Positions 1 through 64,000 of a stretch of DNA of 64,000 bases are shown here, piece by piece. The notes beneath the pieces were generated by a model. That model ran no database searches. It saw nothing but the letters and a program-made list of their open reading frames with translations, and was not told the origin of the DNA. The position numbers were made by a program, and so were the translations under genes. This DNA is from Psococerastis gibbosa. Its lineage: Eukaryota; Arthropoda; Insecta; Psocodea; Psocidae. The stretch covers positions 22,532,290 to 22,596,289 of the forward strand of contig OZ020489.1 in the NCBI GenBank assembly GCA_963971405.1, in the 5' to 3' direction. Position 1 is the first letter of the stretch. Each line of letters opens with the position of its first letter.

Positions 1-1464
1 CAGTGCAGAAGTCATGGCCTGTTATACAGCTAGACGTACCTTCTGCGTTTATTGCTGCTGAACTTAAGAACTCTGTGTACATTAAGAAACCGGATGGTGT
101 TAAAGGTTCCGGAAACCAAATTTACAAGTTAAAGAAGGCATTATATGGGCTTAAAGAAGCTCCAAAGTGTTGGAACGAGACTTTCAGTATTTTCTTAGAA
201 AAAGTTGGTTTTGTTCGCACAAAGGCAGATGTATGCCTCTACATAAGAAATGGTGTTTATTTACTACTATGGGTTGATGACATAATATTAACAGGTGAAG
301 AAGAAAAATTTGAACTGATTGTTAAACAACTCGAACAAGAATTTAAAGTGAAAAATTTTGGCGAGATAAGAAATTTTCTTGGACTTCAAGTGCAAAGAAG
401 TGGAAATGAGATGAAGATTTGTCAGACAATTTTAATTGACAAGGTATTAAAGAAATTCAATATGGAAGACTGCAAAGAAATATCAATACCAATGGAATTT
501 AATCTTCAATTCGCAGAAAATGAAGACATCTTAGAAAATGTGCCGTACAGACAGTTAATTGGAAGTTTAATGTACTTGTCAGTAAATTCACGACCTGACA
601 TTACATATGCGGTCTCAACTTTAAGTAAGTTTCTTGACAAGCCTACCTCGACCACATGGAAGGCGGGGAAAAGAATTCTGAGATATCTAAAAGGAACAAG
701 AGAAATGGGCATCGTGTTTACGAAGAAAGAAAAAGAAGACGAAGAAGAAATAGTGGGGTTCTCCGATGCAGACTGGGCGGGGAGCTCAGACCGAAAAAGC
801 ACTTCAGGCGGTGTGGTGTACTTTTACGGAAACGCTGTCTCCTGGGTTTCAAGGAAACAGCAATGTGTAGCCCTCTCAACGACAGAAGCTGAGTATGTTT
901 CTGCGGCAGTGATGTGTTGTGAGTTACTTTTCATTATTCAAGCGGCCAATGATCTTGATAAAAATTTAAAAGCATGCCTATATACAGATAATCAAGGAGC
1001 AATGAGTATTGCTGTTAATGCAGAAAACAGTAAAAGGAGCAAACACATTGATATAAAGTATCATTTTATTAAAGACTTAGCTAAGAAAGAAATAGTTAAC
1101 TTTAAATATGTTTGTTCAGAAGACAATGTGGCAGATATTTTTACAAAGGCATTGGCCAAACCAAAGTTTGAGAAATTTTGCTTCATGTTAAACTTGGGAT
1201 AAGTTTTTTTTTACAATTTTCAACTTTTCATGATATGAAAACTTTTAATTGAGAGGGGGTTTTGTATTATTAGATATTTGGCGGTATATTGTGTTGGTAA
1301 AAAGTAACACGGTTGCCAACATTGGGGTTTTCTAATGTTAATGTGACGGGCGTGAAGCCAATACTTTATTTTTTGTATTAATAAATAAATGGAACGTACA
1401 ATTACGTAAAGGTGTTTTTTATAATAAAGATAGGATCCAATAAAAGTTTTCTACTCGGGGTTCA
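1..1464 (+). mobile_element. Ty1/Copia LTR retrotransposon, 3' part (pol RT-RNase H and probable 3' LTR)
   Basis: The window opens inside the pol gene of a Copia (Pseudoviridae-like) element. An open frame to position 1202 carries the Copia reverse transcriptase (Copia-style box LYGLKEAPKCW, catalytic WVDDIIL) and the RNase H domain (GFSDADWAGSSDRKSTSGG, then ALSTTEAEYVSA, LYTDNQGA and the C-terminal KHIDIKYHFIKD motif). A purine tract at about 1251-1260 is followed by a likely 3' LTR beginning TGTATTATT near 1263 and ending in CA near 1464; the LTR limits are inferred because the 5' LTR lies outside the window. The visible coding part looks uninterrupted, which suggests a fairly young copy. 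It lies just upstream of the last exon of aminoacylase copy A, so it is probably in that gene's last intron. Confidence 0.88.
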
Positions 1465-1540
1465 GGTTATTTAAAATGCCAAAATTTTTTGGACCTGGCT
1501 TTCTTTATTTTCTTATTTCTTTAATGTTGTTTCTTTACAG

Positions 1541-1693
1541 AAGGGAATTCGCGTTCTTTCCTTTTCGCCTATGAACAACACACCTGACCTAGCGCATGCG
1601 AACGACGAGTTTATAAACAAAGATGTCTTCTTGAAGGGCATTGACTTCTTCACCCAAATTATCCCAGCCATTGCCAACGTCCAATCTATTTGA
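1541..1693 (+). CDS. Aminoacylase-1-like copy A, terminal exon only
   Basis: This is the last coding exon (51 codons with TGA) of an M20A aminoacylase whose other exons would lie upstream of the window. It starts directly after a TTTCTTTACAG acceptor in phase 0, exactly like the last exons of copies B and C. The translation begins KGIRVLSFSPMNNTP and includes HANDEF, where the His matches the metal-ligand His373 of human ACY1, then FTQIIPAIANVQ. It differs from B and C by a few residues (DLAHAND instead of RLLHAND, FLKGIDF instead of FLRGIDI). Whether copy A is functional cannot be judged from one exon. A Copia element sits about 75 bp upstream of the acceptor. Confidence 0.82.
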   Translation, partial: KGIRVLSFSPMNNTPDLAHANDEFINKDVFLKGIDFFTQIIPAIANVQSI

Positions 1694-1910
1694 TAACCCA
1701 TGTCATGAAACATGAAATCAAAGCAATTATTTCACAAAAAAATCGGTAGGGTTATTTTTATTTTTTGATTATTATTTTGTTCCAAATTGAACGGGGGGAA
1801 TTTTATGCATCGGTTAGTGCTGTGATTTCTTCTCTTAATCACATTGCCTCAGGCGTAATTTTAAATGTTTTTCTCGATTGTCTTACCTTCATTTTTGGGA
1901 ATGCTACGTT

Positions 1911-2320
1911 GAATTACGCTTGAATTAGTCTACTGAATTCTCCGTAGGCTTCATCAATGTTGAAATGTTTGTGTACTTTGTTCCAATCAATTTTTTGTAA
2001 AAGGGATGTGAAGAACTCATTAAATTTTCCTCCAAACTTGCTTTGAAACGCATAGCGAGTTTTGCCCTTTTCCTCCAATTTTATCTTCAGAAGGGTTGTT
2101 AGGTGACTAGAGAGTTTTGTGTGCACCACTTGTGCTTCGTATTCTTCATTGATATTGGTATAAATATGGTCTATGGCAGATGCTGTGTTCGGGGCTATGC
2201 GGGTGAAGGCGCTCAGAACTGATTTCAGTGTGAATACCTTAAGTACGTGTTTCAGCGATTCCAGGTGAGGCCCTGCAGAGACTGGGTCGCTTATTAGGGT
2301 GTTGGAGGTTGAAGGGTTAA
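1911..2320 (-). mobile_element. LINE fragment, end of endonuclease domain and linker
   Basis: On the minus strand the translation runs from ASAIDHIYTNINEEY, the typical C-terminal block of APE-type LINE endonucleases, through LSSHLTTLLKI (equivalent of the catalytic SDH motif, with Ser for Asp), into the linker before the reverse transcriptase (FFTSLLQKIDWNKV then DEAYGEFSRLIQA). It then stops. No RT follows, so this is a short, dead internal fragment. The clade is not assignable; Jockey/I/RTE-like groups share this layout. Confidence 0.6.
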
Positions 2321-2985
2321 CGATTGCAAACGGCTTCGGTGGGTCCTATTCTTCTATTCCCTCTATATACTGTTGAAGGGCATAATCGTCTAACCATCCA
2401 TCCTGTGTTCCCCGCTCGCAAGTGTTTATTACCTGTATAGTACGACAGTGATTAGGCCCACTGCTTGAGCAGGTGCTGAGTCAGTTTTCTCTGACGTAGC
2501 TGCCTCAGCTGTCAAACTTTGTTTTGACGTACAGGTAATTAGCCTCAGCTGATTCCATTCCTCGATGTTTTGTTTTGATGATGCCACTATAAGTCTTGAT
2601 AGAGTGTCATCGGCGCCAGCTGTTATTTGTTTGCGAAGTTAATATTATTTACAATCATTTAGGCATGTTGAGTGCAGAGGCTCAGCCGCAGCGCAACACA
2701 GCGTTGCCGCAGGGAAAAGTCGCAGTCGACTTCGTTTATTCGCTTGACAAGACTTTAAAATATTCGAAACGTAAGACAATGAAGTTGTTAGGTAATTCAC
2801 TTTTTTTCGTGTTTGCCAATGGCCTTCTTTTCATTTTGCAATGATAGCATTAGTGAACCTAGTATTAGTGGCATGTTATTAGCTACTATAGTGGTAGGTT
2901 AGCTGTAAAAGTTACATAACCTTATAGGTAGACAAAGTCCAAGAGTCCGCTTTTGTCTAATAACAATGCTTAAACATTGAATGAT
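2321..2985. other. Intergenic stretch, nothing recognised
   Basis: No exon, domain or structured repeat was recognised. A block near 2675-2710 (GGCTCAGCCGCAGCGC region) resembles 17290-17320, which suggests that the repeat annotated at 2986 may begin here in degraded form. Confidence 0.4.
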
Positions 2986-3305
2986 CGAATGATTGATAAC
3001 CTTAGTATATGAACAGAAAGCCAGGATTGTTATGATGAGATCCCTATATCTTACTCTTTACAGCTTGCTTTTTTCCGCTGCACCACTTTCCGCTTACCAT
3101 ACCGTCGTCCGTTGTCATGGGGAAATGACAATGAAAACTTGTATATTATCCACTTCCTGTCAAGATATTTCACGGCTGATAACAACATACATGACATGCA
3201 GCTTGCATACCGGTTGATTGTCTAAACTTGACCCTACATTGTCCCAGTTCATTGGAGCTTCCACTGTCCTGCTAGGCAGATTATAAAAAAGGAAACCAAT
3301 ACTTA
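2986..3305 (+). repeat. Interspersed repeat (left half), split by an LTR element
   Basis: The sequence matches 17360-17690 block by block: AGGATTGTT, AAGATCCCTATATCTT-like, ACCGTCGTCCGTTGTC and CTGTCCTGCTAGGC occur in the same order. The match resumes after the LTR element at about 7220 (AAAATAGGTAAGTTCGTTAA, against AAAATTGGTAAGTTTGTTAA near 17645). The LTR element at 3306-7187 therefore inserted into this repeat. The repeat's class is not recognised. Confidence 0.6.
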
Positions 3306-3461
3306 TGTGGTTTGGACTTTGGCGCCGCGGAGAAGGAAGCGCGGGGTTAGCAGATCCGTCGGGGCAGGAGGGGGGTGTCGGCTGCTGTCGCGAGCGAGTG
3401 GTTGTGTTGTGTATTGTCAGCGTTGAAATAATATAATATTCCCTTTATTAATTAAACTACA
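3306..3461 (+). repeat. 5' LTR of the Ty3/Gypsy element
   Basis: 156 bp, beginning TGTGGTTTGG and ending AAACTACA, nearly identical to 7024-7187. It is preceded by the ACTTA duplication. Confidence 0.9.
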
Positions 3462-6400
3462 AGCTATTTCGGCACTTAAAAACTAATAATGTCGTTGTCG
3501 CTGAAGTTTTCGGACATAGTGCCAATGTACAGTGGAGAGGGAGACTTTTGTGGGTGGTTGAGAAAGTTAAAGTTAGTGGCCAAGTTAGTGGCCAAGTGCA
3601 GAAGGTAAAGGAGTTAGTGGCTTTTTTACCATTATTTCTTACTGGAGGTGCGTTCGCAGTATATGAGGGTTTAGAAGATGTAGTAAAGAATGACATAGAC
3701 GCTTTGTCAACGGCCCTGACGGCGGCGTTCTCGCCCAATAAATTTGATGCTTTTGAACAACTTAATTCCAGAAGATTGTTGCGTGGCGAAAGCATAGATG
3801 TCTTTGTAGCAGACCTAAAAAGACTGGCCGGTTTAGTCAACGGTGACTGGATTCAATGCGCATTAATCAGGGGGCTGCCGGATTCAGCGAAGTGTCAGAT
3901 GAGGGCGTCTTGCAAGTTGAATAACATGAGTCTCGAGGAAACCGTGGAGCGGTGCCGACTGCTGGTTACATCAATGGGCTCAGCTGAGTTAGGAATGGCA
4001 GCTGTGAACAACAGCCGACCGCGGGAACCGGTAGAAAGAAGAAAATGTTTTACGTGTGACCTTGGTGGTCATCTTAGTCGATATTGTCCTAGTAAAGCCT
4101 CAAGGGAGGAGAAGCGGAGGTGTTACTTATGTGCTTCGGAGGGTCACCTAGTTGCAGATTGTCCGAATAGGCCAAAAAACGAGTAGAGGAAGCCACCTTT
4201 CGCTGCGCGGGTGGCTTCACGGCTTATGCGCGCTTACCTACGTTGCTGGTTGTCGCGTTTGACCTACGAGTCAGTGCGTTGCTGGACAGTGGGTGTTCGA
4301 GGACGATAATTTCGCCAGCTGTGGCAAACCGCGGGAAACTAGAGGGAGCGAAGAACGCTATCACCATTATGAATGGTAGCAGAACGGAGTGTACTTCTTC
4401 GTGTACCGTACAATTTGACATATGTGGACGACGACTGTCACTTGATTGCCTAGTTACTGAAGTCTTGCCCCAGTATGAAGTGTTGCTGGGAATGGATGAA
4501 ATCGCTGCGATGGGAGGTGTGACAATTCGCGGGACCGGAAGGGTTGAATTTGGGGCGATAGAAAATGCTGTTTCTTGTCTCGCAAAACCGGCGCGCAGAG
4601 AGGAATTGAAACTGAATGACGAAGATTTTTCTGCAGTGTGGTCAGATTAAAATTGCGCGTGGACTGTGGAGTGGGAATGGCGAGACGGAATGAGTGAACC
4701 AGTACTGAGGAATGAGGTGACCCAGTATCGAGTGTAAGAAGAGGCTTCTGATGCTTTTTGAAGCGGAAGTCGAAGAGTGGATCAGGAACGGGTGGCTTCA
4801 GTTGTATAGTGGTGAACATGAAAGGGTGCTACCCCTGATGGCAGTCATTCAGCGGAACAAAGAAAAGGTGAGACCGGGTTTAGACTATCGAGAACTGAAC
4901 CAATATGTGTCGAGCCATACCGGTTCGAGTGAGGTGTGTCGAGAAAAGTTACGTAAATGGCGTCGGATGGGAACGCACGTAAAAATTGTTGATTTGAGAA
5001 AAGCGTACCTGCAGGTGCATATTTCGGCTAAAATGTGGCGTTACCAGGTAGTTAAGTTCCGTGGGAAAACATATTGTCTCACTCGCTTAGGCTTCGGGTT
5101 AAATGTGGCGCCCAAAATCATGTCCTGTATAGTAAATAAAGTGTCATCAATGGACGCAACTGTTAGAGCGGGAACGGATTCCTACGTAGATGATATAATT
5201 GTGGACGAGACGATTCTGACTTGCGAAAGGGTAATAGAACTGTTAAACGCATATGGGTTGACTACCAAGGCCCCCGAGGCTTTGGTCGGCGGAAGAGTGC
5301 TGGGGTTGAAGGTCAATGAAGAAGAAGGAAGCATTATGTGGAAAAGAGACAATAAAATAGAGGACATTCCGCAGAGGATGACGAAACGGCAAGTATTTGC
5401 ACTTTGCGGTCAGCTGCTGGGACATTACCCTGTGGCCTGGTGGCTGCGACCAGCCAGCAGCTGTGTAAAGAGATTATTGTCACCAATCGCGTGGGAACAA
5501 CGGGTTGACGAGAGCGTGGCTGAGAAAGTGATGGAAGTGCTGAGCCGAGTTAAGGAGCACGATCCCGCGTGTGGAAGATGGGATGTGCCTGATGTCGAAG
5601 AGGGTACAGTGTGGTGTGACGCTAGTAGTTTGGCGGTAGGTGTGTCTCTGGAAGTAAACGAAGTTACAGTAGAGGATGCTGCGCATATAAATTTGGCGGA
5701 GCTAGAAGCAGTTCTCAAAGGTGTGAATTTAGCGGTAAAGTGGGGATTAGTGAGAATTCGAATAATGACGGACTCAGCTACTGTTCATGCATGGGTTAAA
5801 TCGACAGTAACAAATGATAAGCGAATGAAAACTCATGGGTTGGGTGAGGTGTTAGCGAGGAGACGAATTGGTCTTCTCCAAGACATAATCGTAGAGTGTG
5901 GTCTCCAGGTTCAGGTGGTTCTTGTCAGGTCGAATGAGAACAAGGCAGATGTTTTGACGAGAGTGCCGGCGAAATGGTTAAAGAGGGTGGAAACAGCAAA
6001 TGTCGCAGTGACCCCAATGTGCGTTGAGAGGGAGGTAGAGCTGCGCACTATTCACGAACGAAACCACTTGGGAGTGAATCGCACTCTTTACGTAGCATGA
6101 AATACTTCGCCAGAGAAGGGATTTACAAAAGAAGAAGTCGAGCATATCATAAAGCATTGCTATGAGTGTCTGAGCATCGACCCGTCTCCCGTGAGATGGC
6201 AGCATGGAGACCTGGAAGTTAGTGTGGTGTGGCACAGAGTGGCGTTTGACGTAACCCATTATGAGGGTGAAAAGTTCTTAGCGATGATAGACTGTGGGCC
6301 TAGCCGGTTTGGATTGTGGAGAATAACCCCCAGTGAGAGTGAAGTAAATGTTGCACGCGCTCTGGAAGAAGTCTTCTCAGAGCGGAGCCCACCTCCAGAA

Positions 6401-7023
6401 CTGCTATTTTACAACAGTACAACTTTCAGATCAGGAGCAGTTGCCAGGCTGTGTGAACGATGAAACGTCCGACTGCTATTCAGATGTATTAATAGGTCTA
6501 GTGGAAATGGAATTGTAGAGCGGAGTCATCGCACCGTTAAACGAATAGCCGCCAGGACGAAACGGAGCATCGCGGAGATGGTGTTTTGGTACAATTTTAC
6601 ACCAAAGGTTGGGTTTGAGGGAGATTCGGTGCCGTGTAAATCGATCAACAGCTACGACTGGCGAAACCCAATGCTCGAGAACAAAGGGGGGCATTCGACC
6701 GTTTCGGTCGGGGAGGTTCAGTGTGGGAGATGAAGTGTTTATGAAACCGCAGGGAGCAAGATGCACGTCTGAGTGGAGAAAGGGACACATAACGGAATTG
6801 CGTTCTGCACAGAGTGTGGCAGTGGATGGCACGCCGGTACACGTAAGCCATGTACGGAAAGTGCCGGCTCAGGAGATCATGGAAGAGGATGCCACGGTGC
6901 TGCAGCCAAGCGATGTTGGAAGAAGGTTGGCGGAGGACAACGAGCCTAGACTAGAGAACGGACTTCGAGGATGAGACGGCAGCCTGCTTGGTTGCAAGAC
7001 TATGATGTGGACATCATGGGGCA

Positions 7024-7187
7024 TGTGGTTTGGATTTTGGCGCCGCGGAGAAGGAAGCGCGGGGTTAGCAGATCCGTCGGGGCAGGAGGGGTGTGTCGGC
7101 TGCTGTCGCGAGCGCGTGGAGGCGTGGTTGTGTTGTGTATTGTCGGCGTTGAAATAATATAATATTTCCTTTATTAATTAAACTACA
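7024..7187 (+). repeat. 3' LTR of the Ty3/Gypsy element
   Basis: 164 bp, beginning TGTGGTTTGG and ending AAACTACA. It is about 97% identical to the 5' LTR outside one 8-bp length difference, and is followed by the ACTTA duplication. Confidence 0.9.
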
Positions 7188-7609
7188 ACTTACACAGCAA
7201 AAAAAAAAAAAAAAAAAAAAATTAAACAAAAATAGGTAAGTTCGTTAAATAAATAATAAATAAATAAATACTTCATTGCCTTTGTTACAGGCCTTGTTTA
7301 ATACTCGTTGTTTAACTTCTTCTTTATCTCCCCTTCATCTCTCCTTCACATGGCATAGCTCATCTTGAGCCGCAAGATCAAAAAGCACAGAGCATAATAA
7401 AAAAGGGCACTATCTTGGAGTAATGCTGAAAAGTGGTTCCAGAATAATTCGTAGAAAAAAAAAGTACCTCCTTCATGGTGTCATGGGACTAAGCACATTC
7501 TCTGTCGTTCACATGATTTTTGCTTGGGCATAGGTTCAACTATGGAACTTACATAGCGACTAGACTTAGTGTTTGAAGTTGCTATGAATCTATGATATCC
7601 GTATTATAG
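7188..7609. other. A-rich tract, resumed repeat half, then unassigned DNA
   Basis: After the target duplication comes an A run (about 7199-7220), then the resumed right half of the split repeat (to about 7255), then an AAAT-rich stretch. No gene or further element was recognised up to 7609. Confidence 0.4.
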
Positions 7610-7740
7610 TGGATTCCGAACCACTTGGCTTCAGCCTCTCTCATGAATAATGGTTTGTGATTAAACAGGCATCGGAATGAGACCCGTGACTTCTTTTACG
7701 AAAGCCCAGGTTGTTACTCACTAGAAACTCAATAACCAAA
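7610..7740 (-). repeat. SINE-like repeat, copy 1 of 2
   Basis: Read on the minus strand, this matches 33090-33215 on the plus strand: CTTTCGTAAAAGAAGTCACG, then GAGAGGCTG, then GGAATCC(A/G)CTATA in the same order. The second copy contains GGGTTCCAT, like a pol III box B. The family is probably a tRNA-derived SINE, but this copy is degraded. Confidence 0.45.
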
Positions 7741-8129
7741 CAGCAAGTGTGACAAGTCTGATAGGTTACTGGCTGGCAATGTCTATCATGTACCCCATCA
7801 TTGAGGCCTTCGAACATATCAGTATAAATTGGATGCACAATGTTCTCAGAATGGTTGGACTGCAGCCTGCCGTTTACTGCCAGTCGAGTATCGATAAGAG
7901 GCACTGCGTTTCCCTAGGGCCTAGGCTATGGCCAATGACTACTCGTTAAGTGGCAAAACTTTGGAAGTTAAACCCACCGTACGAGTACAAGTGGGTTAAA
8001 AGGACATGTTTTTCAGTCCAGTAGGCTGCACACTGCAGCCCTTGAAATCTGTATTGTAATCCTTTTTGTGTGACGGAAATGACGTCACTTGGACTCGATA
8101 ACAGGCTTTACGGAAGTGACCTCACTATG

Positions 8130-8232
8130 ATGATGAGATTAGGAGAAAATTGTTACTTCGGCCGGGAATCGAACCCGAGTCGCCTGTGTGGCAGGCTGAA
8201 CCACCGAGGACAACTAGTTCGCTAATCCCGGT
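8130..8232 (-). repeat. tRNA-derived SINE head
   Basis: On the minus strand the sequence contains a perfect tRNA T-arm with box B (GGGTTCGATTCCC), preceded by an anticodon-arm-like GCCTGCCACACAGGC and a box-A-like GGTGGTTCAGC. The anticodon loop is too short (5 nt) and no acceptor stem pairs. It is therefore a tRNA-derived SINE and not a tRNA gene. Confidence 0.6.
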
Positions 8233-8295
8233 TCGCTCGAGCCACCTTTCAGTAGTCTAGAACTCTAGATCTAGAATGTCGACTGTAACAGTTAA

Positions 8296-8675
8296 GAGTG
8301 TACAGCCCGTAGGAAAGTGGCAGCTCGAAATTTAATACTTTTTATTTTTTATTTAATTAACTAAGCATGTTATTAAAGATTTGGCTCATCAAAGTTGTAG
8401 AAGACTACTTCATGCATTCTTTAATAAGGTATTTTTAATTTTCGAAATTGTAGTTTTTTTTATAAAATCGATAATACGTGAAATGTTATTGTTTATAAAA
8501 TATTTGCATGTTTCTGAAAAAACTACAATTTCTAAAATTAAAAAAAATATTGTATAATATGATGCATGAAGTAGTCTTCTACAACTTTGATAGCCAAATC
8601 TTTAATAACATGCTTAGTTAATTAAATAAAAAGTATTAAATTTCGGGCTGCCAATTTCCTACGGGCTGTACACTC
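8296..8675. mobile_element. TTAA-flanked foldback MITE, copy 1
   Basis: This 380-bp element has long imperfect inverted arms of about 170 bp. Ends are GAGTGTACAGCCCGTAGGAA and its complement, each directly flanked by TTAA (8292-8295 and 8676-8679), the target site of piggyBac-type transposases. No coding sequence is present. A diverged second copy lies at 12311-12702. Confidence 0.75.
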
Positions 8676-9187
8676 TTAAATCAGGATTTATAGACAAATA
8701 CTTCCAATTTTTGTCTATTTAAGATGATTAATGGTTTTTCAATGTATATTTTTATTGATTTATTGCTATAATTTATTACTCTAAGAAAATGTGAATTTGA
8801 TTGGTGAAGTTCGACTTCTATCGTGTGGTCACAAGCACATTAAAAAAAATCAATTTATAATCATGAGAAACTCAATTTATCTTCTCTAAGAGGCTCATTA
8901 AAATGATTTTTTTTACGAGATTTTTGCTAGAATTAATTTTTATTAACAAATCACTCCATCAAACATTAAAATGCTTACAATGTGAAGTGTAAAATATTTA
9001 TCCATCCACGACTTGTTTTTGATTTGCTGAGTAGGCTGTAAAATATTTGAAAATGGTCGGATTTTGAAGACCTCGCCAACTCATAATTTCTTTTTGAATA
9101 AAAAACACAGGTCATAGTCCTATGAACTTAATGTGTATGTAATATGCAATACGTATTTGTATTATAGATTAGAAGCATTAAATTAAA

Positions 9188-12100
9188 ATGAAATACTTCA
9201 GGAGTGTTTTATGTTTGCTGATTGCAATTAGAGCCAACAATGCAATTGATCTGGCTAGGCCTATTAAAAATTACCTGTCTCACCCAAAGATACCTTCGGC
9301 TCAGTCGGATGTGGATTACAGTAAGTTTAAACTTTCAATTAATATTTATGCTTCTGAAGCTAAAACTATATAGGCCTAGTTTGTTGCTTGTTAAAATGTT
9401 TGGATTATATAATATTGATTGGGAACCAACAACGCAGATGATCTGGAAATTGAAAATTACCGGACATACCTTCGAATACCATCGGTTCAGCCGAATGTAG
9501 ATTAGGTGCAGTAAGTTTATTAATTTTTATGCTTCTGATGCTGAAACTATAGTTTGATGCATGTTAAAAGAACCTGTACGTGTGAACCCGTACATGCTTT
9601 CCTATTTATCAATTAATATATATATATATATAGGTACCGTAATGGTTAATATGAGTAGCCTCGACTTTCCCTATCCCAAAGCACTGAATGGATCGATGGG
9701 ACGATTGCATGGTCTAGAGCAGGAAGACCCTGATAATACAACACACTAATAATGGCAGGGTATCCAATGGATTAGGGCATGAATTATCAATAATTTAATC
9801 AAAAAATAATGTTATATTCAAGACCAAAACTTTGCTTGGGAAAGCAACTAGTTCGGGTTTGTTACTTTATTTAACACCTTAAATATAACTTTACTGAAGT
9901 TGGAAAGCATCGATAGAAAGGTTCTACAGGAAATGTATTTTTTGGTCATTTCATGAACATTCGAATCTTTTTTTATTTATTTTTTTGCCCCCAGTACTAA
10001 ACTATCAAGGGGCGAGCGACCTATTGGATTGTGTTTGCATTAGTAACGACTAAAATATAGGCTCTGTGAATTTAAAAGAAATAGTCGGAGCCCTTTTTGG
10101 GAAATACTTTTTTTTTTTTTTTAAAGCAATTTTTTCTTTTTTTTAGGGTAGCCCCCTCCCACAAAAAAAACAGGCAACCAGAGAGACAAACCGAAATTTT
10201 GTAACAACAATTTTTTTGGGCTCCTGAGGCCTCGAAACGCGTAAATCCAATGAAATTTCAACCGTCGCAAAGTTTCCCTTATACTAACGTGTAAATAGGA
10301 AAGCAATTTTCGGATTATACAATATTAAATGAGAACAACGCAGATGATCTGGCAACTGAAAATTACCGGGCATGTGGATTACCTACAGGAAGTTTCAACT
10401 TTCTATTAATGTTAATATTGCTGTAGCTGAAGCTAATCTATTGCATGTTAAAATGTATGGATTACACAGTAATAATTGTGGACCAACGTTTCAGATGATC
10501 TGGCGATTGAAAAATTCCGGACATACCTTCAGATACCATCGGTTCAGCCGGATGTAAATTACAGTAAGTTTCAACTTTCAATTGATTTTTATGCTGCAGT
10601 AGCTGAAAAATATATGCGGTACCTACGTAACTAAGTTAGTAACTTTCAAAATATAGAGTATATTGCTGAAATTCATTCTGAGACGATGGTTACAAACTTA
10701 CCCTATCCAGTGGCGTAACGATAGATTGTAATAAAAATGTAGAACAAGGGGAAAGCAGTTCTCATGGATGTATGCAGCTTTTAAATTAGGGTCATTATCT
10801 TAATCCGGAGAATTTTTTTTTTTTTAGAAAAAATATGCTTGAAATATTGGGGATTTACGCATTTTGTCAGCACAAAATGCTAGATTTTGCAGACGAGAAC
10901 TTTTTTTAAACAAACATGGAAACAGAGTGGCCGGGTGCCTCCCTGATGGTAAATGTTTTGAATAAATAGGCACAAAATAGTCAGTTTCTATACAAGCATG
11001 GGGTTTTAAGTGGCTGCGTATAATACCTATTATCTTTTTAGCTGGCTGTATTGCATTTCTGAATAACCAAGCAAAGGAACTTGGCTTGGATTATAAAATC
11101 TACGAATTCACACCTAACAAGCCAATACTGGTGATTACCTTAAATGGGACTGATCCTTCGCTGGGTAGCATAATTCTCAATTCACACATGGATGTTGTCA
11201 TTGTTTCCAAAGTAAGTCGTCATCAACTAAGTAGGCCTACCCATTCCGGGGTTGTAGACCGTTATCAAAGTGGTGGGAAAGATACGTACGCAATTTCGCT
11301 GGGTGAATAGTCACAATAGTGCACAAGCTAAGTACAGAGTTTTGACCGGTCTCGGTATCCGTTTTGCTATGCTGCAATGTGTAAGACTTCGATATTTTTT
11401 ACGTTGGTACTTATCTCTGATGGCCAACGGGAACCCCGTAAGGGATATTATAATTTATAGCTCCTGCCTCTCCAGTTAATCTATTTCTATGGGCCTACCG
11501 TACAAATAATCTTAATCTTCTTGCTCGAGAGAAAATGGTTAGATTATTAAGCTGGGTTATAGGGATTGTGATGTCATTAATCTATTCTAACCTTGCTATA
11601 AAAATGGAATATTAAATATCAACATGCATTCAGTGATTTCAGTCATACTGTCAATGTAATGAAATTAGTCATAGCTTGATTAAAGTTAATGAAGTTGATG
11701 CACTGAAGTTAGGGGGCCTCATTAATTACTATTACTATACTGTTCGGCCAGGCTCCATTGCATGATGGTGCCCCATTTCAAGTTATTGCATAGTTAGATT
11801 TGAAATGTAGCTTTTATTATGATTATGATTTAGACGGAGTGGCATCATGACCCTTTCGGAGCGGAAGTCGACGAAAATGGCAATATTTACGCGCGAGGCT
11901 CCCAAGATACTAAACAACTTGGAATTCAATACTTAGAAGCAATCAGAAAACTTCTCAAACAAGGAAAGCAGTTCTTGAGGGATATACACATAACTTTTGT
12001 GACAGGTAGTACACAACTGTTAATTGCATAAACAAGTATTATGTATGCCTACATGTATTTTATTTCGTACCATACGGCATGCGTAATTTTTACAGCAACT

Positions 12101-15100
12101 TTGGTGCAAACCGCATTAATTATGTAGGCTATGCATACCAACCGTGGCGAACAAAACTCGAAAAATGGCTATGCCAGAATGTATGCTTCAGCAGTGGCAT
12201 GAACTGCCCACTACTATTCCATTTTATTCTTTCATTTCCCACAGTGTTTCTGCACTTTGGACATTAATTAATTTTTAGTCGCTTTTTAAATTCTGTTATA
12301 CTGTAGTAAAGAGTGTACATCTCGTAGGAAATACGTAGGCTACCCCAAAATCCGTTGTTTTTACAGACTTCTGATTTTTCATTTAATTAACAAAGCTAGA
12401 TATTAAAGATTTGGCTAATTTAGGTTGCATAATATTATTATTATTATTTTTTTTAAATTTCTGGTACCGTAGCTTTTTCATAAAAATTATTGAGGGCTAA
12501 AATTTCAAGTAAAAAATATAGGTACCATGAAAAAGCTACAAAACCAAAAGTTAATAATACTCTGAACCTAAATAAAATGATACCTTTATTATATGATGCA
12601 TAAAGTTGGCTTCTGCAACTTAAATTAACCAATATTATTTTTATTAATTTGCTTAGTTAATTTAAAAATAATAAGAATCATTAAATTTCCGGCTACACAT
12701 TTTAAATTTTAACTAAAAATGAATGTTCTTGTAATTTCCATTACAGATGAAGAAAATGGAGGTCCTGGAATGAATCAATTTGTAGAATCGGACCAGTTCA
12801 AGGATTTGAACGTAGTATTTGCACTCGATGAAGGGCAGGCTAGCCCTGATGCTACACTTGACGTATACTATGGCCAGAAAGCGATTTGGCGTAAGTTAAT
12901 AATGTAATATTATCAGTGAACTTAATTGAAATGAAAAATACTAGGAATATGTACGCCAGAGAAATGCACGCATGCATGTGACTGTGTGGGGGAGAGCGAA
13001 CTATTGTATTTTTTTCGGATTTCTTACACGTTTCTAGAGGTTACTTTCCACGTAACGGGCACTGGAGGGCATGGCTCTTTGGATCTTCGTAATACTGCTG
13101 AAGAGAAACTACGGCGACTTCTGGACCAGATCATGGATTATCGGCAGAGTCAAATAGACAAGATCGATGCTGACCCTAATCTGACGGTTGCAGACCTTAC
13201 TTTTATCAACTTAAGTCAAGTCCAGGTACATAAAATACTTTAACTGACTTTAACGATGCCTTATTCCTCCCACGTTGTTGGTGCAACGGATCTCACAGTC
13301 CAGGTGTTCCAGGTGTGCGACTTTTGCTTCTAAAAACATCCTTGGTCGTTCTTGTGGCCCTGTGCCTTCTACCGAATAGTCACTCACATGTCCGTGTACT
13401 TGTGCGAGTCTCTACGCGCCATGCGATCGGAGATGTGTCGTAACTCAGCACATGTATTAATTTACTCATTGAGGCGACTGATCAGGTCAATCAGATACAT
13501 TCATTAAATTGTTCGTATGTGATTAATCTAATTATTAACTATAAAAAAATGTTGCGCCATCTTCTCTCCTATTCATGCGGGCTCACCATGCTAACCTGCA
13601 TTCTCTTGACTTTTTTATCGATAGGACAACCTCGCAGGTAACTTTGTTCCTCCTCCGCTATTGTTTACCCGAGGGAGTAGAACAAGTACCGTAAATTATT
13701 TATCCTTACCGTCTTTGTAGACAATACACAGACTATTATAAGTACGGTCATACCATAGTGTAGAGATTTTTTCGAGACTGGTGTATTATTATAATGTTGT
13801 CCCTTATTGCTAATGGGTACCATGCCGAATTAACAAATCGTTTTTATTTTCCTATTTTTAGGGTGGTACTGAGCCTAACGTTGTACCTTCATTGATTTCC
13901 GCCACATTTGACATTCGAGTGGCCGTGGATGAAGACCAAGATAAGTTCACTGCTCTGCTGAAGGAATGGGCCGCCAAAGCAGGAGATGGTATTGACATTG
14001 AATATCTCGAGAAGGACCCTGTTTCTCCTGCTACCCCTTTGGACGAATCAAACCCATTCTGGACTGCAATGAAACAGGTTTTCGATAGCATGTAAGTGTC
14101 ACTCACTGTCAGTCTTGTTGCTTTTTAGGGACAACCCTTTCACATTTTATTTTTTAGCTATTCTCTTTATCGTCATCACCATCAATATAATAAAACACGT
14201 AAATCTCCTCCACTTCCTCCTTCCTGCCTCTTCACTTCACATTATTCAAGACTTCCTCTAATACCAGTCTCACTCTTCTGAGATTGTCCTCGCTAGTTTA
14301 TGTGTTTCTTCATTGGTCTTCTTCCTCCAGTTTCCTCGTGCATCTGCTGTTATCCATTCGCTTAACTTCTCCGAAACATTGCAGTCTCCTACTCGCTATC
14401 TTGAATAGCTATAGCACTTCATAAAAATAATGTTTGTGTTGTAATAATATACTTCATACAATACGTATAGTTGCATGCATTGTATTTCCACAATGAAAAG
14501 TAAGTTGAAAATGGGATGAAATTAATGTTTTTCTAACATTAACCTGAAGCTTCATTTTCTTATGCAGGGTGTCCCAGGCAACCCGAACACACCATGTATC
14601 TCGGATGTTATGTTGGAATTTGGATATACAGTAATAAACTGTAACAAAGTCGGGGTTAAACTATGTTTTGGTAGCATTAGATATTTTTTTTGGTTGGTGG
14701 GAAAGGATGGTTTCTGGGGTGGCATAGTAGGTATCTCCGAATTTAATTTTCGAATATAAATAAAGGCCCTTTTCACAAGCTTTCACTTGGTGTAAAAAAG
14801 TGGAGCCTAACCTTAAATGTTCAGGTATAATTAATGCGAACTTGTGAGGCGGTTATTGAGATGCTCCGCTATGGTAAAAATACCCCAACCATATAGCGAA
14901 GTAAACAAATTAATAAGGACTTGTGTAATTGAACAAAGAGAATTCCCTCCGAGGAATAATATTAATAATAATAAGTAAAGCAAAGTAAAAATAAATTTAT
15001 TTCCTTCAAAACAAAACAGTTTTAAAATAATTTAAAAGGTTTATCTGTAGGAGGGGACCCTTTAGGACGAGCCTGTGCTGGGCCCTCTTTACTATAGCTA

Positions 15101-16176
15101 ATAGCTGAACCTAAAACTAACACTAGAAACTGGAAAAAAAATAGTGTAGTAGAAATACTCTGTGGGGGCACAATATGCCAATATAAGAGTTAAGTGCACA
15201 TGATACGCTGGTACTTACCTCAATAAAAAAAATATACATACATGTACATATAATCAATCAATTTTGTATGATTTTTTCCCCAGAGACCAAAAAGTCATCA
15301 CCAGTATCCTTCCAGGTGCAACTGACGGAAGATTTCTCATGAGGGTGAGTATTTTTTTTTACCAGAGATAGAAAGAAAACTATAGGGTAGATTGAAAGTT
15401 TGTCACATAAGAAAATATGGAACGTCACCATTGTATCATGCGAAAATCAGTCAGTTTCTATTTTTTACTTTCTTCACTACGTGAGCTTTAATGATTTGGT
15501 CTAGCCTTGTTGAAAAAGACTACTTTATACACAATATAATCGGGTTATTTTTACTTTTTAAACCTGTCATTTCTTCATGATCTTCACAATACGGTACGTG
15601 AAATTTTATTCTTTTAGTTTCCGTTAAGTTCATTAAATAATTGCAACACCAGAAATTAGAAATACCCTATGGAATGGTGTAAAATATACCAAATCTTTAC
15701 ACCTTATGTAGTAAATAAAATATAAAATAACAACCGATTAATCCAAAGGTGACCAATTTCTACGTTCCACGTCCTCTTAAGCTACAGATTATGCATGCAA
15801 GCAGAGCAAGACAGTTGAAAAATTTCTGAGTTTTTCAATTTTGTTTGAATTGATGACTTAAAAAAACGTAGGTTAATGCAAAGCTGCAGTTAGGCAGTTA
15901 GAAAATTTCTTGAGTTTTCTGGGGATAGATCAGATTATGCATAAAGGCGAATACGTTGTCAGGCTTAGCTTTGTTTAATTTCTGTTATTATTTATTTATT
16001 TTATTTTTGTTATTTCTTTACAGAAAGGTATTCGGGTTCTTTCCTTTTCGCCTATGAACAACACACCTCGCCTATTACATGCGAACGACGAGTTTTTAAA
16101 CAAAGACGTCTTCTTGAGGGGCATCGACATCTTCACCCAAATTATTCCCGCCATTGCCAACGTCCAATCTGATTAA
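9188..16176 (+). CDS. Aminoacylase-1-like protein, copy B (N-terminus altered)
   Basis: M20A metallopeptidases of this family hydrolyse N-acyl-L-amino acids in the cytosol. Coding exons are 9188-9320, 11042-11211, 11834-12005, 12747-12890, 13038-13225, 13862-14091, 15284-15344 and 16024-16176. All have GT/AG borders, and phases match copy C. Exons 2-8 are open and keep the catalytic set: NSHMD, GSQD, DEE (general base and ligand), LDEG, GGHGS, FDIR and the last-exon LLHANDE. The ancestral start codon is lost. Homology with copy C begins inside an open frame starting at ATG 9188, which adds the hydrophobic stretch MKYFRSVLCLLIAI and gives 416 aa in all. The region homologous to exon 1 is degenerate (DLARPIKNYLSHPKIPSAQS). 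The gene could therefore be a new secreted variant or an early pseudogene. Confidence 0.78.
9421..9510 (+). pseudogene. Extra copy of aminoacylase exon 1 (second of four) in intron 1 of copy B
   Basis: The sequence is strongly similar to exon 1 of copy C (GCAGATGATCTGG, then GACATACCTTCGAATACCAT and TCGGTTCAGCC). It has no in-frame ATG, has a stop near its end and a disturbed donor. It is followed by the same intron-like GTAAGTTTATTAATTTTTATGC tract seen after the neighbouring copies, so exon plus flanking intron were duplicated together. Confidence 0.7.
9650..10310 (+). repeat. Interspersed repeat family R, copy 1
   Basis: About 650 bp of non-coding repeat. It shares ordered blocks with 27770-28690, 57120-57545 (-), 47845-48575 (-) and 62725-63345. 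Diagnostic blocks are CCCCAG(A/T)...CAAACTATC(A/T)AGGGG, a GAATTTAAA(G/A)(A)AAAT(C/A)GTYGGAGC block, and an end with AAGCTTTCCTT-like DNA, then ATAAATAGGAAAGCAA. No open frame or terminal inverted repeat was found. The class is unknown. Confidence 0.7.
10331..10388 (+). pseudogene. Truncated copy of aminoacylase exon 1 (third of four)
   Basis: Contains ACGCAGATGATCTGGCAACT and AAAATTACCGGGC, then jumps to GTGGATTACCTACAG, so the centre of the exon is deleted. It lies between repeat copy 9650-10310 and the fourth exon copy. Confidence 0.6.
10477..10563 (+). pseudogene. Best-preserved extra copy of aminoacylase exon 1 (fourth of four)
   Basis: The frame reads SDDLAIEKFRTYLQIPSVQP and ends in phase 1 before a GTAAGTTTC donor, exactly as exon 1 of copy C does. 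The position of the start codon holds TTG instead of ATG, and the upstream frame meets a stop. As an internal or non-initiating exon it could still splice in frame to exon 2 at 11042, but it supplies no start. Confidence 0.65.
12311..12702. mobile_element. TTAA-type foldback MITE, copy 2
   Basis: A diverged relative of 8296-8675: it starts GAGTGTACAT, keeps the ATTTAATTAAC..AAAGCTA and ATTAAAGATTTGGCT blocks, and its right arm holds ATGATGCATAAAGT and ATTAAATTTCCGGCT before TTAA. It lies in intron 3 of aminoacylase copy B, just upstream of the fourth exon. Confidence 0.6.
13385..13515 (+). repeat. Short interspersed repeat family S, copy 1
   Basis: Shares TTGTGCGAGTCTYTACRCGCC, AGGCGACTGA and GGTCAATC(A/G)GATACATTC with 48735-48872 and, on the minus strand, 47158-47285. 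The other copies contain TGGCCAGGTGG, which resembles a pol III box A, so a SINE is possible. It lies in intron 5 of copy B. Confidence 0.5.
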
Positions 16177-16959
16177 TAAACCGTGGGGTTTGTGTTCAAT
16201 AATTTTAAAATAAATGTGGTTGATTTTTTTTTAAATATTATTTTTGTACCAAATTGAACGGGAACACTCCCTAGAAGTTTTTTGCCGCTCGTCTGTAACA
16301 ACTGTACCTAGTATATCAAACTAATTTAGCTATTCTCTAGCTGCCCCGGATTTTTGAAAGTCCTTAAAAGTCCTAATTTTCGCCAAAGAGACAAGTTAAT
16401 TAATTAAAAAATATAAAGTAAATTTAGACTAGACAGTTTATCTGATTCAGATGACGACTGAGTACACTTTATTTTTACTGTCACCCTTGGAATACCGGAA
16501 GGTATTTTCAGGATAGGATTAAAGAGCACAAAAGGGGGGAATATACATGTACAAGTCTGAAACTGCTTCCGCTCTGACCCAACACACAAACAGAACAGGC
16601 CATCCATCCTTGTAATTTCAATGATGTTAAAATCTTACACCTGGGTGTTAAGGGAAAATTTCTGGACTCTATAGGTGATAAAAATTTTAAAAACTGAACT
16701 CAGGGAAAAACGTTTTAAACGATGTAACTTTTAAGACACCACTATAGTGGAGCTCGCCACCAATTTTCTAATACAGTACCTCCAACATAAATATCTCGAT
16801 TCGTTTTAATTACAGTAGCCTACTTGTTAATGGTAGGTTGTGATGTTTTGTGTCTGAAGCCTATGATGGCCTATTGCCGAAACCGGTCGCTTCATATGTA
16901 TACATATATACTGTATATTTAGTACCGTAATACTTGACAACCACATTGTCATAAGAGGT
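16177..16959. other. 3' flank of aminoacylase copy B, nothing else recognised
   Basis: An A/T-rich 3' flank with AATAATTTTAAAATAAATG shortly after the stop, a plausible polyadenylation region. No further gene or repeat was recognised. Confidence 0.35.
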
Positions 16960-17130
16960 CAAAATAGTAATGCACCGGGAGGTACAAGGAAGAAGGCCAC
17001 CAGGGAGGCCGAAAGTTATACTCGGAAGAAAGACCGCCGGAGATATGAGAAGTTTGGGGCTCTCAACCGAGGAGGCACACAACAGGACTGTGTGGAAACG
17101 CTGCTGTCGTGCCGCCGACCCTCCATGAGG
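16960..17130 (+). mobile_element. LINE C-terminal fragment
   Basis: The frame from ATG 16972 reads GRRPPGRPKV, then TAGDMRSLGL and RTVWKRCCRAADPP before a stop. This is the Pro/Arg-rich RPPGRP...DM...A..R..W block found at the end of many arthropod LINE reverse-transcriptase proteins. Only about 50 codons survive; there is no RT core. Confidence 0.6.
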
Positions 17131-17279
17131 AAAAGGCGCAGTACAAGCACGTATTTAGTAATACTTACAATATAGGCTATAAATATACAATAGCAGCCGG
17201 ATTCACTGCAATGCAATGCGTTGAAGGCTTTACGTAGTTAATATCATGACTGGTTCATTTTGGCATAATTAGAGCCCGT

Positions 17280-17690
17280 TTAAGCTAAGGCTCAGCGGCG
17301 GCGCATCACGGCGTTGCCACATTTTTCTGGTCCAGGCCGGGTCAGACCTTGCGGTTAGACATTGAATTGATAACCTCGGCATACGAATAGTGGGCCAGGA
17401 TTGTTTTCTTAAGATCCCTATATCTTTCTCTTGCCGGCTTGCGGCTTACCTCTTGACCACAATCCAGAAGCATGGCATACCGTCGTCCGTTGTCTATCGA
17501 ATCCAACCTCATCCGGTCTACATATTGATAACGATATCCGTGAGTTGCTCGGCTGTATATTGACCACATTTAATATCACATTGTCGCAGTTCCTTCGTTC
17601 CCGAACTGTCCTGCTAGGCGGATTATTAAGAAAGGCCTGCAAACAAAAATTGGTAAGTTTGTTAAATAAGAGAAAAAAATAATCATAGCC
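17280..17690 (+). repeat. Interspersed repeat, unsplit copy
   Basis: This copy matches the interrupted repeat at 2986-3305 plus about 7220-7255 and shows the state without the LTR element: CCTGCAAACAAAAATTGGTA is continuous here. Class unknown. Confidence 0.6.
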
Positions 17691-17694
17691 CCAG

Positions 17695-18078
17695 ATGAAG
17701 TGCCTAAGACGGATTGCTGATCGAATAAGTTGCGACCGAATCCGAAATGACCACATCAGACTAGAACTACAAGTGGATTCCATAGAGAGAAGAATGGAGA
17801 ACAAGCAGCTGCAATGGCTTGGCCACGTCCAAAGGATGGATGAGAATAGGACCTTCCGGAGGTTGACGCGGAAGCAAGGCCAGAAGGTATAGAAGACCCA
17901 TCGGCAGACTGAGGACAACCCTCGAGGAAGGTGTCCTCCTGGGAGCAAGAGGAAAAACAATGGCCGAATTGAAGAGACGTTGGCGACCGACCGGGTGGAG
18001 TATATACGCAGTGCTAAGAGACAATTTCAAAATGATTTGTGGACTTGTGTTACTGATTCGTTTACGGTGGATACGTTT
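17695..18078 (+). mobile_element. LINE C-terminal fragment
   Basis: The frame reads CLRRIADRISCDRIRNDHIR, then LQWLGHVQRMDENR, the usual tail region of arthropod endonuclease-reverse transcriptases (RRDRIRN..I, L.WLGH..RM). After a stop, other frames continue with tail-like residues (GARGKTMAELKRRW). The fragment is 5'-truncated and broken. Confidence 0.6.
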
Positions 18079-18088
18079 TAATGTTTAA

Positions 18089-18397
18089 AGCTGGCCATTC
18101 ACGAGGGCTCCAAACGGACTCGCGCCAAGTCAAATGGCGCGTCCTGTTCCATTTGGCGTTAGCGCCATTTAGAGAGGTCATCACGACTACGCTGAACCAG
18201 TCGCTCCAAATCTTTCAAATTGTACAGTGTAAAAGTACCTCTTCCATATCGTCACACTGTACAATTTGAAAGATTTGGAGCGACTGGTTCAGCGTAGTCG
18301 TGATGACCCCTCTAAATGGCGCGCTAACGCCAAATGGAACAGGACGCGCCTTTTGGCTTGGCGCGAGTCAGTTTGGAGCCCACGTGAATGTCCAGCT
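18089..18397. mobile_element. Long near-perfect foldback element
   Basis: 309 bp, with arms of about 140 bp that pair almost perfectly around a loop near 18230-18256. Ends are AGCTGGCCATTCACG and CGTGAATGTCCAGCT, flanked by TAA on both sides (18086-18088, 18398-18400). There is no coding sequence. The TWA duplication fits a PIF/Harbinger-type transposase, but the sequence differs from the other foldback family here. It lies about 370 bp upstream of the start codon of aminoacylase copy C. Confidence 0.75.
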
Positions 18398-18765
18398 TAA
18401 TAAATTTAATTAGCTAATCATAAGAAACTTAATGTACCCTACTGTAAGTGACTTATGTGCAGTATTATATACCGCATTGTAAGGACTTCTACAAAAATAT
18501 AAATTCTTAGGTACTACGTGACGGCTACAGTAAAATATTTTTTTATCTACGACTTGGCCTATGTTTCTTTTTTATTTGCAGAGTTGGCCGTCAATTATTA
18601 CAAAATTATCGGATTTTGAAGTCAACGCCAACTTATAATTTGAGAAAGTATCAGAAGACAATTCATAGGCTTATTAACTGATAGCCTATTGTATTATAGG
18701 TTAAAAGCATTAAAATAAAATGAAATAGGCTACTTTAGTAGTGTTTAATGTTTGCAGATTAAACC

Positions 18766-21700
18766 ATGGGAACCAATGCAGATGATCTGGCAATTGAAAA
18801 TTTTCGGACGTACCTTAGGATTCCATCAGTTCAGCCGGATGTCGATTACAGTTAGTTTTTATCCTACTGTATAGTATATTAAGCTAAAACTAGTCTGTTG
18901 CATGTTTACATTTTCGGATTACACAATAGCCTAATTTTGTTTAGCCAAAAATAAAATACCGTACTAAGCAAGGCTATATCAGTCAAAATATGGGGTAAAC
19001 TGCTAAAATTCACTCTGAATATTTTATTCTGTCCATAGGGTAGGTAAGAGTAAGAATATTTTATTTGCAAAAAACTACACTTATACAATACCATTAGTTA
19101 TCCCTGCCCTAAGTTCCTCAATAGGGCTTGTGTTACCGTAACTAATAATTAATGGAGATCAAAGAAAAATATAAACCCATTATTTTTTTTTAGCTGGCTG
19201 TATTGAATTTCTGATGAGGCAAGCAGAGGAAATTGGTTTGGAATATGTAATCTACGAATTCACACCTGAAAAGCCATTGATCATGATGACCTTGAAAGGA
19301 ACTGATCCTTCGCTTGGTAGCATCGTTCTCAACTCACACATGGATGTTGTCACTGTTTCCGATGTAAGTTGCCGCCGACAGCCATTGAGGGGCCCAGTGC
19401 AAGCAGTGGCGGCGCTAGAAATTTTAAGACGGGGGGCCATGAGGGGGCATGACATCTGTCTGGGGGGGCCAATGAAAACACAAAACATTTTTCATTGGGA
19501 GTAAGTATATACCGTTCAATAATTCTGCAATTTAACACCATGTAAAATATCTCAAAAGGGGGGGGGGGGCCGGAGAAACGGTTGGGCAGGCCCCCTCGGG
19601 CACCCCCGTAGCGCCGCCACTGAGTGCAAGTGATTCCCGGGCCCTACCCAATGACTACCTACCAACAGTAGTTAGATTGGGTAGGCCTACTGCTGCTTTC
19701 AGGGACAGATCTTGAATTTCTACTAGCGGAGGGCGCAAACAGGCAAAATTGAAAATGGGGTCCCTCTCCCTCAAGCAGTTGATGTAAAATTAGAAAATAG
19801 CCTAGTATCGAAGTTGTTTGGCATTTAACGATTTAACAGATTTCCAAATATTTTGCAAACAAGAAATTGTGTATTTTTGACAAATTGAATAATTGAATAA
19901 TTTGTTCCACAAAAATAAGTAACTTAGTCAGAGGAAAAATTAATTAATTTACAATCTTTCACATGAAATATAAATTTTCTCACAATTTACACCTACTGTA
20001 TACCATACTGAATTTTACTTGGTGAAACAGTGCTGCAGTACAAATAATCATGAGAGTAGGCTTGCATAGTTTGATCTGGAATGCAGCTGACATTATGATA
20101 TTACTTAGGCTGACTGGCATCATGACCCTTTCGGAGCGGAAATGGACGAAGACGGCAATATTTACGGGCGAGGCTCTCAAGATACTAAACAACTTGGAAT
20201 TCAGTACCTAGAAGCAATCAGAAGACTTCTTAATCAAGAAAGAAAGTTCTTGAGGGATATACATATCACGTTTGTGCCAGGTAGAACATAACCTGCTAAT
20301 TTTATGAACAAATCCTATGTATGTACAGTACAGTATGTATTTTATTGCGTACCATGCGGCATAGTTATTATAACATTAAATTTAGTACGGTATTGGCTAT
20401 GCCACAGCTTCATCAGCAGCCTGATCGAGGCGATTATAATACCGGGGTTAAATAAATACCCTAGGATTATAACTGTAAACAAACAAATTTTGAATAGCAC
20501 TTTCCATTATAAAATTATCTTGTTTACATTTTTATTACCAGGGGATTAAATAAATACCTACCGGCATTATAATCGCCTCGATCAGGCTGCAGCAGCCTCA
20601 GATCATGGCGATTTGGGATTTATTATAATACCGGGGTTTATTCAATTGTTTTAAACAAATGAGTGCAAAATGCGCGATGAATTCAAATTTATAAATTAAT
20701 CCTCGGCTATATTTTTGGTGAGTTTAGGCGGGGTTTCAACATACGTCAATGGTCAATGAGAAATATGGTTTTGACGTGGTAGCAGAATTTTTAGTATGTC
20801 TTTAATGTCTGCTAAAACGTCAATTTCACATTTCTCATTGACCATTGACGTATGTGGAAACCCCGCCTAACAATTTTTTCTCCCTTAGATGTAGACACAT
20901 TAATTAAAATTCGTATTATATTTCAAAATTCTACCGGTACATTTTAATGCTTATTAGTATTCCTTATATTATTAAACAAGGCAACTATTCTCTTGTATTC
21001 TCATAATTCATTAATTTGAATTTCCCGCGCATATTTTAACACGGTCTCGTGACACTTTACTACTGCGGACAGGCGTAAAGTTTTAGAATGATGGCGGGGG
21101 CAAATCTAACTAGACCTTATGACGTCATCAGGCAGGATAAGGAAAAATTGAAAATATAAGAGCAAAATAGTAGGGTTTTACGCATTTTAATAGTAGTAAA
21201 GTATAGCTGTACATTTTACAAAGCTAAAAAAGGAATGTCTATATTCATATTGCTGCAAAGGGGACCATGAAGTATGAACCACCTCTTAAAATACTCAAGG
21301 CGGGGGGGGGGGGGGGGGCAAGTTGGACCGTGCCCCCCCCCCCCCCCCCCAACTTCCTGACTGCGGCATAGAAAAATAACACGCGGCATTATAATAATCC
21401 CAAATCGCCATGATCGGGCTGCAGTTGCATGAACTGTCCATTACTTTTCCATTTTGTTGTTTCATTTCCCACTGTAGTCTGTAGTCATATCCTTTACAAA
21501 ATAACTAATTTTAGTCGGTAACAGTTGCCAATTTAAAATTCTTCGTGGCAATGAAAGTTATTATGCCTCCCATTTCAGATGAAGAAGATGGTGATGCTGG
21601 AATGGGACATTTTGTAGAATCGGACCAGTTCAAGGCTTTAAACGTAGTATTTACACTCGATGAAGGGGAGGCCAACCCTGGACCTGAATATGAGGTGTAC

Positions 21701-24700
21701 TTTGGAGAAAAATCGATTTGGCGTAAGTTAATAATGATAATAATATAATATAGGTACGTCTTGTATTTACGGGGCGAGACTTATGATTAGAAAGTCTTTT
21801 ACTTTCTAACCCACGTCCAAAAAACAATACAAAAATCCAAAATACATAGGCAACCAACAAAATACGATTAACTTAAGCAATCTTAGTTTAAATGTCTTCG
21901 TAAGAATACATGAAAAAATTATTTTAAACGTGGTTACAAAAGGACATAAATATACATTTAGATATAAATCGTACTCTGACACTGTTCTGTTCCTAGCAAT
22001 TTTTTCAGTACGGCAACTGACTTTTGAACCCACGAACCTTTGACCTAATTTTTAATAATCTTTTGAATAAAGGCATAATACAATGCTAAGAGGTAACACT
22101 AATTTTGAATTTAGAGAGCTGAATTAATTTGTCTGCTATCAACATATATAATAACAGAGAGAAAATGGTATTATATTTTTGATTAATTGTGAGTTTTAAA
22201 TTGAATGCATTTGCTAATTTTACGATGGAGAGTTAGGTAGGCCTAGGCCTACTTTTTATAAATTTTTATAAATAATAAAAATTAAAATTTAGAAATGAAA
22301 CCCACATCGCTAAGTAAATATTTTGTACTTGTTGTAATACTGAGACACTGCCTGTGAAATGATGGCATATAGCCCTAACTCCGCTAGGTTGGCTTGGTAA
22401 TCGAACAAAAAGACAGTATTTATTTATTTGTGAATGGGATTGTGTGAGAGAGAACTATAGTAGGGTTTGATTTCGATTTTCACAGATTTATTACTTGTTT
22501 TTAGAGGTTATTTTCCACGTTAGGGGCACTGAAGGGCATGGCTCTTTGGATCTTCGAAATACTGCAGGAGAAAAAATGCGACGACTTCTGGACCAGATCA
22601 TGGATTATCGGCAGAGTCAACTTGACAAGATCGATGCTGACCCTAAGCTGACGGTCGGAGGACTTACTTTTATCAACTTTACTCAAGTCCAGGTAGCCAA
22701 CATACTTTAGTTACGCCTTATTCCTCCCACGGGGTCGGCGGGCCGGATCTTCACATTACAGGTTTTCCTTTTTTGCAACTTCTGGTACTAGGCCATGGGT
22801 CCTGAGGTCTGATGTCCTCCCTCGTTTTTGTTTCTAAGGGCATCCTTGTTCGTAACTGTGGGCTTACTCCCTCCACTGAATAGTCACATGTTGCAGCAGG
22901 TGGCCATCGACACTCCCCCCTTCAAGTGGCATGGTGATGCTAACCTCCTGATAAAGGCAACGCAAAATGAAGGAAGAAATTGCTCTTGGAGCTCACACAA
23001 TGTCGTGCAAACCTATGTAGCTGGGGGCTAGCAAAGGACTCGATCTCTGAATGTGGGCAACTGCTAGATGGCAACCGCCTTCTCTTCGACTCGAGGCTTA
23101 ATAATAATAATAATAATAACAATTCTTTATTTCCAACAAATACAATAATTAGACAAAATACAATTAGGGCTCCCATGCCTTCATAGAGGCGTGCGGGATA
23201 CACCCTACAGAGTACAGTTTAAACATTATTCATTTTATTACAATCATGATATAATACTAGTATTAGTTACATTGCCATTATTGTTTTATATATATATCAA
23301 TGTAACCTTTTATGCTCGTATTTGGCCTTGCGAACTTATTGTAACTACTAATGAATTCGTTATAGTAGTAATATGATTTGTACAAGAATGATGCTGTTAT
23401 ATGAGCCTTTGTAAATTTGGGTAATATGAGACATCCGTTGATATGCATTCTCGTTGGAATATTCCTTGTCTGTGGTACCAAGGCTGGTAAGATATGGCAT
23501 ATAAATAACTGTAGTATAACTTTCCTGTAAAGTAAAGCTACTGGAAGTATATTTAGAGACTTATAAAGTGGTAGCGTATGTTGCAGTCTATGGCTTTTCG
23601 ATATAGATCTAACTGCAAATTTTTGACTTATATAAAGGTCTGAGCCAGACCTGTGGTGCAGACCCCCACAGAGTCATACCATACTGTAACAGAATAAACT
23701 TCTTTAATATATAAAAGATTCCACTTATGGCTCTCAGCCTTTTGTGTAGCATATTCAAATGAACATTCCAAGATAAATGCGTATCAAAGTACAACCCCAG
23801 ATATTTGACACTTGTAACAGGAAGAATGTTCCTATAATGGTTTTTTATTATTATTTTTTTTAATTAATTGGGGTACAGGTGTTACCTGTGTGCACTTAAG
23901 CTCCTATTATGGTTACACACGTTAGGATTATTGCATAAAGAACCTAGATGAATTCTTATAGGAGAGTCTTTATAAGGGTTGTTATTGGATGTTCTATTAT
24001 ACGTATATTCTATAATATTAGTTTTCGAAAAGTTTGGTATTAATTTGTGATCATGAATCCATTGCATAAATTGAGTAATAGCTTTCGTTAATTTTCTATA
24101 AAGAAGATGATAGTTTTCGGATAAGCAAATGATAGCCGCATCATCAGCAAACATCATAATAGTGCATTCAAGTGATAAGTTGCATGCTTCATTTATAAAA
24201 ATTAAAAAAATCAACGGAGCAAGTCCTGAACCCTGCAAAATTCCGTGGTCTAAAGGCAATGATTCACTAATTATTTCTTATCTTTGTACATTGCGTTCTA
24301 TTATGAAAGTAAGACTCGAACCGGTGCAGCAGTGGACCGGATATACCGATTTTTTTAAGTTTTTGTAGCACGATACGTCTATTTATGACGTCAAAACATT
24401 TTCTTAAGTCAATATGGCACGCTGCTACTTTTTTATTACTATCGAGGCCTTCCATGATTTTGGTATAATTCCTTAATGCTAATTCAGTACTTATTTCTGG
24501 CCTGAATCCATACTGGTTAGGAGACAGATATTTGATTATTTCGAGGTATTTTAGTAAGATAATTCCAGCAACTTTCCAAGAGAACAATTTAAATAAATTG
24601 GCCTATAGTTTTCTGCTAATTCAGGATTTCCATCTTTGTATATAGGGATAACTATACTTTCCTTTAAGTGTTTTGGATAGACGCCAGAACTAAAAGATAA

Positions 24701-26872
24701 GTTACAAAAATATAACAAGTGATGCAAAAGTTCATTTTTACAGGATTTTAGAAGCTCAGAGGAAATTCCATCCTTTCCGGAGCTTTTCTTGTTTTTCATT
24801 TTATTTATGGCTTTCTCAATCTCAGTTGGAGTAACGGGACCAAAATGCATCGAAGTTTTACGATCACTGCAGTTTTCAAACGGTACATTTGTCAAGTCAA
24901 TATTACCTTCTTTGAAAAGTTCATCCGCTATCCCGGCAAAATATTTATTTATATGATCCGCTGCAATTTTTTCGTTGCCTTCTACATCTAGTTTTTGATT
25001 ATTACTTAATTCAAGCACTGTCAGTTTCGAATTATTTGTCATATTTCCTTTCATAAAAGAATTAGCAACTTTCCAAAATTCCTTTGTGGTCTTAGCATTA
25101 TCAAATTTTTCTCTACAATACTTGGTTTTGGCTCTTCTTATTTCAAATTTAATTTCCCTGCATAGTTTATCTAATTCTGACTTAAACTTTTCACAGAAAG
25201 GATGTTTTTTATGTAGCTTATATAATTTATTTTTCCGTTGACATTTATCAATCAAAGATTGATTAATCCACTCACTTCTTGCTTGATGAAGCTTTGTCCC
25301 ATGCGTGTGTTTTCTAAGCCAATGACAAGGCCATCCAGGCCGCACCATTTTTAGCAACTTTAAGATGTTAATCTCCGCTCTCTGACTTTTTAAGTGATAC
25401 CGTCCAACCATCTTTGTAGAGAATTATATTATATTGGATATAAATATACAGAATAGATCCCATAGTACCATCGTGTAAAGTTGTTCTTACTTCTTACACA
25501 TACATAAGTTGCCTCATAATGTTGTTGTTCAATATCAATAACAGGTCGTTCCAATTTCCTATTTCCAGGGTGGAAGTGCACCAAACGTAGTACCTTCAGT
25601 GATGTCCGCCACATTTGACATCCGAGTGGCTGTGGATGAAGACCAAGATGAATTGACAACTCTGCTGGAGCAATGGGCCGCCAAAGCAGGAGGGGACATT
25701 GATATTGAATATCTCGTGAAGGACCCTGTTTCTCCTGCTACCGCTTTGGATGAAACAAACCCATTCTGGCCTGCAATGAAGGAAGTTTTCGATAGCATGT
25801 AAGTGACACTCACAATCAATCTTACATTTATGAAGCAACCATTTCAAATTTTATTTCCTACGTATTCTCATAATCATCATTATACCATCATAATTAGCTC
25901 GTTACCTAGATTGATGTTTTTTTAAGGACTTTATGGACCCAGGTCTACTTATCACTAGTGGCCCATAGGTCCCTTGTCCATTGCCAACGACCCCATGGAT
26001 TTCGGACATTATTTGTATTGTTTCCGTATGAATTTTTGGCTATTGGCAAACTGGTATACGTTCTCGATGTCAACCTGCACCGGCTACAAGCGATAATTGC
26101 AAGGTGAGACCGTTGATGTAAGGGCCGAAGTTAAGCTTGCTTGGTCAGTCAGTCAAATTTCAATCGCTCCCTATTCATTCCCATTCCTATGATTAACTAC
26201 GAAAATTCACTCCTCGTGAAATTAGAGCAAAGCCAGTATACCCTATGCGTCGTGTGTAACAATCAATTCATTGATATGTATTTTTTCACAGAGGTCAAGA
26301 AATCATTACCAGAATCCTTCCAGGTGGAACTGACGGAAGATATCTCATGAGGGTATTTATTTTTTTACCAGAGATATAAAGGGAAGATATATACCGTATA
26401 TAGGGAAGATTGAAAGTTAAAATTTGTTACTAAAGCTACAGATTAAGCCTCACGCAGATCACGCAAGTCAGTTACACAATTTCCGCGTTTGTTCAGTTTC
26501 ATCTGATTAAAAAGAAATAATATAGCCTATTTTTTTGTCCCTAAGTATAAAGCTGCGACCGCTGTCAAGAAAGCCCGTGTAACATTCTAGCCGATTTTAC
26601 AATAAGAAAAGTTCAGATTATATAGGCAAATAGGTTTAATTTCTTTATTTTATTTTAATGTTGTTTATTTTCAGAAAGGAATTCGCGTTCTCTCCTTTTC
26701 ACCTATGAACAACACACCTCGCCTAATGCATGCTAACAACGAGTTTATAAACAAAGATGTCTTCTTGAGGGGCATAGACATCTTCACACAAATTATCCCC
26801 GCCATTGCCAACGTCCCATCGGAGTTGCGTTCAATAATTTCGCAAGAAGTTTGCAATAACAATATATTCTGA
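18766..26872 (+). CDS. Aminoacylase-1-like protein, copy C (intact, 8 coding exons)
   Basis: Exons are 18766-18850, 19194-19363, 20109-20280, 21579-21722, 22505-22692, 25569-25798, 26292-26352 and 26675-26872. All have GT/AG borders and the phases sum to a 415-residue protein, close to human ACY1 (408 aa). Expected M20A residues are present: His77 and Asp79 (NSHMD), Asp110 (GSQD), Glu144/Glu145 (PDEE), Asp170/Glu171 (LDEG), His202 in the lid/dimer domain (EGHGS), Arg272 (FDIR) and His369 (LMHAN). Likely role: cytosolic, metal-dependent removal of N-acyl groups from L-amino acids. After Asp110 it has TKQ where copy D and vertebrates have MKC, a change shared with copy B. The C-terminal tail is about 15 residues longer than in A and B. 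Intron 5 holds a LINE; intron 2 a hAT MITE; intron 3 nested MITEs. Confidence 0.92.
19404..19622. mobile_element. hAT-like MITE with 8-bp target duplication
   Basis: 219 bp. Ends are CAGTGGCGGCGCTAG and its near complement (TAGCGCCGCCACTG), with an exact 8-bp duplication AGTGCAAG at 19396-19403 and 19623-19630. G-rich inside, no coding sequence. It lies in intron 2 of copy C, and the 8-bp duplication is the hAT signature. Confidence 0.85.
20416..20590. mobile_element. Foldback element with GCAGCC ends
   Basis: 175 bp. The ends GCAGCCTGATCGAGGCGATT pair with their complement at the right border, and pairing continues through ATAATACCGG. It abuts the element at 20592, whose ends are related (GCAGCCTCAGATCATGGCG), so the two are members of one TIR family inserted side by side. 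Confidence 0.65.
20592..21422. mobile_element. TIR element (GCAGCCCGATCATGGCG family), copy 1, with nested MITE
   Basis: It has terminal inverted repeats of about 27 bp (GCAGCC..GATCATGGCGATTT and its complement at 21396-21422). The interior shares GGGGTTTATTCAA, GAGTGCAAAATGC, TAGATGTAGACACATTAATT and TTTCCCGCGCATATTTTAAC with 59333-59707. It has been enlarged by a nested foldback MITE at 20727-20867 and by a G/C-tract segment near 21300-21355. Non-coding; superfamily not assigned. The whole insert sits in intron 3 of copy C, and the matching intron of copy B lacks it. Confidence 0.75.
20727..20867. mobile_element. GGCG-end foldback MITE, copy M1
   Basis: 141 bp foldback starting GGCGGGGTTTCAACATACGT, inner arms ACGTGGTAGCAGAA / TGTCTGCTAAAACGT. 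Left flank TTA, right flank TAA. Its borders split sequence that is continuous in the sister TIR element at 59333-59707 (GTGAGTTT before, CAATT after), which confirms the insertion. Confidence 0.8.
23101..25420 (-). mobile_element. LINE (APE-type non-LTR retrotransposon), 5'-truncated, in intron 5 of copy C
   Basis: On the minus strand, 25411-24551 encodes the N-terminal RT region (NKMKNKKSSGKDGISSELLK, then KESIVIPIYKDGN, ENYRPIYL). Shifted frames continue with LSPNQYGFRPEISTELAL and HIDLRKCFDV (24587-24267), then LQGSGLAPLIFLIFINEA with FADDAAI (24259-23882) and a C-terminal part near 23800-23600. There are at least two frameshifts between these blocks. The 3' end is an (ATT)-type simple repeat at 23101-23120, as in I/Jockey-like LINEs. 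It is a dead copy. Confidence 0.82.
25965..26105 (+). repeat. Interspersed repeat family T, copy 1
   Basis: Blocks CCAACGACCCCATGGATTT, GGACATTA, TTTCCG(T/C)(A/G)TGAATTTTTGGC and TGTCAACCTGCA are shared with 46500-46650 (+). The minus strand of 29985-30196 shares the same order. Non-coding; probable SINE, no clear pol III boxes seen. Confidence 0.6.
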
Positions 26873-27769
26873 GTAGGTTAATATTTAAGAATAGGTAGGT
26901 ATCTACAGTACTTAGTAGGTTCTAGGTGTCTGCGGACCTATGTTGCGCTGATATTTTGGATTTAATTGAAGTTAAATAAGAATTCTAAGAAGTCAGGTAG
27001 GCCTACGCATGGGCGTTTTAAGGTCAGGGTTTTTTTATTTGGCATATCGCATGTGACCAATTAAAATGATATGTATGTCCGAATCGTCGATGTAATAAAA
27101 TAAAATGGATCGCGCATGACCATAAGCTACGATTCATATGGCCAGTATAGTGATATGATATATAGGGGACATTATACGAAATTGTGACTGGTATGTCAAA
27201 ATGCCACAACAAAACATTTTGCTTTCTCCCGCATTTTCAAAGTCATCCAATAAAACAAAAGAAATGTGCTCGACCGAAATTTTATTAATCAATAGGCTAC
27301 TTGACAGTTGTAAATATAATAATAAATATATATAATATAATAATATAATAATAAAATATAAAATTTGCTAGATAAGGTAGGTTAACAATAATAATACAAT
27401 ACAATTTGAATTTAAAAATTGTAAAAATATTAAAAAAAATAAGGGAATAAATGTTATTTTTTTTTAGCTGTCGGTTACAAGAGCCAAACCACTGGAAGAC
27501 CTTAAAATGACGTCACAATTCGTATAATGTACTACCAACACCAATAGTAGTAATCCTACTCCGTCACATTTTCCAGTCATGTGAGTGACGTGATTCCCTT
27601 TTTAACCATCAAATTTAAATTGATGGAGAGAAATATTTTATTCCCCTACTACTAGACGCTTGTAGGAAAAAATGATAATTTTAAGGGGTATAAAATAGAT
27701 CTACTAATGCATTAAAGTAGGTTTTCAAAAAAAATTCAAGTAGCCTATTAGTATAGGAACCGAGATAGG
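26873..27769. other. Intergenic AT-rich DNA after copy C
   Basis: No gene or domain recognised. It contains an AATATAATA-rich low-complexity stretch at about 27315-27400. Confidence 0.35.
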
Positions 27770-28690
27770 TAATATGAGTAGTTCCTTGGTAACTAATTAT
27801 CTTGGCGTTAGATTTCGGTTGTTCCGACTTTCCCTATCCCAAAGTACCTACTGAATTAATCGATGGGATGATTGCATAGTCTAGAAGGGGCTGACCAATA
27901 TATTACCTACAACACAGTCATAATGGCAGGGTATGCAATGTAATGGGACACGAATTATCCATAATTTCTTCAAATAATACCTAATTTTTTATTCAAAACC
28001 GAAACACTTTGCTTGGGAATGCAACCTGTTCGGTTTTGTTACTGTATTCCACACCTAAAACATACCTGCAGACTGCTGAAGTTAAAAGCATCGGTAGAAA
28101 GGTTCCACAGAAAATATATTTTTAAGACAATGAAAATTGAGTGTTTTATTTTTTTGCCCCAGGGCCCAGAACTAAACTATCAAGGGGAAAGCGACCCATT
28201 AGATTATGTTTACATATAGCCAATATAATAATAAAGACTACAATATAGGCCTATGGGAATTTAAATAAAATCGTTTTTTTAACCATTTTTTGAGTTTTTG
28301 ATTGGTAAAATCCCCCCATAATTGACTTAGCCCAAAATAAAAATTGTCTTGAGAGAGGCCCTATGACTTTTTTGTGAACCTACAATACAAGTCAAATTTC
28401 ATCAAAATCGAACGAGTAGGCCTAGTTTGTCCACAAATGGACTAACAGACAGACACTTCGTTCTTCACACGTTCTTGGGACCTCATTCTCATTTTGCTTG
28501 CTATTACCGTACGTTATTTTTTGCTTGGATGTAACTGGTTTGAAGCTGTACCCGTACAAGCACAAAGATATAAATAAAATGTGTAGCCTAAATCCATTGA
28601 AATCTTGAATAGATAATTTCGACGATCACAAAGCTTTCCTTGTATGAACTTTGGATAAATAGGAAAGCAATTTAAACGCTTCCAAAATTG
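27770..28690 (+). repeat. Interspersed repeat family R, copy 2 (longest)
   Basis: Shares the full block order with 9650-10310, including CTTTCCCTATCCCAAAG, ATAATGGCAGGGTATG, TTGCTTGGGAA, CGGTAGAAAGGTTC(C/T)ACAG, CAAACTATCAAGGGG-like DNA, a GACTAACAGACAGACA tract and GATAAATAGGAAAGCAAT. It is the most complete copy and the best template for a consensus. No coding sequence. Confidence 0.7.
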
Positions 28691-29984
28691 CATTAGGTTT
28701 TAAGATGACCGGTGAGGTTATATTAGGTTACAGGTACCACTGTATTCTATATTATACCGTACAGTCGTACAGACACAGTATGTGGAAACTTGGAATTGAA
28801 AATACATATGGAAACGCACTATAGCCCAGTTTTATAATATGGGCCTAGGCGAGATTATTTTATGACATATTGTAGTTGCGGCACTGCAAAGTACAAAGCT
28901 ATTGGGCTTATGGAGTGTCATTATATAATCACAGTCTCCCGTCGCTGATAAGGAAGTAAGTTGGTGGTAAGCTCGTCTATTGTTTCATTGTCACTCATCA
29001 TCAGCCCACCAACGACCATTGAACCGGTGAGCATAAAATGTCTAGTAACGTTGAACTTGATGTACGCCCATAGCCTATATCTACTAGGCCTACATATTCC
29101 AATTTATATAAAAACGGTAGATTTTTTAACTAGCTAACTTAGTAAACTCAAATGTTTCTGTTCTTGTGTTTGGCAGTTAGAAACATAGATCTGGTTGAGG
29201 GTCCAGGCCCGGTGCCATCATCAGTTTAAAAGTATTCGGGCAGTAAGGATGAGCCGCAGTGGCACCGCCATCTACCAATGAATGGTTGTGCCGACTGCCA
29301 TGCAGTAATTCCTTATTATTGACAGTCGAGACTACTTACTTAAGCAATGCTCTCAAGCACCCTAAGAGGGTATAGTTCTGAAAAGCCTCAATTTAGAACA
29401 GAATTGGCAATGGCCATAAAGTTTATGTTTTCGGCATTTTTAATAGATACGTCCTACTTAGGACCATTCCCACCAGCGTTTGAAAAGTCTCTGCACAGTC
29501 ATGTGATACATTGGTTTCGATTGCGATGCCGCTCAATGCTTTTTACTATAGCATGGAGTACACTGTATTAGTATGGTATTGTCCTTGGCTGTAGCGCTGA
29601 CCTATTAGTTTGATGAGGCTGCTGAACTAATTTGAATTAGAAATAAGTCTTTACGTAAGTGGTAGTTTTTTTATAGCTACAATTAGGCCAATGGAAGCAA
29701 TAAGCTACGCAACACCATATATATTTGAATTATGGCGGGATGTTGCAGACGGTGGCGTGGTTTGCGGATATTTTCAGTACTAATTGTGAAATATAAAGTA
29801 TAAACAAAATCTGTGAAAATCAAATCAGCTTGAAATAATAAACGCAACAGGTAAAAATTGAAAATTAGTAATGTATGAAATGATAAACACAATTGAATTG
29901 AACACAACAGTTAATAATTAACCAGAATAGGCGTAGAGTAGAAGAGGACAGGCACTACAACTTCTGAAGCCTATCCCTTATGAG
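28691..29984. other. Intergenic DNA, nothing recognised
   Basis: No open frame with recognisable similarity, RNA gene or terminal-repeat element was found here. Confidence 0.35.
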
Positions 29985-30196
29985 TTTTTGGAAAAAACTT
30001 GTATCTGTACTTGGTTAAGTCATGCTTTCGCCTGTTTCATTGCGTCAATGGTAAGCTTGTCTCAGCTGCTCCATTTTCTTTTGTAGCCGGTGTAGTTTGC
30101 CATCGAGAAACGTGTAACAGTTTGTCAATGGCCAAAAATTGCAAATAATGTCCGAAATCCATGGATCAAAATCGTTGGCATTGGACAAGAGACCTA
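29985..30196 (-). repeat. Interspersed repeat family T, copy 2, interrupted by a mariner derivative
   Basis: The minus-strand equivalent of 25965-26105 (ATGTCCGAAATCCATGG, CGTTGGCATTGGACAAG, GACCTA). The homology resumes as TGTGCCACTA right after the mariner derivative at 30894, matching GGGCCACTAGTG in the uninterrupted copy. This gives the empty site and confirms the TA target. Confidence 0.6.
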
Positions 30197-30891
30197 CAGG
30201 GTTTGTCCGGAAAGTAATGTCAGTGCATTTCTTTTTTACGGATATTGTACGCGCAATTGCGCTTTACCGGCTCAGATTTTGGTGGGGGATCTGGCAACTA
30301 GTTCTAACAAGTGTCAGCTGGCTACCGATCGTTGTAGTAGTCACATGAGTTGTTCCATGTGAGTCGGTAGAGTAACCCGGTGCAAGAAGAAGAAAAGCTT
30401 TCGCATGAGCAACGGACGGCGATCAAGTTTTGTGTAAAACTGGAGAAGAGTGCTGAGGAAACCATTATAATGTTGAAGAAGGCTTTCGGCGACGATGGCC
30501 GTCCAGCGCGGGGCTCGACGTTGGCGTCTTCCCGACCTTCTGTGAAGGCCTTGTGCCACCGGAAAATTTGCCTATCCTAAAGGTAATCGTCATTGAAAGC
30601 CTTCTTCATCATTATAATGGTTTTACACAGTCCAGTTTTACACAAAACTTGATCGGCATCCGTTGCTCAAGCGAACGCTTTTTTTCTTCTTGCACCGGGT
30701 TACTGTACCGACGCACATGGAACAACTGATGTGACCACTATAACGATCGGTAGCCAGCTGACGCTTGTTGGAACTTGTTGCCAGATCCCCCCCCCCCCCA
30801 AATCTGAATCTGAGCCGCTAAAGCGCGAGCTTGCGCGTACAGTCTCCGTAAAAAAAAAAATGCACTGATATTACTTTCCGGACAATCCCTG
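30197..30891. mobile_element. Head-to-head mariner derivative built from two 5' ends
   Basis: 695 bp, flanked by TA on both sides. The left end CAGGGTTTGTCCGGAAAGTA and the right end (complement of CAGGGATTGTCCGGAAAGTA) are mariner-type TIRs. The arms pair over about 250-300 bp. Each arm carries the start of a mariner transposase: on the plus strand LSHEQRTAIKFCVKLEKSAE and TIIMLKKAFGDD, the N-terminal helix-turn-helix. The catalytic domain is absent. It was mobilised as a unit, because it has the TA duplication and an empty site in repeat T. Confidence 0.8.
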
Positions 30892-31034
30892 TATGTGCCA
30901 CTATATGTAGGCCTGCGTCCACAAAAAGTATTTCAAAAATGTCAATTACAATGGGGTACTGCCGCCCTTGCTTAATATCAATAGGTTATATCATTGTATT
31001 ATATCCATAGACATTATGTCCGTGAACGTCTAGT

Positions 31035-31211
31035 CAGGGACGGATCCAGCCCATTTTCTTGGGGGGGGGGGGGAGGGGTAGTTGTGGGTCAAAATAGAAC
31101 AAACATAATATGTGCAGCATCGACTAAATTAGAGCGTACCTAATAAATTAACTTACAATAGATTTACTAAATGTTTAGTTGCCCCCCCCCCCCCCTCTGT
31201 ATCCGTCCATG
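31035..31211. mobile_element. hAT-like MITE (CAGGGACGGATCCAG ends)
   Basis: 177 bp with ends CAGGGACGGATCCAG and the near complement CTGTATCCGTCCATG, G-run on the left arm and C-run on the right. The flanks CGTCTAGT and CGTTAAGG agree only in part, so the 8-bp duplication has decayed or is misplaced. Confidence 0.55.
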
Positions 31212-31725
31212 CGTTAAGGCTGAGTGTTCAAAATGTTTTGTAAACAAGAAATTATCGTAATATTTGGACGAAATTAATAATTGCTCGTTCGACAGCCACA
31301 AAGATATAAAACGGAACAGATGAAAAAATCTTAAAAAATACGAGCTTTCTGTGAAAGCTGTATATTTCCCCTAGAGATTTACAACTGTACTACAAAATGG
31401 GTTTAAGGCTCTTCGTCCCATTTTTTTAAGGTAATAATAGGCCTATTTCAGTTCAGAAAATGTAAACTTCCTGCGATAACTTTCATTTTTTATGAGTTTT
31501 TTATCTGGTCACTTTGTTATCTTTGTATCTGTGGAACGAGCAATAAATTATTTTCGTCAAAAATTCAGCAAACTTTCTTGATTACAAAACATTTTGAACA
31601 CTCAGGCTTAAGTACGTCACCTAGCCTAGTGGTACTGTACTTAGTATTCCATGAGGGACCTAATACAGCACAATAATTTTAACTTAAATGCCTTTATTTA
31701 AATATGTTACTTATTCTTCCAGAAA

Positions 31726-34700
31726 ATGACGGATTTAGATGATGTAGCTTTGAACAACTTTAGAACCTATTTGAGGATTCCTTCGGTTCAGCCCAACGTA
31801 AATTATGGTAAGCGTCATTTTCAGGGGATTTCGCCGACATGGGCAACAAGCCTTCCAGTGCCCCCTATCCCAATAAAATAAAATGATGCGAAATTGTAAG
31901 AAATATGACCAGCGTATAAGGTGTACGCTCTCAATGTATATTTAAATTAACCAATGCTAAAAAATAGATCTTAAAGATAGATCAGGATCAACACAAATGT
32001 ATTTTCCTTGCCTTTCGTTCAGCAAAATTTTTGACAACCTTAGAAAAGCCAGTACTGAGGGTTATATCCTTAAATGTCATGAATTTCATATGAGGTATTT
32101 TTTCATTTAGACTAGCGCCAAAATATTTGGAAATCTCTACCTTAAGTTACATCCATAGACGATAGAGTACGTATATAAAGCTACCAGGACACTTAATAAA
32201 CTTGAGTGCAGCGACTCGTTAGCTTTTCACCAATGGGTCTTAAATATTTGTTGGAATGTTTGGCATTTCTCAAGGATCAGGCGAATGAGTTAAACCTGAC
32301 TGTCCGAATTTATGAGCTTGTACCGAAGAAGCCTATTGTGGTGCTGACATGGGCAGGAACTGACCCCAAAGCCCCGTCCATTCTGCTCAACTCACACATG
32401 GATGTGGTCCCTGTTTATCCGGTAAGAATAACACTCAGATAAATAATTGTATTTATAATTAAAACTGTAAAGTATGGTACGCAAAAGCAGATGTACTGCA
32501 ACCAACGATATAAAAGAAAATAGATGGATATAGATGGTGTCCAACCATAAGCTAAGAAAAGCCGATTGCGGTGAAACGTAATCATATCCCTATGTACTGT
32601 ATTTTCAGTCCAATGCTCGAGAGTCTCCTAAATTACTTTGATTATTCAAAATTAGTTTATTTATTATTTATTTATTATTATTTGTTTTAAAGTTTTAAGT
32701 TGAATATTATTCATTCTAATTTTGTTTCTCTGTTTCCAATTTTTTTTAATAATCTTCTATTTACAGGAACTGTGGAAGCATGACCCGTTTGGCGCGGATC
32801 TGGACAATAACGGCAATATATTTGCCAGAGGATCGCAAGACATGAAATGTGTCGGAATTCAATATATTGAAACAGTTCGGCGCCTCCAAGCAAATGGAAT
32901 TAGACTGAAAAGGACTTTACACCTTTCATATGTGCCTGGTAAGAAATAAGTCATGTCGTTGACTAATGGCATGACTCAATGACCGTGTACATGATTCAAA
33001 TTGCCAGTAACCTGTCACACTTGCCGGTCTAATGGGATTTGGTAGTTGTGTCACGCGGTTATTGATTTCTTGGTGAAAGCCGTAGTTCAGTGAATAACGA
33101 TATGGACTTTCGTAAAGGAAGTCACGGGTTCCATACCGCCATTTATTCACCTCTAGTGATAGGTGAGAGGCTGTGGAGAGGAATGATTGGGAATCCGCTA
33201 TAATCAGGAGGTCCCCGCAATCATATCGAAGATTCATAGTTCAAACAATAAGGCTTGGTGCTATGTAAGTTCCAAAGTTGTACCCATGCCCAAACAAAAA
33301 TCGTGCTAACGACAGAGTATGTGTTATGTATGAATTGAGAGTCCCTTGACACCATGAAGGGGGTACCAACAAGGTAGATAAAAAAGAGGTTGCGTAATAG
33401 AGGTTATATGCTAGTGTGACAGAAATGTATGGCAGATATACATATACTAACATTTATCTGGGTCTTTTCATCTTCCTACAGAATAGCCCCTCATTCACGG
33501 AGCGCACATTCCATAAAATCCCCCCAATTACACTCGAATAATGGTCCAATATTCGATGCAATAAATATTGTTTGAAGAAAAATTGAAACGTGTAATAACA
33601 AAAATTCAGATTCAATCGAATATTCGATCGAATTTAAGACACACGCCTTAAATTGGATCCAGTAATTTTGTAAACCAACCAACCACGGCAACCAACGCCA
33701 ACACGTAAACAAACCTTTTTAAAATGGTGCCTAATGTGTAGTGGATGATGGAAATTACCAAATTATTATTTGAATTAATCCAGGAAGAGGAGCATTTATA
33801 TATTAAACTAAACCCAGTTTACACAAATTAATTTAAGCGACTCTCTTCGCAAGAGAAAATTAATAGGAAGATTTTATTTCCCCGTGATTTGTCTTCCCGT
33901 TGTCGCCTTCTGTCTTAGGGGCTTAGCCCGCTTAGAGACAATCGAGTGCCTAAAGTTACTATTGTCACTAACAGCGTGCCGAAGTTACAATAGAATAATT
34001 ATTTCATTTTTAACCGCAAGGTACAATACAATGTAGGACGTAGGTTCTAGACGTTGTCAATAATAAATAGCCTAAAAAAATTAGTTGTCTTAAATAGTCT
34101 AAATTAAAAATTCCTGCACGGAGTAGCGGCAACTCTCCGCATTAAATGCATTCTTTCATCCATGGTTAAAAAAGTTTGATTAGAAGACTTATTTGACTTT
34201 TTTTTTTCTTTCTTTAGACGTCAACAAAAGTTGATTTTGCTTATATTTCTTTCTCATGCCACTTAATAAATGTGGCACAAGCCAAGAAATATTCGAGTGT
34301 GTAATATCTTCATTTTTCAAAAAAAATTCAAAATATTTATATATTATATTATATATATATTTATATTCGAATATTTATTGGATCCAATAAATAAATGTGT
34401 GTAATTGGTGGGAATGGAAAATTAACAATCGCCACCCATTTTCCCCCTAGGCCTATTCAAATTTGGATTGTCTCGCTGGACTGGACCGATTGCGAATGAA
34501 ATTTAGCACTATAAGAGGAACAATACTCCCTTCTTATTATAGGTTAATATTGTAGCACCCATTGTTTTTAGGTAGGCTACTGGTTTAACTACATGCATTA
34601 ATATACAGTATATTGTGTCAACGGTACATAACAATATAACTAGCCTAGTAAATAATATAATATTTTTAATTTGTTTCTACTTCTGCTAGATGAAGAAATA

Positions 34701-37700
34701 GGTGGTCTTGATGGAATGGCGCTGTTTGTGAATACTCCAGAATTTAAGGAACTGAATGTTGGATTTTCTCTTGATGAAGGCATAGCGAGTGAAAATGAAA
34801 CCTTTCAAGTTTTTTATGCTGAACGTGTCATTTGGCGTAAGTAATTATTACTAAGTTACTAATTTTACAAAACACAAAAGAAAAAGCACTTCGTACCTAT
34901 ATACTGTATATAAGTTTTGTGGGTAATATATATAAACCTACAAAAAAAAAAAATACTAATAACGCGATCGGGTAGCCTTGTTAAATTATTTGTAGTATAG
35001 GTTCCTATATAAAAATGAATTGCCTTGTTTAGCTGAATGACTTTATAGTTACATGATCTTAGTTGAAACAAGCGATATTGTCTTTAAATGCGATACGTTC
35101 TGTATCAAATTTGACCCTTGGTCATTTTTTTTTGTGCTTGGGCATTTTCGTTATGGCGCATAATCATGCTTGGTTGTTTCGGTTGCAGATTGTGAGTTCA
35201 CTATCACCGGAACTGAAGGCCACGGCTCTTTGCTTCTCCCAAACACCGTTGGGGAAAAACTTCGCAGGTTAATTGACTTGGTTATGGACTTCCGTCAGAC
35301 TTCTGTTGACAAGCTAAACAGTAATCCAGAACTTACAATCGGTGATGTCACGTCAGCTAACCTCACCATTATTAATGTAAGCAACTTGCAGGCTCTTGTC
35401 GGGAGATCTATGGCGAGGAACATCCATATATAGGGCGTTAACGCTGACCCTGGGTTCACCTGTTATTTTACGCACAAATAAACAACAGTGAGATTTTGTT
35501 ATAAAATGATGACATTTGAAAACTGACTCAAGCTGTACCCAAGTTACAAATGCTAAAAATAAATGGCGCGCCTCTGTGTGAGAGATAGAGAAGGCGGCTA
35601 TTCCACCGACGTCGTTTTTCATAGTGGTAGCAGACATCATTAATAAGTCTCTGCCACATTTTAAGGATAATGTAGATACTTAACTTATCTATTATAAATT
35701 AAGTTATAATATGGTAGAGACTTATTAATGATGTCTGCTACCACGTCATGCACATGCACAATGAAAAACGACGTCGGTGGAACAGCCGCCGATGCATAGA
35801 CTAGTCTGAAGAAGGTGAAATTGGAAGAGTATGGAGAGTTAACTCGACACGATCTTGCTCTGGGTAGGATAAACACATCAAAAATTCCTCAGTTAGCTGA
35901 CATTTCCTCACTCATTGTGGGAAATCACTTGGTAAAGTTTTACGTTAAAATATAAAAATCCCTTTCGGCTCTGGCCGATCAGGTGTAGGGAGATTCCGCA
36001 GACCCTGATTTTCCTCTGCGCTACCTACGCTATGTGTAATAAAAAATAAAATATTCTTCATTATTTTACCGACCACAACATCAACACACAAAACACCCTT
36101 GTGTTCCAAACAATGACGACTATGAACTTTTACTTATTAAATTATTTTTACTTTGACTGGACATCAACTCGTCAATTTTTTCATAAAAAGTGTAGTTGAC
36201 CATTATCGTAGATACTAATACGGGCTTTAAGTCGGATTTTAACTCATTCCTCTGCGACCAATATTGACTGAGATTTGAATTATATAAGGTTTCAATCGGC
36301 CGCCATCTTATAACTAAACAGTGGATCTGGCTGGTTAACGAACTCGATCAAGGCATTTGTATGATCAATTTTTGTGCCAAGTTTCATCAAAATCGGATAA
36401 TATTTACGGAAGTTAGAGTGTTTCCTAAAATCGATATATATATATATATATATATATACAGTATATACATGCATATATATATATATATAACATTTTGAGA
36501 ACAGAGGGTGGTTTTAGGTTCAGGGGATCATGAAATGAAAAGTTGTGAAGAAATTTTCCGAAAGTCGAACATTGGTCGCCATCTCAATAGGTAGACGAAT
36601 CTCCCTAAAAAACACACACAATTGGTTTCGGCTCACGCCATCGACATTTCCTCCATATAGTTACATCTAGAGTTCTACTGGCATATACAAGTAGAGATGG
36701 GACATTTGAATTTCTGGCGCCATCTTTCTGGTCTTCTTCGACCAGTCAGAGCACACCTTAGGCGCTCCCAAACAACAAATTACGTCATTGCTGCAAGACG
36801 TGTTGTGATTTGTCGAAAAAAGACGAGTCAATTGGCCAAAACTCTGAAAAAGATGTGGCAGGTGGCATATGAAATAAAAAACATCCTTGGCAGGAGCGAA
36901 TGTCCCATCTCTCCTATATAGAACTCAACTTGCTCCTCTGACAACGCAAACAAGTATTTATAGATATTGTTTAGGATATTTAATTGCTTTGTTTAGGGCG
37001 GTGTTGAGCCCAATGTAGTTCCTCCTGTGCTGACGCTCACCATTGACTTCCGTTTGGCTATTGATGTCGACCACGACAAGTTTGAGGCGCAGATACATGA
37101 TTGGATGGCGCAAGCCGGCGATGGAATCACTCTTGCTTTCCACCAAAAAAATCCGCCTGTGCCTCCGACGATTCTCGACGACAAAAACATTTACTGGGTG
37201 GCTATTAGAGACACCTTTAAAGCTCTGTAAGTTTATTTTCAGTCTCAAAGTCCTGTAGAGTTATACATTCATGCTGACAAAATAAGAGTTTATTCCTAGT
37301 GAAAATGATAGGAGTATCAATTTTAATTTGAAAATAAAGGCGGTGGCACGACAACCCAATAAGGGTCCAGTCCTGAAGACTGGTAGAGAGGATTCTCTCT
37401 CTTGACGATTTGAGATGTGGTATTTAACATATCCGGCAGCCGTGTTTTTCTCGTACCCATGAAGGTATAATACACAAAAATACACTGACTACTACGAAAT
37501 CTCAAATTAAACGCGTACTGTAAATAAGATTACCATTACATGACTAAAGAAACACATACAACATATCTACCACATAACAATAAGATAAGCAAGTTTATTA
37601 AAACCTTAGCATTGAAGAATGCCATACGCCGAACGAACTTAGAGTGGCTGAAATAACGCCAATTCCAAAAGTGCCTGGTTCACACAAAATTGAAGATTTA

Positions 37701-40700
37701 CAACCTATAAATGTGCTGCCTACAGTGGAGAAGTTGCTTGAAGCTGTGTACCACAAAGCTATTCTAAAACATGTAATAAGTAATAATATTTTAACAGTGT
37801 TCCAGTCGGGTTTTAGGACAAAACATTCTACTGAGACGGTAATACAATGTGTCTTGGAAAGATGGAAGCAAGCCTTGGATGGAAAGAAAAAAATCATTGC
37901 TGTTTTCCTTACTTGAAGAGAGCTTTCGAAACTGTGGATAGAAGAGCTGTTCTCAAAAAACTGTATGTGTTGGGAATCCGTGGAGAAGTATTGAAATGGT
38001 TGGAGAACTATTTGACTGATAGAAAACAGTGCGTGAAGATTCTTAGGGAAATATCGGAGAGGCAAGAAGTAAAGTGCGGTTTGGCCCAAGGAAGTAAATT
38101 GCCTCCACTCATTTTCATATTATTCATTAATGATTTGCCTATGGTGGTAGAGGGCGCTGAAATTCAACTGTTTGCGGACGATACCTTGGTATACACAATT
38201 GGTGAAGACTGGTTGGCCTTGACTGAGTCAATTAATGCAGTGTTAAGCAAGATGTATAAATGGTTTAATGGCAACAAATTAATTCTAAACACAAAAAAAC
38301 CAAAGTGATGTGTATTTCCAGGGATACCCAAACGATGCAGTTACATATAAAAATTGGAAATGACACTCTGTAGTTGGTAAAAGAGTTTAAGTACTTGGGA
38401 GTAATAATCGATAATCGACTAAATATGAAGGCACACATGGAAAAAATTAAATCAAAAATTAGAATGAAATTGTCTCTATTTAGAAGATTACAGTTCATAC
38501 TACCTCGGAAGACCAAGGAACTAGTTTTCAACGCATTAATAAAACCTCATATTACATATTGTTCGACACTATTCTTCATGGAAGGTTCAACAATCATGGA
38601 CTTACAAATTTTAATAAATCAAGCAATGAGAGTGATATTGAAAGCTAGTTATGATACCCCGATTTCCCAAATGTAAAGAGAACTCGGGTGGCATTCAGTG
38701 GATCATATGGTCTGGACCGACGCCTTAACGTTTATACACAAGATCAAAAAAGGACTGATGCCAAGTTACCTAAAACTACACCGATTCTCGGACAATCACG
38801 GGTACAACACCAGAGGAAGGAACGACTTCACTCTTCAACGTAGGACCCTGGAGATAGGGAGAAATTCGTTACTTCAGAAAGGACTATTGGAGTATAACAG
38901 ACTAAACGGTGCTATTAAGGAAATGGAGTCAATAGGAGCCTTTCGTTTGGCCCTGCGCGAAATAGTTCGTAGTGCATAGACATAGTTAATCTGTGATTAA
39001 TATAGTGATATATGGAAAAACTAATTAGCGTCTCTACGCTATTTACAATCATAGACAACAAACAACAACAGAGGGGGTCAAACTAGTTCATATGAACATA
39101 AGAAGCCCAAAGGAACACTTTGATGAACTTCTAATACTAATGGGAAGCATATTTAAAGGAATGGATGTACTAGTCCTCACAGAAGCCTACATACACCCGG
39201 ATTTACCAAACTTTCCAATCCCTGAGTACCAATACTTTAAAACAGAGGGACAAGTCAACAAAAACGATGGAGTTGTTGTATACATAAAAAATTCATGGCA
39301 AGTTAACCAGATACACCACCAAATACAACAATGCACAAGTTTACTTCTAGAAATAAAAAAATAAAATTTAAATTTAACTGTGCTAGGTATCGACAGGTCT
39401 CCATCAATCAGGGACACACAGCAATTCACGGATAGCTTAGAAAAAACACTAGAATCTATTAAAGAAAAAAAAGTTATCATAGCCGGCGATATTAATGTAG
39501 ATATAATGTATAATGGAAACGAAAAATACAGACAAGAGCAGAAAAATAATTACATAAACAATCTTGAAACATATGGATTTGTATCATTAATAAACAATTT
39601 TACCAGAGTAACCACTACATCGAAATCGTGCATAGATCATATCTTCATAAAGGCGGGTATTCCATATACGTACAACGTCAATGAAAATTATGAAATTGAA
39701 GGTGGTAGCAGAATTTTTAGTATGTCTTTAATGTCTGCTACCACCTTCAATTTCATAATTTTCATTGACGTTGTACGTATGTGGAATGGGCACCTAAAAC
39801 AAAACCTATTCGACAACAAAACAGAGAGCTACATCATAGAAACAGCAACCACAGACCACTATGCTCAACTTACAAACATTCCAATACAGATAATAAAACA
39901 AACAGCCACAAATACAGAAAGGCAGAAAAATAAAAAAAATAAACTATGCTTCATTGACGACAGACATCGAAAAGGAACCATGGGAAGAAATAATAAATAG
40001 CACAAACCCACACGCTTCATATTACAGATTCATATCAATATTTACAAAATACATAGAACAAAATAGCCAAAAACAAAACTCAAGCCAATAAAACCATAGA
40101 TAACACCAGAGATTATTAAAGCTATAAACCATAAAGATAAATTGATGAAACTTACAAAAGAAAGTTCCGACCCGGACCAAATCAAACACGCCAAAGACTT
40201 CAGCAACAATCTAAAGAGTCAAATACGGCAAGCCAAAAACAACTACCTAATATAAACAACAAATAATGGAAGCAAATAAAGACAGTAAAAAAACGTGGAA
40301 AAACATAAATAACATAACAGCAAATGAATCTAGTAAGAAAAAAATCAGAGAAATAATTCATAATAACGAAACGATAAATGTAGAACAAAACAAAAAAACA
40401 GTAGCGATCATCTTCAACAAATATTTTATAGATATTGGGAATAAATTAGCGCAAAAGATACAAATAAATAAAGACAGTCAAAATAAAATACTCAAAAGCA
40501 TAACCAGACAACCACAAACCATATTCCTACGACCAGCAACAGAAGACGAAGTACTGGAAATCATAAAAGGCCTAAAAAATAACAACAGCGTAGGTCATGA
40601 CAATATAAATACAGAAACCATAAAAAAATGCGCACATTTAAAAAAAACCGTTAACACACATCATAAACATCATGCTTACAAGTGGAATATACCGGGAAGA

Positions 40701-42715
40701 GGCAAAACAATCCATAGTAATACCATGCCACAAATCTGAAAATAGACACTCCATCGAAAACTATAGGCCAATATCACTACTATCGAACATCAGCAAAATT
40801 CTTGAAAGAGCGATGCAAACACGAATAGATTCATATCTTACGAAATTTAAAATCATAAACAATAAACAATATGGATTCCAAAAAAAATCTGGCACAGCAG
40901 ACGCAATTTATGAAACAATAAATGTGATAAACGACGCAAAAGAGAAACATAAACACTGTCTGGCAACATTCCTAGATTAAAAAAAATGCTTCAACACAAT
41001 CCCTCACAACATTTTAATGATAAAACTAGAGAAAATCGGTATTAGAGGAATAGGGGGAGATCTAATACAAAGCTATCTAACAAACAGAATTCAGACAACA
41101 AAAATTGACGAAACAAATAGCGATATAGGAAAGATTACGATAGGCCTTCCCCAAGGCACAATTTTAGCTCCAGTGCTTTTTAAAGTTTATCTAAATGACT
41201 TACTAAACCAACCATTCAACGGTGAAATTAGCGCTTTTGCAGATGATACAAAACAAATACATATCATATCATCAATAATACCAGAACCGAATTATACAAA
41301 CAAGCAAACGAAGATATGGAAAAAATTAAAACCTGGATGGAAAGCAACATACTCACAATAAATCTACAAAAAACAACTTTCATAGAATACAAAAATTCAA
41401 AAACTATCACGGACAACAGAATACAAAATAGATTCCATCCAAAAATCTAAATATACCAAATACCTACGTATCGTGCTCGATGAAGAAAACAACTGGGAAA
41501 AACACATAGATCTCTTAGCGGCCAAATTACGAAAAACTTTTTACAAATTCCTACAACTGAGACAGTGCCTTAATACAGACATACCAATGATGGTATACCA
41601 CGCAATAGTACAATCTATACTATCATACGGTATAACCGCCTGGGGAGGAGCAAACCAAAACATAATAGAGAAATTAAACGTAATACACAGGAAAACGTTA
41701 AAAATCATACACCGGAAACCAAATAGATCCCCACCGAAGACCTATTAAAACTAGCAAACGTACTGTCTTGCATAATAATAAACAAAAACTAACAAGTACA
41801 CATTAATACACCACAAACAACACATGAACACAAAACACACACACACACACACTACTACACTCACAAAATATACACTGTAACGAATGCCATCGCGGGATTG
41901 TTGAAATAATTATTTTAGAAAATATATCCACCCTAGAACGGGCCTAGCCCATAGGGAAATGTTTTTGAAATTGTATAACTGTATTTGGGATATATAAAAA
42001 TTTGATTTGATTTTGAAAAAAAAAACCCATTAGGGTTGAGTGGACGATTATAGTATTCTGTGGGCCAGGCTGTAAATGTTTCATTTATGTCAAGGCCGTG
42101 CCCAGGTTTTGATTTAGGGGGGGGGGGGGGGTCCGGACCCCATGGACCACCCCGCTGGGCACGGCCATGATTTATGTTGAATCTCGAAACCGCGACCTTC
42201 TGTTTCATTGCAAAACTGATTATTCCTGGTTTACTTCAATCTTAACTACATATGTATAATGTAATGTTTCAGTTCCCTCAGTGTGAAAACAGCTGTATTT
42301 ACTGGAGCCACTGACAGCCGATACTGTCGCCAGGTAAATTCTTTGTTACATGTTACTGTTTGTGTGAGCGAAAATATTTTTGACGTTCAATCGACGTCAT
42401 ATTCGAAAACCAAAAGAATAGAGCTCCAATTACCTAAAACTGTTACAGATATTATAAGTAAATAATAGGAAAATCTAAGTAAACCTCTTTTCAATGTTAA
42501 GACCAATTTCCTCATATCTGTCTGCCATGTGCACCTAGTGAATTGAAAATGCATAATACGATCTGTTACAGGTTGGTATTCCAGTCATTGGATTTTCGCC
42601 AATGAATAATACCCCAGTTCTACTTCATGCCAATGATGAGTTCCTGAATAAGGATGTATTCCTCCGAGGGATTAAGATATACGAAAAAATCATACCTTCC
42701 GTAGCAAATTTGTAG
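31726..42715 (+). CDS. Aminoacylase-1-like protein, copy D (divergent, conserved type)
   Basis: Exons are 31726-31807, (32207 or about 32252)-32421, 32767-32938, 34690-34836, 35189-35376, 36997-37226, 42273-42333 and 42572-42715. The protein is about 397-412 aa with all M20A motifs: NSHMDVVPVY, GSQDMKCV, DEEIGG, LDEG, TEGHGS, IDFR, TGATDSRY and LLHANDE. It is closer to vertebrate ACY1 than A-C are (DMKC kept, VVPV after the HMD motif). The homologous start of exon 2 (about 32252) lacks an AG. An AG at 32205-32206 keeps frame but adds about 14 codons. A TATATAAAG at 32171-32179 and an in-frame ATG at 32233 offer an alternative start. Intron 6 (5 kb) holds two LINEs. Likely cytosolic N-acyl-amino-acid hydrolase. 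Confidence 0.85.
33030..33215 (+). repeat. SINE-like repeat, copy 2 of 2
   Basis: Same family as 7610-7740 in the opposite orientation. It contains GGACTTTCGTAAAGGAAGTC followed by GGGTTCCATACC, which resembles a pol III box B, and ends in GGGAATCCGCTATA. Located in intron 3 of aminoacylase copy D. Confidence 0.45.
33216..34689. other. Intron 3 of aminoacylase copy D, remainder
   Basis: AT-rich with ATATTATATA runs near 34335-34370. No nested gene or recognisable element found. Confidence 0.35.
35593..35790. mobile_element. GGCG-end foldback MITE, copy M2
   Basis: 198 bp; ends GGCGGCTATTCCACCGACGT and complement, arms GTGGTAGCAGACATCATTAA pairing across TAAGTTATAA-type centre. Nearly the same as M8 (58593-58808), so these form one subfamily. 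Located in intron 5 of copy D. Confidence 0.8.
36428..36488. repeat. (TA)n microsatellite
   Basis: Two AT/TA runs separated by ACAGTATATACATGC. Intron 5 of copy D. Confidence 0.8.
36693..36912. mobile_element. MITE with AGAGATGGGACATT ends
   Basis: 220 bp bounded by AGAGATGGGACATTTG and CGAATGTCCCATCTCT, an inverted repeat of about 16 bp. The interior is not palindromic and encodes nothing recognisable. No clear target duplication, so the superfamily is unknown. It ends about 85 bp before exon 6 of aminoacylase copy D. Confidence 0.6.
37595..39060 (+). mobile_element. LINE fragment 1 in intron 6 of copy D (RT to C-terminus)
   Basis: 5'-truncated. The frame reads ITPIPKVPGSHKIEDLQPIN, FQSGFRTKHSTETVIQCVLE, then after a frameshift near 37900 AQGSKLPPLIFILFINDLP and LFADDTLVY, then YLGVIIDNRLNMKAHM and a C-terminal part ending ALREIVRSA near 38979. 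There are one frameshift and two in-frame stops at least. RT catalytic FADD is intact. The 3' end has AAACAACAACA and abuts the next LINE. Confidence 0.82.
39091..42010 (+). mobile_element. LINE 2 in intron 6 of copy D (endonuclease plus RT), with nested MITE
   Basis: Begins with the APE endonuclease (MNIRSPKEHFDELL, LTEAYIHPD, IAGDINVDI, SCIDHIFIK). It is interrupted by MITE M3 and resumes with TESYIIETATTDHYAQL, the SDH-type end of the domain. RT follows: ENYRPISLLSNISKILERAM, YGFQKKSGTADA, IGLPQGTILAPVLF, AFADDTKQI and a C-terminal WGGANQNIIEKLNVIHRKTL block. Several stops and frameshifts are present, so it is dead. The tail is TTTGATTTGATTTTG near 42000. It covers nearly a full ORF2. Its clade is uncertain, I/Nimb-like by RT motifs. 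Confidence 0.83.
39652..39794. mobile_element. GGCG-end foldback MITE, copy M3, inside LINE 2
   Basis: 143 bp foldback starting GGCGGGTATTCCATATACGT, inner arms GGTGGTAGCAGAA / GTCTGCTACCACC. It splits the endonuclease between CIDHIFIK and LKQNLFDNKTESY. Confidence 0.85.
42091..42169. mobile_element. Minimal hAT-like MITE, 79 bp
   Basis: Ends CAAGGCCGTGCCCAG and CTGGGCACGGCCATG, exact 8-bp duplication ATTTATGT at 42083-42090 and 42170-42177. The centre is a G run and GTCCGGACC. Located in intron 6 of copy D about 100 bp before exon 7. Confidence 0.8.
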
Positions 42716-43798
42716 TTCCTATCAACTCCTCAGATTATTATTGTCTTCCACGCTGTGTAATAGAGACAATCGATCACCACCACCACCCCCCCCCCCCCAC
42801 CTCCCAGTTCGTTCTTCAAGAAAATTTATCAAGAAATATCGATCGTAGAGCCATAAATGAGACGTCATTGAAGATATGATCCTGTACATTTTGATACTTA
42901 GTATGTGACCGTCACTAATACAACAATTTTGGAACTCCTTCGACCTGACATTCTCGGCGTCCGTTATTTTTTACAAAACAAGTTGAACATCTGTGGCCAA
43001 TGGGTTTAGTGACACATAATGTAGGCTATCCACAAGTAAAATTCTTCTACTTTATGACATCTCATCGGTATTTCCTAAGAAATTGAATTTTTTTTTACAC
43101 CCTAAAGGTTTTTCCCCTCCGATTGTCTCTTAAGGTCTACACACAATAATATGTTGGCCTACCGGTAGTCGATTGTCGAAAAGAATCAGGTCTGGAGTCT
43201 TCATTAGTTTTGGTGGTAACTTGAGTGCCTTATAAATGTGTACAAACTTAAGTTAACTTTGTTAATTTTAAAATTGTTTATAAATATATTGCTTCGTTGC
43301 AAGGGAATACCCCTGAAGAAGATAATAAATATATGTTGGCATCATGTTATCGACATTTTTATTTCATGTAAGAGGTAGACCCAGCGCTAAGGTTTCTTTA
43401 GCATCAGAAGCATCAACGGCACACATGTTAAGCGCCTAAAATAATACAATAACGACTGCAATGAATTTAGTTAATTTTTAATTCATGTCAGCAAAAAATT
43501 AACGTCAGCAACACGCGATTTTCTTCAAGTATTATACTTGACAGATGAACATAAAAATATTTACAAGAAGTACCATACATTTTAATATGTTTAAATCTTC
43601 AGGTAGGCACACCAAAGTCAAACAATTTTTAATACACTTGCTAAAGTTTTCTACCGCCTCGGCAGAACAATGTCGTTGGCAGGTGGCAGGCAATGCTTAC
43701 TACTCTCAAGCAGATAGGTCCCTTCAAAGGGTAGGGTAGTCTCTGTTTTTTAGCTTAAGTGATTTACAGCAACTGACAAATCGTGTCGTTCGCTGTTA
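42716..43798. other. Intergenic DNA after aminoacylase copy D
   Basis: Contains AATAAATAT near 43326 and a C-run at 42786-42798. No gene recognised between the end of the aminoacylase array and MITE M4. Confidence 0.35.
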
Positions 43799-43938
43799 GG
43801 CGGTTATTCCGCCGACGTCAATAGTGATAGTACTGGTGGTATTGACGTGGTAGTAGACATTTTTAGACTGTCCTTAATGTCTGCTACCACGTCAATACCA
43901 CAATTACTATCACTATTGACGTCGGTGGAATAACCGCC
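43799..43938. mobile_element. GGCG-end foldback MITE, copy M4
   Basis: 140 bp, ends GGCGGTTATTCCGCCGACGT and complement; arms ACGTGGTAGTAGACATT / AATGTCTGCTACCACGT. Left flank TTA. It lies between the aminoacylase array and the minus-strand gene block. Confidence 0.8.
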
Positions 43939-44185
43939 TTTGGGAATCAGCGCGGTACCGCATGAAACCCCTGGTTGCGCAAACTTCATTCAAAAAACTA
44001 ATTTAAAGGTTCATCCTGGTCCCCGTTGATGCATTATCACGTCTTGGGTGAATATCAAATGACAGAAGTTCTTTGAGAAAGTGACTTGCGTCAAATTATC
44101 AATTATCTTTCGGGGAGACTCATTATAAACGAGAAAACGCATTCGCTTGCCCAATGACACATGCGTTTCAGCAGTCCCAGCTGGC

Positions 44186-47100
44186 TCAACAGGGTGAGTG
44201 AGTTAGCTGTGATTGGGCTTCTTCGGCATGCAGGAGTTGTATGAGTTGGTCCGGCAAATGGTCTGAGACTGGCGACGGAACTGGGCCATTCGATACTTCA
44301 CCAACACTAAAATCAGTATCTGCTGAATCATGATGATCTTCATCATCTTCTAAATAAAACGGGCCCAGCTCAGAATCTTCTACCGTTGTCACCAACTCTG
44401 CACAAGCTGTTGATGCATCTGTGGCATTTGGCGGGCATGATTTAGTGGATTTACTAGCTTGAGCTAGGTCTGGTTCTGACTCATGAAGGATTGCCATATT
44501 CTTAGCTACTAAATCGAACTCATTGCCAGCATCTGCAGCTGAATGAACTGGGCTGGATTCCAAAGAATGAGAGGTAAAACTCTCACTTGCAGCTTCTTGG
44601 CTGGATACTAATTTCGGCTCAAGGGGAGGTGATTCCAAAGTCTGAGGTAATATTGGTTGTTCTTCCTGTGATTCCGACTCAATTACTTCCAAACTGTCAA
44701 CTGTAGCTTCTGTGTGGTCTTTTGATGTTGATCCAATCCCTACCATACGGTTGAAACTGCCAATAGTAGTTTCTCCCCGGTAAGGCTCAGGAAAAGCAGA
44801 CTCTGAAGATTGTGATAAGACTGGTTTTTGTTGCGATGTTGAATCAATTACTTGCAAACTGTCGATTGTACCTTCTGTCTGGTCAGGCTCAGGAAAAGAT
44901 GAGACTGATTGCTCGTGGGATGTTGATTCAGTCACTTCCATTCCGTCAGGCTCAGGAAAAGATGAGACTGATCGTTCGAGTGATGTTGATTCAGTCACTT
45001 CCATTGCGTCAGGCTCAGGAAAAGCAGACTTCGAAGATTGAGATAAGACTGGTTGATGTGATGTTGACTCAATTACTTGCGAACTGTCAACTGTAGTTCC
45101 TGTCTGATCAGGCTGATGAAAAGATTGAGGTGAGATTGGTTGCTCCTGTGATGAGGATTCTGTCACTTCCATAGGGCTGAAACTGTCCATTGTACCTCCT
45201 GCCAGTTGGGATCCTATGTCAGGCTTTGGGAGAGCTGATTCCATGTTAGTTTCTTCCAAACTGGGCATACTTAAGCTGTCTTGCGTTTCGGTACCAGTTG
45301 AATCTCCGGCTCTGGGCATACTTAAGCTGTCTTGCGTTTCGGTACCAGTTGAATCTCCGGTCCTGGGCATACTTAAGCTGTCTTGCGTTTCGGTACCAGT
45401 TGAATCTCCGGTTATGTCCAATTCAGGAATAGCACCAGAGCCTGTGTCTGTTCCAGCCGGATCACTCTCTTTTCGACATGGGACTGTAATGGTCTCACCT
45501 GCAGTGGGTGAATTCAAATCAGCACCAGTATTGGCAAGGGTTGTTGGATCGTTGTCAACAAAATTACCTTCTTTTCCACATGTCACGCCATCAGACCCAT
45601 CACCCGAACTGTCATCTAGGACAATCGTTTCCGTTTCGTACTCTTCGTCTGAATCTTGGGATGAGCTATACTGCACCTTTGCTGCAATAGAGTTCAGCAA
45701 CATTAAGTAACATTAAATAGGTATTAATTTTGTTAATTTAAATAGCAATGACAATACTACGTTAATAAAAATTATGTGCCTCTTACGGATTTAATGTTTC
45801 CATGAAATATATTAATGGGCCTGTTATTTTAGGCATGTGCAGGATATGGTACACAACCGCAAATTAGAGGATATAGAAAAACTGGGCTTGGCTGGATTCG
45901 AACCCACAATCTACGCCTAACCGGGCCGTCATCTGAAGCTCTAATTTTCGGATTTTCGGCTCTATAACGAGGAGGTTACCTCTTCAACCAAAGTTAATTT
46001 AATGTCAGTAACGTATAGTATACATCCCTCGCCAATAGCGTAACATTTTAAAGGCAGATATACAGACAGTACTGTACAGTAGGAAGGGAATATTGTTTAT
46101 TTTTGGAACCTAAAGAATTCCTTTTATTTACAACAATTATAAAAAATTAGATACATACTTTCATTTTGATTGCAGCCCAGTTTTTCATTTTCCTCACTTC
46201 TGTACCACGTCAAAGTAAGCTCTCCTCGCAGGATGGCCTCCACTTTTCCTGAAAAAAAGTACAATGAATAAAAACATAAATGAATTTTAGATGCCAAAAC
46301 TGTCACCTAAATCTCCCATTCCACCTACACAATCCAAATTTAAACGGGGAAAATAATCGCGTTTTAGAGCTATGGGTTTTTGGCATGCCTCTTTGGACTA
46401 GACCGTCTGTGTATGGGGGCCTGCTAATATCCATTTTTCCTAGTGTTAATTGTATTGTAAGCCAATGTTAATGCCTATTATTATTATTTTAAAGGCTTGT
46501 TATGGACGTTGGCCCCTTGAATCTTGCCAAATGCCAACGACCCCATGGATTTTGGACATTAGTATTGTTTCCGCGTGAATTTTTGGCCATGGCCAACCTG
46601 GTACACGCCCCCAATGTCAACCTGCAACGACTACAGCGGTAATGGACAAGCCGTCTTCCTCTGGGGAGTTCGAAGTACGGTATCTACGTGTTTACTCGTT
46701 TAATGATTAATACAATTGTCATTATGATCGCCAATCTTCGATAAACGAGGCATTGGAAAAAGAAGAATAACCACTATGAAAATTCACACGCATCGCTCAT
46801 TTACGTCTTAAGTTAAATAAACCCGAAGTGTGGCATTGCATTTATTTACCTGGACAACTCATAGAATTTAGGAGTTTCTTGCAAATATCATCACTTGAGT
46901 TCTTGAGCATATCCAATTCGTGAGTAAAGTCAGTAGCGTTGGCTGGATTCAGTCTCCAGACATATGCATTTTTCTTAGTGGAGGCCGGAGCTGGCTCTTT
47001 TTCAAACATTTTCAGATTACTTAGCTTCTGTCGCACGGTACTCTCCCAGCCTTTTAAATAATTGTATTTATAATAGGGAAACATCTCGCTGCAATAACAA

Positions 47101-50100
47101 AACATGAATGTGGTTTCATAAAAATCACATTTTTTTTTTAATAAAAGGTTAGTCGCATACAAACAATTTAATGAATGTATCCGATTGACCTCTTCAGTCG
47201 CCTCTGTTGGTTATTAGCACAAGTACGCTACCACCTGGCCATTGAAGTTATTAGAGTACTTGTGTTGGCTTAAACATGCAGTACTTCCGAATTCAACTAG
47301 GGGTAGCCTATGGTATAAGAAAAAAACCGAGTGTGTGCTTGAGACCGCACGGCAGAAGTGAAAACTTCATTGGCAATCCCAATTAATTTATATGCATATA
47401 GTAAATAATATTATGTATTAATGTTTTATTAGGGATCGTATTCGTAAAGATTGAATGAGAAACAAGTCAGAAATTAAAGTTAATATTTATTAAATTCTAT
47501 ATCAATCAAATTATTTTTTACAATGTCTCTTTAAGCATGCATTATTAGCTAATTTTGTCTTTCGTTTTAATTCGTCATCAAGTTTGTTGTTTTGATCCAT
47601 TGACAATGACTAAATGATTAAATATTTTAATATGTGAATTTAAAAACTCAATGGAGCCGTTTTGAGAAGACGTGGCAGGTTGCCCCAGTCATTTTGGACA
47701 GGATGCTTAGGCGCGTATTCCACCTACGTCAATAGTCAATATTAAATATGGTATTGACGTTTTAGCAGACATTAAAGACAGTCTAAAAATGTCTGCTACC
47801 AAGTCAATACCACATTGACTATTGACGTAGGTGGAATAAGCGCCTAAGCATCCTGTCCAAAATGACTGGGGCAACCTGCCACGTCTTCTCAAAACGGCTC
47901 CATTGAGTTTTTAAATTCACATATTAAAATATTTAATCATTTAGTCATTGTCAATGTGAACAAACTCCACTAAGTCACTTCCCCCTTGATAGTACGGTAC
48001 TGGGGACAAAAAATAAAAAAGCATTTGTATGAAAAATGATTAAAAAATAATTTTATTTATGGAGCCTACCTGTCGATGCTTTCTTAGGCGCGGTTTCCAC
48101 AGACCACCTAGTGCTAAATACAAATACGGTGACGTGGTATCAGACATTCAAGACTTTGGCGGGGTTTCCACCGACCTCGCATTGCAGAATGCAAATGACA
48201 TTGATGGAAATTTGAATTTTTCTTTTTATAGAAATCTATTAAAATGTTTGTACTTAACATATCCCATGAAGCCATTTTTTAATGTTAGTTTGTTTGTTTG
48301 TGATTTTACTCTAGGATCATTGATCAATTTTAACTATGGCATAGAGTAAAACAAACATTTCCGTCAATGTCATTTGCAATGCGAGGTCGAACCCCGCCAA
48401 AGTCTTGAATGTCTGTTACTACGTCACCGTATTTGTAGCCTTACTTTAGGTGCAAAATGGACTAACAAAATAGAACAGGTTGTTTTTTCAAGCAAGGTTT
48501 TTTTTAAGACTATTTTTTTTAAAAGTGCAATTATGCATAATCCGTTTGCAATGCATGGCATACCATGACAATATTATTAGTGTAGTATTATATTGGTCTG
48601 TCCATTCTAGACTATGCAATTATCCCATCGATCAGTCCAGTGCTTTAGGATGGGGAAATTCGAGGCGAGTTTAACTCTGGGACAATATACCACGGTTCTC
48701 ATAACACGTATCGACTTCGATGGCCAGGTGGTAACGTGCTTGCGCTTGTGCGAGTCTTTACACGCCATGCAATCGGAGACGTGTCTTACTCATCACGGGT
48801 AATAACCTACAGAGGCGACTGAAAAGGTCAATCGGATACATTCATTAAATTGTTTGTAAGCGATTAATCTTTTTAAAAAAAACAAAAAAACAAAAACGTA
48901 ATTATCTATTACGGCACCTACACTAATTTTATCGATAAATAGGGAAGTATGTACGGGTTCCCTCACACATATTCGTAAAACCGGCGAAAGACAAGGGCAA
49001 AGCTCTAGGCTATATAACTATTCATGACGCACTCAATCTGTATTATATAGCTTGAGAACACTTACCGTATAAAAGCGAATATTCCTTGGGTACTCACTTT
49101 CTTCCCAGGGCTGTTTATTATAGCCAATGTTATCAACATTTGATAACTTATGGGAGGTGCATGGTACTGTTTTTTAAAGCTGGAACTGAAAAGGAATTTA
49201 AGAAAATTGATAAGCTTATTTAAAATCCATTTGGGTTATAGGCATAGCAGCGCGGAACAGGGAGCTTTGGCCCTAGTGGTAAAATTCTTATGGGACGGCT
49301 TCAAAATTCTGAACCGCAACCTTTATGTGTGTCGTAAAGCAGCGCCACCGTCCTGGTTGCCGGTTGTCTACTGGGTGTCTCTAGTTGTCAAAAAGTCAGG
49401 AGTCAACATAGTGTTGCGGTTATCCACTAGATGTCTCTAGTCCCGCTTGCCTTTGGGTATCGGGGGAGAGTGAGACATGCACTCTTCTCGCTTTCTTTCC
49501 CGTCCGCCTTTGCTATTCAAAGATTCTATCGTGTGTTTTGTTTTTCAACGCCTGCTTTTGCATTTCCGCTTTAAGCAACCCTGTCAGCCTGGCGGGGAGA
49601 GTGAGTCTGTTTATTAATTTGAGGCACTCTCACCTTGACTCCTTCACCTCAGGAAAAAGGGTTAACTGACACGGTGTTGTGTGTCTTTAAAACGCAACAT
49701 TTTTTTCTATTTTTAATTGCTTAGTTCAAAATACAGTCTGAGTAAAAACATGCAGCATTGGGTATGTCTGATTCACACAGCATTAACTGTACAGGGTCAC
49801 AATTATGTACCCGCAATGATCCCGATAGGGGCATTAATGTAATAAATTTTTATTCCATAACGTCTCCTTTTGAATGAGGAACGCGCCTGCAAGATCAAAC
49901 TGAATCTTAAATTCATTCATAGAAACTTTCTCAGAAAATGAGAAATCCATTTAGGGGAAGTAATAACTTTTCACTGAGCATTAACAAAGAGTACCTTATT
50001 AGTAGCTAGTTTGGTTAAATATGAATGTGTGTAATAAAACAATACCTTTGGCAGAGTATTGACCCACCTGCTCATGGCGTAATTAGGCATATCTGCAGGT

Positions 50101-53100
50101 AAAGAACCTGAAACAGAACTGGGTTATCAATGTTCAACCTACAGTGCATAAAATTTAGAGGAAAATCAAGGTCACTCCAAAAAAAAATCGATACAAGTAG
50201 AATACTACAAAATTTGGGAGGCTGTACCATAGTATATATAATTTTTGTTAGGTACCAGAGTAAATAAGTGTAGTCAATTAATGAGATTAAGAAAATGTGG
50301 TAAGTAATTTACATTTGGTACGAAGGACGAAACTGCAGCATTTTAAGAGTTAACATCAATTTATTATTCACATAGTAAAATATTAACGCTATTAAGAGGA
50401 TATGGGACGTAGATATTGGTCACACTCCCCCCGTTCCACCATGGCGTGTGCCTGTTTTTCAGGGTTCGCATTTGGACCACTACACCACTTCTCCAGAATT
50501 ATGGATAGTCTTATGAAGCGAGACATCCTTAGAGACAATCCTCGAACCTTTTCTGCTCCAAAAAATTCCCATAGTCATATTTTCACATCAAAGGTGGTAA
50601 AAGAGTACCTAGACCAGAAAAAAAAAACAGAATTCTTCAGCATTGGCCTGCAAAAAGTCCTGACCCCATTGAAAACATATGGGAAATTATTGACCATGAA
50701 GTTCACCAGAAAAAACTGAGTAATGTTATAAAGAACTAAGAAAAACAATTGAAGAAGTCTGGCGGGACATCCCCATCGAAACTATCACTTCCCTGACTCA
50801 TAACTCATCGATACAATAAATATAATACGTACATAAAACATATAAATACATAAATCACAACAAATATTAATAAATTGGTTCAATTAAGAGTTGGCTATAT
50901 ACTATATTTAGTTATGTTCCAGGCATTATTCCGTCTTCAGCACACCCTCTTGAAACCATTGATCCGATTTCAAAGTTTTGTGGTACCTACCTATGATGCT
51001 ACGATATCAAGTACAGATGTGTACGTGGAATAATTTGGTATGGAAAACGATTAACATGTTTGTTCCAGGATTTTTTGTCAACATTACGTTCCACATCCTC
51101 TTAAATAACATGTCAAGAATTTTCTACTTTACAGGAATGAACTTTATATTGTAATTGTTCAATTGTTGTAATACCTGTGATTTGCGAGCCACTTGAAGAA
51201 TCATTACAAGCGAGTACGACATTTTCCACTGCAGTCGTCCCTATCCGTACATCTGTCTGCTGGCTTTGGGAAACTATTTGCTCTGTACCTACGGGCAAAT
51301 TACCTGTAATAAAGTCAATGTTTTTAATAATAAACTACAAATTACAGGTACAATTCCACACTCCGTAGACTGCCTCGTCTGTACAGTAAAATCAGAGTTG
51401 AACCTAACAATAGACATCAATAGAAATAGCTTATCCTCCTATAAACGTCTCATCCACGCGCTGCTCGTGATAACACCCCTGTAATAGTTGCTTATGCATA
51501 CTATTTTTTACATTGTTAACTATGTATGCATGAATAAATATAATAAACGGAAACACTCCAATTTTGACTAAGTTGCTACAAGTCGAATAATAACGGTACA
51601 TATGCTATTATAACGCACGTTGTAAGCCTTCCTCCTAATGCTATTTACTGATTCATGGAATATACTATAGATGTACCATTCTGACCCAGAAGTGTAACAT
51701 AGATCTATGTTACACTTCTGTATAATAATATTACACCTGGTTAGCATTCTGTTGAGACCAATTCTTGTAGATAGTTGGTTCTGTACAAATTCATATAAAA
51801 CAGATTTTTGTGCCGGGTGTTTGAAGGGACATGGATCACTAGGAGGGAAGAACATTCAAACTTATTTGATAGAATATTATAAACAGCAATAACATCATGC
51901 ATGCTTCTCCTCTCAGTTAGTGAACTGATTTCAAACAAATTTAACAAATATTCATAGGTAAAATTGTTTCTAACGACATGTTATGTGTGACCTATTTGTA
52001 TAGCAATTTTAATTAATTCCTAACTGCTTAGGCGGCAATTCCACCGGCGAATTTACTTCGTTTGTGATTTCAGATTTTTTGTTTGTTTATGTTTTAAGGG
52101 GACTATTATGTAGATACTTAATTTATAATAGAAAAGTTAAGAATCTACATAATAGTCTCCGTAAAAAAAAATCAACGACAATGACAAAATCAAATATGAA
52201 GTAAGTAAAATCGCCGGTGGAATAGCCGCCTTAGTTTTTAAACAATGGCGTCGTCTGGATATGATAAATTTAATTAATTTCTTTTTAAGGGGATTACGTT
52301 TTTTAAAATATTAATATTGACTTAAACATTAAAATATTTACGTATTACATCTAAGGGGCAATGTCCTTGTCCTGCAGTAATATAATAACAGCTCAAAAAG
52401 GCCGATTTTGGGGTTTTCGTTGTTTAGAGAAAGACTACTTGGCAGCGCTCATATGGTTTGACATGATGTCGGGGGTGTGTAGCAACTTGCCTCGCGTGCG
52501 TTGATAACATAATTTCAAGACTGGTTCGAGGGTGAAAGTGAATAGCTACAAATATTATTAAAGTACTTATATGCCTTGAAGTATTGATGGGCACTACATT
52601 AAGGACTAATATGAAATCCTTACATGAAGCAATTAATCCATTAACAGTGTCAATAGAAATATGATGGTCATGTCGAAGTTAATAAATTCTAGTTTAAGAC
52701 AAGTTTCAGTGTTGCCTTTTCTTTATTTCGATTACCACCGCAGTGACAGATCAGATTTCATAATAATAATAATAATAATAAAGTCTTTATTAAAAAAAAA
52801 AAAATATGTATAGATACAGCGAGATTAGGGCCTATGGCCCTCTCTTACACCTAACTGTACATAACAACGATATAGTTTGATTGAAATATATTTTTATAAA
52901 CTACATTCATGCAGTATATCAGTCATACCTTTCATTCAAGATAACAGACATACTAATTCACATTTGCTACCATCTACTGTACATTCACACACACATTTTC
53001 TCACACATTCACACGCAGCCTTGCCTTGATCAACCGGTGACAGTGGTTTGCTGACTAAGGAGAAACTTGTAATATTTGTTTTTAAATACGTTGAGAGAAG

Positions 53101-56100
53101 GAGAGGCACGAATTTCTATGGGTATCGAGTTCCATAGTGTAGAGGAAGAGATGAGAAATGAAGAGTGGAAGATTCGGGAATGAGAGAGATGGGTTAGAAG
53201 GAGGTCGTCCCCACGAGTATTATAGGCTCGCGAGGAAAGTGGTGTAAGGGACGAGAAGAGGTAGGATGGGGATTGGGTATGCAGCACTTTGAAGACCAGG
53301 CATGCCTGGTGAAGTTGACGCCGACGTGGTCTCTGTACGAAATGACATTCAGTACGAACCTAACGCAGTTATTCTGCAACCTCTGGAGGTGAGTTGCTTG
53401 TGCTGCGGTCATATCGCTGTAGACTATGTCACAGTAGTCTAGGAGAGGAAATATAAGGGCTTGAACGAGCCGTTTCTTCAGATTAGGGGGCAGAAAATTT
53501 TTCAGGCGCCTAAGAGCGTGTAGTGAGCCCATAGTTTTGCGCGAGGTGTTGGTCACCTGGGCGTCCCATGATAAATCATCAGTAATGGTAATCCCAAGGT
53601 TTTTCACGCTCGTGGTTAGGGAGATTTTAGTGCCTAGTACTAGCACTGGGGGGAGGGAGGAATAATCAAGGGAGGATAGGGTTCTTCGTGATCCAAGGAG
53701 AATGCATTGGGTTTTGATTGGGTTTAGCAGAAGAAAATTGTTTTTAGCCCATGAGGACACCCTATTAAGATCGGCATTTACTTTATTAAAATTCTCATGG
53801 AGATCGAAGGCCGGTAAATGTAAATATATTTGGAAATCATCCGCATATCCGTGGTGTTGGCAATATTCAAGGACAGTGGGAAGATCTAGTGCTGCAATGG
53901 AGAAGTAGAGGGGGGCACACACCCCTCCTTGGGGTACACCGCATGTTAGGTCCCTCCAAGATGAAAAAACTGTCGGTTTGTTGCTGTCCTCCATAGAGAC
54001 ACGCTGCCGTCTACCTTTTAGGTATTGCTCTGTCCAGTTTGTTGCTGAGTTAGAGAAACCAATGGCTTGCAATTTGGCCAGAAGTATTTCAAAGTTGACT
54101 GAATTGAACGCCAAGCTGAAATCTAGTAGGGTTAATAGGGTTAGCTGGCGAGAGTCAGCGGCCCGTCTAATGTCCTCAGTCACTTGAAGTAAGGCTGTGG
54201 TGGTGCTATGCAGAGGACGGAAGCCAGATTGGTGCCTATCAAAGAGATTGTTTTGGAGCATAAACGAGGAGATCTGATCGTGAGCTACATATTCTATGAC
54301 CTTAGAGGAGGCAGGTAAAATTGAAATAGGACGAAAGTCTGATGCAGATAGAGGTTGTTTCTTTTTAGGTATGGGGCGAACATGGGCCATTTTCCACTGG
54401 GAGGGGAAGGTGCTGGATTTAAATGAGTAGTTTATAATAAATGTAAAAGGGGTAATAATGGAGGGGAGAATCATTCGGAGCATTTTAATAGAGATCTCAT
54501 CACCCCCTACAGCGTTTGATTTTATGCGGCTTATAGCCTTTTCGACTTCTGCAGTGGTTACCTGCTTAAATGAAAAAGGTTGGTAGAGGGGGGGAGGTCG
54601 AGTCAGAATTTGGCGGACTGAAGAGGAGACAGCGCCAGGGTCAGGAGTCGGTAGAGAACAAAAATTGACATTTAGTTCCTCTGGGGAGAAGTTGGCAGTG
54701 CTGCTTTCATTTTGGTTGGCCTTCCCGAGCCCAAGCCCTCTAAGTTTGTTCCAGGTCTGTTTGGTATTAAGAGTGTTTGCTAGAGATGCAATACAGCGAA
54801 CTAACGGTATTTACATGTGTGACTATGATTTTTTTTAAACGTGGGTGCATACACAAGCCAACACTCGCATTTTTTCGTTTATGTTCGTTTGCATTATGTC
54901 ATTAAGACACCCACGCTACTCGTTTGGTGTACTAAGTAGAATTTCACGGGAAATATTAATTGTAGAGCTATAAAATATGTAACAGGAATTACAAGAAATA
55001 TTTCTCTACATAGTGATAGATGGTTAATGTGACCGTCAGTAACACCAATATACAAAATTGATTTGTACAAAACGATTGGTAAGGTAACCAGATATGGAAG
55101 GGATTTGAAAACTGTGGCCCCATATCATGTATCAAAATGAAGAGAAGTATTTCTTCTAATGTTTTTATTTATTTTTTTATAGCGCTAATATGAATATTTT
55201 TTATGACAATCGACTTTGTACAATAAAATGAGCACTGAGTATGTCAGGTTTGCTCTTAAAGAATACGTATGAAATGAAATGAAATACGCCTTTATATTAG
55301 GCGAGCTTTAGCCCCGAAGGGCTAGTCTACCAGCTAACCTATTTTGGTTTAAGATTGCCCAGTTCGCAAAATGTTAAAATGTTTAGTTACCTTTTATAGA
55401 CATTAATTCATTTTGATATTGGTCTAAATCGATCGGCACGACATGAGACGGGGTCTGAGTAACAAGTAACAGATTAAGTTGACCATCCCACATCAATTCA
55501 CCCCGAAACATGGGTCCAGCCTTGTCTGCAACGAAACAATTGAGGATTTAACTTCAGATGCATGAGCAATCGAAATTGAGAATACAAAAGACGGGAAAAG
55601 AAAGTAGAATCCGGGATAATAGGCCGTGGTCGTAATTAGTCCGTAATTGATAAATAGCAAAGCATGTTCGAGTAAACTCGGACCAGTTCTTATGACTGTA
55701 ATTAGCTTATGGCGAGAACCTCGAAGCTTAATCTCAGTCACTTCATTGTTTACGCTGCGAATACCCCTCTTACTCGCCTGATTTAAACTAGTAGAAATCT
55801 GATTATCTGTTTTTAATGCCCAAATATTTCAAAGTAACAATGGAAATTATTACCTGCGGTAATGCGTTGTAAGTCACAAAATAAAACTAAATTTATCATA
55901 ATTCATTGAAGTTCATGATTTACTAATTGACTGTAAAATAAATTCAGGCATATTGTATATGGCGATTGGATTTTTGCAGCATATATTGTACATGACACCA
56001 CACGCGTATATAGCTTTTAATGATCTGCTGATCGACATATGAGGAGCTTGGTTACAAACGTGGCCAACTCCATTTTTTTACAAAATGGGGTTTTGATCCG

Positions 56101-56528
56101 ACCTTGCAGAAAATTTTAATGTCCACCTGCACGTTGTAAAATAAAGTGACAAAAGCAGCCAGATTGCGCACAGAAGCGCTGAGAAGTCTAGGGTTAGCTT
56201 TAAACTTAATGCAATTTTCAACAGAAAATCCACTCTCCTGAAAAATTCCACAACTTGGAGTTGGCCATGTTTGTAAATAGCCTCCTCATATAATTATGCT
56301 TATTATCAAATTTTCATACCTGGGAAAGGCATGGAAGCCCTTGCAGAAGGCAGAAAATTCGTCAAATGTCTTTCAATGTTGGTTCTCACTCTGCTTATTA
56401 TACCCTCCCGTAGAGACCACGATGGTTTACTACAGCTATCCGACTGAAACACCTTGGTTTCAATTAGAAGAGTACTTTGCACATCATTGTCCAACTGTCC
56501 GATTCCTTTAAAATGGGGGAAGTACATC
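44186..56528 (-). CDS. Forkhead (FoxN-like winged-helix) transcription factor exons; possibly 3' part of a THAP-forkhead gene
   Basis: Minus-strand exons with consistent phases: 56404-56528 (2 in,1 out), 55391-55525 (1,1), 51175-51303 (1,1), 50046-50107 (1,0), [missing joint], 49066-49185 (2,2), 46850-47088 (2,1), 46159-46248 (1,1), 44186-45681 (1, TGA). Exon 49066-49185 begins the forkhead domain (YHAPPISYQMLITLAI, then KKVSTQGIFAFIR); 46850-47088 continues it with EMFPYYKYNYLKGW, ESTVRQKLSNLKMFEKEP and NAYVWRLNPA, the recognition helix and wing. FEK plus W.LNPA resembles FoxN1/4 and FoxR more than FoxA-type. Upstream exons are Gln/Ser/Thr-rich. The last exon (497 aa) is an acidic Ser/Thr/Pro tail with repeats, a plausible activation region. 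Likely a nuclear DNA-binding regulator. The phase gap between 50046 and 49185 needs one unseen exon. Confidence 0.72.
45261..45412 (-). repeat. 51-bp tandem coding repeat in the tail exon
   Basis: Three near-identical 51-bp units start at 45261, 45312 and 45363. Each encodes a 17-residue unit GDSTGTETQDSLSMPR plus one variable residue. A second, looser repeat of about 22 residues (FPEPDxMEVTESTSxE) lies at about 44880-45030. Both keep frame, as expected in a disordered acidic region. Confidence 0.9.
45870..46030 (-). repeat. tRNA-derived SINE, family U, copy 1 (uninterrupted)
   Basis: On the minus strand it carries a box B GGTTCGAATCC (GTGGGTTCGAATCCAGCC) and CCTCCTCGTTATAGAGCC. The same order is present at 58515-58592 and 58809-58830, where MITE M8 splits it. 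Located in an intron of the minus-strand gene. Confidence 0.55.
46500..46650 (+). repeat. Interspersed repeat family T, copy 3
   Basis: Same ordered blocks as 25965-26105: CCAACGACCCCATGGATTT, GGACATTA, GTGAATTTTTGGCCA and TGTCAACCTGCAACGACTAC. Confidence 0.6.
47158..47285 (-). repeat. Short interspersed repeat family S, copy 2
   Basis: Minus strand reads ATGGCCAGGTGGTAGCGTAC, then AACAGAGGCGACTGAAGAGG and TCAATCGGATACATTC, matching 48700-48872. It begins only about 70 bp upstream (in the gene's sense) of forkhead exon 46850-47088. Confidence 0.55.
47598..47956. repeat. 359-bp palindrome: MITE M5 plus 112-bp inverted flanks
   Basis: MITE M5 (47710-47844, ends GGCGCGTATTCCACCTACGT / complement, flanks TTA and TAA) sits at the centre. 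Outside it, 47598-47709 and 47845-47956 are exact reverse complements over 112 of 112 bases by eye, while the two MITE arms differ at several positions. The flank belongs to repeat family R in minus orientation, which continues naturally only on the right. The left arm is therefore the added copy. Confidence 0.85.
48087..48440. mobile_element. GGCG-end foldback MITE M6 with a second family member inside
   Basis: The outer arms are 48087-48157 (GGCGCGGTTTCCACAGACCA, GTGACGTGGTATCAGACATT) and 48399-48440 (AATGTCTGTTACTACGTCAC). The right terminus is eroded. At 48158-48398 lies a complete second foldback (GGCGGGGTTTCCACCGACCT / complement), sitting exactly where the outer loop would be. The inner copy has the TTTGTTTGTTTGTGATTTTA loop also found in M9. 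Confidence 0.75.
48158..48398. mobile_element. Inner foldback MITE within M6
   Basis: 241 bp with ends GGCGGGGTTTCCACCGACCT and complement; arms GCATTGCA(G)AATGCAAATGACAT pair well. The loop shares GGCATAGAGTAAAA and TTGATCAATTTTAAC with M9 at 60061-60553, so it belongs to that subfamily. Confidence 0.75.
48700..48872 (+). repeat. Short interspersed repeat family S, copy 3 (longest)
   Basis: Contains GATGGCCAGGTGGTAACGTG (box-A-like), TTGTGCGAGTCTTTACACGC, AGGCGACTGAAAAGGTCAAT and CGGATACATTCATTAAATTG. Located in an intron between the two forkhead exons. Confidence 0.55.
50395..50815 (+). mobile_element. Broken Tc1-like transposase fragment
   Basis: Across frames the translation shows SGFAFGPLHHFSRIMDSLMK, then HTSKVVKEYLDQKK (the second catalytic Asp region with a preceding HTSK), W PAKSPDPIENIWEIIDHEV (third catalytic site, DLNPIENIW in intact relatives) and a C-terminal KSGGTSPSK-like end. 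At least two frameshifts and one stop. Only the C-terminal half survives. It lies in an intron of the minus-strand gene. Confidence 0.65.
52031..52230. mobile_element. GGCG-end foldback MITE, copy M7
   Basis: 200 bp with TTA on both flanks (52028-52030, 52231-52233). Ends are GGCGGCAATTCCACCGGCGA and its complement; the centre AAGGGGACTATTATGTAGAT pairs around TTTATAATAG. Confidence 0.85.
52762..54780 (-). mobile_element. LINE (CR1/L2-like RT), 5'-truncated, minus strand
   Basis: The frame runs open from about 54770 to 53194. The pre-RT linker (TKQTWNKLRGLGLGKANQNE) is followed by the RT: AVGGDEISIKML, ASDFRPISILPASSKVIEYV, HQSGFRPLHSTTTALLQVTE, LDFSLAFNSVN, CGVPQGGVCAPLYFSIAA, HGYADDFQIY, VKNLGITITDDLSW and RLQNNCVRFVLNV. 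A single frameshift near 53290 leads to the C-terminal FLISSSTLWNSIPIEIR block (to 53030). The element ends in an (ATT)-type tail at about 52762-52785. RT YADD is intact. It appears relatively young. Motif wording (DFRPIS..., STTTALL, YADD.QIY) suggests CR1/L2-like LINEs. Confidence 0.87.
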
Positions 56529-56649
56529 CTAAAAACAAACAAATTGTTCTAGTTTCATCAAATTATTGTTATGGTCATTGTAGTAATAAACATACAGTAT
56601 ATCTGTAACAGGCGAGGGACATTCTATTAAGGGGTGTTCATAAACTGCA

Positions 56650-56975
56650 CTATCCTGTAGAGATCGTGTCCTTAATGCTGAGGTCCTGAGGCGAATTGAT
56701 ACAGAAGCCGAGTTGCTGCTGATGGTTAGGAAACGGAAACTAACATACTTCGGCCATGTGATGAGGAACGAAAAGTAACGCCTTCTGCATGTAATAATCC
56801 AAGGGAACATAGAAGGACAGAGGGCTCCCGGCATAAGAACATCCTGGTTGAGAAACCTGAGGCGGTGGTTTGGCAAGAACACGACTTCCCTTGTGACAAT
56901 AGCAGTCTCCAAGGTACAAATTGCCATGATGGTCGGCAAACTTAGATAGAAGAGGCATTAACGAAGAAGAGAAAG
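56650..56975 (+). mobile_element. LINE C-terminal fragment, plus strand
   Basis: The frame reads VLRRIDTEAELLLMVRKRKL, TYFGHVMRNEK, then after a stop LLHVIIQGNIEGQRAPGIRT, SWLRNLRRWFGKNTTS and VQIAMMVGKLR. This is the common tail of insect endonuclease-reverse transcriptase LINE proteins. No RT core is present. It lies immediately upstream (gene sense) of exon 56404-56528. Confidence 0.75.
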
Positions 56976-57119
56976 TGCTTATTCTAGGGAGAGTTACATT
57001 GTAACAAAATGTCAGCCGACTCTATGATGATACGACGGTACACTCGCGAATTAGAGCAAGAAAGTAGCGTAAATTGACGGTGGCGCTCGAAATCAATACA
57101 CGGTAGTCGACCCATAAAA

Positions 57120-57545
57120 GATTAAGGCTGTTGGTATGAATCCAAAGGCGTAGGAGCAAAATGTTTTAAATTTTATTTTGGGCTAACTCAGTTTGGGGGG
57201 GTTTTATACTAAAAAAACGTCTAAAAAAATCATTTCTCAAAAACGGCTCCAACGATTTCTCTTAAATTCACATATATAGTATCTGTTATTAATGTTAATA
57301 AAATGCGGGGTGTCCCTTGCCCCTTGATAATTTGCTTCTGGGGGTAAAAAAATAAAAATAACTAAATTTTAATGAAAAATTACTAAAAATAAATTTTAAT
57401 GAAAAATTACTAAAAATAATTTTTCTGCGAAACCTTTCGATCGATGATTTCTACCTTCAGGCATGTTTTAGATGTTAAATTGAGTAATGAAACCGGACAG
57501 GTTGCTTTCGCAAAAAACTATTAGTAGGCTTTGTGGAGTTTTTTT
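57120..57545 (-). repeat. Interspersed repeat family R, copy 4 (minus)
   Basis: The complement of the family: GGGCTAACTCAGTTTGGGGG, AACGGCTCCAACGATTTCTC, TTGCCCCTTGATAATTTGCT, CTGGGGGTAAAAAAATAAAA, and GGACAGGTTGCTTTCG at the far end. Confidence 0.65.
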
Positions 57546-57966
57546 TTTTGGAAAAATTATTGAAAATTCACGGTCAACACGGTCAAATGCATTGCATGCC
57601 CTGCCATTGTTACTGTGTGGTAATGAGTTGGTCTGACCTATCTAGAATTTACCTCACCTCCAGGGACGTCAGGTGGACAGCCCCCCCCCCCCGAGATATC
57701 AGAAATTTATTTTAAATTATTTACCATGAAATTACTAATTTATCAATTGGAAAGCATGTTCGAGTAAACTCGGACCGGTTCCTTCTATATTGCATTAGCC
57801 ATAAAAGGTTGAGGAACGAGAAATTAATTAATTGCGTGAAAATAATTTCAGCCTCTTCATTATTTAATATGTACAGTATATGCTACCATGAAAATCATAA
57901 GGAGTAAAGGAAACATACCGCAAGAAAAACGTTATTTCTGAGACCACCAAACCTCTTTGAGGACCG

Positions 57967-60900
57967 TTAATCATCGCCAAAATCACTAATATTTTCATGG
58001 ATAATGGAGGTCTGATCCACCGTGTTGGTTGGCTGAAAATCACAAGAGTTCATTATTTAAGACATCCCAGCTATCCAAGATTATTTCGTAAGCATTAGGT
58101 TCTTTTTTGCTTACACGCATTACTTTTCATTATGTTTGTTCGAACGAAGTGCTGAAGTCCGATAAACGTTCCTGCAAGTCGAGTGGCAAGTTCAGGTTGC
58201 ATGGTGTGCCCGTTAGTCTAGTTGACCTAATTCGAACTGACCTACCTCCGGTTTTCAGTCTGCTCCCATTACATTTTGGACACACCCGGTTTTTAAAGAA
58301 ACCTATTCCAATCTGACAAGTTAACATACTGCAAGCAAACACCTAAATTAATGTTTTACCTCTGTGTTTCTTCATTTTTTTCTTTAAAGGTCAACTTGCA
58401 CGTCTTATTATTGCAATACTACAACAAAAATATAGGATAATGCATTAGTATTGCAAGAAATTATTTTCTAATAAACCTTACCTATAAAAAAGTTATTAAC
58501 CGACATAAGGGGATCTAGAAAAATTTGAACTAGGCGGGATTGGAACCCACGATCTATGCCTTGCCTCTAATTTCTGTTAAAACGAGGAGTTAGGCGGCTA
58601 TTCCACAGACGTCATTTTTCAATGTGCATGTGAATGATGTGGTAGCAGACATCATTAATAAGTCTCTGCCATATTTTAAGGAGACTATAATGTAGATACT
58701 TAACTTATCTATTATAAATTAAGTTATAATATGGTAGACTTATTAATGATGTCTGCTACCACGTCATGCACATGCACAATGAAAAACGACGTCGGTGGAA
58801 TAGCCGCCTTAGTTTAATGTCAGTAAATACACTATAATGCTACAGTATATTAAAAATTCGTGTACGCTTTCTGCTGGATGAACTAAAATCGGGAAATAGC
58901 TTCGTTGGCTGATATCTGGCATTATCTTCTAATGATTATTATTCATCATTTAAATATTGGGAACATAAGCTAATGTACGACTGCAGGTAGCGCGCTTGTG
59001 CCTGTGCTTATGGAAGCCTATGATCTGTTGCAAATTCATAACACTTACGGTTTGTGTTGACGCATCTTTCACATTAGGTTTGACAGCTAGTTTTGAGATG
59101 CGGGTAGAATTTAAACTCCTGAAAAATAAGTGGAAGAACAACGATGAGTGGGAAGTTACCCATGACCACTGACAGCGTCTAGGAAATGCTGGCTTCTATG
59201 GACCATTTAGCTCAATATCTGGCTGAACAGTGGCATAAATAAATAAATCCGTGGGTGTCGTCACAGGGTGGCTGAGTCTCTGAGAGCCCGCGAGTAACAG
59301 CTGCCATACTGCGAAAACTCGCCATCATTGCAGCAGCCCGATCATGGCGATTTGGGACTATTAGAATACCGGGGTTTATTCAACTGTTTTAAACACATGA
59401 GTGCAAAATGCACGGGAAATTCAATTTGATAAATTATATTTTTGGTGAGTTTTCAATTCTTTCTGCCTTAGATGTAGACACATTAATTAAAATTCTTATT
59501 ATATTTCCAAATTTTACCTGTACATTTTAATGTTTATTAGTATTTCGTTCAATTATTAAACAATGCAACCATTCTATTGAATTCTAATTTATTTTTTTGA
59601 ATTTCCCGCGCATATTTTAACATCGTCACGTGACACCTTACTACTGCAGTATTAAAAATTAACCCCGGCATAATAATAGTAATCCCAAATCGCCATGATC
59701 GGGCTGCAGGGGTGATTAACTCATTGGGTTTGAGGATGGGGCTCATCTATGTGTCTTTATGAAGAAACTAATGACTTATGTATTGGCCACGGCAGGATGA
59801 GATAGATTGCTGACACAGGATCTCATCCCATCAAGTAGGCTGCAGGAGCTATAGTAAGAGGCCAGAAGATTTAAAGCCAGATGTTTTGATTACAATTACT
59901 TCACTTCATCCAACGCCCACTCGCCATCTGGTGCCACGCCTGCCATTATAGTGAAGTAAGGATTATATTGGTCGGTAATTATTTGAAAAAAAACATTATG
60001 CTTAACAATCAAAACCACAGAATGTGTACATTTATGAAATAATAATTGAATACCACTTAAGGCGGGTATTCCACATACGTACATCGTCAATGAAAATTAT
60101 AAAATTGAAGGACATTTCAATTTTTCATTTATAGAGGCCATTCCACATGTTTTTTTCTTCAAAAATTGACAATTTTCTATTGAAACGTATGCGCCAAATT
60201 TTTGAAATTTGTTTGCATTTGTTTTTTGAAATTTTGTTTGTATTTGTTTTCTTCGTACACTTATTATTTTTAATAAAACCTAATAATAGTAGGAGATCCG
60301 AAGTAAGATAGACCTTCACCGATCTGTTTAAAGGATGAAAACTGTTTTTTTTAAAAAAATCAATTAAAATAATTGTACTTGACACACTTGACATATACCA
60401 TGACGCCATTTTTTAGTTTTAGTTTGTTTGTTTGTGATTTTACTCTATGATCAATTGATCATTGATCAATTTTAACAATGGCATAGAGTAAAATTGAAAT
60501 GTCCTTCAATTTCATAATTAACATTGACGATGTACGTATGTGGAATACCCGCCTAAATCCGTTGTAATCCATAAAAGTAAATAAATAAATAAAAAATGAC
60601 ACAATACTTATTAAAGTAAACTCCTAGTTAAATTGATGTTATGCATAAATCTAATTTTAACACGATACAGCTTAATTATTACTGTCGCATTAAATGTATC
60701 GGCAAAACATTTAATTTACATACCCTGGTTGTTGCTCCCTTATATTTTTCTCGTAGTATTCGATAACGGCTTTGGCTTTCGCTCTCAAAAGCCGCTTGTT
60801 TTTGTACGGAGGAAGATGGATATCAGGCACCGCGAATGTCTTGAGAATCGGCTCTTTCTTCTTTAACTCTAAAATACAGAAAGTAATTGCTTAAGTTTCG

Positions 60901-62107
60901 GTTTTATCTTAAGGAAACGTGCCTTTTATTTATTTAACAGCCCTGAATGGTCACTATCCTCTGCTGTCTCACTGTCTTCTATAGATCTATAGGTGTACAC
61001 CTACGTGTCTACTAACGGGTCAACTGGGGCTGTTCGGTGGGTTGTGAGCACTTAGTAATATTATATCAATAGTTTGACTGTTTTTTATTGTTAAGATTAG
61101 CTATTTAACTGGAATATACCGCTGTCTGGTTTCACTACTGAGCGCCTATTTTACATTTTCCCAATGATCCACGTACAGTCTAGTGCACTGTCACAGACTT
61201 CAAAATAAACAACTTATGTGACTAACCAGACTAGCATGTACAATACAAAATCAACACCCATTAATCCTTGACTACCAATGTCATCTCACATTCACCCTTC
61301 AACCTTCCTTCAGCACACAGAACTCCTAACATTGATAACCCCCCTATTTAACAGCCATCGCATTATGGCGCATATGCCACCAAAGTGGTTTCTCATCATA
61401 ACAAAAAACATGATGTGTTCAGTATTCAATCTCATACAAGCCTGATCCGTTTAGTACTTGATTACTTATTATTACTCACATAACAACCCTGATATTTCCT
61501 ACTCCATGAGCATTAATAATTAACTTAGCAGTCTAAGCTCACCTGGATCTATGTAGTTTTTGTCAGAGAAATGAGCACTGCACACGTAGGAGTGGTCAGT
61601 AACAGTCTCAGGATCTAATTTTAATGAAATGACCCAAGCAGCCCGAAGATCTACCACATCCTGCTTTCCATTCTCACGCCACCACCTGACCTGTTCAGCA
61701 CCTACACGAGGGAACCCATAGTAGTTGAATGTTCTCATACCCTTGCATCCTTCTACACAGCAATTTGGTCTCCGGCGCTAAAAAAGGGTTTCGTAATTAT
61801 TTCACAGTTACACAATGTAGTAACTTTGCAATTTATCTAGAGAAAGGTTTGTGCCGTAAGCCTTCTAATGATAAAAATCCGGAGAACAATTAGACTAGTA
61901 CTACGATTCGCCCTGCCCTAAATCTAGGGGCATATTCTGCTGTTTTCGGGACTTAGTTTAAATTGACTGAAAGTTGTTTGAAGTCTTGATCCATTCCCCT
62001 TTGGGCTTTGAGTAAAATAAAAGCCTTATTACTTACGGGTTTCTTTTTCGAAGGGACTGCTCGTATAGGGCCTACAGACGGTCTTAACTCATCAGCGGAG
62101 GAAGGCA
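57967..62107 (-). CDS. THAP-type zinc-finger protein exons; possibly 5' part of a THAP-forkhead gene
   Basis: Minus-strand exons: 62037-62107 (phase 1 in, 0 out), 61543-61777 (0,1), 60724-60868 (1,2), 59049-59118 (2,0), and a possible terminal exon 58032-57967 ending in TAA. Exon 61543-61777 starts RRRPNCCVEGC and runs through FNYYGFPR, RAAWVISL and YVCSAHFSDKNYIDPG, the C2CH ligands and fold of a THAP DNA-binding domain. The next exon supplies LKTFAVPDIHLPP, equivalent to the conserved AVPT box, and a basic helix. The fourth ends NVKDASTQT. The start codon lies upstream and was not found. With the 57967 exon the product is a short THAP protein (PTNTVDQTSIIHENISDFG end). If that exon is skipped, an unseen exon (phase 0 to 2) must join 56528 and the forkhead exons. 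THAP proteins bind DNA as transcription regulators or derive from P-element transposases. Confidence 0.75.
58515..58592 (-). repeat. tRNA-derived SINE, family U, copy 2, split by MITE M8
   Basis: Minus strand holds GTGGGTTCCAATCCCGCC (box B region). The family match resumes at 58809 as TTAGTTTAATGTCAGTAAAT, which is continuous with AACGAGGAG in the uninterrupted copy at 45870-46030. Confidence 0.5.
58593..58808. mobile_element. GGCG-end foldback MITE, copy M8
   Basis: 216 bp with TTA on both flanks (58590-58592, 58809-58811). Ends are GGCGGCTATTCCACAGACGT and complement. Same subfamily as M2. Confidence 0.85.
59333..59707. mobile_element. TIR element (GCAGCCCGATCATGGCG family), copy 2, uninterrupted
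   Basis: 375 bp with inverted ends of about 27 bp (GCAGCCCGATCATGGCGATT and complement). The interior matches 20592-21422 without the nested MITE and G/C insert. Non-coding. It is the reference copy for the family. Confidence 0.8.
60061..60553. mobile_element. GGCG-end foldback MITE, copy M9 (long subfamily)
   Basis: 493 bp, TAA on both flanks (60058-60060, 60554-60556). Ends GGCGGGTATTCCACATACGT and complement; the loop holds TTTGTTTGTTTGTGATTTTA and a TTGATCATTGATCAA palindrome shared with the inner copy of M6. No coding capacity. It ends about 170 bp from exon 60724-60868. Confidence 0.8.
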
Positions 62108-62189
62108 CTAAAACATCACAGGTAAAATTACTATTTGCACAAAATCTTAAGTACGACGGTCATTTTTTTTTTTTTCAATCTTCGATTGG

Positions 62190-62715
62190 CTATAAATAAG
62201 AGACAAGTTCATATAAAACAATAATTCTATTACCAAAAGATTGATACACTTACGGTTACTTTTCGACATAATCACCAAAGAGATTGGGGCATTTGTCACA
62301 TCTGAGGACAAGCTTTTCTCTACCCTCTACAAAGAAAGTTGCCGCCATCAAAAATGAATTCAAGTAGACCTTGACGTTGGTTTGAAGGTCCTCATTGGTT
62401 TGAAAGCGCTTCCCACCAAGCCACGTCTTCTGTTCAGGAAAAAAATTGAGAGTGAAAGCAAATTTCATCTTTTTCCTGAACTGAAGAAGTGGCTTGGTGG
62501 GAAGCGCTTTCAAACCAATGAGGACCTTCAAACCAACGGCAAGATCTACTTGAATTCATTGGCGGCAACTTTCTTTGTAGAGGGTTGAGAAAAGCTTGTC
62601 CACAGATATGACAAATGTCTCAATCTCTTCGGTGATATGTCGAAAAGTATTAGTTTAAGTGTATCAATCTTTTGATAATAAAATTATTGTTTTATATGAA
62701 CTTGTCTTTGTTTAT
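62190..62715. mobile_element. Tail-to-tail mariner derivative built from two 3' ends
   Basis: An inverted repeat with ends AGACAAGTTCATATAAAACA (62201) and its complement (to 62707); weaker pairing extends several bases further. Each arm encodes the C-terminus of a mariner transposase: minus strand WLGGKRFQTNEDLQTNVKVY, ATFFVEGREKLVLRCDKCPN and LFGDYVEK; plus strand KKWLGGKRFQTNEDLQTN and SLAATFFVEG. The helix-turn-helix and catalytic Asp residues are absent. It lies upstream of the first seen THAP exon. Confidence 0.75.
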
Positions 62716-62724
62716 CTATGCAAT

Positions 62725-63345
62725 GCATTGGGGCATGAAATATCCATTACTTTTCAACGAAGAAAAAATTGTTATTGAAAACCAAAACTTGGGAAAGCAC
62801 CCTATTAGGTTTGGTTACTCTAACACCTCAAATATACCTGAAGTTAGAATGCATTAGCATTAATAGAAAGTTCTACAGAAAAATTATTTTTTAGTCAGTT
62901 TTCATGAAAATTGAGTAATTTTTTTTTTTTTTTTTTTTTTTTTACCCCCAGAAGCAAACTATCTAGGGGCAAGGAACACATTGCGTTTTGTTTACATTAT
63001 TAACAACTACAATATGAATTTAAAGAAAATCGTTGGAGCAGTTTTTGAGATTTTTTTGCAGTTTTTAAAGGGTTAAACCCCCCGAAATTAAATTAGCCCA
63101 AAATAAAAATAAAATTTTCCCTGGATATGATGTGAATCTACATGTCAAATTTTATCAAAATTCACCGAATTGTTTGCCCAAAAATCGACTAACAGGCAGA
63201 CAGACAGACATTTTGTAAAAACCACTATCATGGGTTCTTGGTACCTCAAAACTACATCCACTGAAATCGAAAATTTCGACCATCACAAAGCTTTCCTTAT
63301 GCTAGGTATAAATAGGAAAGCAACATACTACGCAAAAATAACAGA
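62725..63345 (+). repeat. Interspersed repeat family R, copy 5
   Basis: Blocks AACTTGGGAAAGCA, GAAAGTTCTACAGAAAAAT, CCCCCAGAAGCAAACTATCT, AATCGTTGGAGCAGTTTTTG, GACTAACAGGCAGACAGACA and ATAAATAGGAAAGCAACA occur in family order. A T run of about 26 lies at 62919-62943. Confidence 0.7.
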
Positions 63346-64000
63346 GCAAAAATGCATTACCCAGAAGGGTCCAACCCATTGCCTTCAGGGTACGGCTAGG
63401 CCGCGCTAGGCTGGGCGTACGTGAATCGCCTCTGTGGATGGCACCCCCGACCAGACCACATCAAATTTCAATGCCAGAGAATCTAACTATATCAGTCCCC
63501 CATTATTTGCATCCTTGAAGCTTATGTTTGTCTTACGTTTCAGCTGCTGGCATGTGATGGCTTTGCTTTTGCTTGGTAGTGGGTGGGGCGTGATGCAGGC
63601 TGAGACTGAGACCTTGCCGTGGTATGGGGGCTTAGCCTGTATGAGGGGCTGACTTCATTAGGAGGCAGTTGCTTGTCCAGGTGACTAACGAGATGCAACG
63701 CCTACGTCTGCCCCGCGTAGGTGAAACGGGGACTGAGGAGGAAGACAAGGCTGGTGATTGAGGTGAAGGCCTACCTGCGGGAGGTTGGAACCAACACATC
63801 TCTTAGCATGTCGGAATCCGAGGTGAACCGCGGTTTGAAAGTGGCCGACTCAAACTAGGGGTCTTCATCCCCCAGTTCTGCTGGGGGGTGGAGTGGCAAG
63901 TTCGGCTGCTGCGAGTAGGTCTACAGAAGGTGGAATAACCCAGAATTGGTTCGATTCTGGGAAAGTCCGCTGGATGGACGGCTGAGGAGCAGCAGCCGGG
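63346..64000. other. GC-rich segment at the window edge, probable 5' end of an element that continues outside
   Basis: The base composition is clearly higher in GC than anything nearby. The segment contains GAGATGCAACGCCTACGTCT, GCCCCGCGTAGGTGAAACGG and CCTGCGGGAGG, a style that I associate with LINE 5' untranslated regions, but no coding frame with a recognisable domain lies inside the window. It could also be part of a host gene 5' region. Confidence 0.3.

Follow-up and report, generated by a model that had tools for sequence, protein, structure and literature searches.

THAP and forkhead domains are both DNA-binding domains that are widespread in animals. Proteins that carry only a THAP domain are common, the known members of the FoxN1/4 class carry one forkhead, and in the FoxP proteins a single polypeptide contains both a zinc finger and a forkhead. 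The locus described here lies on the minus strand of the window (the whole stretch of 64,000 nucleotides that was analyzed) and has exons for a THAP zinc finger, for two forkheads, of which the first (FH1) is degenerate and the second (FH2) is fuller, and for a long tail that is acidic (Table 1). It resembles the THAP proteins, such as THAP1 and the P-element-derived factors, in having a complete THAP domain with an AVP box, and the putative forkhead partner is the feature that sets the present locus apart. The pairing of a zinc finger with a forkhead is shared with FoxP; however, the FoxP finger is of a different type, and FoxP has a single forkhead.

The FoxN1/4 class (FOXN1, with structures 5ocn and 6el8, and jumeau in Drosophila) is also alike, since among solved sequences FOXN1 is closest both to FH1 and to the second exon of FH2. 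However, the base contacts of this class are described as conserved in the excerpt of PMC7062188, whereas they are altered here, and the present locus adds both a THAP domain and a second forkhead. FoxT (fd3F and Crg-1) is a panarthropod subfamily that adjoins FoxN1/4 or nests within it, according to the excerpt of PMC8918179. FoxT would be a candidate home for these forkheads if the host is an arthropod, the likeness being that it is a derived line related to FoxN1/4 (excerpts of PMC8918179 and PMC8469257). The word THAP is absent from PMC8918179 and PMC9269926, and THAP is not mentioned in the excerpt of PMC8469257; likewise, the word forkhead is absent from the excerpt of PMC10027918, a survey of TE-derived factors that includes THAP. 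Among the open-access papers listed in literature searches, no description was found of a protein that pairs THAP with a forkhead or of a protein with two forkhead domains.

We favor the reading in which the THAP domain, FH1 and FH2 belong to a single minus-strand gene, with a probability of about one half. If this is true, a DNA-binding domain would have gained a new partner and then, as a duplicated pair, lost its own reading residues.

Table 1. Exons and candidate exons of the locus, all on the minus strand, listed in the direction of reading; acceptor and donor columns give splice scores.
Feature	Position	Phase	Acceptor	Donor	Remarks
E1, candidate exon 5' of THAP	62037..62107	1 to 0	-1.3	2.1	lysine-rich end; open in chain frame
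THAP exon	61543..61777				all four zinc ligands, CCVEGC...CSAH
AVP-box exon	60724..60868	exit 2			completes THAP domain
L, candidate linker exon	59049..59118	2 to 0	7.6	1.5	contains STQT
Candidate exon	58360..58418	0 to 2	2.4	2.4	chain open
Alternative candidate exon(s)	58242..58328	58312-58242, 0 to 2, or 58328-58242, 2 to 2	0.3 or 0.7	2.8	both chains open
FH1 exon a	57919..58032	2 to 2			first half of forkhead
FH1 exon b	56320..56528	2 to 1			MYFPHFK...; drifted recognition helix; SMPFPG end
c1, candidate exon	55391..55525	1 to 1	3.3	4.3	DKAGPMFRGEL...
d1, candidate exon	51175..51303	1 to 1	4.7	0.5	open frame
M, exon before FH2	50068..50107	1 to 2	4.0	6.6	donor CAG/gtgggt
FH2 exon a	49066..49185	2 to 2			Pfam Forkhead with exon b
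FH2 exon b	46850..47088	2 to 1			recognition helix GWESTVRQKLS; SMSCPG end
c2, exon after FH2	46159..46248	1 to 1	6.5	1.6	GKVEAILRGEL...
Last coding exon	44186..45681				497-residue acidic Ser/Thr/Glu-rich tail; stop TGA

The THAP domain and the two forkheads

Exons 61777-61543 and 60868-60724, joined in phase 1, encode a complete THAP domain, as an earlier note on this DNA had claimed. With both exons searched within a 173-residue joined piece, the Pfam THAP profile is matched over its full length (1-87 of 87), including the AVP box TFAVPDI, with an E value of 5.9e-9 and 37 bits against a curated cut-off of 23.9. The same piece had two matches in a sequence search of solved structures, neither of which is significant (E values of 0.18 and 0.27). 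A scan of all six frames of the window with the pattern C-x(2-4)-C-x(30-60)-C-x2-H had a single hit, which is in the THAP exon. Upstream of this exon, the candidate exon E1 has modest splice scores, and there is no start codon within it.

The claim of a complete forkhead also holds for FH2. Its exons a and b, joined in phase 2, match the Pfam Forkhead profile over positions 3-87 of 88 with an E value of 8.5e-21 (74.3 bits versus a cut-off of 27). Among the 47 PDB matches listed, of which the two weakest are non-forkheads and 5a5u is labelled eIF3B, the closest solved sequence to the whole of FH2 is FOXG1 (4.5e-15), with FOXN1 at 1.7e-11. Exon b of FH2, taken with its LNPA tail, has FOXN1 as its best solved match (1e-5). 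For FH1, the closest solved structure among the 17 matches listed is again FOXN1 (5ocn, 0.0024). Therefore, the label FoxN-like given in the earlier note is favored by FH1 and by exon b of FH2, although FOXG1 beats FOXN1 when FH2 is taken as a whole.

FH1 is degenerate. Its exon a, which was absent from the earlier exon list, encodes RPPLSMKILVILAMINGPQRGLVVSEITFFLR and joins exon b in phase 2. Together the two exons match Pfam Forkhead with an E value of 0.0015 over profile positions 2-56, the 19 bits being below the cut-off of 27; exon a by itself gives 0.058. A comparison of FH1 with FH2 scores 81, which was reached by none of 2000 shuffles, and the alignment consists of exon a plus the FPHFK start of exon b. 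The predicted homology of FH1 to the forkheads rests on these two parts. The likeness of exon b to its counterpart in FH2 is not significant (720/2000 shuffles), and when exon b is compared by itself with FOXN1 (160/2000) and FOXG1 (35/2000), both matches are weak. It had no PDB match in a sequence search, either alone or with its neighbor. When exon b was fitted to an extended FOXN1 sequence, the global score was reached by none of 5000 shuffles and the local score by 88. We conclude from these comparisons that FH1 derives from a forkhead, its recognition helix and wing having drifted.

Outside the window, 16 stretches in viral contigs fit the FH2 pattern and six fit the THAP pattern, none of which was confirmed. 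In bacterial and archaeal genome contigs, 65 stretches fit the THAP pattern, and there was no relative among the matches listed (one, L001). L001 was rejected: it is a bacterial open frame that shares DPETVTDH and is without a THAP domain. The window itself has no tRNA and no Rfam match.

Probable duplication of forkhead exons

FH1 and FH2 are interrupted at the identical place, both in phase 2, and their second exons both finish at SM-x-x-P-G in phase 1. The score of this matching end was reached at 30 of the 3684 GT sites, a count that includes the own sites of FH2 and FH1. We predict from the sequence that exons a and b were duplicated as a module. Two candidate exons, c1 and d1, fall in phase inside the presumed 6 kb intron that follows FH1. 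The first of these, c1, is the top phase 1-to-1 candidate in a splice-candidate search from FH1 to 50107. When c1 and c2 are anchored at their starts they are alike, with a score that was reached at five of the 3756 AG sites, two of them being c1 and c2 themselves; without the anchor, their likeness is not significant (331/5000). Candidate exon c1 is a probable paralogue of c2 (46248-46159), and exon c was probably also duplicated.

The situation with exon d is uncertain, and so is its duplication. Homology of d1 to the start of the tail (d2) was considered and rejected, as the score was not significant (431/5000) and a mismatched control, d1 with c2, did better (57/5000).

Joints between the exons and the number of genes

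The six other exons listed in the earlier note are open and flanked by AG and GT, and they have the phases given there. The note had left two joints, each of which was thought to need an exon from phase 0 to phase 2. No such exon is needed at the second joint. The exon described as 50107-50046 more likely ends at 50068, where the donor scores 6.6 versus 0.5 at 50046; this shorter exon, M, encodes SLPADMPNYAMS. As the donor at 50068 exits in phase 2, which is what 49185 needs, no exon is missing before FH2.

The first joint, between the AVP-box exon and FH1, does call for a closure, and there are four of them. The gap is 2.7 kb, which exon L, if included, would divide into 1.6 and 1.0 kb; these lengths are not unusual among the other introns. 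A direct join of 60724 to 58032 without exon L leaves 1006 residues open, and the replacement of exon L by 58328-58242 leaves 1035. Exon L followed by 58312-58242 or by 58418-58360 leaves 1053 or 1049 residues, respectively. The four chains from THAP to tail are all phase-consistent and open to the final stop at 44186, and no start codon was identified for any of them. The acceptor of exon L exceeds the 1% level of AG sites; otherwise, the splice scores are weak, and the four closures are indistinguishable. Two 0-to-2 exons were found in the 1 kb gap of the first joint versus none in 10,250 bases of other same-strand intron, with an acceptor of at least 0.3, a donor of at least 2.0 and a length of at least 20, thresholds that were fixed after both exons had been seen. 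A Pfam search for further exons covered 7 + 7 candidate pieces, and 58242..58328 had no match. A 26-base microexon, 58328-58303 (YVNLSDWN), which we take to resemble a FoxN sequence, was dropped as the missing exon because its donor scores -4.3.

One gene with both domain types is the simplest reading of these results. The earlier note's proposal of one protein with THAP and forkhead domains gains from the fact that both joints can be closed in frame and from the duplicated forkhead module. The single THAP pattern, the module distances, the unbroken frames of the chains tested and the open tail with its frame-keeping repeats also speak for one gene. The phase matches add little, and the proposal is weakened by the stop that follows when exon L is joined directly to 58032. 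A phase match between modules is approximately a one-in-three event per joint, and so phase agreement across modules provides only weak evidence. Codon usage gave no support; however, the exons that are certain also failed, since the fraction of null frames that did as well was 0.178 for the THAP exon and 0.446 and 0.390 for the FH2 exons. The phase-0 reading of 58032 was left out of this comparison because its stop codon was penalized.

The other readings divide the exons differently. The first, which we consider rather unlikely, is that there are two neighbors on the same strand, a short THAP gene that ends at or before 57967 and a Fox gene of its own for the forkheads. The THAP gene would end either by reading exon L through to the stop at 58950 or by joining exon L to 58032 in phase 0. 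Exon L does exit in phase 0, and reading on from it into the next exon that is sure meets the stop at 57967 after 194 residues; this would give a THAP-only protein, a type that is common. Poly(A)-like hexamers also lie past possible earlier ends, i.e., ATTAAA at 58818 and 57868 and AATAAA at 50365, and the two ATTAAA copies would suit such a short gene, although hexamers of this sort are frequent here. However, 58032-57919 encodes forkhead sequence in another frame, so that a phase-0 reading of this exon would be a matter of chance. Furthermore, 880 bases of the 2.7 kb gap are repeats that are present elsewhere in the window, which leaves little intergenic room, and in-frame joins exist.

The duplicated exon modules, which are part of the single-gene reading, could also reflect two tandem Fox genes that arose by duplication of a gene, an arrangement that we regard as unlikely. 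Gene A would consist of THAP, FH1, c1 and d1, and gene B would start from exon 50107-50068 and contain FH2 and the tail; either THAP was joined to a single forkhead, or gene B once had a THAP part that has since disappeared. Consistent with this arrangement, d1 soon meets a stop, at 51113, when it is read through, and exon 50107-50068 has in-frame ATG codons (MPNYAMSSS...). However, the acceptor of the latter exon is strong, and the exon enters in phase 1, the exit phase of both c1 and d1. In addition, merely about 1 kb lies in between, and a second THAP pattern is absent from the window.

Finally, it is very improbable that the locus no longer codes and is what is left of one or more genes of this kind in decay, even though FH1 is degenerate, the recognition helices of both forkheads are altered and repeats surround the exons, because every exon of the chains tested is free of frameshifts and internal stops, the 497-codon tail is open, and the tandem repeats of the tail are in frame, with periods of 51 and 63 bases that are multiples of three.

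DNA-contact residues and predicted functions

In FOXN1, the residues Asn317, Ser318, Arg320 and His321 contact bases, and forkheads of differing specificity strictly conserve the core residues with which the recognition helix touches DNA, according to the excerpt of PMC7062188. FH2 has Ser, Thr, Arg and Gln at these positions, and only the Arg is kept (GWESTVRQKLS versus GWKNSVRHNLS). FH1 has Asn, Asp, Gln and Ser in what is a weak alignment, and only the Asn is kept. Because some of the base-contact residues have been replaced in both forkheads, FH1 and FH2 have probably lost the usual recognition of RYAAAYA or GACGC. The same replacements make a two-headed reader of canonical sites unlikely, and the earlier note's description of a two-headed transcription factor is doubtful. 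The THAP domain would be the likelier DNA reader, since its zinc ligands and AVP box are kept.

The sequence itself shows the domains, the phases, the splice positions that the two forkheads share and the existence of open chains, whereas we infer the single transcript and each of the functional steps. The product would be a nuclear protein with the THAP zinc finger, FH1, FH2 and the long acidic tail in that order, FH1 and FH2 having arisen by tandem duplication of one exon module. The THAP domain would most likely read DNA. The forkheads keep much winged-helix sequence, and their target is probably either a changed DNA site or another protein. We tentatively propose, as a possibility, that a THAP domain responsible for targeting is combined here with two FoxN1/4-derived forkheads with rewritten helices, a pair that was re-used for a new site or for protein docking. 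The tail, which had no Pfam match, has a net charge of -78, and its acidic character would probably serve to activate transcription.

Features inside the candidate gene

The reverse transcriptase frame is a LINE-like insertion on the minus strand. It sits between two candidate exons (55525-55391 and 51303-51175) that lie on this strand too. The acidic tail, which is the last coding exon, contains two tandem repeats, one with a unit of 63 bases in 2.3 copies and the other with a unit of 51 bases in 3.0 copies (98% matches); both are likely to vary in length among individuals. The 70-residue frame shares bases with the candidate exons that precede FH1, the degenerate forkhead, and had no match in Pfam.

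Other features of the window

Features and their coordinates
Feature	Positions	Strand	Basis
Reverse transcriptase frame, 538 residues	53194-54810	-	Pfam RVT_1, 6.5e-31
Tandem repeats, in frame	44882-45024; 45261-45412		
Open frame with CPKC, 70 residues	58342-58130	-	
Aminoacylase-1-like frame 1	10981-11310	+	Part matches solved structure 1q7l
Aminoacylase-1-like frame 2	19175-19504	+	Likeness to frame 1, by eye
Retroelement-type open frames	3452-6974	+	Read by eye
Near-perfect inverted repeat	43798-43939		Arm complementarity

The two aminoacylase-1-like frames resemble each other (the second was compared by eye only), and they appear to be exons from aminoacylase-1 genes arranged in tandem. 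Part of frame 1 matched aminoacylase-1 among solved structures at 4e-8; neither whole frame matched Pfam.

The retroelement-type frames follow in succession, with zinc-knuckle-like and reverse-transcriptase-like sequence, and are probably an LTR-type retroelement. The inverted repeat has arms of 64 bases (94% complementarity, 14-base spacer) and is similar to further stretches within the window, to a depth of up to 8, which together probably form a palindromic MITE-like family.
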